The notes below the pieces were generated by a model that made no database searches, had not been told where the DNA came from, and was given only the letters and a program-made list of their open reading frames with translations. From a virus, in IMG/VR virus record IMGVR_UViG_3300020580_000040, positions 1-35,073 of that record: 35,073 bases of DNA; one strand, given 5' to 3'. Positions 1-35,073 of the stretch are shown in pieces. The translations under genes and the position numbers were made by a program. How positions within the stretch are numbered: position 1 is the first letter of the stretch; each line of letters starts with the position of its first letter.

Positions 1-152
1 CGACGCCGCTTGATAAACGAACTGCGTAAAACTCCCGGTATTCGGCACGGTGAGCGTGGCGCCGATCTTCGTGCCGGCGGGAAATTCAAAATGCCATTTG
101 CCAGGACTGTTTGGCGAAGCTACGCAGCCGCTGAGCGTATAGCCGCCTGCGG
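1..152. repeat. Terminal direct repeat, left copy (circle overlap)
   Basis: Bases 1-152 recur at 34922-35073. The only difference seen is base 26 (G) against base 34947 (C). A reading frame continues exactly across the join, so this is most simply the assembly overlap of a circular molecule of about 34,921 bp. The alternative is a short true terminal redundancy of a linear genome. Confidence 0.9.
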
Positions 153-777
153 CGGGCACCGTCACAGAGAAATCCACGGTTTGCCCGGCAGTGATAAAGC
201 CGATGATCCCCTGTGTGGGATAGCACGGCGCCGCTTGAAGCTGTACCGCGGGATTGCTGGCTACGATCGAGGAAGTTCCCGCAGGCGGCCCGATCGATCC
301 GCCGCTGGCCGTGCCTGGCGGCCCTTGCGGCCCAGGTGGACCAGTATTCCCTGCTGGCCCTTGCGGCCCGATCGCGCCGGGCGGCCCAACGATGCCTTGA
401 ATCCCCGCCGGCCCTTGCGGCCCTGCATTTCCTGTAGCGCCCTGCGGTCCTGCTGGCCCTTGTGCGCCCTGTGGACCAGGCGGCCCGGCAATGCCAGCGC
501 CGATATTGGCCACTGCGGTTTGCAGTGTCGCCACGTTTTGATTCAGCGTTTGAACATTCGAGAGCAGCCCTGTAGTGAGCGACGTGAGGCTGCAGTCTTG
601 ATCCGCCAGCCGCATAAGCGGATCCGTAAGATCGATGCCAAGTTTCGGAGTGAGCAGCGCGCCGGCGCCGGCCACGTCCTGCTGCTGCTGCTGCGTGAGG
701 CAGGTGGAAACGTAAGGCGTTTGTGCAGCCAGGCTAGTGGCGCACAAGAGCAACGCGGCTAGAATTAGTTGTTTCAT
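1..777 (-). CDS. Collagen-like fibre with CBM6-like C-terminal domain (runs off left edge)
   Basis: Starts at ATG 777-775 and is open to base 1. It continues across the circle junction to a TGA at 34831-34829, giving 289 aa. Order: signal peptide (about 1-18, ending SLAAQ); a Gln run near 28-32; a short heptad-like stretch (about 73-95); about 21 uninterrupted Gly-X-Y triplets (about 97-160); and a beta-sandwich tail with the pattern VPNTGSF..LPAGTSTVRV typical of CBM6/CBM35 sugar-binding modules. The Gly-X-Y part should trimerise as a stalk presenting the sugar-binding tip, so a receptor-binding or decoration fibre is inferred. It overlaps the upstream gene by ATGA. The function assignment rests on visible repeats and memory of the CBM6 signature. 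Confidence 0.85.
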
Positions 778-1472
778 TGTACTCTCCGATAATCCGCCAA
801 TGCCATCAGCCAATGTGACCCGCCACTATCTGACCCGTCTGCGAGGCTGAAATACATAGAGCCAATATCGGGAGCTTCCACTGTGGCAATTTTATCTTCC
901 ACGGCAAAGATGCAAGAGGTTGCTTCGATTGTCCAGCCAGGTCCAGGGCGAAACAAGCCGCAACCCACGGCATTAGAGTTAGCAAAACTGATAAGCAAGT
1001 CACCCTTTTGTGGAACGACAGGGCGAGTCCACCAGTAAGGACAGTTCTGGCCGTCCGTGCAGTCTGTGAAAACATCGTTTGCGTTTGAGTAATCGCCTTG
1101 CGCCCCTTTGCTGTACGCCCAAACGCCTTCGTACAAAAGGATGAAGACATCCAGCCCTGCCCCCTTCCCGAAGCTCACTACCACGCCGGATGAATATGGG
1201 AGCGAAGTGAAAGCTAAATGGTAGATGGAATCCCCGGTAAAAGTATTCACGTAGTCCGGTTTAACGGTTTGCACGTTTCCATACCCTATTGTCACCGTGA
1301 TGGGCTGCCCCGCTAATCGAGCCACAATGAAGGACGTATAGCCGTTACTGGCCAAAAATAAACAATTGCTTGCAGGACCAGAACATGCAATCGGCTTTTT
1401 AGCAGGGAGTGACACCTGCGCAGCGAGCGGAGATGCCAGCAGGAACAAACTAGCGATTAAACGTAATCTCAC
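774..1472 (-). CDS. Secreted protein of unknown function (fibre module)
   Basis: 232 aa. Residues 1-18 ([19 protein letters not shown]) form a clear Sec signal peptide with an AxA-type cleavage site. The mature part is beta-rich with several Cys (for example DCTDGQNC) that could form periplasmic disulfides. It overlaps the upstream gene by 23 nt and its stop forms ATGA with the collagen-like fibre start. The DNA here is visibly more AT-rich than the rest of the window, as in the two upstream genes. Not recognised; a fibre accessory or receptor-binding part is inferred from position only. Confidence 0.75.
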
Positions 1473-2058
1473 GCTTCACGCCTTTCAAAAGCTCATCGTT
1501 TGGCACTTCGATGGTCACGGAGTCTACTGGCCGATTGTCTTTGCCTTTCCAGACCAGCATCAGCACTGTGGGATTGCGCCACGTTGGGTCAATTTCCACC
1601 GTTGAAACAATTCGCCCGTTCACGTCTGTATCGCGGTGATTGTTCTCGTACCAGCCATCTTTAGTTCGCTTCTGAGCGAACTCGATGCGGCCTTCTAGTG
1701 GTTCTTTAGATTGCCCATACCAGTGCTTTGTTTCGATTGTGAACGTCAAATCAAACTTAATTTCCAGCAAATGCTTTGGGTCGGGTGGATGTGGGTAGAT
1801 AGAAGCACTGCGCGCGATAGGACTTTCCTTTAAGGGTTCCGGCCCCTCAAGGCATATAGGCACACGCTCCCTGCCGAAGCCGGGAGGGTCGCCATGCTCA
1901 GAAGCGTGATAATTTTGAGGGCATTCCCAGTGCCCAATCCACTGCGGGTCGCCTGTGACGATACCGGGAGGGATAGTATCACGCACCCATTTAGCCGATG
2001 GCGGTTGTTGCGGTACAGCAAACAGAAAAAGAACTGCAAGAATTATTGTGCTATACAT
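1450..2058 (-). CDS. Secreted protein of unknown function (fibre module)
   Basis: 202 aa with an N-terminal hydrophobic segment (residues 2-15, TIILAVLFLFAV) that fits a signal peptide or anchor. The rest is hydrophilic and Pro-rich, then a predicted beta-sandwich (residues about 95-200). It overlaps the spike gene end by 16 nt and the next gene by 23 nt, so it is translated as part of the same cassette. Base composition is AT-richer than most of the window (26 G/C in the 60 bases from 1741), which suggests a swapped receptor-binding segment. No family recognised. Confidence 0.7.
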   Translation of the reverse strand: MYSTIILAVLFLFAVPQQPPSAKWVRDTIPPGIVTGDPQWIGHWECPQNYHASEHGDPPGFGRERVPICLEGPEPLKESPIARSASIYPHPPDPKHLLEIKFDLTFTIETKHWYGQSKEPLEGRIEFAQKRTKDGWYENNHRDTDVNGRIVSTVEIDPTWRNPTVLMLVWKGKDNRPVDSVTIEVPNDELLKGVKREITFNR

Positions 2059-4316
2059 GAATATCCCACGTCATACGTAGAAGTAGAAACCGTGCTAACT
2101 GTCGTCAGAATGTTCACCGTGACAGCAGTTGTGGAAATGGCACTAGGAAAGGGCAATCCTATGCCTACTGGAGCAGCGGTAATCCATGAACCTGTCCCGG
2201 TGTTTTTAATCCAATAATTGCATGAAGGTGCAGCGCCGGAAGGCCCGGCATACGTTCCAGCGAAGTTATAGCTAAAGGATGGGTTTGTTGCCGTCGTTGT
2301 TCCCGCCGTGATACGAACCGTACCCTTTTCATTTGTACTGCCAGCCACAAGAGCGCATGTTCCATTGCCAGCCGATTCCGCGCAACTACCTGGCGCAAGC
2401 GTAGTGATTGAACCCGCCGCAAAGACAACGGTTGGGTCAGTGTAAACTATTGCATTCGTTCTAGAGACTGCGTTGAGAGTCCCGCCAACTATCGTGCCTA
2501 CCCCTAGAATCAATTTCTGGCCTGCTACGTTCATAAAAATACCGTTGCTCGTAGCGCCAAGACAGTTCCATCGCCCGCCCTCAAGAATCACTAAGGCTCC
2601 AGCACCGCCCATTAAGATTCCCGATGAGTTTGTGGTGTTGCAGGTAAACAGATTGCTACCGATGCCGTGGTAGCGGCCTGAGATACTTAAAATCACTGTC
2701 AATCCAGCCCCGCCGTAATCGGAGCCAAAGTCGGTCAAGTCGGCACCAAGTGGAACGCCTAGATTCGGCCCATTCGTGTCGCCAAAGAAAGCATAGTAGA
2801 ACTTGACGATAGAGCCATTTACCTGGCCTCCCACATTCCCGCAACCGTCAATGATTGGCGCTCCCCATCCACGAAAGCCAATGCCCATGTTAATGCCTGT
2901 AAGATTTGTGTCTGACCCTCCGGTTGCCATGCAAGCGACTTGTGTCCATTGAGAACCTAATTGTCCGGCTAGAAGATTTCTAGGGCTGGCGAGACCAGTA
3001 TTGCCCCATCCAAAACCATTGAATTGCAAATCCTTGACGGTCGATTCGAGGTAGTTGAAGAAACACCCACCGTTGTTTGCTCCTGTAATGGGACAGCCCG
3101 CGAAGTTGAAACCCGTCGCTATGCCGAACATGGATACGCCGATGCCCTGCCCTGAGACTTGCGCCGTGTAGTCGGCTTGCGGTTCAGCACCCAAGCAGTT
3201 TGTGCCAGGGTTGTTGAAATGAGGCTGTAAGAGAGCAGTGATTCCAGCGGGGATGACTAATCCCTGACATTTGTTCGCTCCCGCCCAATCTGTTTCTGCG
3301 GCAGTGATGGCGGCATCGTCATTTGTAGCCCACCAGATTATCCAGTTGGCCCCAGAGCTTGCTATAAAGTTCTGTGAGGCCGTTGCATGAGTGGCGTCCT
3401 GTACAGACAGAATCGTTGTGCTTGTAGCTACTGGAGTGGCTGCTGTCCCAACAAAGTTGAACTGCACGCCGCAACAACTACCTATCGTAGCAGAAAGCTG
3501 CTTGCCCACGTCGGCAGCACTCAATCCCGCTCCCGTGCATGTGAAAGTCGCTAACCCACTCGTAAACGAACACGTATTTACGTTGGCAAAAAATACCTTC
3601 CCATCAAACTTCGCTCCATACTTCGGGTCGGCAACATTGATAGATTTAAGGATAGGAGTTTGGCCTGCAACGATTCCGTTAATACTTCCGGAACCAGAAA
3701 TGTTGATCGAGCCGCCGCTACCTACCGTTACAGGCGTCGTGACAGGGAAGCCCGTGCCGCTGCCAGAGGTATTCGAAAGCGCCGGCGCGGAAGCGCTGAG
3801 CAGCGTGGAAATATCAATAACGTTGCTAGTGCAGGTGGCTGGCGTGTTCGTGCCGCAGTTGATAGCTGTGGTGACGGTGAAACTTTGCGGACCAGTGCCG
3901 GCGGGCGGTGCGATCCCAGGCGACATATTGACGGTGAAACGCCAGGTTGTGTTTGATGGGTTGATCACGCCGCTATCTGCCAGGCGCATCGCAAAGCTGC
4001 CAGGCGCGCCACTACCCGGTGATGTGGGGCAGCCGAGCGCGATCGGGGAAGTCTGCGTGGTAAAGCCGCCGCCATTCAGCGTTGGCGAAGCGCCGCCGGC
4101 CGTGACAAGCTGCGCGGAGATTGTTCCGCATGCGTATTTCAGCCCGTTGGGATCGGTGATCGTTCCGGTAACGGTGGTGAAGCCGCCCTGCGCACGCGCC
4201 AATGGCACAAAACTAGAAACAAGAAACGCGAAAAGAAAAGCGAAACGGACGGCCGCGATGGTCGAACCACCTATGGCAACCGTCCGTTTTGAGGTATCGA
4301 CGCAAGAGCCTATCAT
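2043..4316 (-). CDS. Spike with pectate-lyase-like beta-helix
   Basis: 757 aa. AAGGAG lies 9 nt before the ATG. Residues about 18-43 are a signal peptide (hydrophobic FAFLFAFLVSSF, then ARAQ). Residues about 45-200 form a beta-rich carrier domain (VTGTITDPNG...TISAQLV). A Gly/Ser linker follows, then ADPKYGAKFDG, the hallmark entry into the pectate-lyase superfamily beta-helix used by phage tailspikes. The body (about 230-620) is Gly/Asn-rich with short repeated turns, and the end is a small beta domain. Likely role: adhesion to or depolymerisation of host surface glycan. A signal peptide is unusual for a phage spike. The DNA from about 3660 downwards is AT-richer than the N-terminal part, so the gene looks chimeric. 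Confidence 0.8.
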   Translation of the reverse strand: MIGSCVDTSKRTVAIGGSTIAAVRFAFLFAFLVSSFVPLARAQGGFTTVTGTITDPNGLKYACGTISAQLVTAGGASPTLNGGGFTTQTSPIALGCPTSPGSGAPGSFAMRLADSGVINPSNTTWRFTVNMSPGIAPPAGTGPQSFTVTTAINCGTNTPATCTSNVIDISTLLSASAPALSNTSGSGTGFPVTTPVTVGSGGSINISGSGSINGIVAGQTPILKSINVADPKYGAKFDGKVFFANVNTCSFTSGLATFTCTGAGLSAADVGKQLSATIGSCCGVQFNFVGTAATPVATSTTILSVQDATHATASQNFIASSGANWIIWWATNDDAAITAAETDWAGANKCQGLVIPAGITALLQPHFNNPGTNCLGAEPQADYTAQVSGQGIGVSMFGIATGFNFAGCPITGANNGGCFFNYLESTVKDLQFNGFGWGNTGLASPRNLLAGQLGSQWTQVACMATGGSDTNLTGINMGIGFRGWGAPIIDGCGNVGGQVNGSIVKFYYAFFGDTNGPNLGVPLGADLTDFGSDYGGAGLTVILSISGRYHGIGSNLFTCNTTNSSGILMGGAGALVILEGGRWNCLGATSNGIFMNVAGQKLILGVGTIVGGTLNAVSRTNAIVYTDPTVVFAAGSITTLAPGSCAESAGNGTCALVAGSTNEKGTVRITAGTTTATNPSFSYNFAGTYAGPSGAAPSCNYWIKNTGTGSWITAAPVGIGLPFPSAISTTAVTVNILTTVSTVSTSTYDVGYSCIAQ

Positions 4317-4328
4317 AAGAGTTGCTCC

Positions 4329-5996
4329 TTATGGTGCAAAGAAGCCGTGGATCTCCACTACGGCCGTACCCGCCACGGCGCCCGCTTGCGTGGCACAGAC
4401 GGCACTCTGCAGCGGAGCAATCAGCGGCGTGCGCATTCCGACAACACTGGTGAGATTGGCGACGGTATCCGCATACGTAATGGCGGAAAGGTTCGCCGTT
4501 CCCGTGCCGCAGTTCGATCCCGTACCTGTCTTGAGTTGAATGGAGCTGGTGGTGCCTGCCGTAGTGGTGTTGATTTGGATATCCGTTACGTAGGCGCGCA
4601 CGGGCACATTGTTGATGGTGGTGGGCGGCGACTGGCATTGCGTAGTGGTGTTGGTGCTCAGCGTGACGTTGCAGACGAATTGATTCGGGAATTGCGCGTC
4701 CTGCGTGATGACTTGTCTGCCGGTAGCATCCGCCTGGAAGGAAATTGCGGGCTGCGTCAAGCCGGCGGTGGTGGTGCCCGTCAATTCCGCAGCCATCGCG
4801 CCCGCGGCCGTGCCGCTCGAGAGCGTAAACGTGATGACGTCCGCCGCGGCTGTCGAAAGCGTGCTTGAGGCCCACACGATCAATCCCGCAGCTTGATTGC
4901 CGTTATTGAACGTGAGCTGCGTGACGGGGAGCCAGGTGCCGCCTTGCGTATCTGTGACGCCGCTGACAACGCAGGGCGTGGCGCCGGAACAACGTATCGC
5001 AGCGATCTTCGTGCTGCCTGCCAGCGTGTTGCCGCTGTAAGAGATAATACCAACGCCGCTGGCAATGTTGCTCTGGCGCAACGTTGTGGTGGGCGAAGAA
5101 AAAAGCACGATCGCGGCAATATCCTGCCCCGCCGGCGTGGAGTTCAAAAATGTTCGCTGGAATTTCTGGCCGGCGGCCACGTTAGCCAGGAATGCTAGAG
5201 ACATTTGCGGAGAACCGCCGCCGCAACTGCCAGCGAAGCCCGGCGCGCAAGCCCAGGGCGCAACGAGTGTTGTGTTGGAGAGATCTGATAGGTTTGCTTC
5301 GAAGGCTAGGCCAAATTCGCCACTAGCGCTAGGCGTGGGCACGGTGTCGACGGTGAAAGTGCCTGCACTGCCGGCGGGGATCCCCAGCGAACTGATATTG
5401 AAATTATCGATACCGGCCGTAAGAAAATTTGTGTTTACGGGAAGTTGCAGGCCGCCATCAATGATAGGAAAGACGCCGCCAGCGCTCTGCTGCTGCGGCA
5501 CCACGCCCTGTACGTTACCCACTACGCCATTGCCGATGCTAACCGGCGTTCCACCTGTCGGACCAGCGATCGAGCTGAAAGCAGTCTGCGCGCCGGCGTA
5601 GCTGAGATTAAAGAAGCTGGCGGCCGTACAAGTAAGCGCGATTTTTACGATTGGATAGTAGCCAGCCCCCTGCACGATATAGGCATTGACCCCGCCACCG
5701 ATGGCAAAAGAAATTTGCGGATTCGAAATGCGGTACTGACTGAAGAAACCGTCTCCGCCATCAATTTCCATCGTAAAGCTGGGAGCGTTCGTAAATGCAG
5801 ATGCCTGGTGCGCGATTTGTCCGATGTTCTGGACGGTGAAGATCTGCAGCGCGCCGGTGCATTGCACGTTATTGGCGAGCACCTGGTTGACGGTTTGCAG
5901 CCCCACATCACCGATAAATTGCGCTCGAGCGGACTGTGGAGCCGCAAGGCCAAAGAGAGACACCGCCGCAGAGAATAAAAACGTTTTCAGTTTCAT
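4329..5996 (-). CDS. Large secreted beta-rich protein, probable fibre/spike component
   Basis: 555 aa from ATG 5996. This start is preferred because it opens directly with the signal peptide MKLKTFLFSAAVSLFGLAAP and an ARAQ cleavage site; an upstream in-frame ATG at 6032 would bury it. The mature protein is rich in Thr, Ser, Gly and Asn with alternating hydrophobics, predicted to be all-beta, and has a few paired Cys. It sits 12 nt upstream of the spike gene and probably forms the same surface structure. Not recognised as an enzyme. Virion adhesin or base of the spike is inferred. Confidence 0.75.
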   Translation of the reverse strand: MKLKTFLFSAAVSLFGLAAPQSARAQFIGDVGLQTVNQVLANNVQCTGALQIFTVQNIGQIAHQASAFTNAPSFTMEIDGGDGFFSQYRISNPQISFAIGGGVNAYIVQGAGYYPIVKIALTCTAASFFNLSYAGAQTAFSSIAGPTGGTPVSIGNGVVGNVQGVVPQQQSAGGVFPIIDGGLQLPVNTNFLTAGIDNFNISSLGIPAGSAGTFTVDTVPTPSASGEFGLAFEANLSDLSNTTLVAPWACAPGFAGSCGGGSPQMSLAFLANVAAGQKFQRTFLNSTPAGQDIAAIVLFSSPTTTLRQSNIASGVGIISYSGNTLAGSTKIAAIRCSGATPCVVSGVTDTQGGTWLPVTQLTFNNGNQAAGLIVWASSTLSTAAADVITFTLSSGTAAGAMAAELTGTTTAGLTQPAISFQADATGRQVITQDAQFPNQFVCNVTLSTNTTTQCQSPPTTINNVPVRAYVTDIQINTTTAGTTSSIQLKTGTGSNCGTGTANLSAITYADTVANLTSVVGMRTPLIAPLQSAVCATQAGAVAGTAVVEIHGFFAP

Positions 5997-6044
5997 GGAA
6001 CACACTCCAAACGAAAAAACAGATCCAGCCACGCTTCGAGCGTG

Positions 6045-6752
6045 CTAAATCCAAATGTTGCTGTCTTCGATATCCGTTGGATAGTTCCAGCCAACGAAGC
6101 GCGCGCCAACGCGCTGGCCGGCCACCACGATGCCGCCATTCGGCCCAGCGGGATTATTGAAGGCCACCAAAGTGAGCACCTGATTTTCGAAGATACGGAA
6201 ACCGGGAATTTCTGTGGGACTGGCAGGATTCCCGAGCGAAGCCAGAATGCTGTCATACGAAACGGCGCCTGGTGGCGGCGTACCGTCCACCAAAATGCGC
6301 CAAATCAAATCGCCGGTGCCTTCCACCCATCCGCCACCTACGAAATTGTTGGCCACTTTATAAATGATCCCATTGCGGCCAGGTGGCACCACGTAAGAGA
6401 TGATCACCACCGTACTGCCGATCGCCGGCACCAGCGCATAGTTATCCTGATCAATGTTTTCCCAATTCTGGATACCACGCGGGAAAGTGACATAGTTGAT
6501 CCCGTCGATCTTCATCGTTTGCACTGGATCGGGCTGCTCGGAACTGTCCGGACCAGAGCCAACATCCGCGGTGGTATCCGTGGTGGTAGGCGGCATGGCC
6601 AGATCATCCAGCAAATCTTCGCAAGGGCTGCCATCGGCAAGCCCGGCAAGAGGCACACGCGGATTGAAACGGTGGCTGCGATCCCCTAGCCCGGCTAGCG
6701 GTACGCGCGGATTGAAGCGCTGCGATCGCGGCAAATGAAGGATGCTGCTCAT
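6045..6752 (-). CDS. Beta-rich virion candidate with tandem N-terminal repeat
   Basis: 235 aa. Residues 9-24 and 25-40 are a near-perfect 16-residue tandem duplication (core RFNPRVPLAGL), followed by an acidic Pro/Thr linker. From about 78 there is a compact beta domain with VPPGRNGIIYKVANNF and EGTGDLIWRILVDG, ending in GWNYP. I have an impression of similar phage structural proteins but cannot name a family. It starts 2 nt after the preceding gene, at the promoter-distal end of the capsid block. A minor capsid or vertex protein is inferred. The duplicated GLG/GLA sites match a motif seen in other late proteins. Confidence 0.75.
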   Translation of the reverse strand: MSSILHLPRSQRFNPRVPLAGLGDRSHRFNPRVPLAGLADGSPCEDLLDDLAMPPTTTDTTADVGSGPDSSEQPDPVQTMKIDGINYVTFPRGIQNWENIDQDNYALVPAIGSTVVIISYVVPPGRNGIIYKVANNFVGGGWVEGTGDLIWRILVDGTPPPGAVSYDSILASLGNPASPTEIPGFRIFENQVLTLVAFNNPAGPNGGIVVAGQRVGARFVGWNYPTDIEDSNIWI

Positions 6753-6753
6753 T

Positions 6754-7716
6754 TTAGAGCCCCCTTAAAAGAAAGATACCGCCAATCACTAGCGCGGCGA
6801 TCGGGAGCCAATCGCCAGACACTCCCGATGCCGCGGCTGCAGGTGTGGCGAACGAAGGCATAGAGCCGGTGGGCGCGGCCACGGTGTTGGGCGCACTTGG
6901 CGGTGCCGTCGACGGCGAATAGAAAGGTGCGTAGGAACTGGCTGGCGCAGCAGCCGCCGGCGCCGTGGTATTCGGCCGCGACGGCGTAACGATTTGCATT
7001 GGCTGCGCGGAAGCTGCGGCGGCCGCGGCGTTTGCCGCATCGATCATATCCTGGAACTGGCTTTCCATCACCAGGCAGATCGCTTCCAGTTCTTCGTACA
7101 TCACGCAGGCCGCGTTGCAATCCTGGTAGATGGATCCCACTGCGCTGCGGAAATCGCCTTTCAACGATTCCAGTGCGCTGATGGCGTCTTGCGGCGTTAC
7201 CATGCCGCTCGAGACGCCTTGCGCGATGATACTCAGATAATTGTTGGCTGCAGGGACGGCGGAACAGAGCACCGTCTGTTCTTTTCGCACAGCTTGCGCG
7301 TGATGATTGATCAGCGTGCTAAACAGTCCAACGATAGCCGAGACGGCGATCGAGATCCCGGCCGTCACCGGCCCGAGCGCCGCGCCGGTGGCCATCAGCC
7401 CCACGTTAACGCCTTGCAGCGCGAGGCCAGTGCTGGTTTGTACCAGTTTCAGATCATTCTGTGCGCCGGTGGGAACGCCTTGCGCGGCCGCACAGTCTAC
7501 TGTGCCAGGGATGTACGCCACTTCGCCGCTGGCGCCCATCATTTGTAGCCGCAGCGCGGAATTCAGAATGGCGGCTTTGCCGGATGCCGTAACTTTAGAT
7601 TCGGTTACTTGCGCCGCGGCCGCTGCGGGCGTCATCGCGCCTAGATGCCAATGGTATCCGCGCAGCGAACTGTCCTGGCATCCACAATCGTTTCCGCTGT
7701 CGCATCCGCATCGCAT
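6754..7716 (-). CDS. Virion-associated membrane protein (two membrane segments, AP-rich linker)
   Basis: 320 aa. A Cys-rich start (CGCDSGNDCGC) is followed by RGYHWHLG at 19-26. A long hydrophobic stretch at about 97-135 contains GPVTAGISIAVSAIVGLF, then HHAQAVRKEQ and a helical region with CNAAC. An Ala/Pro-rich linker (about 235-295) leads to a C-terminal anchor WLPIAALVIGGIFLLRGL. The string PNTVAAP in the linker also occurs in the linker encoded at 14862-15878, suggesting shared ancestry of linkers. Probably a minor virion membrane protein. No enzymatic motif seen. Confidence 0.75.
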   Translation of the reverse strand: MRCGCDSGNDCGCQDSSLRGYHWHLGAMTPAAAAAQVTESKVTASGKAAILNSALRLQMMGASGEVAYIPGTVDCAAAQGVPTGAQNDLKLVQTSTGLALQGVNVGLMATGAALGPVTAGISIAVSAIVGLFSTLINHHAQAVRKEQTVLCSAVPAANNYLSIIAQGVSSGMVTPQDAISALESLKGDFRSAVGSIYQDCNAACVMYEELEAICLVMESQFQDMIDAANAAAAAASAQPMQIVTPSRPNTTAPAAAAPASSYAPFYSPSTAPPSAPNTVAAPTGSMPSFATPAAAASGVSGDWLPIAALVIGGIFLLRGL

Positions 7717-7725
7717 CGTTTTCCT

Positions 7726-8370
7726 TTAGTCTGGCCAGTTGAAGCGGCGCACCATGCCGAAAAGCGCAACCTGGCATTCATTGCTCGCGCCGCTCGTATC
7801 TTGATTCTGGATGATCACCAGCGCTTGCGAATTCGGCCCGCCAAAACAATACGGCTCGCGCAAAAAGAACGGCTGGCAGCTTAGCGTGGCGCTACCGCCG
7901 CCGCATTGTAGAGCGCCAAGCACGCCGCGGCCGGCAAGACGCACACCGGATTTTTCTGCTATGTCTCCGCAGATGCGCCGGCCAACATCCTTCCAGGTGT
8001 AATAGCGTTTTTTTTGATCGAACATCTGCATGCGGAATCCGCCGGCGAGCGTCGACGTTCCCGTTATGCCGAACAAATGGAATTCGCGCTGGAAATTGAT
8101 GCGGAGCTGCGTAGTTTGCCGCGCGGGGAGCACCGCTGTGGCCACTTCCCAGCTTGGACAATAGCCATCTTCGAAGCCAGGCGGATGTTTTTCGCCCAAG
8201 CGATAGACGGCGTGCTGGTAACTGTCCAGCGGCAGCATGCGCGCCAGATAGTTCACCAGCACGTTGCGATCTTTGACGGGATTCATCGGCTGATGAAACG
8301 AATCCGAGCGCGCCGCAGCGTTTGCCGGCGTGTTCCCCGATGCTTGCGATTTGCCATCGCCTGCGTACAT
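7726..8370 (-). CDS. Beta-rich virion candidate
   Basis: 214 aa, no signal peptide and no membrane segment. The N-terminal 30 residues are polar, then alternating beta-type segments (QTTQLRINFQREFHLFGITG, PFFLREPYCFGG, ECQVALFGMVRR) resemble the strands of a jelly-roll-type capsid subunit. It lies between the 144-aa protein (8410-8844) and the membrane protein (6754-7716), within four beta-rich genes that end with the candidate major capsid gene. A minor or second capsid protein is inferred; fold not provable here. Confidence 0.7.
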   Translation of the reverse strand: MYAGDGKSQASGNTPANAAARSDSFHQPMNPVKDRNVLVNYLARMLPLDSYQHAVYRLGEKHPPGFEDGYCPSWEVATAVLPARQTTQLRINFQREFHLFGITGTSTLAGGFRMQMFDQKKRYYTWKDVGRRICGDIAEKSGVRLAGRGVLGALQCGGGSATLSCQPFFLREPYCFGGPNSQALVIIQNQDTSGASNECQVALFGMVRRFNWPD

Positions 8371-8409
8371 TCTATTTCCCCATTGTTACGTTATAACGGC
8401 CGATTCCTT

Positions 8410-8844
8410 CTACTGGACGCCTGGCCGCGGCCAGAGTTTGAATCCGCTGAAAACAATTTCGACAACGTTGGGCGCCGCGCTGGTATCCGTGAAGAAAAGC
8501 GAATAGACGCGCGTGGCCGGCATCACGTAGGGTACGGCCAGCGGAAACGAAGCGTTGAGCGTGGCTGTGCCGGCCCAATTATCGATGTTGATGCCGTTGA
8601 AGATGGTTCCGCCGGCTTGCGCTTGCGGCGATGTGCCGATAAAGTCGCGTCCGGTGGCTTGTTCCTTCATTAAAACCTTGAGCAAACTAGACGTGCGGCT
8701 GGCTAGCGTCCACCACCATTCGAAATCCGCATCGGAGAGAATTTGCAGCGCGTTGGGATCTTGTGTGGCCGAGGCCGGCACAGTGCGATCCAGAACATAG
8801 CTGAAATACTGCCGCTCGAATTGATCGTCTAAAGCTGAGTTCAT
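8410..8844 (-). CDS. Beta-rich virion candidate, small
   Basis: 144 aa. Residues about 35-62 contain SDADFEWWW then a helix. The second half has beta segments and a PYVMPATRVYSLFFTD stretch ending in VEIVFSGFKLWP, a terminal strand pattern shared in style with the protein at 7726-8370. The start forms ATGA with the end of the 72-aa gene, so the two are translationally coupled. Probably a structural subunit (inference from composition and place). No homologue can be named. Confidence 0.7.
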   Translation of the reverse strand: MNSALDDQFERQYFSYVLDRTVPASATQDPNALQILSDADFEWWWTLASRTSSLLKVLMKEQATGRDFIGTSPQAQAGGTIFNGINIDNWAGTATLNASFPLAVPYVMPATRVYSLFFTDTSAAPNVVEIVFSGFKLWPRPGVQ

Positions 8845-9059
8845 GTGACTCTCTCCTGTTCCTGCTTAGTGCCTTTGCGCTTGTACCTATCTCGCCACCG
8901 CTGAAATCCCGATTCCGCTTTCGCCGCTACCGCGATCCCGTGCATATCGATCTCGCCGCTACTTTGAAATGCGTGCTGATAGCCGGCTGCTTTCAGTTTC
9001 TCCTTGATCTCTTCATAAGCTGCCGAACTAATTTCAAGAACTGCGTACGTATGCGTCAC
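8841..9059 (-). CDS. Small conserved-looking protein of unknown function
   Basis: 72 aa, alpha/beta, with the pattern YAVLEISSAAYEEIKEKL and a central EIDMHGIAV. I recall similar small proteins (YAVLEV..YDEI...IDMHGIAV) in other phages, without known function. It sits 82 nt after the candidate capsid gene, behind a hairpin, and ends ATGA-coupled to the 144-aa gene. The C-terminus is strongly basic. Confidence 0.65.
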   Translation of the reverse strand: MTHTYAVLEISSAAYEEIKEKLKAAGYQHAFQSSGEIDMHGIAVAAKAESGFQRWRDRYKRKGTKQEQERVT

Positions 9060-9075
9060 CGTTCACCAAAGAAAA

Positions 9076-9139
9076 GATTGAGATTGGCACCTAGCTACCG
9101 TGCGCCGGTTGCTGCCGCGCGCCAAGTTCGATCTCAATC
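9076..9139 (-). terminator. Terminator-like hairpin after the candidate capsid gene
   Basis: Arms 9076-9084 (GATTGAGAT) and 9131-9139 (ATCTCAATC) are perfectly complementary. Read leftwards the hairpin is followed by CTTTTCTTT. The loop is long (46 nt) but GC-rich. It could be a leaky terminator or a 3'-end stabiliser that raises capsid mRNA relative to the downstream genes. Confidence 0.4.
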
Positions 9140-9141
9140 GG

Positions 9142-9930
9142 TTAGAGGATCGCGCGTGCCAGTACCCCTTCGAGGTACACATGCGCGTTGATGCCGGTGC
9201 CGACAACGCCGCCAGTGCCCGCGGTTGGACCCGCAGCCACTGTGGTGAACGCCGCCACGCCGGTGATCGTGGGATCCAGGATCACTGAGAAATTCTGGTT
9301 CTGTTCGATGAGCTGCCCGAGAATGGGTTCCATCTGATCCAAACCAGGAATTTGCGGCATCGGATCGGTGATGCTTGCCACGTTCTGCGCGGACGGCCAT
9401 CCATTGGCGCCAGAAAGAGACGTTTGACTGGTGCCCGCCGCGGTGGTGATCGCTGCGCCGCTGGCAAAAGCGCCAGCCCCCGCAGGCGTCTTGCTCACCA
9501 CCGAGGACCAGTAATTCTTCCCCGAGATGAACAAATCAAACTGCGTCTGGCCAACGAAAGCATTTAGATCCGCTACCGCCACATCGGAGCGCACCAAAGT
9601 TGCCGGCGCCTTCACCAGAAACTTTTTCGGTGCATCCAACATGCCGTTTTGAACCAGGTTGGTGTGATAGCCGGTTTTGATGAACGCCGCGCCGCCCGTT
9701 GGCGTATACGATGAGCCTATCGCCGTGGCGAAGAGTTGTTGCTTCGACAAGAGCGTGGCCACCGCAACACCGTAAAAATCGAAGATCGGCTGTACAAGGT
9801 ACTCGAGCTGACCTGCGACGATCGGGTTTTTGCGGAAGTTCACATATTTCGGCCGTCCCACTTCCCTTTCTTCCATCACGGGCAAATGCGCGTAACGCGA
9901 TTCAAACCGTGTGTTTTGTTTACTGTTCAT
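9142..9930 (-). CDS. Candidate major capsid protein
   Basis: 262 aa from ATG 9930, chosen because GGGGTGAT lies just upstream; an in-frame ATG at 10002 lies inside the structured leader. There is no signal peptide or membrane segment. Segments such as KQQLFATAIG, TNLVQNGMLDAPKKFLVKA, TQFDLFISGKNYW, NFSVILDP and the terminal AHVYLEGVLARAIL alternate as beta strands. I have the impression of related coat proteins with TNM..G.LPAP..F patterns in uncultivated phages. It has the only elaborate 5' RNA structure and a following hairpin, as expected for the most abundant virion protein. Capsid identity is inferred; single or double jelly-roll cannot be told, and HK97 fold is not suggested by any visible motif. 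Confidence 0.6.
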   Translation of the reverse strand: MNSKQNTRFESRYAHLPVMEEREVGRPKYVNFRKNPIVAGQLEYLVQPIFDFYGVAVATLLSKQQLFATAIGSSYTPTGGAAFIKTGYHTNLVQNGMLDAPKKFLVKAPATLVRSDVAVADLNAFVGQTQFDLFISGKNYWSSVVSKTPAGAGAFASGAAITTAAGTSQTSLSGANGWPSAQNVASITDPMPQIPGLDQMEPILGQLIEQNQNFSVILDPTITGVAAFTTVAAGPTAGTGGVVGTGINAHVYLEGVLARAIL

Positions 9931-9972
9931 TTTGAAATCACCCCGCTTTCCGAACGTGAATTTCGAAGCCTG

Positions 9973-10023
9973 CCCGCGCACCTGACTCCGGTTAGGAGTC
10001 ACTCTTACGAGTGAATGCGCGGG
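9973..10023 (-). promoter_or_regulatory. Three-way-junction RNA in the capsid gene leader
   Basis: On the transcribed (minus) strand an 8-bp closing stem (10023-10016 with 9980-9973, CCCGCGCA/TGCGCGGG) encloses two hairpins. One has a 4-bp stem with a GUAA loop, a GNRA-type tetraloop (10012-10001). The other has a 6-bp stem GACUCC/GGAGUC with loop UAACC (10000-9984). It lies between the stop at 10033 and the ATG at 9930. Possible roles are mRNA protection, an RNase processing site or translational control. Confidence 0.6.
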
Positions 10024-10032
10024 GACAGAAAA

Positions 10033-10554
10033 CTACCCGCCGTACCCGCCTGCGTAGCGGCTGCGGAAACGGTGATACCCGAGTTTGCCGTGTGCAGGTG
10101 GTGCCACCAAAACAGGCCCGGACGGAGTTGCAATTAGCGTGCCGGCGCCGCGGTTTACCGGAACGTTTCCCGTGCTTGCGCGCAGGTACTGATCCGAAGC
10201 CGTGGGAATGCCGAACCAGCTCGGCGCATAAAGCCCCAAACCAGGCGTATTGATGCCCGCCTGTTTCAAAGCCTTTAGCACCGTGATGGCAAGCCCGCCT
10301 TTCAGCGCGTCGCCATTGTGGTCGCCGATCATTTTGCCCACGAAGCCCATGCCGATCGCTGCCGCCGCCGAAGCCGCCACGCCCGTCCAGCCAGTGCTGA
10401 AACTCGGCGCAACCATCCCCGGCAGTGCGGCGGCCCCGACTGCGCCCGCAGCCACAAATGCCGCTTCCTTCACGATCCCGCCGGAAAGGCCGAATGGATT
10501 CCTTCGGTGATGCCGGCGATGATGATGCTTTCTGTGATATGCCAAGTTCCTCAC
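10033..10554 (-). CDS. Basic, Gly/Ala-rich membrane protein, probable minor virion protein
   Basis: 173 aa. The extreme N-terminus is His/Arg-rich (residues 7-20) and ends RRNPFG, which fits nucleic-acid or phosphate-backbone contact. Two hydrophobic Gly/Ala-rich segments (about 32-50 and 55-75) follow. TPGLGLYAP at 103-111 carries a GLG element like those in other late proteins. It ends with Arg and Gly-rich residues. The topology resembles small membrane proteins of internal-membrane phages, placed directly upstream of the candidate capsid gene. Role inferred. Confidence 0.7.
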   Translation of the reverse strand: MRNLAYHRKHHHRRHHRRNPFGLSGGIVKEAAFVAAGAVGAAALPGMVAPSFSTGWTGVAASAAAAIGMGFVGKMIGDHNGDALKGGLAITVLKALKQAGINTPGLGLYAPSWFGIPTASDQYLRASTGNVPVNRGAGTLIATPSGPVLVAPPAHGKLGYHRFRSRYAGGYGG

Positions 10555-10593
10555 CCCCTCCCCTATCGCTAACTAACAAAAATCGATGAAACA

Positions 10594-10665
10594 AGTGTTT
10601 CTGAGCTGCTCGAGCTCGAGGCCCTGGCGAGCTCCGCCGGCGGAGCCGCTAACCGCATAAACACT
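10594..10665 (-). promoter_or_regulatory. Palindrome-rich intercistronic RNA element
   Basis: An outer stem (10594-10600 AGTGTTT with 10659-10665 AAACACT) encloses two perfect palindromes: CTCGAGCTCGAG at 10609-10620 and GCTCCGCCGGCGGAGC at 10631-10646. Read leftwards it is followed by a T-rich stretch and then GGGGAGGGGG before the next gene. It could be a leaky terminator or a processing/stability element; no coding sequence is seen in 10555-10701. Confidence 0.45.
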
Positions 10666-10701
10666 GGATTTTCTTTCTTCATACAAATGTTGCACTTTCC
10701 T

Positions 10702-11394
10702 CTACGCAGCCATGAATGCGCCGCTGGCGAAATATGCTTCCAGGTTGCCTTCGCGATCCATCGGATCGGGATTCACAAGCAATGCCGCTTTCAAATGCGT
10801 AGCCGGATCCGTGATGCACTTGATCTTTCCGAATCCGCCTTTTTTTATGTCCTGTGATCCCACCATCACACAAAGTTCCGTCAACGGCTGGATCACAAGA
10901 AACCATTTTCCGCGGGAATCCCTGATGCGGCCGCAAGCCCGCGATTCAATTTTCTGCTCAATACGCGGCGCAATGTCCCCCGCTTTTTTCGGGATCCACA
11001 ACGGATCCGGAATGCTTGGCAGCGGCGTAAGCCCTTGCGGCAGTAGCAAATCGTTTTTGTCTCGGCTGATGGCAATTTTCGGCCCGTTGCGATGTGTGAG
11101 CCAATCTAAAGTAAGGTTCACCCAGGTAGCGGCTTGCCATTCGGAAAACGGCGCCATCACACCAGATTGTTTCCCTTGACTGAAAATCTTTTCTTGCTCG
11201 AGACTCTGCCAACGCGGACGCGATTGGCTGATGCCGGCGGTGGGAAGTTGCCGCTCGATCACAATCGTGGTAAGGATCGCGAAATTCTGATACTCGCGGT
11301 TGCGGATGCGCTCTTGCTGGATGCGCAGTTTATCCGCTAGCCGAAACATCTGCGTGGGCACGATCACCGTTGGTGCTTGCGCTGCTGTCGCCAT
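10702..11394 (-). CDS. Unknown late protein
   Basis: 230 aa, soluble, no signal peptide. The N-terminal 60 residues look helical with IQQERIRNREYQNFAILTTI. The middle has paired aromatics (ATWVNLTLDWLTH) and the C-terminal third is mixed alpha/beta. The ATG follows the stop of a putative 25-codon ORF without spacing. Located between the 389-aa protein and the basic membrane protein, so a capsid-associated or assembly factor is likely. No motif recognised. Confidence 0.65.
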   Translation of the reverse strand: MATAAQAPTVIVPTQMFRLADKLRIQQERIRNREYQNFAILTTIVIERQLPTAGISQSRPRWQSLEQEKIFSQGKQSGVMAPFSEWQAATWVNLTLDWLTHRNGPKIAISRDKNDLLLPQGLTPLPSIPDPLWIPKKAGDIAPRIEQKIESRACGRIRDSRGKWFLVIQPLTELCVMVGSQDIKKGGFGKIKCITDPATHLKAALLVNPDPMDREGNLEAYFASGAFMAA

Positions 11395-11472
11395 TTAACC
11401 CTTTCCCATTTCCTTCCGCCGCTGTTCTTCGGCATTTTCTGCCGCTAGATTCCGCTCGCACAGCGACGGCAC
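11395..11472 (-). CDS. Possible 25-codon gene in an otherwise empty 100-nt gap
   Basis: GTG at 11472 opens a 25-codon frame ending TAA directly before the next ATG (TAAATG). The peptide is charged and helical (AAENAEEQRRKEMGKG). The exact abutment fits the packing of this operon, but the start is weak and the length very short. It may instead be spacer. Confidence 0.3.
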   Translation of the reverse strand: MPSLCERNLAAENAEEQRRKEMGKG

Positions 11473-11494
11473 AGGCGAAGTTTCCGAGCTCGCC

Positions 11495-12664
11495 CTAATT
11501 TCTTATCCACGGCCCTTCGATGCGATAGTCTCCGCCTTCGTAGAGTAGCCGTTTGGTGCGCGTGTCAAATAAAACTGTGGGCAATTCTCCGTTTTCTTCG
11601 CCGTGTTCGTGCTTCCACAGATCTTCGTCTGGTGAAGCCACATGTTCCTTGCGGCACTGATAATCGATGCGGCGCCCTTTGCCGAGCTCGACAATTCCGT
11701 TTCCTCTGTCAATGGCGCCGAACGCCGCAAGAGCTGCTGTCACATCCTGCGCACCGTCGACAAAATAGATTTGCCGCGCGCTCGAGTCACACACCACTAG
11801 CGGCGGTTTGCCGCCCCACGCTGCCGGGAATTCATGGCCCACGGCTTCCGCGGCGCCGATGCGTTGCACCTGGCCACCCTTTGCCGGCTTGATATAAAGC
11901 GCGATGAGCGGCCCGAGTTTCGCGTAACGGCCGCGCGGCATGTGCGGCTCGTTATAAATGTCCATGTACTCCACTTCGCGGCCGGTAAACTCTTCCACGA
12001 TCTCTTCCGTGGGCGGATTCGGCGCGCTCACCACTTCCACACGGGGATTCGCGCCCATGATGAGCAGCTCTGCGGGATTAGGTTGTTGGCCATTGTTTCT
12101 TAGCTTACGAATCAGATGGCGAAATTCTGGCTTGATCGCTGCAATCGCTTCTGCTTTAGTACGGAAAATCGTTGCTAGGTTGCCAGGAATTCCCCATCGT
12201 ATTTTTCCTTTGTCGTAGAGTGAATCTGTCGGGTTGTGGCTGCCGCCCTTCGCTCGAGTAATGGCTTCTTTCAGGCTACGCACAGCGGCGGCTTTAGATT
12301 CGCCAGTGCCCACCATATTCCCGTATTTCGATAGGTACTTATGCGCCATGTATTTCTGAATCGATGGATCGAACACAATGCGGCGAGGATTCCGGCCGCT
12401 GGCGGCGCGGATTTGCGCGGCGCGATCGCGAGTTTCGCGTTTCTTTTGCAATGCGCTCACATCGCGAGGGTTTATCCCGCTCGCTTCCGCCATACGAAGA
12501 ATCTCTGGCCAGCTTTTCCCTTGTGCAAGTACTTCGGGATCCCGCTTCACGTAAGCACGGATCAGCTTCCCTGCTTTGCGACGATCGCCGGAAAACACGG
12601 CTTGCTGCAGCCACGTTTTAAGGTGTTTTTTGGTGAAAGCGTCCATATTGCGGCGGCGCTTCAT
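11495..12664 (-). CDS. Unknown late protein, two-part architecture
   Basis: 389 aa. The N-terminal half is helical and basic (residues 1-100, with KKHLKTWLQQAVFSGDRRKA) and includes a segment NMVGTGESKAAAVRSLKEAI. After LIMGANPRVEVV (about 210-220) comes an EEFTGREVEYMDIY...LGPLIALYI stretch, then an alpha/beta C-terminal part ending LPTVLFDTRTKRLLYEGGDY. I have the impression of this C-terminal organisation in other uncultivated phage genomes but cannot name a family. It starts with ATGA overlap to the preceding gene. No portal or terminase motif is seen. Confidence 0.7.
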   Translation of the reverse strand: MKRRRNMDAFTKKHLKTWLQQAVFSGDRRKAGKLIRAYVKRDPEVLAQGKSWPEILRMAEASGINPRDVSALQKKRETRDRAAQIRAASGRNPRRIVFDPSIQKYMAHKYLSKYGNMVGTGESKAAAVRSLKEAITRAKGGSHNPTDSLYDKGKIRWGIPGNLATIFRTKAEAIAAIKPEFRHLIRKLRNNGQQPNPAELLIMGANPRVEVVSAPNPPTEEIVEEFTGREVEYMDIYNEPHMPRGRYAKLGPLIALYIKPAKGGQVQRIGAAEAVGHEFPAAWGGKPPLVVCDSSARQIYFVDGAQDVTAALAAFGAIDRGNGIVELGKGRRIDYQCRKEHVASPDEDLWKHEHGEENGELPTVLFDTRTKRLLYEGGDYRIEGPWIRN

Positions 12665-13107
12665 GTGGCTTGCACCGCCGTGGGGTTTGATACTTCGATG
12701 TAAAGCGATTCGCTATGCCCGCCGATCGCGCTTCGCCAGCCTACATGCAACGCTTTCCAGGCCAGCCCTTCGGCGGCGTCCGCTTCCTCTGCCGTCAAGG
12801 CATAACCTTCGCCGGCAAGTGGCCCGCCCGTTTCGCGGAATCCTTTTTCCAGTGCATCGCACGCCGCCAGATAATCGCTGTGCTCATCTGGTACGGGAAT
12901 GTTTCCCGTATAAAAGTCGATGATGTAAAAAAGATAGCTATGCGCGCGTTCCTGATCGTTCGATAGACGCACACTTAGATCTACTCTTGGCCCATAGTTC
13001 GTCTCTTTCATACGGTGGACGTGGCCGAGCTCGATAGACTTCACCGGCTTGCCGGCTTTCCAATCGTCCAGCGCTTTGAGCACATCGGCTTTGATCTTCG
13101 CACTCAT
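12661..13107 (-). CDS. Unknown late protein
   Basis: 148 aa, acidic, soluble. The first 35 residues look helical, then a beta region (YGPRVDLSVRLSNDQERAHS) and an acidic helix TAEEADAAEGLAWKAL. It is separated by 2 nt from the TUDOR-like gene and coupled by ATGA to the 389-aa gene. No motif recognised. Confidence 0.65.
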   Translation of the reverse strand: MSAKIKADVLKALDDWKAGKPVKSIELGHVHRMKETNYGPRVDLSVRLSNDQERAHSYLFYIIDFYTGNIPVPDEHSDYLAACDALEKGFRETGGPLAGEGYALTAEEADAAEGLAWKALHVGWRSAIGGHSESLYIEVSNPTAVQAT

Positions 13108-13109
13108 CG

Positions 13110-13355
13110 TTAAATAGCTTTTCCGTTCACCGTGGTGTAACTCGTCGCGCCAGATTGTGCGGCGTTTTCCGCCGGCGTCTCGAGCGGCGTCATATCCGCC
13201 ACGCTCGCGTGCTCCACATGCCCTTCGATTCCGTCGACGGCGATCTCTGCAAGTTTTCCGTCTTCTAAGAAATTTTTGATCGTGCCGGTAAGTTTCACGG
13301 CTTTGTTGCTCATACGCAGGAAACTAACTCGATCGCCTACTTTTGGATCGCTCAT
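13110..13355 (-). CDS. Small SH3/TUDOR-like barrel protein
   Basis: 81 aa. Residues 1-57 have the hydrophobic pattern of a small beta barrel (KVGDRVSF, LTGTIKNFLEDGKLAEIAV, GHVEHASVADMTPL), reminiscent of TUDOR/KOW-type domains such as DUF2945. The tail is low-complexity. ATGA-coupled to the preceding membrane protein. A scaffold or binding role is possible; not established. Confidence 0.55.
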   Translation of the reverse strand: MSDPKVGDRVSFLRMSNKAVKLTGTIKNFLEDGKLAEIAVDGIEGHVEHASVADMTPLETPAENAAQSGATSYTTVNGKAI

Positions 13356-14326
13356 CGGCGGCGCCCCCCACTAAAAAGATTCGGCAGTACAATCAACGCG
13401 CCGGCGCCCACCGCCAGCCACATGGCATTCCCTGTTAGCCACGTCTCGAGCGCCGTCATTGGCGTGGCGCCAGTGGGCACAGCAGTTTTTTGCAACGTGG
13501 CGAGAATCGCATTCGCTGTTACGGTGTCACCCTTCGCCTGCGCATCTTTCAGCGCTACGATTAAACTAGCGTTCGTGGCAGCGGTGGAAGTCTGCTGCGC
13601 TGCACCTGTCTGCGCCACGATCGTTTGCACATTGATCGAAGCCTGCCACGTCTTAAATGCCTGATACGCGAAATACGCGCCCACAATAAAAACGGCCGCG
13701 CCGGCCACCCAAATCAGAACGGGCGCGATGCCCAAGCCAGAAAGCCCTGGCGGCGTGGATCCCATCATCATCGTGTAGAACTGCACAAATTGCGGCGTGA
13801 TGGAATTGTATTGTGCGCGCTGCTGCACGATCTGCTGCCCGAGCTGAATAAACGCCTGATTGCCCGCTTGCGGCCCGGCCGCCTGGTACTGCGCTTCCAA
13901 AGTTTTTAGAGCGCTATTCCAGTCCTGCAACATGCCGGTGAAGCCAGACCAGGAATTCTGATCCGTGGGATCGATGCCGATCGCGTCCGTAAAAGACATA
14001 GAGCCGCTGGTGATCGCTTCGTGCTGCGCCAGCGTGATGGAACCATTCAGATAAAGTTCATCCGCCGCGGCGGCTGTAGTATCGGAAGCATCGCCCATAT
14101 CCCCGAGGCCATGCAGTCCGGAAGGACGTTCGTACAGTTCCCAGGGATCGAACGGGCGATTAAATTCGTATTCACCAAGCCCATGCAGATGCCACGCGCT
14201 GGGAAGAAAAGGATTGTGCCCTTGATCGTCGCGCCAGCCGGAAAGCTGTGCGGCGCATTGCGCATTCGTGGCGCCGTAGGGACGAAAGCCCACTTTGCTG
14301 GCTGTGTCTGCTTCCATGTAGGCCAT
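13352..14326 (-). CDS. Tail-anchored virion candidate with three GLG motifs
   Basis: 324 aa. Near the N-terminus it carries WHLHGLG (45-51) and LHGLG (71-75), then a helical region (about 85-185, Gln/Ala-rich), LSGLG at 195-199, and a membrane segment APVLIWVAGAAVFIVGAYFA. After a Thr/Ala-rich helical segment it ends in a second membrane segment (MWLAVGAGALIVLPNLF) with an RRR tail. The start overlaps the previous stop as TAATG. A structural protein embedded in an internal membrane is inferred. Confidence 0.75.
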   Translation of the reverse strand: MAYMEADTASKVGFRPYGATNAQCAAQLSGWRDDQGHNPFLPSAWHLHGLGEYEFNRPFDPWELYERPSGLHGLGDMGDASDTTAAAADELYLNGSITLAQHEAITSGSMSFTDAIGIDPTDQNSWSGFTGMLQDWNSALKTLEAQYQAAGPQAGNQAFIQLGQQIVQQRAQYNSITPQFVQFYTMMMGSTPPGLSGLGIAPVLIWVAGAAVFIVGAYFAYQAFKTWQASINVQTIVAQTGAAQQTSTAATNASLIVALKDAQAKGDTVTANAILATLQKTAVPTGATPMTALETWLTGNAMWLAVGAGALIVLPNLFSGGRRR

Positions 14327-14865
14327 TATTTTGACCCCATCGCGAAGGCGGCAACGGCCGCGGCCGCGAGTAATACGAAATTCGGCACGCCGGGAATTAC
14401 CGTGGCGGCTGTAAGAGGATTCGCAGCGCCAGGCACGGCCGGCACAGCTACCCGCGGCGATGGCGCCGTGGTTAAACCTTGTGCGGCTTTTGCGGTGTTC
14501 GCGCCAGCCGTCATCAGTTGCGCAATGGCGGATGTGGCTTGCGCCGGCGTCATCGTGCCGGAAGCTACGGAGTTTCTATAAAGAGTCGCTAGCGCTTGAT
14601 CTTGCGGGCTGAGCGAGGAAACCGGTGCGACAAGGCCGCCAGTGGGATCGTACATCGATGGATCGATAGGCGTGACGGCGGGGATCGATGGCAGGAAAGG
14701 TACGCCATTATCACTAGCAAACGATGGCGGAATCAAATCGCCCGAGGGATCGTACATCGTGGGATCGCCACCATCCTGCCCAAGATGCCACTCGATCGCG
14801 CCGAGTCCGCGCATGTAAATCGGGATCGGTGAAGTCCTAACGGTGTGTGGATGGCCGGCGATCAT
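14326..14865 (-). CDS. Tail-anchored virion candidate
   Basis: 179 aa. The N-terminus has MRGLGAIEWHLG (18-29). Two related segments follow (MYDPSGDLIPP and MYDPTGGLVAP), an internal duplication. Then come an Ala-rich helix and a C-terminal hydrophobic anchor, PNFVLLAAAAVAAFAMGSK. This tail is clearly similar to that of the 338-aa neighbour (PNWGLVAAAA...MGGSKHR), so the two are partial paralogues. Coupled by ATGA upstream and TAATG downstream. Spike-base or membrane-linked virion protein is inferred. Confidence 0.7.
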   Translation of the reverse strand: MIAGHPHTVRTSPIPIYMRGLGAIEWHLGQDGGDPTMYDPSGDLIPPSFASDNGVPFLPSIPAVTPIDPSMYDPTGGLVAPVSSLSPQDQALATLYRNSVASGTMTPAQATSAIAQLMTAGANTAKAAQGLTTAPSPRVAVPAVPGAANPLTAATVIPGVPNFVLLAAAAVAAFAMGSK

Positions 14866-15878
14866 CGGTGTTTACTCCCGCCCATCAGCATCGCAGCGGC
14901 AGCGGCAGCGGCGGCCACTAATCCCCAATTCGGGATAGACGGAAAGAGCGAGCTCGGTTGCTCAAGCCACGTCATTGCGCCGGCAGCAGTGAAGCCAGTG
15001 TTTGGCGCAGTGAGTTGCATAGTCGCCGGATTTTGCGCAACGGCAGACGCGGGAACGATCTGTCCGGTGGAAAGATTCATGTAATTGCCGCTACCATCGT
15101 TAAGCGGAATCACCTGGTTAGTAGCCACGGTGGGCGCCGGCGCAGGCGAAACCGGTGGCGCAGTGTAAACAGGAATGGCCGGCGAAGGCGGCGCCGGCGT
15201 GAGCGTGCCCGGCGGTTGATTCACCACGCTGGTGGCGCCCGTCGACGGTGCAAACCCCTCACCAGTACCCGAGCTGGCAGGCGTGGCTGGATATTTTGGT
15301 GCCACCGGTGCGGCTACGGTATTCGGTGGCGGCGCCGGCAAAACCGGCAACGGTCCAGGCATCGGCCCTTGATAGAAAATCGGCCCGCCGCGCAACGGCA
15401 GGCGAACTATGTCGCTACCGTTATCGATGAAAGCGGCACCGAGAAGGCTCGAAGCGATCTCGCCTGGCGTTGGCGTGAAGTAGCGCGGCATATTTTCCGC
15501 CAGCGAAAGAAAATCATCTTCGCCCGTCTCTTTGAAATCCGCGGGAAAGGATCCTGGCGCAACGGATTGGCCGGCATGATGCCGCGTCTGAGATCCGCGA
15601 TAAGTGGCCGCCGATCCGGAAGCATTCGGCCGCGGCGGTACTTCCGCCGAGCTGCGATAAACGCCGCGAGGGTTGCGCCGCGAAGCGTGGACGGAATCGT
15701 GAGAAGACATACCATCGCCGCGATCCATTTCGTAATCGTCTTGAGGAAGTATCGTGGTGCCGGCGGCTTGTGTGTGTGTGAAGCCTTTCGAATGTCCACC
15801 AGCCGGCCCGCCTGGCAGAGTGAGCCGCCAACCTGGATACGCGAAGTCCACAACGGCTTGATAAGCGCCAATCGTCAT
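14862..15878 (-). CDS. Pro/Ala-rich tail-anchored virion candidate
   Basis: 338 aa from ATG 15878, chosen because it overlaps the preceding stop as ATGA; an in-frame ATG at 15926 lies inside that gene. The N-terminal 120 residues are polar with many His, Arg and Ser. The middle (about 190-270) is an extended Pro/Ala linker containing PNTVAAP, shared with the protein at 6754-7716. The end is PNWGLVAAAAAAAAMLM followed by GGSKHR, a membrane anchor with a basic tail. Likely an elongated virion protein anchored in a membrane. Confidence 0.7.
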   Translation of the reverse strand: MTIGAYQAVVDFAYPGWRLTLPGGPAGGHSKGFTHTQAAGTTILPQDDYEMDRGDGMSSHDSVHASRRNPRGVYRSSAEVPPRPNASGSAATYRGSQTRHHAGQSVAPGSFPADFKETGEDDFLSLAENMPRYFTPTPGEIASSLLGAAFIDNGSDIVRLPLRGGPIFYQGPMPGPLPVLPAPPPNTVAAPVAPKYPATPASSGTGEGFAPSTGATSVVNQPPGTLTPAPPSPAIPVYTAPPVSPAPAPTVATNQVIPLNDGSGNYMNLSTGQIVPASAVAQNPATMQLTAPNTGFTAAGAMTWLEQPSSLFPSIPNWGLVAAAAAAAAMLMGGSKHR

Positions 15879-16768
15879 CGGTGTTTTTCCATCATCATCG
15901 CTGCGCCGACAAGTAGCGCGCCCCACAGCAGCCAGTTGGAACTGCCCGACAATGCAATGGCTGGCTGCGGTGCAGCGTAACCCGCAGGAATCATTCCAGG
16001 GGAATACGCCGTTTGAAACGAAGCGTAAGGCCCGCTCGAGTAACTAAATGGACTGGCCGGCATGCCTTGCGATGCGCGAATGATATCCGCGAATCCCTGA
16101 TCCACTGTAGCGATCGTGGAAGAGGTTATCTCTCCGGAAGCGGCGTCTCCCATCGTGCGGTGGCGATTCACGCTGCCATAAGTTCCTAAACCGCTTACAT
16201 GCGATTTGAAACGCGGATAATTTCCGAGCAGCCCACGCAAATCCCCTTGCGAATTGTCGGAAAGACTCCACCAACGCGCTCGAGTGAACGCCGGCGGCGC
16301 AACTCCAAACTGCGAATCACTGCGCGCGGGATCCATCGGGATCCACTGGCCATCGATCTGCCCCTCTACGTACACATGCGAAAAATCATCGCCGTTTGCG
16401 GCCACCGTCATCAGCCGCGCGGGATATCCCACCGCCATCAGCAGCGTGCCGAGCAACATTGAGATATCGTCGCAATCCCCCGAGCGGATCTGCAGCAGCT
16501 CTGCCGGCGGATACAGCGTCTCTTTGTTGACGGGATCTTTCGTAAAACGGATGTTACTTCGCACCCAATCGTAAAGCGCGCGCGCTTCCGAATAATCATC
16601 GAAAGCAGGAACACCGCGCACGATATCTTTGGCGGCGCGGAGAATGGAAGGATCGCGCAGCGCTTCGTCTACCAAACCGCGCATTTGATCGATGGTTTGT
16701 GCCACGCCAGCATCGCCGTTTAGCAACGGCGCGCGATAAATCGGCGAAGGCGGAAAGGCGATCGGCAT
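15875..16768 (-). CDS. Transglutaminase-like cysteine enzyme with C-terminal membrane anchor
   Basis: 297 aa, first gene of the leftward arm. A transglutaminase-like core spans about 60-150 with the expected triad: Cys99 in RSGDCDD, His131 in FSHVYVE and Asp146 in WIPMDPA. After the core come VSGLG (191-195) and a Ser/Pro/Ala stretch. The end is SNWLLWGALLVGAAMMMEKHR, a membrane anchor like its neighbours. The fold class includes peptidases and cross-linking enzymes, so capsid protein maturation, cross-linking or cell-wall processing are all possible. Its neighbours carry GLG motifs that could be substrates, which is inference. Confidence 0.8.
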   Translation of the reverse strand: MPIAFPPSPIYRAPLLNGDAGVAQTIDQMRGLVDEALRDPSILRAAKDIVRGVPAFDDYSEARALYDWVRSNIRFTKDPVNKETLYPPAELLQIRSGDCDDISMLLGTLLMAVGYPARLMTVAANGDDFSHVYVEGQIDGQWIPMDPARSDSQFGVAPPAFTRARWWSLSDNSQGDLRGLLGNYPRFKSHVSGLGTYGSVNRHRTMGDAASGEITSSTIATVDQGFADIIRASQGMPASPFSYSSGPYASFQTAYSPGMIPAGYAAPQPAIALSGSSNWLLWGALLVGAAMMMEKHR

Positions 16769-16842
16769 TTTTAACGCCTGCCTTTAGGTTCTTTGGCCAC
16801 GGGCGTAACTGTCTCTTTTTTGCATCAAATGTGTCAATAAGT

Positions 16843-16879
16843 GTGGTGCGGCACCCGTAGTACTAGACACACGCACCAC
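16843..16879. promoter_or_regulatory. Inverted repeat in the divergent control region
   Basis: GTGGTGCG (16843-16850) and CGCACCAC (16872-16879) are perfect inverted copies 21 bp apart, between the leftward start at 16768 and the rightward promoter at 16902. It could be an operator for the leftward arm. No convincing leftward -10 box was found. Confidence 0.4.
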
Positions 16880-16901
16880 GTTGTACCGTCACGCACTATA
16901 G

Positions 16902-16930
16902 TTGACAGGTGCCAATTAGTGGGCAATAAT
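16902..16930 (+). promoter_or_regulatory. Sigma70-like early promoter
   Basis: A perfect TTGACA (16902-16907), a 17-bp spacer and AATAAT (16925-16930, one mismatch to TATAAT). It points into the rightward arm, with the start of transcription expected near 16937. Operator-like repeats cover the -10 and start site. Confidence 0.75.
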
Positions 16931-16947
16931 CTGCCCATTAGTGGGCA
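16915..16947. promoter_or_regulatory. Two-turn operator overlapping the early promoter
   Basis: The 11-mer ATTAGTGGGCA occurs at 16915-16925 and 16937-16947, start to start 22 bp, two helical turns. The second copy is half of the palindrome TGCCCA-TTAG-TGGGCA (16932-16947). The positions over -10 and the start site fit a repressor. The cognate protein is unknown; the HTH-like products at 20479 and 32649 are candidates. Confidence 0.6.
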
Positions 16948-16963
16948 TCTGAAAGGCGCATAC

Positions 16964-18319
16964 GTGGCAACTACTTCTAGTCCAGTCGTTGAAAAGGTTA
17001 CAAGAACGCGCACAGTACCCCCCGCCGAGCTCGCAAAAGAAAACACGAACACAATGCCCGATTTTTGGGAGTACATCGAATCGCTCGAGCCATCGCAATG
17101 GGAGCGCGAAGATCATGTGGTGTATTTGTACCGCGAGGATCCTAAAGACTCGACATATTCCACGGAGCCGAGCTACGTTGACAAATTTTCAGGAACAATC
17201 GAAATCTTTCCAGGCGGCCCAAGCTATCAAATGAACGATCGCGGAATCATCGAACACGCGATTAAGGAAAAGCATGGCGGCAAAGCGTTTCGCCTGATCT
17301 GCAAGAAAGGAAAGCAGCGCATCGCGATCGGGAAATGCGTCAACGGCGCCCCGCCGAAATATCCGGACACGAATCCGCAGCGCTTACCATTGCCGCACGC
17401 CATGCCAACGGATGCCAGCGTGGCTTCGAAAGCGATCGATGCGATGGCCAATCAGCAGCCAGACGCCATGCGCCTGGCGATGGAAGTACTTCGCAGCGCT
17501 TCCGAAATTGTGATGCGCACGGCCAATCCACCAACGCAGACGCCCACGCCGCCGCAGCGCGATCCGTTAGTGGAAGCACTTTTGCAAAGAGCATTGAATC
17601 CGCCAGCGCCACCGGATCCGTTCGAGATGTTCGTAAAGTTTAAGAATCTGATGGGCGATAGCGGCGGTGGCATGGCCGGCAATCCGCAGCTAATGGATAA
17701 AGTGCTCAGCGCGGCCGTTGATAAGATCCTGAATCCCGTGGCGCCAGTAACCGGCCGCACCACGCTACTCGATATCGGCCGAGAATTTATTCCAGTGTTG
17801 GGGACAGTCATGCACGAATATCGTTTGTCTCGCGAAGCAGATGCACGCATCACGGAGATCCAACGCAGCGCCATGCCCGCACAGCCGGCGCCGGCTGTAC
17901 CTGCGGCCGCTTTGCCGCCGGCACCTGCGCCGCAGCCCGTTCCCCAAGCCGCGCCGAATCCGCCAGCAGCACCTGCGCTAACATTTCCACAGATCGAAGC
18001 GCACATCACGAAAATCATCACGAATCTGCAATACACTACAGATGAAGCCGTGGACAAAGTTCTAGAATTTCTCTACGATACGGATCCGCGCATAGTGGCC
18101 GCACTGCTAAATCCGCCATCGATAAATGCGCAACTCAAGCCAGGCAAAGAGGGATTGCTAGTTCTTTTCCAAGTCGAGGCGGAATTGAATCCGTGCCTTA
18201 ACAATGTCCCGCGGCTTTCTGAGTTCCTGGATAAATTCATCGCACAAGCCACGGAAGAGGAAGCCGCCGAAGCGCGCCTGCGCGCCGCGGCGCCGGCCCC
18301 CGGCACAAAACCCGCGTAA
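16964..18319 (+). CDS. Unknown first early protein, helical with Pro/Ala linker
   Basis: 451 aa from GTG 16964, chosen because AAAGG lies 6 nt upstream and all upstream codons lie in the promoter/operator; an in-frame ATG at 16841 precedes the promoter. The N-terminal domain (about 30-130) contains MPDFWEYIESLEPSQW, VVYLYRED and KHGGKAFRLICKKGKQRI. A helical region follows, then a Pro/Ala linker and a helical C-terminal domain. I recall the FW-Y-L...HGG-YRL pattern in other phage proteins of unknown function. Promoter-proximal place suggests a regulator or replication accessory. Confidence 0.7.
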   Translation: MATTSSPVVEKVTRTRTVPPAELAKENTNTMPDFWEYIESLEPSQWEREDHVVYLYREDPKDSTYSTEPSYVDKFSGTIEIFPGGPSYQMNDRGIIEHAIKEKHGGKAFRLICKKGKQRIAIGKCVNGAPPKYPDTNPQRLPLPHAMPTDASVASKAIDAMANQQPDAMRLAMEVLRSASEIVMRTANPPTQTPTPPQRDPLVEALLQRALNPPAPPDPFEMFVKFKNLMGDSGGGMAGNPQLMDKVLSAAVDKILNPVAPVTGRTTLLDIGREFIPVLGTVMHEYRLSREADARITEIQRSAMPAQPAPAVPAAALPPAPAPQPVPQAAPNPPAAPALTFPQIEAHITKIITNLQYTTDEAVDKVLEFLYDTDPRIVAALLNPPSINAQLKPGKEGLLVLFQVEAELNPCLNNVPRLSEFLDKFIAQATEEEAAEARLRAAAPAPGTKPA

Positions 18320-18357
18320 CGCTTTACGCACAATCCACAGTTTTTCCAAGAGCGCAG

Positions 18358-18387
18358 TTGACACGCGCCGCCTTCGTGGCATACATT
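18358..18387 (+). promoter_or_regulatory. Possible promoter before the helicase gene
   Basis: TTGACA (18358-18363), an 18-bp spacer and TACATT (18382-18387, 4 of 6). A CGCACA element like the origin iterons lies at 18327-18332. Moderate match only. Confidence 0.4.
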
Positions 18388-18418
18388 CCTCCGCGTTCCG
18401 CGTCGAGTGAGGGTTTCG

Positions 18419-18456
18419 CGCCGAGCGTTGAGCATGGCTTGCTGTAACGCTCGGCG
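18419..18456 (+). promoter_or_regulatory. Strong leader hairpin before the helicase gene
   Basis: CGCCGAGCGTT (18419-18429) pairs perfectly with AACGCTCGGCG (18446-18456), with AGCA/TGCT able to extend the stem inwards. It is followed by TGCCCTTTTC, a weak T-tract. It could be an attenuator or terminator between the first early gene and the helicase. Two in-frame alternative start codons (18407, 18434) lie before or inside it, which argues for the start at 18485. Confidence 0.5.
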
Positions 18457-18484
18457 TGCCCTTTTCGATGTGGCAGCAAGCCAA

Positions 18485-19903
18485 ATGTCATCAGATCCCC
18501 GCTCACGAACTAGTGCCGATAATCCGCCGCCGCAAAATATAGACGCGGAGCGCGCCATACTCGGCACAATCCTGCAAAACAATGCCGCGCTTGCCTCTAT
18601 CGCCAAAATTCTCTATTCCGGTGATTTTTTCCACCAGCATCACCAGGTGATCTTCCGCCACATGCTGCGCCTGGCCGATGCCGGCGCGCCTGTCGAGCTC
18701 GTTACGCTTTCGGATTCGCTACACCAAGAACATACGATCGAAACCGCCGGCGGCGATGCCTACTTGGCTTCGCTGGCCGATGGCATGATGCGTGTCTCGA
18801 ACGTGGAGCACTACGCGAAGATAGTGAAAGAAAAATCCCGCCTGCGCGAAATCATCCGCGCCACTCACGATCTGCAGCAGCAAGCATGGGCGAAAGATGG
18901 CAGCTCCGTGCAGATCTTCGCGGACCTGGCCGAATTCCTGAAAATGTCCAGCAACGGCCACGGCGATAATTCTTTAATTGCCGTCGACGTTTTAGACTTT
19001 CTGCAGATGAAGCTGGATCCCATCGATTTTGTGATTGAGCCGATACTTCCCGTGAGCAACTCCGCCATGATCTTCGCGCCCACCGGCGTTGGTAAAACGT
19101 ACATCATGCTGCACATGGCCTACTCTGTAGCAATCGGCGCGCTGAATTGTTTTGTTTGGGATATCCCGCATGCCCGGCCCGTGCTCTACGTCGACGGCGA
19201 AATGGATCAGCTCACCCTGCAGGAACGGCTTAACGAAATCGTGAAAGCGTTTCTGCCGGTGACGCCGCAGCACGGCTATATGAAAGTGATCACGCCAGAT
19301 CAGCAGCCTAAGTTCCCGCCGCGGATCAACACCAAAGAAGGCCGCGCGCGGATCGAGGAGCATCTATCACCGGGCGCCTTCTGCATCCTGGATAACATTG
19401 TCACTCTTTGCCCTGGCGGCGATGAGAAAGAATCGGAAGACTGGTCTGTGATCCAGGAATGGATTTTGTATCTGCGGCGGAATCGCATCAGCTTATTTAT
19501 GGTGCAGCACGCCGGCAAGAGCGGAGATCAGATCGGCACATCGAAAAAAGAAATTCAGCTTTCCTGTAACATCAAACTGCGCAATCAAAATCACTACACG
19601 CCAGAAGACGGGTTGCGCGTCGAGGCGCGGCTAACAAAACTGCGGCGCCGCGGCAAGGATGGCCGGTGGGATCCGCGGTGGGCACAGCCGTTTGAGATCG
19701 CCTATAAAGTGAACGAAGGCGCGGCAGAGTTCACCACGCGCCCGATGAAAGGCATCCTCAAAAAGCAAGCCGTGGAATTACTGGTGGCGGGCGCCCATCC
19801 CAAAGAAGTGATGGAAGCCACTGGGCTCGATCGCTTCGTGGTCTATCGCTTAAAGAAAACCCTCAAAGATCAAGGTATCGCCGCCGCGGAAGCGTCCGAA
19901 TAG
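18485..19903 (+). CDS. DnaB/RepA-like replicative helicase
   Basis: 472 aa from ATG 18485, chosen because it gives the usual short lead into a DnaB N-terminal domain (NIDAERAILGTIL) and lies past the leader hairpin. Order: DnaB-type N-terminal helical domain (about 17-125); RecA-like ATPase with Walker A APTGVGKT (198-205), YVDGEM (235-240) and Walker B FCILDN (about 299-304); and a C-terminal winged-helix-like segment (about 425-465). The ATPase resembles the RepA/AAA_25 branch rather than classical DnaB. Likely unwinds phage DNA at replication start. It is followed directly by the iteron region. Confidence 0.85.
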   Translation: MSSDPRSRTSADNPPPQNIDAERAILGTILQNNAALASIAKILYSGDFFHQHHQVIFRHMLRLADAGAPVELVTLSDSLHQEHTIETAGGDAYLASLADGMMRVSNVEHYAKIVKEKSRLREIIRATHDLQQQAWAKDGSSVQIFADLAEFLKMSSNGHGDNSLIAVDVLDFLQMKLDPIDFVIEPILPVSNSAMIFAPTGVGKTYIMLHMAYSVAIGALNCFVWDIPHARPVLYVDGEMDQLTLQERLNEIVKAFLPVTPQHGYMKVITPDQQPKFPPRINTKEGRARIEEHLSPGAFCILDNIVTLCPGGDEKESEDWSVIQEWILYLRRNRISLFMVQHAGKSGDQIGTSKKEIQLSCNIKLRNQNHYTPEDGLRVEARLTKLRRRGKDGRWDPRWAQPFEIAYKVNEGAAEFTTRPMKGILKKQAVELLVAGAHPKEVMEATGLDRFVVYRLKKTLKDQGIAAAEASE

Positions 19904-20425
19904 CGTTCGGATAGCGTATTCCCATATATATTTTTTCTCAAGATCAGGTGATTGTGCGCACCAGATCGCACGTGCGAAACGCACATACCCCTATGTGCGA
20001 TTTGTCTCTGTAACTCCTTTAGAATCTATAACCCTTGTGCGATGTATGTGCGATGTATATACATTTTTTACGTGTAAGTGCTTTAGTTTCAGTAAAAGGT
20101 GCGTTTTTGTGTGCGAAGTGTGTGTGTGTGTACCCCCTAAATTTGCCCGAAACGCACATCCCTACCCCCCCCCGGTATACTGTCAGAATTATCTGGCAGT
20201 AGTAGGATGGAATGTTTTTTCACACTCTCCCGCACAAAAAGACTCTAACTCTTTTCTTTTCTTTAGAGAGCGTAAAACTACCGCACATCTTTCCGGCTAA
20301 ACCCTTTGTTTCCGTAAGCCGCTCCGCCGATCCGCACAAGCCATTCGCACATCGCGCACATGCCTATGTATATTAGACTTAACGCCGAGATCAATTTTAA
20401 TTGACGTGCGCGGCGAAAATAGTGC
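19904..20425. repeat. Iteron array, candidate replication origin
   Basis: Non-coding, AT-richer DNA. The hexamer TGTGCG occurs at 19953, 19994, 20036, 20047 and 20110; its complement CGCACA at 19980, 20153, 20231, 20282, 20333, 20346 and 20355. Two copies form an 11-bp tandem repeat (TGTGCGATGTA, 20036-20057). Two more form a perfect 8-bp inverted repeat with a CCCC loop (19980-19999). AT-rich tracts (19924-19936, 20054-20070), a C9 run near 20165, an imperfect palindrome (20178-20201) and TCAATT/AATTGA (20391-20404) are also present. Iterons beside a helicase gene fit an origin; a control region is the alternative. Confidence 0.65.
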
Positions 20426-20454
20426 TTGACATTTAATCGTAAATATCGTATTGT
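20426..20454 (+). promoter_or_regulatory. Promoter for the second part of the early arm
   Basis: TTGACA (20426-20431), a 17-bp spacer and TATTGT (20449-20454). Transcription would start near 20461, so an ATG at 20461 would be leaderless. The GTG at 20479 instead has a proper ribosome site. Confidence 0.65.
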
Positions 20455-20478
20455 TCGTATATGTCAAGAGGTAAGCAG

Positions 20479-20826
20479 GTGCGGGCGTTAAGGCCCGATC
20501 AAATCGCACGCCTGGCGGCTTTTAAGAAGGCGGCGCATCCAGAGCATGGCGCCCCTCACGGTTACAGCTATCCACAGCTACGGATGGCGATGGCGGCATC
20601 CTTCCGGTGGGAGACACTCAAGAAAGCGCTTGGCGGGCTTCCTGTGTGGGATCTGCACCATAGCTATATCGTTGACTGGATTGAGCGATACTTGCCCGCG
20701 GCGCCGGCCGCCGTCGACGGCAAAGCGGCTGCCAGTGGTGAACGTGAAACAGAAGAGGCATCGGGCGATGGCGAGCCAAACGAAGAGGAAGCCGGCACAA
20801 CTGGAACTATTCGCGGGAGCCGGTGA
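20479..20826 (+). CDS. Small HTH-like protein, possible regulator
   Basis: 115 aa from GTG 20479, chosen because AAGAGGT lies 6-8 nt upstream; the in-frame ATG at 20461 coincides with the expected transcription start. Residues about 35-75 (YPQLRMAMAASFRWETLKK and following) have a helix-turn-helix-like spacing. The last 40 residues are low-complexity and acidic and overlap another possible gene. Position right behind a promoter and origin suggests a transcription or copy control factor, unproven. Confidence 0.6.
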   Translation: MRALRPDQIARLAAFKKAAHPEHGAPHGYSYPQLRMAMAASFRWETLKKALGGLPVWDLHHSYIVDWIERYLPAAPAAVDGKAAASGERETEEASGDGEPNEEEAGTTGTIRGSR

Positions 20827-21004
20827 AATCCACGCACTCGGATTGCTTGGATGGAAGGATGCAATATGGTCGAAACGAATCGAAATACCGCTACAGAACG
20901 GGAATTGCTTGACGCTAGATCTGGCAACTATACGCCGATCGCGCCAGGAACCATCACCATCAGCGGCCCCTGCATCGAATGCCGGCAAGAGACAGAATCC
21001 GTAG
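20768..21004 (+). CDS. Possible overlapping small gene
   Basis: 78 aa from ATG 20768, overlapping the end of the preceding gene and the start of the next. The central part (QLELFAGAGEIHALGLLGW, KDAIWSKRIEIPL) reads like real protein, while the tail is low-complexity. It is the only frame covering 20827-20865. The ribosome site is weak. Could be spurious. Confidence 0.35.
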   Translation: MASQTKRKPAQLELFAGAGEIHALGLLGWKDAIWSKRIEIPLQNGNCLTLDLATIRRSRQEPSPSAAPASNAGKRQNP

Positions 21005-21081
21005 TCCGCGGGGATGTGAATAGCGTTGTCTTCCTCTGCCCGCCGTGCGGGAAAGCGATCCGCGAAGGGCGCCTGGCATGA
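20866..21081 (+). CDS. Small zinc-ribbon protein
   Basis: 71 aa from ATG 20866, with GGAAGGA just upstream; an in-frame ATG at 20851 lacks this. Two CxxC pairs (CIEC, CPPC) about 25 residues apart form a zinc ribbon. The stop overlaps the next start as ATGA. Likely nucleic-acid or protein binding; no specific role known. Confidence 0.65.
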   Translation: MVETNRNTATERELLDARSGNYTPIAPGTITISGPCIECRQETESVVRGDVNSVVFLCPPCGKAIREGRLA

Positions 21082-21782
21082 GTGTCGAGCCGCGGCGCGG
21101 TTGTGGTTTTCGCAAAGTTGGCGGTCTGTACCTAGTATCGGGCGGCCGCGGCGTTTTTTGTGATCGGCTACCTATCGCGCTTGATGTGTGTCCTACGTGT
21201 TCGCACGGTATCAAGCAATCCCGCGGTTGGACGTGGGTAGACACTGCGGCGCTAGTCGGTGGTGTCCATCCTCAGTGTGAAGATACTTTTGCCTGCCCAT
21301 TGTGCATGGCACCGCAAGATCTAGGCCGCTCTGGCCTACTGTGGATCGGCGAAAAGTTTTATAAATCCCCGTTAGACTTTGATCGAGAAGCTGCCGCATT
21401 AGGCGTGAGCCGTAGGATCGCCGCCATTCCGCGCGGTTTCAAAGTTGGAGAAAAGTGGATATTGCTCGCGCATCCCAAAGCAGTAATGCAAATGCAACGC
21501 TGTGAGTGTGGGCATTCCTACGCCGATCATTTTCATAATGGATTCGGCCCGTGTGGTGTTTGTCCAGCCGATAAATGCACACTTTTTCAAGCGGCATTGA
21601 CACCCGGCATTTTCAAAGTGTGGCGGCCAGAACGGATCGAGAAGATCCTTGCGGAATCACAACGCGGATCCGCGGAAGCCTTAGAGCTGATCGAAAAAGG
21701 TATAACGTTGGTTTTTGTTCCGGACGATGATCCCGATCATCGAGGATCTGCGCACGATAAGTTGGGAGAAGAGGAAGACTAA
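21078..21782 (+). CDS. Multi-zinc-ribbon phage protein of unknown function
   Basis: 234 aa from ATG 21078 (ATGA with the preceding gene). It starts with CGFRKVGGLYLVSGG, then CPTC, CEDTFACPLC, GLLWIGEKFYKSP, a conserved-looking VSRRIAAIPRGFKVGEKW and VLLAHPKAV-like stretch. A Cys/His-dense segment (CECGHSYADHFHNGFGPC, then CPADKC) follows. I recall this organisation in conserved hypothetical proteins of many phages. At least three metal sites are possible. Role unknown, presumably in early takeover or DNA/RNA binding. Confidence 0.75.
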   Translation: MSVEPRRGCGFRKVGGLYLVSGGRGVFCDRLPIALDVCPTCSHGIKQSRGWTWVDTAALVGGVHPQCEDTFACPLCMAPQDLGRSGLLWIGEKFYKSPLDFDREAAALGVSRRIAAIPRGFKVGEKWILLAHPKAVMQMQRCECGHSYADHFHNGFGPCGVCPADKCTLFQAALTPGIFKVWRPERIEKILAESQRGSAEALELIEKGITLVFVPDDDPDHRGSAHDKLGEEED

Positions 21783-21785
21783 ACC

Positions 21786-22115
21786 ATGAGCCCCACCACG
21801 AAACTCGCGCTGCGGCGGTTTGCGCTGCGATGGCTGCGGAAGCTGGTCGACGTTGCGGACGATCGCCTGCATGCCGCCGAAGTACAACTGCGAAACGATC
21901 TCTCTGGCCGTAATCAAGTACCTGCGAAGGCGGCATCCATTTGCGGGGAAAACCGTGATCTCAAGACCTGCCTCACCGAGCACCCGGTACGGCCAGAGAA
22001 TTATATCCAATGGGAAGCGCGGCGCAGCGGTGTGGCGCCGATATCGAAGAAAACCGCCCGCCGGCAGCGGCAACGAATGACCGCGGCCGCCTTTGATCTC
22101 AGGTTCGCGCGATGA
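21786..22115 (+). CDS. Small basic protein of unknown function
   Basis: 109 aa. GGAAG precedes the ATG. Rich in Arg and Lys, with a helical start (LALRRFALRWLRKLVDVADD). The basic tail KKTARRQRQR suggests nucleic-acid contact. Ends in ATGA overlap with the next gene. Confidence 0.6.
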   Translation: MSPTTKLALRRFALRWLRKLVDVADDRLHAAEVQLRNDLSGRNQVPAKAASICGENRDLKTCLTEHPVRPENYIQWEARRSGVAPISKKTARRQRQRMTAAAFDLRFAR

Positions 22116-22366
22116 ACGCCGAAGAGATCCGAAAGACGGAGCAGCCGAGCCACAAGAGCGATCCTCACACTGCCGCTGTTTTCTGGCTTCGCGAGATTGC
22201 CGCGCAGCTCGCAGAACTAAACGCGGGGAATGCTGCGAGCGCAATGCTAAAGAAGATCGAAGTGATATCCCTGCGGACGTGTAACTCAGAGCGAGACTTA
22301 GCAGTTACTCTGGAAAGTATCCGCCATTTATTCTACGAAAAACAAAGAGAGAACTATAGGACGTGA
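22112..22366 (+). CDS. Small helical protein of unknown function
   Basis: 84 aa, predicted all-helical (AVFWLREIAAQLAELNAG...LTLESIRHLFYEKQ). Coupled by ATGA to the preceding gene and by GTGA to the ATPase gene, so it may act with or regulate the ATPase. Not recognised. Confidence 0.6.
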   Translation: MNAEEIRKTEQPSHKSDPHTAAVFWLREIAAQLAELNAGNAASAMLKKIEVISLRTCNSERDLAVTLESIRHLFYEKQRENYRT

Positions 22367-24165
22367 GCGGATCGATCCATCTTGGCTATGTGGTGGGCAC
22401 AGGTGAGCCCGTGGAGATCCCGCTACGCCATACGGCCGTCACCGGGCAAACGCAGGAATCCGGAAAAACTACCACGCTCGAGGGATTGATCCATCGCTCT
22501 GGATTGCAGGCAGTGGCCTACGTCACCAAACGCGGTGAATCTAGTTTCCACGTGATGCGGCCGATCCCGCCCTACTTCCAGGAACGCGCAGACTGGAAAT
22601 TCGTGCAATCACTGCTCGAGGCGTCCACCGAAACGAAATTAAAATTCGAACAGAGTTGGATCATGCGCGCCAGTGAAGGCGCCAAAACGCTGCAGGATGT
22701 GCAGACGAATATCAAGCGCTTTCTAGAAGGCGTCAAAGAGCCGCGCGCTTTGCCGCGCCGCGGGCGCAATCCAAACCGGACAGATCAGAAGGAAGTGAAA
22801 GAACGCTGGCTGCAAAAGCCGGCGCGCGGGCTTTCCGGCGATGTGTATTACGTCCTAAACAAATACCTGGACGATATCATGCCGCAGCTCGCCGAGATGC
22901 CGTACACCACCGCGCTCGAGCTGGCCGATGGGCTGAATGTGATGGATCTGCGCGATTATGAATTCCCCCTGCAAGCGCTGGTGATCCGTTCCGTCACCGA
23001 TCGGATACGGCAGCACCTGGAAGGAACGATCAATATCATCCCCGAAGCGTGGAAGTTTGCGCCGAAGTTTCGTGGCTCGCCCGTGCGCCTGGCGGCGGAA
23101 GAATACGTGCGCGAAGCCGCGGCTATGAAAAACTTCCTCTGGATCGATTCGCAGGATCTGGCCGGCGTGGCGGATGTGCTGATGCGCCAGGTGGGCGTCT
23201 GGCTCTTTGGCGTGCAGCGCGCCACGCGGGAGATCTGGCGCGCGCTCGAGCACATGCCCGAGGGTTTGCCGGCAAAGCGGCCGCGGCCGGCGGATATCGC
23301 TACGCTCAGTAAAGGCCAGTTCTATGTTTGCTTTGGGAAAGAGATGTACAAAGTTTATGTGCAGCCGGCGTGGATGACGGCCGCACACGCGGAAGCGATC
23401 GCCCGCGGGGAAGAGGATGTGGAATCCGCCCGCGAGATTTTAAAGGAGTACGCACATGGTGCAAATCAAAAGCAAGCCGTGGCCGCCGCCCACAAGCGAA
23501 GCGGATCTGCGGAAGTGGTGCCGGCAAGCGAAGTGGTTTCAGTGTCTCGGCTGCAATCCGGTGAAGTTTCTGAAAGCGGATCAGGTGATCCCGCATTTAA
23601 TGGCAACGCACAGCGTGGCGATGATCCAGCCGGTAGCGCCGAAAGCGAGGAAGCCATGTGGAAAGAAAAGTACGAAGAGTTAAAGAAAGAATTCGATCTT
23701 TTGACCGCGCGGATGCGTGTGGTGCCCGTGGGACCTCCAGCCAATGGCGCGCCCGTGATTCGCGGCGAAATGGCAGAATGGTTCGAAAAGTTTCCCGCTG
23801 ATTCGCTTGAAGCCACATACCAGTACATTCGAAAACGGCTGCGCGAGGAGAATCCTCAAGATCTCCTGGCGATAATGAAAAAACCAGAGATGCGAGTCCA
23901 GATTGAACGGCCGGTGCTCACGATCGAAGGCAATACCCTGCAGGGACGGATGGCCCAACTGGTGAGTGAAGGATTTTTCAAACAAGCGCAAAGCGCGAAA
24001 GTTGCTACCGCGGAAGCGGTACGCCGCGGCTGGTGTCACCCGAAAACGCCGTTTATGCGTGTCCAGGATCCACTGGACAAACTAACCGGGATGGGCTTCC
24101 TCACACGCGAAGCCGATGGCTATCTGATCGTTCCAGGCATGAAAATCAACATCACGGAGGCGTGA
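22363..24165 (+). CDS. FtsK/HerA-like ATPase, candidate genome packaging motor
   Basis: 600 aa from GTG 22363 (GTGA overlap). Walker A GQTQESGKT at 28-36, Walker B NIIPEAW with the catalytic Glu at 228, and a downstream IDSQDLAGVADVLMRQ segment (from 261) that fits the sensor region of the HerA/FtsK/VirB4 group. The ATPase part ends near 365. A low-complexity linker (about 366-425), a coiled coil (MWKEKYEELKKEFDLL) and a winged-helix-like C-terminus follow. In tailless membrane phages an ATPase of this class packages DNA. Its place in the early arm also allows a helicase or conjugation-like role. No terminase exists elsewhere in the window, which supports packaging. The linker overlaps a plausible second gene. 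Confidence 0.75.
   Translation: MSGSIHLGYVVGTGEPVEIPLRHTAVTGQTQESGKTTTLEGLIHRSGLQAVAYVTKRGESSFHVMRPIPPYFQERADWKFVQSLLEASTETKLKFEQSWIMRASEGAKTLQDVQTNIKRFLEGVKEPRALPRRGRNPNRTDQKEVKERWLQKPARGLSGDVYYVLNKYLDDIMPQLAEMPYTTALELADGLNVMDLRDYEFPLQALVIRSVTDRIRQHLEGTINIIPEAWKFAPKFRGSPVRLAAEEYVREAAAMKNFLWIDSQDLAGVADVLMRQVGVWLFGVQRATREIWRALEHMPEGLPAKRPRPADIATLSKGQFYVCFGKEMYKVYVQPAWMTAAHAEAIARGEEDVESAREILKEYAHGANQKQAVAAAHKRSGSAEVVPASEVVSVSRLQSGEVSESGSGDPAFNGNAQRGDDPAGSAESEEAMWKEKYEELKKEFDLLTARMRVVPVGPPANGAPVIRGEMAEWFEKFPADSLEATYQYIRKRLREENPQDLLAIMKKPEMRVQIERPVLTIEGNTLQGRMAQLVSEGFFKQAQSAKVATAEAVRRGWCHPKTPFMRVQDPLDKLTGMGFLTREADGYLIVPGMKINITEA
23456..23683 (+). CDS. Probable zinc-finger gene nested in the ATPase linker
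   Basis: 75 aa in another frame. It has its own strong ribosome site (AAAGGAG, 7 nt before ATG 23456) and a C2H2-like motif, CLGC then HLMATH (C-x2-C-x13-H-x3-H). The ATPase frame over the same bases translates to a low-complexity Ser/Gly/Glu linker, as expected if it is the secondary frame. A third start (ATG 23656, GAGGAAG upstream) could restart the C-terminal domain. Either true dual coding or a gene fusion by read-through is possible. Confidence 0.55.
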   Translation: MVQIKSKPWPPPTSEADLRKWCRQAKWFQCLGCNPVKFLKADQVIPHLMATHSVAMIQPVAPKARKPCGKKSTKS

Positions 24166-24357
24166 GTGTATAGCATCCGCATGGAGCAAATAGTGGTGGA
24201 TTCAGGAGGATCGAGTTACGAAGGAATTTTGTACGGCAGAGATCGCCACGGGAATGTATACGAATATATACGGGCGGAAAATGGCGAAGGCTGGCGCCCG
24301 TTGGTGATGAATGAAGTTGAGATAAAGCCTTCCGAAAATGAGGAAAAGGGAAAATGA
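24166..24357 (+). CDS. Small protein of unknown function
   Basis: 63 aa from GTG 24166 with GGAGG 5 nt upstream. The sequence suggests a small beta protein (EGILYGRDRHGNVYEYI) with a charged tail. The stop overlaps the next start as ATGA. Confidence 0.55.
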   Translation: MYSIRMEQIVVDSGGSSYEGILYGRDRHGNVYEYIRAENGEGWRPLVMNEVEIKPSENEEKGK

Positions 24358-24713
24358 AAGCATTTCTCTCAGGTATCAAACGCTGGTGGCTGCGGCGGTA
24401 TCGCGGCATTGTGGTGCCGCCGGCACACGCCAAAGGCCACGGCACGATCTGGCAGCAATGGCCGGCATGGCGTACCACGTTCTTTTGCCCGTGCGGCCAG
24501 GGCGGGGAATTCCTTCCGCAAGATTATGTGATTCGCGAACAGAATCACGTCGACGGCTGCCCTGGATTGATCGATGCAAACACACACCACTTTGCGGATC
24601 TGAATAAAACGCCATTGATGGATCTGCGGCCGTGCCAATGCCCGGTAACAGATGCCCGGTATATCAAGATCTGTCTCAACTGCCGCCGCGGCCACTGGAA
24701 GCAAGCACAATGA
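24354..24713 (+). CDS. Cys-rich zinc-binding protein
   Basis: 119 aa, AAGGG before the ATG. A basic N-terminus (WWLRRYR) is followed by CPCG, DGCPG, CQCP and CLNC, enough for one or two zinc sites. ATGA-coupled on both sides. Role unknown. Confidence 0.6.
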   Translation: MKAFLSGIKRWWLRRYRGIVVPPAHAKGHGTIWQQWPAWRTTFFCPCGQGGEFLPQDYVIREQNHVDGCPGLIDANTHHFADLNKTPLMDLRPCQCPVTDARYIKICLNCRRGHWKQAQ

Positions 24714-24919
24714 GCACAATCTATAAAACGAAGACGGTAGCGATCCCTGGCAGCGGTGTTTCTTTGTTCCATCTTGTGAAGGAATGTCTAGTTCTTTCCG
24801 TCACCAGGGGCGAGCCTATCGAGTTTGAGTTTAACGGCACATCGATAGTGGTAGACGCCGACAAAGCTGCCGGCGAGATCATGCGGGATCAATACGACAA
24901 CGCACGTCAAACAAAATGA
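24710..24919 (+). CDS. Small protein of unknown function
   Basis: 69 aa from ATG 24710 (ATGA with the preceding gene; an in-frame ATG at 24632 lies deep in that gene). Alpha/beta pattern with PIEFEFNGTSIVVDADK. ATGA-coupled downstream. Not recognised. Confidence 0.6.
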   Translation: MSTIYKTKTVAIPGSGVSLFHLVKECLVLSVTRGEPIEFEFNGTSIVVDADKAAGEIMRDQYDNARQTK

Positions 24920-25299
24920 TCCGCGAGAACACATACAGTCACCGCTACTATGGCCAGCCAATTTCCATGAGGATCCGATGCGGTACGCATTCGCTCTACG
25001 TGGACAATCGCGAGCTGTACAGTACCTATCGGCTATACGATTTGTACGGACGGATCATTCTCTGCCATGCTGTTCGCACACCGGATCCGGTGCCCGTTCG
25101 CCCCGCTCAGATTATCCACGCACGCACGATCCCCTGGTTTATGTGGCTGTACTACGCGATCCGTGATGCCATCCGCCAGCATCGCGAAAATCGCGAATTA
25201 AACGAATGGTTAGAACTGGACCAGATCCGTAGGGAAGCCATCCAGAAAGCCGTTAAGGATCGCGGTTTAGGCCGTTTCGAAAGGAGATACAATCGATGA
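24916..25299 (+). CDS. Unknown early protein with one hydrophobic helix
   Basis: 127 aa. The N-terminal half is Tyr/Arg-rich beta sequence. A short aromatic segment (IPWFMWLYYAI) could be a membrane or buried helix, and the C-terminal half is a charged helix. Coupled by ATGA on both sides. Confidence 0.6.
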   Translation: MIRENTYSHRYYGQPISMRIRCGTHSLYVDNRELYSTYRLYDLYGRIILCHAVRTPDPVPVRPAQIIHARTIPWFMWLYYAIRDAIRQHRENRELNEWLELDQIRREAIQKAVKDRGLGRFERRYNR

Positions 25300-25517
25300 G
25301 CACACCAGCCCCGCCAGGAAGCACAATCCCAGCGCCACGGCCGCCGAATTGTCCGCATTGCGATGAGTTACTACCAGAGCTCGGCTTGTATGCCTACCAG
25401 GTAAGCGGTTTTAAGATCCTCAATTTGTGGTGCGTGCATTGCGGGAAAGCGCTGCATTTCCAAATCTTTCAGGCTCGGCCGGATGAAGACGGCCCAAAGG
25501 TGCATCTGCCATCGTGA
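25296..25517 (+). CDS. Small zinc-ribbon protein
   Basis: 73 aa with a strong ribosome site (AAAGGAGAT) before ATG 25296. CPHC and CVHC pairs about 28 residues apart form a zinc ribbon after a Pro-rich start. ATGA upstream, GTGA downstream. Confidence 0.65.
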   Translation: MSTPAPPGSTIPAPRPPNCPHCDELLPELGLYAYQVSGFKILNLWCVHCGKALHFQIFQARPDEDGPKVHLPS

Positions 25518-25810
25518 AACGGCCGGCAAAAAAGCGGAAAGCGTTTCGAACGTCGCCATCGGTGCGGCTGCCGCGCGCGGCTGTCGAAAAGCTACAGTCT
25601 GAGCTCTGCCAGCGAAATATAGAGCTGCAGGCGGTGGGCAATGCGCTCGAGCGCGCGATCAACGCCTACGCGCGCCGGCACCAGATGCACTATGACGCGC
25701 TGCGGGATCTGATGGCCTATTTTGACAAAGTGAACGCCAGCCGCGGCGATTGGACTGTGGCCGATGTAAAGCGCATCGAAGAGATCCGCCTTCTTTCGAT
25801 TGGAGTGTGA
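25514..25810 (+). CDS. Helical basic protein of unknown function
   Basis: 98 aa from GTG 25514 (GTGA overlap). A basic N-terminus (KRPAKKRKAF) is followed by a long amphipathic helix region (about 22-75) suited to a coiled coil. Possibly a DNA-binding dimer; not recognised. Confidence 0.55.
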   Translation: MKRPAKKRKAFRTSPSVRLPRAAVEKLQSELCQRNIELQAVGNALERAINAYARRHQMHYDALRDLMAYFDKVNASRGDWTVADVKRIEEIRLLSIGV

Positions 25811-25813
25811 ACC

Positions 25814-26098
25814 GTGGACAAAAATGCACTAGCAAGCAAACTACTCTCAAGCCGAAATCTTCCGCCGATCGAGCCCAACGGCGATAAGCCCGCAGTCTAC
25901 GGATCGAAACTTAGTGAAGCCGGCAGCTATTTGAAGTCTGCGCGCATTTGCTTGCTCACATGGGTACGGCAGAACTATGTGAATGCGCCGAATGTAGACC
26001 ATAACACGGATGATGTGCGCGAACTGCTGTCAATGGCGCAGGATCTGGAAGACGCGCGCGCGCGGCTGGATGTGAAAGTGAGCATTCTCGGAAAATAA
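25814..26098 (+). CDS. Small helical protein of unknown function
   Basis: 94 aa from GTG 25814, 3 nt after the preceding stop. The C-terminal part is helical and acidic (DVRELLSMAQDLEDARARL). Directly followed, 2 nt later, by the DUF5131 gene. Confidence 0.5.
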   Translation: MDKNALASKLLSSRNLPPIEPNGDKPAVYGSKLSEAGSYLKSARICLLTWVRQNYVNAPNVDHNTDDVRELLSMAQDLEDARARLDVKVSILGK

Positions 26099-26100
26099 AA

Positions 26101-27012
26101 ATGGGTAAAACGTCGATCGAATGGACGGATGCAAGCTGGAATCCGATCGTAGGCTGTACGGAGATCTCTCCTGGCTGTGCCAACTGCTACGCTGCACGGC
26201 TGAGCGCTTCACGCCTGGCCCATAATCCTGCATACAATGGACTGGCCACGATCCAGACGGAAGGATCCTTGCGCGGCCAGCGGCATGTGCGCTGGACTGG
26301 CGAAGTGCGTTTCCTGCCCGAGCGGCTCGAGGAACCATTGCATTGGAAAAAGCCGCGGCGGATCTTCGTCTGCGATATGGGCGATCTTTTCCACGAAGAC
26401 GTTGGCATCGATCAGATCGTAAAAGTTCTCGATGTAATCGATAAATGCCCGCAGCACACATTCCAGATTCTCACTAAGCGCGCCGATCGGATGAACGGGG
26501 TTATGCGGCACTATCCAGTGAAGCCCAACGGATGGCTCGGCGTGAGCGTGGAAAATCAGACGATGGCCGATAAGCGCATCCCTTATCTGCTCGATACGCC
26601 GGCGGCGGTGCGCTTTCTTTCCTGCGAGCCGCTGCTAGGACTAGTGAAAATCGCCGAGCGACTATCGGCGCCTTGTAACTGCGCTCTAAAGAATAGCTTT
26701 GGCGAGTATGCCAGGCATGCCCCTACATGCCACGTTCGCCGGCGAATCGATTGGATCATCGCCGGCGGAGAAAGCGGCCCGCACGCCAGGCCAATGCCGC
26801 CGGATGCAGTGCGATCGCTGCGTGATCAATGCCAGGCAGCCGGCATACCCTTCTTTTTTAAACAGTGGGGAGAATTCGCGCCCACTCGAGGCACGGAAAG
26901 CGGCCGCCTATTCGCCGGCGTGAATATCGGCGATCAGCTCATGCTGCGCTACGGCAAGAAAAGATCTGGCCGGCTGCTGGATGGAAGGGAATGGAATGAA
27001 TTTCCTAAATAG
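26101..27012 (+). CDS. DUF5131 (phage Gp37/Gp68) family protein
   Basis: 303 aa, typical family length. The opening SIEWTDASWNPIVGC, the three-Cys cluster C19-x6-C26-x2-C29 (PGCANCYA), FVCDMGDLFHE, FQILTKRADR, SVENQ and the end FFFKQWGEF are diagnostic. The Cys cluster suggests an iron-sulfur site related to radical SAM enzymes, but the reaction is unknown. The family is frequent in phages and also occurs with the partner TcmP, which is absent here. Might modify DNA or RNA; neighbour of an ASCH gene. Confidence 0.9.
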   Translation: MGKTSIEWTDASWNPIVGCTEISPGCANCYAARLSASRLAHNPAYNGLATIQTEGSLRGQRHVRWTGEVRFLPERLEEPLHWKKPRRIFVCDMGDLFHEDVGIDQIVKVLDVIDKCPQHTFQILTKRADRMNGVMRHYPVKPNGWLGVSVENQTMADKRIPYLLDTPAAVRFLSCEPLLGLVKIAERLSAPCNCALKNSFGEYARHAPTCHVRRRIDWIIAGGESGPHARPMPPDAVRSLRDQCQAAGIPFFFKQWGEFAPTRGTESGRLFAGVNIGDQLMLRYGKKRSGRLLDGREWNEFPK

Positions 27013-27220
27013 ATTGTTCTATGTCAATCGCGCGATTCTGGCGGTGCTGGCGATCGCGGTGTGGCCGGTCTGGCCGGCGGGGTTTCTGGCGTGGATCCAT
27101 CTGCACCGCGAATTGATTCTCGGCATTCTGATCGGATCCGTGGCCGAGCTGCTGATAGTTTACGCTTCGCGCTGGACGTGGGATCGCGTCCAGTGGATGC
27201 GCTGGTTTTCTCATCAATGA
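26996..27220 (+). CDS. Small two-segment membrane protein
   Basis: 74 aa from ATG 26996 (GGAAGGG upstream), overlapping the DUF5131 end by 17 nt. Two hydrophobic segments (AILAVLAIAVWPVWPAGFLA and ILGILIGSVAELLIVYA) with Trp/Arg-rich flanks suggest an inner-membrane hairpin. Coupled by ATGA to the next gene. Holin or superinfection role possible, not shown. Confidence 0.6.
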   Translation: MNFLNRLFYVNRAILAVLAIAVWPVWPAGFLAWIHLHRELILGILIGSVAELLIVYASRWTWDRVQWMRWFSHQ

Positions 27221-27390
27221 AAATAAGGATCTTTTTCGATAGGAAAATTCTTCGGTGGATAGTGGTGCGCCAGGGAGAGAGATGGGTACAGGCATCTTCC
27301 CCTTTTCCCTGCTTTGCTTACGTGTGGCACTGTCTAAGGCTACATGCACCGCGGTTATCTAGCCATTTGCCAGGAATGTTTGGCGCATGA
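27217..27390 (+). CDS. Small basic protein of unknown function
   Basis: 57 aa from ATG 27217, bounded by ATGA overlaps on both sides, which is the main reason to accept it. Basic and aromatic with several Cys/His (CFAYVWHCLRLH). Confidence 0.5.
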   Translation: MKIRIFFDRKILRWIVVRQGERWVQASSPFPCFAYVWHCLRLHAPRLSSHLPGMFGA

Positions 27391-27821
27391 AAGCGCTTAG
27401 TCTATGGCAGCCGTGGGCATCGCTGATCGCGCTTGGCGAAAAGCGGATAGAGACACGCGAATGGAGCACGAAGCACCGCGGCTATCTCGCGATCCACGCG
27501 ACGGCAAAACTACCTCCGCGGTGGCTTGGCGCATCGCGTCACTCGGAAATGTTTAGAAACGAATTAGCGGACGTTTTTAATGTTCGCCGTGATCATGTAG
27601 AAGCGGCCACGCGGAAACTGCCTCTAAGTTCTGTGCTTTGTATCGTTAACCTGGTGGATATTCAGGAAACCATCCACGTGCGTGAAATCCTCTGCGAGCG
27701 CGAGCTTATTTTTGGAAACTACAAAGATGGGCGTTATGCGTGGTTTTTAGAGATAGTGGAAGTCTTCGAAACGCCGATCCACGCAAAAGGGAATCGCTTG
27801 ATCTGGAACTGGCAAAAATGA
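27387..27821 (+). CDS. ASCH-domain protein
   Basis: 144 aa. The ASCH signature is clear: MKALSLWQPWASLIALGEK, IETREW, RGYLAIHA at the start, then SSVLCIVNLVDI and YAWFLEIVEVF. ASCH domains have an RNA-binding-like beta barrel; some members are N4-acetylcytidine amidohydrolases. Here the substrate is unknown. ATGA-coupled both sides and near the DUF5131 gene, so a nucleotide or RNA modification role is an inference. Confidence 0.85.
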   Translation: MKALSLWQPWASLIALGEKRIETREWSTKHRGYLAIHATAKLPPRWLGASRHSEMFRNELADVFNVRRDHVEAATRKLPLSSVLCIVNLVDIQETIHVREILCERELIFGNYKDGRYAWFLEIVEVFETPIHAKGNRLIWNWQK

Positions 27822-28033
27822 GAAAACCGATTCAGATGCGCGAAGCTGGCCCACATCCCTGGCGGATCGCTGAATCCAAAGGCGGAAAATTGTTTATCTA
27901 CGCCGCCGGCGAATCACAGCCGATCCCGATCCTAAAAATGAAGAAACATCCCACCAGAAGGGAACTGGCTACCCTGCAACTGATCTGCGATGCCGTGAAT
28001 TATTTCCGCGAGCGCAATCCACAATATCGATGA
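27818..28033 (+). CDS. Small last gene of the early arm
   Basis: 71 aa from ATG 27818 (ATGA with the ASCH gene; an in-frame ATG at 27740 lies inside that gene). Basic, with PWRIAESKGGKLFIYAAG and a terminal helix LQLICDAVNYFRERNP. Not recognised. Confidence 0.6.
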   Translation: MRKPIQMREAGPHPWRIAESKGGKLFIYAAGESQPIPILKMKKHPTRRELATLQLICDAVNYFRERNPQYR

Positions 28034-28068
28034 AAGCCGCTCAATCCTGTTCTATTTAAGTAGAAAAA

Positions 28069-28123
28069 AAAGGGAAGTGCGGTCCAACCCTGCACGCCCC
28101 GAAGGCGCCACGCACTTCCCTTT
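28069..28123 (-). terminator. Hairpin terminator between the converging arms
   Basis: AAAGGGAAGTGCG (28069-28081) and CGCACTTCCCTTT (28111-28123) are perfect 13-bp arms. Read leftwards the stem runs into a T8 tract (28071-28064), the classic form for the late arm. A small inner stem GCC/GGC lies in the loop. For the early arm the T-tract is only TTT. Confidence 0.75.
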
Positions 28124-28173
28124 GCGTCTGGAACGTGTTGCCGCGAGTCTACCATTGCCGCGTGCAAAAGAAA

Positions 28174-28211
28174 AACGCGGAGCGCTTTGACGGAAGAAAG
28201 CGCCCCGCGTT
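28174..28211 (-). terminator. Second hairpin terminator
   Basis: A 15-nt arm pair with one mismatch (AACGCGGAGCGCTTT, 28174-28188; AAAGCGCCCCGCGTT, 28197-28211) and an 8-nt loop. Leftwards it continues into TTTTCTTTT. It backs up the hairpin at 28069. Confidence 0.7.
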
Positions 28212-28221
28212 GGGGGTTTGG

Positions 28222-28248
28222 GGATCGCTCTTGGGTAAAGAGCAATCC
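28222..28248. terminator. Third stem-loop next to the tRNA
   Basis: GGATCGCTCTT (28222-28232) and AAGAGCAATCC (28238-28248) pair with one mismatch around GGGTA. There is no T-tract; just 3' of the tRNA, so it may be a processing signal. Confidence 0.45.
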
Positions 28249-28256
28249 GCGAGAGA

Positions 28257-28331
28257 TGGTAGCGGCGGCGGGAATCGAACCCGCTACAGCGAGGTTATGA
28301 ATCTCGCCTGCATCCGGAGCAGCTCACCGCT
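28257..28331 (-). tRNA. tRNA-Met (anticodon CAT), CCA encoded
   Basis: 75 nt on the minus strand. Acceptor AGCGGTG/CGCCGCT (one G-U), D arm CTGC-TCCGGAT-GCAG, anticodon arm CGAGA-TTCATAA-CCTCG (A31-C39 mismatch), 5-nt variable loop, T arm GCGGG-TTCGATT-CCCGC, discriminator A and encoded CCA. The paired A1-U72 argues against an initiator; elongator Met or lysidine-type Ile2 cannot be separated by eye. It follows the last late gene by 6 nt, so it is probably cut from the late transcript. Confidence 0.85.
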
Positions 28332-28337
28332 TACAAA

Positions 28338-28676
28338 CTACGGCGCCGGTACGAAGCTGGCGATAAGCGTATCGGGCACAGTTGGCGGTGGCACCACAGG
28401 CGCCACAACGTCAAAACTGGCCGGCGCGCTCACTAGCGGCGGTGTCTGGCTGTTATCCGTAACCACTACGGTGACGGTTCCCACGGCGCCAGTGCCGTTG
28501 GGCTTAAAATTCGTTGGCGTAGTCTGATCCGCGCTGCCCGGCGTCACGATCACGGTGTTATTCGGATCCTGTACGTCAAGCGTAAACGGCCCCGCTGTCA
28601 ACGGGAATGGCTGGCCCTTAGCCGATTCAGCCAGTGCCAGATTCAGCCCCTTTAGATCGTTTGAATTGATCTGCAT
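28338..28676 (-). CDS. Small Ig-like domain protein
   Basis: 112 aa from ATG 28676, chosen because AGGAGGA lies 7-8 nt upstream. The frame is open back to a GTG at 28871 with a His/Arg-rich extension lacking a ribosome site, so 28677-28873 is taken as leader. The protein is beta-rich, with GPFTLDVQDPNNTVIVTPGS and GAVGTVTVVVTDNSQ, typical of bacterial Ig-like folds, and a Pro/Val tail. Perhaps a decoration protein; last gene before the tRNA. Confidence 0.65.
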   Translation of the reverse strand: MQINSNDLKGLNLALAESAKGQPFPLTAGPFTLDVQDPNNTVIVTPGSADQTTPTNFKPNGTGAVGTVTVVVTDNSQTPPLVSAPASFDVVAPVVPPPTVPDTLIASFVPAP

Positions 28677-28873
28677 TGCGAATGTTCCTCCTGATCGAAA
28701 ATCGTTGAGAGAGTAGCCGCCGCGGATGATCGATTCTGCAAGTACGGCAGAAAAGATTTGCCGGCTCACCGAGTTGATGCAAGCCGGCAGGAAGAATACA
28801 AATAATTCGCGCCGGTGTCTACCGTGATGATGAGGCCGGTGCCGCGGCTCGCGATGTTCCTTTTTAGACACAA

Positions 28874-29179
28874 TTAGGCTGCCGCGGGCGGTGGGGTGGC
28901 CGGCGGATCCGTAGAAATGGGCGGTTGGCCGAGTTTCTCGAGCTCGGCATTGATGGCCGAGATATCATCTTCCGCCAGCTTGTGGATGGCATCCAGCTCG
29001 GCGCCATCGGTTTGAATCAGAATCTGGTAGTCCACAGTTTCGGCACCCGTGGCGATCGAGCGGATCTCTTTCACTAGGCCGATAGCCAGGGGAATAACCT
29101 GGCCGGCGACGGGGATCCCGATGCTGATAATCTGCCCCGCATCGCTCAGCGCGCCCAAAATGTTTTTTGTAGTGCTCAT
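28874..29179 (-). CDS. Small protein with one hydrophobic segment
   Basis: 101 aa, AGAGGAG before the ATG. A hydrophobic helix (about 18-36, IISIGIPVAGQVIPLAIGL) is followed by an amphipathic helical region and a Pro/Ala tail. Similar-looking small proteins occur in phage lysis or capsid regions, but no function is known. Confidence 0.6.
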   Translation of the reverse strand: MSTTKNILGALSDAGQIISIGIPVAGQVIPLAIGLVKEIRSIATGAETVDYQILIQTDGAELDAIHKLAEDDISAINAELEKLGQPPISTDPPATPPPAAA

Positions 29180-29207
29180 GGCTTGTTTTCTCCTCTTTCA
29201 AAGTCTA

Positions 29208-29284
29208 GCGGAAAGTGCCGTCTACACGGCTTGCCCTTCACTTTCCGCCAGGCGTGGCCACTTATCGGTTTATGGTTTAAGTGG
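29208..29284 (-). promoter_or_regulatory. Two tandem intercistronic hairpins
   Basis: First stem GCGGAAAGTG (29208-29217) with CACTTTCCGC (29239-29248), extended inside by GCCGT/ACGGC. Second stem CCACTTA (29258-29264) with TAAGTGG (29278-29284). They fill the 109-nt gap between two late genes without a T-tract, so mRNA processing or stability is likelier than termination. Confidence 0.5.
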
Positions 29285-29288
29285 ATGC

Positions 29289-29729
29289 CTAAAATTTCTC
29301 TTCCTCAACGGCCGTTTCTTCATCTTCCTGCGTTTGTGGCCAGGTAACTTGCGGTGCCTGTGCCTTCGGTGCCGGCTCGAGCAAAATCAACGGCCGCGGG
29401 ATCAACTCTTCAATCGCTTCGCGAGCCACATCTTCCGTACAGGGGATTAGCCGATAGATCGAACCTGGCCCGAGCAATTGCGAAGACGCAGCGCTAGCCA
29501 GCCGCTTCACTTTAGCGCCGGCTGGCGTCCAGTTACTATCGATCCCGTCTTTAGCTGTGGTATAGCCTGGCCGGGTGAGTGTGTATTCCCGCTCAGCAAG
29601 TGCTGGCGTATCCACGCGGAAAAGGCATGCCGATCCGTAGGCTTCCGTGGTGACAAAGCCGATCGCCTTCTGATGGCCAAAGATCTCGACAATGGCCCAC
29701 CCTTCGAATGCGGCTTGTTTAGCTTCCAT
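29289..29729 (-). CDS. Conserved-looking phage protein of unknown function
   Basis: 146 aa. Residues 1-52 (FEGWAIVEIFGHQ, GFVTTEAYGSACLFRVD, EREYTLTRPGY) and SIYRLIPCTEDVAREAI form a pattern I recall from hypothetical proteins of many phages and plasmids. A small beta domain with a Pro/Glu-rich tail. No reaction known. Confidence 0.7.
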   Translation of the reverse strand: MEAKQAAFEGWAIVEIFGHQKAIGFVTTEAYGSACLFRVDTPALAEREYTLTRPGYTTAKDGIDSNWTPAGAKVKRLASAASSQLLGPGSIYRLIPCTEDVAREAIEELIPRPLILLEPAPKAQAPQVTWPQTQEDEETAVEEEKF

Positions 29730-29742
29730 TTGCGGAAAATCC

Positions 29743-30225
29743 TCAGAGGGAAAGGATTAGGCCAACAATACTGGTTAGATCGCCTATCAGCTTGTTTACG
29801 GTTTGCAGTGAGTTGGGATTCTTGATCCCTGTGGCGCCCATAGCGTTTAGGTGCTGGATCTGCGTCGAAATATTTTGAACGTAGCCGGCCACTTGCTGCT
29901 TGGCGCTAGCGGAAAAATTTTGTGGGCTTTGCCGCAGTACAGCTTCCGCAGCCAATTCCGCTTGATCAATCCTTGCCAGTACGCGCAACGCATTGGCGTA
30001 ATACGCATCTTCCAGCATAGTGCCGTTGTGCAAGTCAATCAGCGCTTGCCGTAGCGATGAAACCGTACTGGCCACTTTGTGCAAGTCCGCGATCGCGGAA
30101 TCCCAATTCTGTGCTTGCTGCAGCGTAACGCCTGGCGGCAGGTTGGTGACGTTCTTTACTCGAGCGGCACATCCAGAAAAGAAAAGAGCGCTGCCGAGAC
30201 ATACAGCCAAAAGTTTCCGTGTCAT
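29743..30225 (-). CDS. Lipoprotein, possible outer-membrane spanin-like component
   Basis: 160 aa. The signal peptide ends in the lipobox FSGC (Cys at about 19), so the mature protein should be lipid-anchored. The rest is helical with coiled-coil-like heptads (LHKVASTVSSLRQALIDLH) and ends hydrophobic (TSIVGLILSL). ATGA-coupled to the holin-like gene, so a lysis role is inferred. It is longer than usual outer spanins. Confidence 0.65.
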   Translation of the reverse strand: MTRKLLAVCLGSALFFSGCAARVKNVTNLPPGVTLQQAQNWDSAIADLHKVASTVSSLRQALIDLHNGTMLEDAYYANALRVLARIDQAELAAEAVLRQSPQNFSASAKQQVAGYVQNISTQIQHLNAMGATGIKNPNSLQTVNKLIGDLTSIVGLILSL

Positions 30226-30599
30226 TTTGTTTTCTCCTCAGTTGGGGACTGCGCGGGGACGGAAGTCGCTGTCAACTTATCCGGATTGCCGTTTCCACCG
30301 TTGGTGGTAGGCCGGGCGCCCACTGCACCGAGAAACGCGCCATTGACGGCGGAAAGGATACCCACCACGGTGGTCTGCACGGTAGGATCAAAATTCTTCC
30401 AATAGCGGATGAGCACCGCCACAAAAATCAAGTCTGTCATCCAGAGCAGCAAAAGTTGCCCGCCTTTGGATTCGAAGCTGTCCAGGAAGGATTGCCAGCC
30501 GGCCGCGCTTGGGTATTTGTTGCGGATGATCAGAGACAAGCCGATCGCCGCGCCAAATAGCGTAAGCGTATTTTCTTGGAACCATTGCCAAAGATTCAT
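30222..30599 (-). CDS. Holin-like membrane protein
   Basis: 125 aa with about three hydrophobic segments (TLFGAAIGLSLII, LLLLWMTDLIFVAVLI, VVGILSAVNGAFLGAVG) and a charged C-terminal tail. It lies between another small membrane protein and a lipoprotein, downstream of a lytic transglycosylase. ATGA on both sides. Holin inferred from topology and place. Confidence 0.6.
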   Translation of the reverse strand: MNLWQWFQENTLTLFGAAIGLSLIIRNKYPSAAGWQSFLDSFESKGGQLLLLWMTDLIFVAVLIRYWKNFDPTVQTTVVGILSAVNGAFLGAVGARPTTNGGNGNPDKLTATSVPAQSPTEEKTK

Positions 30600-30799
30600 T
30601 TCAGCGCTTTCCGTCCTGCCGAGACTACCACATCGCCCCAGGTATGGCGAGTGAACCAGCGGAAGATGCCACGCACCGCCAGAAGAAAGAAAAGCACGGC
30701 GCCAATCAGGATCGCGAAGCTGGCCAGGACGATCGCGCCCACCAGAACGTTGGCTGCAGCGTTTTCGATGGCTGCCACGATCATGTTAGCGTAGTCCAT
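30596..30799 (-). CDS. Small membrane protein, holin-like
   Basis: 67 aa with one long or two short membrane segments (NVLVGAIVLASFAILIGAVL, FFLLAV) and a basic C-terminus. Overlaps the transglycosylase gene by 19 nt and the next start by ATGA. Second holin or antiholin candidate. Confidence 0.6.
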   Translation of the reverse strand: MDYANMIVAAIENAAANVLVGAIVLASFAILIGAVLFFLLAVRGIFRWFTRHTWGDVVVSAGRKALK

Positions 30800-31371
30800 A
30801 GATCCATCCGCCGCATCGCGTTGGGCACGTAGTTGGGATCGGCCGTCTCCGCCGTGGGATGCCCGCCATTCCAGCAGTGGAGCATCGCACTAAAATCCTT
30901 TGTTATGTCCAGTTGGAAGTGCGTAGCAAACTGCGCCAGCATGCGCGTACACATGGCCATGTGTAGCGCGGGATCCCGCAGCCCATCGATCGTTTTGGTG
31001 CTGCCGCCTTCCAGGATGTGATACCCCATTATCTGCGTAAGCCCCCAGCTTGACGCCAAAGCATCAGCACGCTGGAAGGCATCAGCGGGGAGATTGGCAG
31101 GGACGTTTGTGGTAGGTAGAGAAACACCCGCGATGTATCCGACCAGGCTAACTCTCGAGATGCTGCCGTAAGCCGTCTTTCGTCCCAGAAGTACTTCCCA
31201 GAGAGCTGCAAGCACGCCTTTTTCTAATCGTTTTGCATTTTCGTCGCCGCCAGATTCATTGGCAATTAAAGCCGCCAGAAACGCCGCCGGCACACTCGAG
31301 TTATCCGCGGCCGTGGCAATCACGGTGCCCCACTTGTACTTGATGGATTGCATCAGCTCGAGATCGGTCAC
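30781..31371 (-). CDS. Lysozyme-fold lytic transglycosylase (endolysin candidate)
   Basis: 196 aa, no signal peptide. The SLT-type core shows the catalytic Glu39 in ALIANESGGD, ASSWGLTQIMGYH at 106-118 and a late HCWNGG repeat, all typical of lysozyme-like transglycosylases. It would cut peptidoglycan glycan strands. Followed by two holin-like genes and a lipoprotein, so it is the likely lysis enzyme. Confidence 0.8.
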   Translation of the reverse strand: MTDLELMQSIKYKWGTVIATAADNSSVPAAFLAALIANESGGDENAKRLEKGVLAALWEVLLGRKTAYGSISRVSLVGYIAGVSLPTTNVPANLPADAFQRADALASSWGLTQIMGYHILEGGSTKTIDGLRDPALHMAMCTRMLAQFATHFQLDITKDFSAMLHCWNGGHPTAETADPNYVPNAMRRMDLWTTLT

Positions 31372-31655
31372 GCCGGCACCGCCGTGAATCGCTTGAAACC
31401 GTTAACGAATTCCTGCCACTCTCCCCAGGATATTTTATTATTCGCGATCGCTACCAGATCGGCGTCGCTGATAGTCATTTTTCTACGATCCAACACAAAA
31501 GCGAAAGCGTAGCCCAAACAAAAAGCGATCCTAGAATTTCCAAGAGTTTCAGCATGAGCCAGGATATCCTGCGGGATTTTCGTGCTGCGGCCGGCGTATA
31601 TCTCGCACGCCTCTGCGAAAGGCCCGTTGGAACCAAAATATTGATCTCGCATCAT
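31368..31655 (-). CDS. Unknown small protein
   Basis: 95 aa from ATG 31655, chosen for its ATGA overlap with the hidden membrane gene; a frame open to 31730 overlaps that gene. Alpha/beta with SRIAFCLGYAFAFVLDRRK. ATGA-coupled to the transglycosylase gene. Confidence 0.6.
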   Translation of the reverse strand: MMRDQYFGSNGPFAEACEIYAGRSTKIPQDILAHAETLGNSRIAFCLGYAFAFVLDRRKMTISDADLVAIANNKISWGEWQEFVNGFKRFTAVPA

Positions 31656-31813
31656 TTCGCTGTCCAGCGCACGTAAGCCATGAAGCCCGTGGCGCCAGTG
31701 ATCAAGATCTGAATCACTGCCATTGGCCACATTTTAGCGGCCACCGCGATGATCACCGAAATGAAGGCTCCGAGACAGAGGATTGTCCAGGCAATAGCTA
31801 AGGTAAGTTGCAT
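31652..31813 (-). CDS. Hidden 53-aa two-segment membrane protein
   Basis: ATG 31813, TGA 31654-31652. Two hydrophobic segments (LTLAIAWTILCLGAFISVII and MAVIQILITGATGFMA) with Arg/Lys at the end suggest a membrane hairpin, small enough to be a holin or antiholin. The stop forms ATGA with the next gene. The ribosome site is weak. It fills what would otherwise be a 200-nt gap. Confidence 0.6.
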   Translation of the reverse strand: MQLTLAIAWTILCLGAFISVIIAVAAKMWPMAVIQILITGATGFMAYVRWTAK

Positions 31814-31856
31814 TTCGCGGAGAGATAAACACTACTTTAGGGGTTTGTCAACAAGT

Positions 31857-32057
31857 TTAATCCCGCCGCACGCCACGCTCGATGATCCCCGCCAGGCGTA
31901 TGATCCAGCCAATAAACCACACCGAGCATCCGCACTGCGCATCCGTATCGCCGTCCACGGTGTTTTCGCAGCGTTTCCAGTGCATCCGGAAGGCATGGCC
32001 GCAGAATGGGCAGCAAAAGCGCCAGCCAAATGGCCCCGTTTCAATAAAAAATCTCAT
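31857..32057 (-). CDS. Small zinc-ribbon protein with a hydrophobic segment
   Basis: 66 aa, ATGA-coupled to the upstream transglycosylase gene. CPFCG near the N-terminus and CGC later could bind zinc. VWFIGWIIRLAGIIE may be membrane-associated. Confidence 0.6.
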   Translation of the reverse strand: MRFFIETGPFGWRFCCPFCGHAFRMHWKRCENTVDGDTDAQCGCSVWFIGWIIRLAGIIERGVRRD

Positions 32058-32617
32058 GTTTCGTTAAATAACCACAGAGCGGCCACGCCGAGTAATGCCC
32101 AAAGCGCCACGGTGCCAAAGGATGGCGTCGACGGCGCCGGCATGAGCAGGGAAGGATCCACGGCGGCATACATCGGCGGCGGAGCGGTATCCGTCACCGG
32201 CTGGCCCGTAGCCGCATCCAGGATTAGCGGCGCCGGCGCGGGCGGTTGCACCTGTGCCAGCATGGCCGGCGTTTCGTACATCCCGTATTCTCCGCTGGTG
32301 TAGGTGCTCCACGGATGAAAGCCTTCAACGGCGTAAAGTGAATAGGCGGCTGCGGCGTTGGTTTGCGGATCCATCAGGTTGGCGCCGGCGAATTCAGGAT
32401 GTGCGGCCAGATAGATCTGCCAAAGGCCATACGATCCGCGGCCATCGCTCGAGCTCGAGCGGTTAAACTTCCCTGGCACGTCTTGCGGCTCTTTATTGTA
32501 GTTTGAGGAGTTGCCGCCCGATTCGGCCAGCGCGATCGCCACAGCCGTTACCAGATCGTTACCGGTGAATCCGGCCGCGGCCGCGTACTCTGCGATTTGT
32601 GCCGGTGAAAGATTCAT
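32054..32617 (-). CDS. Membrane-anchored lytic transglycosylase, probable virion muralytic enzyme
   Basis: 187 aa from ATG 32617. A lysozyme-like core: Glu32 in IALAESGGN, GSYGLWQIYLAAH at 61-73, then NAAAAYSLY. A Pro/Ala linker leads to the C-terminal anchor ALWALLGVAALWLF. An anchored transglycosylase parallels P7 of membrane phage PRD1, which opens the wall during entry; the parallel is inference. The start is coupled by ATGA to a 12-codon ORF. Confidence 0.8.
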   Translation of the reverse strand: MNLSPAQIAEYAAAAGFTGNDLVTAVAIALAESGGNSSNYNKEPQDVPGKFNRSSSSDGRGSYGLWQIYLAAHPEFAGANLMDPQTNAAAAYSLYAVEGFHPWSTYTSGEYGMYETPAMLAQVQPPAPAPLILDAATGQPVTDTAPPPMYAAVDPSLLMPAPSTPSFGTVALWALLGVAALWLFNET

Positions 32618-32652
32618 ATCGTCCCAATTCCACCCGTGAGCATATTCTTCAT
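32614..32652 (-). CDS. 12-codon coupling ORF
   Basis: ATG 32652 overlaps the preceding gene stop as ATGA, and its own TGA (32616-32614) overlaps the transglycosylase ATG as ATGA. It encodes MKNMLTGGIGTI. Probably a reinitiation bridge rather than a functional peptide. Confidence 0.4.
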   Translation of the reverse strand: MKNMLTGGIGTI

Positions 32653-32972
32653 GGCTTGCCGTCTTCCGCCAGCAGCGCAGCCAGATCGCGCAGCGCTTTG
32701 CGCAGCGTCCCATCTGTCTTGGGCATACCGTTCGCATAGCGGTACATCGTAACTCGAGCGATGCCCGTGGCCCTGGCGAGATCCCTTATAGACCTGCAAC
32801 GTATACGGCATTGGACGATCACCACAGCGCGGGAAAGCACCTGGCCATTATAGACTTTCGAAGTTTCGCGCGAAGCCTCAAAAATTTCTTCCCCGGTAAG
32901 CTGCGCATACTCTTCCGCCGCGCTCAGCGTTTCCGCTGCAGGAAACATCGCGAGTTTAGCGGCCGTCGCCAT
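32649..32972 (-). CDS. HTH-like DNA-binding protein
   Basis: 107 aa. Residues about 61-90 (SIRDLARATGIARVTMYRYA) form a good helix-turn-helix. The N-terminal 40 residues are helical. Starts in TGATG overlap with the previous stop. Being in the late arm, it may control late or early promoters. Confidence 0.7.
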   Translation of the reverse strand: MATAAKLAMFPAAETLSAAEEYAQLTGEEIFEASRETSKVYNGQVLSRAVVIVQCRIRCRSIRDLARATGIARVTMYRYANGMPKTDGTLRKALRDLAALLAEDGKP

Positions 32973-33187
32973 CAGAATAAACTCGGATTCTGGCGTTCAC
33001 GTTCCAGCCGCTTGTGGAGTTGCTGCTGTTTCTTCGTTGCGTAGTCTGGATGGCATCCCATGCACGGCCCGAGATCGCCATTTTCATATTGTAAGCGAAG
33101 CGTTTTTCTCTGGCATGCTTCGCAGAATTTCAGCGCGAGCAATTCCGTGGTGCCTACTGTGGGGATGTGTGACGGTGCTTTCGGCAT
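32972..33187 (-). CDS. Small zinc-ribbon protein
   Basis: 71 aa from ATG 33187. CEAC and CMGC pairs about 18 residues apart, then a basic helical tail (KKQQQLHKRLERERQ). Directly after the 95-aa gene. Confidence 0.65.
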   Translation of the reverse strand: MPKAPSHIPTVGTTELLALKFCEACQRKTLRLQYENGDLGPCMGCHPDYATKKQQQLHKRLERERQNPSLF

Positions 33188-33188
33188 G

Positions 33189-33476
33189 TCACTCTTGCAC
33201 CATATCGATCGTATCGTCTTCGGCGTCTTCCGCGCCGGCGAGGATCTCATCTAGCCACTCTTCCAGAGCATCGCCATCCGCCGGCGGCAGGCTATCGATC
33301 TCTCGAGCGTATTCGATCGTCTGATTTGTACGAAACGCCGGCCCAAACTTCGGGCAGATCTCGGCGTGCTGGCGCAGAGCGGCGTCCGCGGCCGTTTTCG
33401 TGGCACCAAAGAAGATGTGGCCCACGGAGACGCTGCCATCTGGATCGATCTTAAAAGAGAATACCGCGGTGGGCAT
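33189..33476 (-). CDS. Acidic small protein of unknown function
   Basis: 95 aa. A beta start (AVFSFKIDPDGSVSVGHIFF) and a very acidic C-terminal third (EEWLDEILAGAEDAEDD). Spaced 2 nt from the preceding gene. Not recognised. Confidence 0.65.
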   Translation of the reverse strand: MPTAVFSFKIDPDGSVSVGHIFFGATKTAADAALRQHAEICPKFGPAFRTNQTIEYAREIDSLPPADGDALEEWLDEILAGAEDAEDDTIDMVQE

Positions 33477-33477
33477 C

Positions 33478-33672
33478 TTAGGGATTCTCCTGATAGAAGG
33501 CTGGACGATTCAGAAGGCTGGTAGGCACGCCGGCGGTTTTACTGCTGATAGCTACAGCGTGGTGTCTATGTTCTTCGCAAAAGCCGCGCTTGCCAATCTT
33601 ATACATCGGTTTATTCGGGCAGCGTATGCCCGCAGCATTCACGATACAGCAGCGCTCTGGATCCTTGCTCAT
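33478..33672 (-). CDS. Small Cys/His-rich protein
   Basis: 64 aa. CCIVNAAGIRCPNKPMYKIG and FCEEHRHH provide Cys and His for a zinc site, resembling short phage zinc proteins. No role known. Confidence 0.6.
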   Translation of the reverse strand: MSKDPERCCIVNAAGIRCPNKPMYKIGKRGFCEEHRHHAVAISSKTAGVPTSLLNRPAFYQENP

Positions 33673-33687
33673 GCGGATGGTTCTACT

Positions 33688-33891
33688 CTACTTAACAAGA
33701 AACTTCAACACCAAAGCCAGCACGGCACTTAGCACCGATAATCCGATGGCCACATAGATCGCTCGCTGGCCGCTCACGCCATCGGCTAGCAGTTTGATCG
33801 CGTTGTCTCTAGACTTAAACTTTTCATCCGTCAGAGTACGCTCCGCGGCGATCGCGCGATCCACGAAATCTTTCGATACAGGTTCGCTCAT
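33688..33891 (-). CDS. Small C-terminally anchored membrane protein
   Basis: 67 aa: a charged helix (about 1-40) and a C-terminal membrane segment (YVAIGLSVLSAVLALVL). ATGA-coupled to the preceding coiled-coil gene. Tail-anchor topology; role unknown. Confidence 0.65.
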   Translation of the reverse strand: MSEPVSKDFVDRAIAAERTLTDEKFKSRDNAIKLLADGVSGQRAIYVAIGLSVLSAVLALVLKFLVK

Positions 33892-34142
33892 CGGTGGCGC
33901 GATTCGAGATCATCCACTTTCGTTTCGATACGATCCAGCCGGCGTTCCAGCGCGTGCTGGCCGTCCTGATATTGATCGAGCGTGACGCCTGGCCGGGATT
34001 CGAGCGTTTGGATGCGGCGTTCGTTTTCGTTACTCTGTGCGCGTAGATCCGCGTATCCCATCACGCCAATGACCAGCCAGGAAACCAGAACTAGGATGAC
34101 GTGCCAGTTTTTAACGGTAGCGATCGATTCCCCATTTGACAC
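33888..34142 (-). CDS. Membrane-anchored coiled-coil protein (spanin-like topology)
   Basis: 84 aa from GTG 34142, chosen because GAAGGGGAG lies 6-8 nt upstream. An N-terminal membrane segment (HVILVLVSWLVIGVMGY) is followed by a coiled coil (ERRIQTLESR, LERRLDRIETKVDDLESR). The topology fits an inner-membrane spanin or a membrane scaffold. Overlaps the preceding gene by 52 nt. Confidence 0.6.
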   Translation of the reverse strand: MSNGESIATVKNWHVILVLVSWLVIGVMGYADLRAQSNENERRIQTLESRPGVTLDQYQDGQHALERRLDRIETKVDDLESRHR

Positions 34143-34309
34143 GCGCCACTCCCCTTCGGACCAGAGATCAAAAGCCACTGCGCTTCGCACTCTACACATT
34201 TCAAAAGTTCTGGCGGCTCGAGATTATCGAAATTAAGTTCACGGCCACAGCCAGGGCAAAAAGATATCTGCCCTTTCCTGCCCGGCTTTGTGATGGCCCA
34301 CTGGCTCAT
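34091..34309 (-). CDS. Small zinc-ribbon protein
   Basis: 72 aa. CPGC and CVEC pairs about 18 residues apart form a zinc ribbon. The last 17 codons overlap the next gene. Confidence 0.6.
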   Translation of the reverse strand: MSQWAITKPGRKGQISFCPGCGRELNFDNLEPPELLKCVECEAQWLLISGPKGSGACQMGNRSLPLKTGTSS

Positions 34310-34312
34310 CGT

Positions 34313-34552
34313 TCACGGCTCAGTCACTCCCGTTTTTGGCGGATCCGGTTTGGTGTTCCACCACGCCACGGCCATCGCGCCCATCCAAGCAGCGCCAATC
34401 AGTTTCAGGGATTCGAGCAGTGTAGACAGGCCGTGCGATGTAGGTTCTTCCACTTTGCCAATCCCGATCAGAGCGGACAGTACTTCGATACCGCCCACGA
34501 TAAGCACCGCCAGCGTGAATCCCAGGATGATCTTTAGCCGTTCATCGCTCAC
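34313..34552 (-). CDS. Small two-segment membrane protein
   Basis: 79 aa with two hydrophobic segments (ILGFTLAVLIVGGIEVLSAL and LIGAAWMGAMAVAWW) and a Pro-rich tail. Overlaps the lipoprotein gene by 11 nt. Holin-like size and topology. Confidence 0.6.
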   Translation of the reverse strand: MSDERLKIILGFTLAVLIVGGIEVLSALIGIGKVEEPTSHGLSTLLESLKLIGAAWMGAMAVAWWNTKPDPPKTGVTEP

Positions 34553-34832
34553 TGCATGTTACCTCTATCGTCTTGCCCGGCTCACCATAAACCTTGATAT
34601 AGCCGCGTTTGAATCCACCCTCTTGTACGTGCTTCCACTCCATCCCTGTGCCATCAGTGTGGCAAACCGGGCTTGCGGCAAACGCTTTGCGGAATGGGAA
34701 GATCACATGCCCCGCCGCGGGCACTACTTGGCTGAAAGTTTCGATGTGCGGCGCCGCCGGCGGTGCCTGCGTAATGGGCTGGCGAGCCGCACATCCGGAT
34801 AGAAATACAGCGAAGATGACAAGAAATTTCAT
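34542..34832 (-). CDS. Small lipoprotein
   Basis: 96 aa. The signal peptide MKFLVIFAVFLSGC ends in the lipobox LSGC (Cys14). A Pro/Ala-rich stretch follows, then a small domain with two Cys. ATGA-coupled to the collagen-like fibre gene, the join that crosses the circle junction. Confidence 0.7.
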   Translation of the reverse strand: MKFLVIFAVFLSGCAARQPITQAPPAAPHIETFSQVVPAAGHVIFPFRKAFAASPVCHTDGTGMEWKHVQEGGFKRGYIKVYGEPGKTIEVTCSER

Positions 34833-35073
34833 GGCGTATGATTGATCCCCGCAAAATTCATTCCTGCAGCTTCAAAAACTACGCGCACCGTGGACGTTCC
34901 GGCGGGCAGCGTGACGGCCGTCGACGCCGCTTGATAAACGAACTGCCTAAAACTCCCGGTATTCGGCACGGTGAGCGTGGCGCCGATCTTCGTGCCGGCG
35001 GGAAATTCAAAATGCCATTTGCCAGGACTGTTTGGCGAAGCTACGCAGCCGCTGAGCGTATAGCCGCCTGCGG
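34829..35073 (-). CDS. C-terminal part of the collagen-like fibre (second piece)
   Basis: Same gene as 1-777. The frame runs from the right edge to TGA 34831-34829. The last 30 residues after the repeat (TAVTLPAGTSTVRV...GINHTP) complete the CBM6-like domain. Base 34947 gives Arg where base 26 gives Thr. Confidence 0.85.
   Translation of the reverse strand, partial: AGGYTLSGCVASPNSPGKWHFEFPAGTKIGATLTVPNTGSFRQFVYQAASTAVTLPAGTSTVRVVFEAAGMNFAGINHTP
34922..35073. repeat. Terminal direct repeat, right copy (circle overlap)
   Basis: Copy of 1-152 with one difference. See the left copy. Confidence 0.9.

Follow-up and report, generated by a model that had tools for sequence, protein, structure and literature searches.

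Bacterial replicative helicases of the hexameric RecA-fold type classically depend on separate initiators and loaders to put them onto DNA, and cellular DnaB requires both. Iteron plasmids and the lambdoid O/P origins likewise use a separate initiator to bind their iterons. In satellite phage P4, the alpha protein is helicase and origin-binding initiator at once, and the repeats concerned (ori/crr) are short. The closest working parallel to the locus described here is the Rep-ori module of SaPI and PICI elements, for which we used SaPI Rep and SCCmec Cch2 as the comparison set (PMC7581432, PMC6092414). The C-terminal domain of SaPI Rep recognizes iterons downstream of its own gene (PMC7581432).

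The viral module resembles this Rep-ori layout, with an unrelated helicase family. Both systems have short iterons directly downstream of a helicase gene and iteron sequences that differ between members. Two further resemblances are tentative: the C-terminal recognition domain of SaPI Rep has a putative counterpart here, suggested by weak HTH_23 matches and a three-helix model, and iteron sets around an A+T-rich stretch may have one in a single lineage, with the core TGTGCG. SaPI-type Reps are D5/DUF927 helicases, whereas the viral protein combines a DnaB N-terminal domain, AAA_25 and a homeodomain-like helix-turn-helix (HTH) and showed no D5 (Primase_Cterm)/DUF927 feature; because of this domain make-up we place the viral system outside the SaPI/PICI modules. 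It also differs from them in residing in virus genomes of 31–46 kb, with no recognized primase beside the helicase. P4 alpha is similar in that one protein serves as helicase and initiator, as we propose for the viral helicase, but it carries a primase and belongs to another helicase class. Members of the DnaB family (PF00772; structures such as 4esv and 2r6a) have the N-terminal domain in common with the viral protein, which departs from them in its AAA_25 ATPase part and its added C-terminal HTH. Iteron plasmids and lambdoid O/P systems share the placement of short-repeat arrays beside replication genes. At several other DnaB-like helicase loci the hexamer clusters are found on the upstream side of the helicase instead, as expected where the iterons sit within a separate initiator gene.

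The iteron array and the genome that carries it

The window, by which we mean the whole stretch of DNA analysed, comprises the 35,073 bp of a virus record. Since its two ends repeat each other over 152 bp with 99.3% identity, the genome (G000) appears to be a circle of 34,921 bp, in line with the 34.9-kb circle of the original prediction. The half carrying minus-strand genes (774–16768) is nearly devoid of recognizable families, and no terminase, portal or capsid match was found among its scanned genes with Pfam and PHROGs; it ends with a Transglutaminase-like protein (PF01841, E=2e-15; 15875–16768, minus strand) that is divergent from the replication genes. Elsewhere the window holds a single tRNA-Met (CAT) gene (28257–28331, minus strand), a homologue (26101–27012, E=1e-101) of PHROG 2045, a widespread viral protein without known function for which viral contigs contain at least 599 relatives, and a 600-aa protein (22363–24165) with the P-loop-like motif GQTQESGKTTT. 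The latter matched no significant Pfam or PHROG family, and has homologues in G001, G002, G004 and G005 (see below) as well as in two helicase-less contigs of 46–48 kb.

A 557-bp non-coding gap without a convincing gene (19904–20460) follows the helicase gene. It contains exactly 12 copies of TGTGCG/CGCACA, spanning 19953–20360: five copies lie on the plus strand (starting at 19953, 19994, 20036, 20047 and 20110) and seven on the minus strand (19980, 20153, 20231, 20282, 20333, 20346 and 20355), giving the left-to-right order + - + + + + - - - - - -. When gaps were simulated with a first-order Markov model trained on this gap (5,000 runs), the mean was 0.41 copies and the maximum 5, against the 12 observed, and the top count for any hexamer was 6. 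In other 408-bp stretches of the window any hexamer reaches at most 7 copies, and TGTGCG outside the array is at background level (41 in the whole window vs 30 +/- 6 expected). This agrees with the twelve copies in 408 bp and the fraction of one expected by chance (~0.4 here) that had been predicted, and the simulated maximum together with the non-coding setting leads us to reject an array of chance or coding repeats. A search for an RNA element was also negative, with no Rfam family near its gathering score.

The tandem 11-mer pair and the perfect inverted pair that had been described are both present. The tandem pair, two copies of TGTGCGATGTA (20036–20057, plus strand), is kept with its 11-nt spacing in three relatives (G001, G002 and G005). 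The inverted pair, CGCACATA-cccc-TATGTGCG (19980–19999), has arms of 8 bp each (19980–19987 and 19992–19999) and is not kept in G002 or G005. Further to the right are a pyrimidine tract with short complementary ends, CTCTAACTCTTTTCTTTTCTTTAGAG (20243–20268, plus strand), which follows the start of an inverted iteron by 17 nt, is found in all seven arrays compared here and is a possible melting or loading site; a triplet of inverted iterons (20333–20360, minus strand) spaced by 13 and 9 nt; and a degenerate thirteenth iteron, CGTGCG (20405–20410, plus strand), 21 nt before a -35 box. At the position of this degenerate copy, G002, G004, G006 and G019 have an exact core. A second repeat family, TAAGTCCTTTGTTTTCAATA-like, has weak copies in most arrays, mainly on the plus strand, and is suggestive only.

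The original prediction also saw a polarity switch, with direct copies on the left and inverted copies on the right. The bias is modest in this genome (rank test p=0.015) and cleaner in G001 (p=0.001). Within the TGTGCG lineage there are two clusters of opposite polarity, with blocks of 62–70% A+T between or inside them, while iterons in the other lineages have mostly one orientation. The switch thus stands for the TGTGCG lineage but not as a feature of the family, being absent or different in the other relatives.

Related viruses keep the array and change its letters

A search with the helicase yielded two close relatives, G001 (91% identity) and G002 (76%), and further searches added G005, G004, G006 and G019. 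Each of these six contigs has a homologous helicase and, in non-coding DNA downstream of it, an array of a single hexamer, so the repeats are conserved beside the helicase in seven genomes, and the possibility raised with the prediction, that relatives might lack them, is answered. The core is TGTGCG in G000, G001, G002 and G005, TGTAGC in G004 and TGTCTC in G006 and G019; the seven genomes represent only three types of core and about three clades of helicase.

When the arrays were aligned with the three cores treated as equivalent, six homologous positions emerged, and the genome’s own core was found at 42/42 sites, 36 of them exact and 6 with one mismatch; the triplet spacing and the distances can also be read from the unaligned positions. 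Five of the positions are exact in G000 (20231, 20282, 20333, 20346 and 20355). The first begins 17–19 nt ahead of the pyrimidine tract, the second lies about 52 nt ahead of the triplet, and the triplet itself is the most conserved part of the array, with a spacing of 12–13 and 9–10 nt in all seven genomes. The sixth is 51 nt past the triplet and 19–23 nt before a TTGACA box, again in 7/7. At the triplet, foreign cores mismatch at 2–3 of 6 letters. Because the geometry is kept while the letters have changed in concert, these are best read as binding sites following a changing protein. DNA structure or chance does not explain such a conserved geometry with a concerted change of core, and on these sequence comparisons we consider it almost certain that the array consists of protein-binding sites whose specificity has changed as a set.

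Between the helicase and the array there is nothing in G000 and a further gene in the relatives (L002:7422-8342, L104:943-2136, L102:3790-4095, L105:4030-4179 and L185:7523-7804), making this slot a cargo site across the genomes. In G001 it is occupied by a D12 adenine methylase, with a similar ORF in G002; G005 has an HNH-like ORF there and G004 a C5 cytosine methylase. G006 carries the helicase HTH as a 49-aa copy, and G019 an unassigned ORF.

A scan for additional arrays with the conserved pyrimidine tract gave 37 matches, five of which were known family members; those inspected among the others were coincidences in coding sequence, L222 and L233 included. These two were chance finds, in that their Rep gene happens to contain a match to the tract pattern. 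L222 is PICI-like and has 11 copies of TGTGAC in about 300 bp, next to a helicase gene of D5 type with D5_N (array at 2171–2468 in reverse-complement orientation, the Rep gene reading in from the right). L233 is a second PICI-like element with a TGTGAC array beside a D5-type Rep gene. Both are independent look-alikes of the array architecture. A remote helicase relative in G020 (29% identity) has an HTH-like C-terminal tail; here a dense tandem array of AACGAC, 38 copies in 450 bp, lies inside the upstream gene (L109:4125-4600), with no array downstream.

The helicase and other candidate binders

The helicase gene (18485–19903, plus strand) encodes a DnaB N-terminal domain (PF00772, E=7e-30) and an AAA_25 (RecA-like) ATPase (PF13481, E=2e-17), the sole matches above cut-off, followed by a C-terminal HTH. 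For the RecA-like part AAA_25 is reported rather than DnaB_C. The best fold and sequence matches are nevertheless to DnaB, and a PDB profile match to DnaB spans profile positions 15–325. Its adjacency to the array had been predicted and holds in G000 and, as described above, downstream of the homologous genes; it is the only replication gene recognized. Searches of cellular genomes with the helicase returned only two remote partial matches (22–26% identity), and in phage GenBank records only the DnaB-like part found matches, at less than 60% identity and none covering 80% of the protein.

The proposed iteron-binding domain is a homeodomain-like HTH of about 45 residues (residues 422–465; 19748–19879, plus strand). 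It is modelled as three helices (422–434, 439–446 and 450–463) with pLDDT of about 65–77, within a helicase model of moderate confidence (60.6 overall). HTH_23 matched all seven HTH sequences scanned (best 1.8e-4) and HTH_28 matched three members (best 3.5e-5), these matches being individually weak and below the Pfam cut-offs. In G006, the free-standing copy between helicase and array is 53% identical over 43 aa.

Three pairs of genomes bear on which protein the iterons follow. G006 and G019 have the TGTCTC core in common and 100% identical HTHs, while their N-domains are only 48% identical, their slot genes differ, and the gene that follows the array encodes an XRE-like protein in G006 and a ribbon-helix-helix protein in G019. 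The pair G001 and G002 differs little in the upstream protein (97.8% identical), the N-domain (95%) or the start of the downstream protein (98% over 50 aa), and much more in the RecA part (78%) and the HTH (49%); the seventh iteron base, mostly A in G001, is mostly G in G002 (G at 2 of 12 iterons against 11 of 13; Fisher p=0.0012). G000 and G001, with similar preferences at that base, are alike in RecA (97%) and HTH (95%), and only 68% identical in the upstream protein. The comparison shows that changes in the iteron core go with the RecA and HTH part of the helicase, and that the flanking genes do not track them. Since the part of the gene encoding RecA and HTH lies close to the array, this co-inheritance could reflect linkage without contact. 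We nonetheless think it likely, from these covarying sequences, that the neighbouring helicase is the iteron binder, by way of its C-terminal HTH. The original prediction had recognized no dedicated iteron-binding Rep and suggested that the initiator may be new; we correct this by naming the helicase as the best candidate.

The same origin could instead be bound by the 451-aa product of the conserved gene upstream (16964–18319, plus strand) or by a host factor, either of which would then recruit the helicase. That gene immediately precedes the helicase gene and has homologues in every genome aligned, including those with the TGTAGC (G004) and TGTCTC (G006) cores, and classical iteron replicons keep initiator and helicase separate. 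However, no domain, and specifically no DNA-binding domain, was recognized in the protein, and its low-confidence model (overall pLDDT 51) shows a small alpha/beta domain, a low-confidence middle and a helical C-terminus. Because it is 97.8% identical between two genomes with different seventh iteron bases, G001 and G002, it is disfavoured as the binder. As to a host factor, the one DnaA-box-like match in the window is no excess over chance (1.5 expected), for which reason we also reject a DnaA-box origin. Recognition by another protein is unlikely. The small protein encoded after the array (20461–20826, plus strand; 20479 in the original prediction) is homologous in G001, G002, G005 and G004 and is likewise disfavoured, because different genes replace it in G006 and G019 while the TGTCTC core stays. 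In G001 its gene (L002:8874-9229) has an apparent frameshift, with 50 aa followed by another frame.

Probable origin function and a proposed initiation mechanism

With its many short-repeat copies in non-coding DNA, beside a replication gene and conserved in relatives, the array has the make-up of an iteron-type origin. The cumulative GC-skew minimum of the closed circle falls at 20386, 26 bp past the last iteron. It lies about 1.7 kb from the array in G005, if that contig closes, and elsewhere than the array in G001, G002, G004, G006 and G019. The skew check proposed originally thus points to the array in G000 and gives no consistent signal in the relatives; because they disagree, we weigh it as weak support and do not take it as proof. 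The predicted iteron origin itself is supported by the conservation of array and helicase in seven genomes together with the minimum in G000, and we conclude that the array is probably the replication origin.

The promoter after the array suggests another use for the sites. It is Sigma-70-like (TTGACA-17-TATTGT; 20426–20454, plus strand), serves the downstream gene and is almost invariant in G000, G001 and G002, and the core copy 19–23 nt before the TTGACA box in all seven genomes would suit a multi-operator array that regulates the operon after it and perhaps the helicase too, without acting as an origin. Twelve sites in 400 bp far exceed the needs of one promoter, though, and the downstream gene varies (P0003 type, XRE-like or ribbon-helix-helix) while core and geometry stay; the replicative-helicase neighbourhood and the skew minimum also favour an origin. 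We therefore regard control of transcription as the sole function as quite unlikely. The promoter-start region (20426–20465, TTGACAnnnAATCGTAAATATCGTATTGTTCGTATATG) is nearly invariant in the same three genomes, with TCGTA repeated, and may serve the downstream protein as an operator.

Centromere arrays likewise consist of many short repeats, and the ribbon-helix-helix protein encoded downstream in G019 would be compatible with a segregation site; a packaging-recognition site of short repeats can be envisaged in the same way. Yet the downstream gene is not constant among genomes with a common core, and no ParA/ParM or terminase was recognized near the array, so that we find a segregation or packaging role very improbable.

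Our preferred reading is that the array is the origin and is bound by the helicase’s own HTH. We give this a probability of roughly 0.55, the two parts of the claim being linked. Initiator and replicative helicase would then be one protein, encoded immediately upstream of the array. The HTHs of a hexameric helicase would bind several of the 6–7-bp sites at once, in both orientations; the complex would distort and melt DNA between the clusters or next to them, at an A+T-rich or a pyrimidine tract; and helicase rings would be put onto the separated strands. Through the copy 19–23 nt before the downstream -35 box the helicase might also sense or control that promoter, and the degenerate copy at 20405–20410 may in this way tie initiation to expression of the downstream genes. 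More tentative, and to our minds just short of an even chance, is the full proposal that a DnaB/RecA-fold helicase finds its own origin through a C-terminal HTH, with no separate initiator or loader, the cores changing as a set while the layout is kept.

If this is true, the presence of an origin-recognition domain within a DnaB-like helicase would merge the roles of initiator, loader and helicase, in parallel to SaPI Rep, which has an unrelated helicase class. The family is also a natural experiment, with three iteron cores at fixed positions and matching HTH variants, and these variants could show which amino acids determine origin recognition and by what route replicons acquire new specificities.
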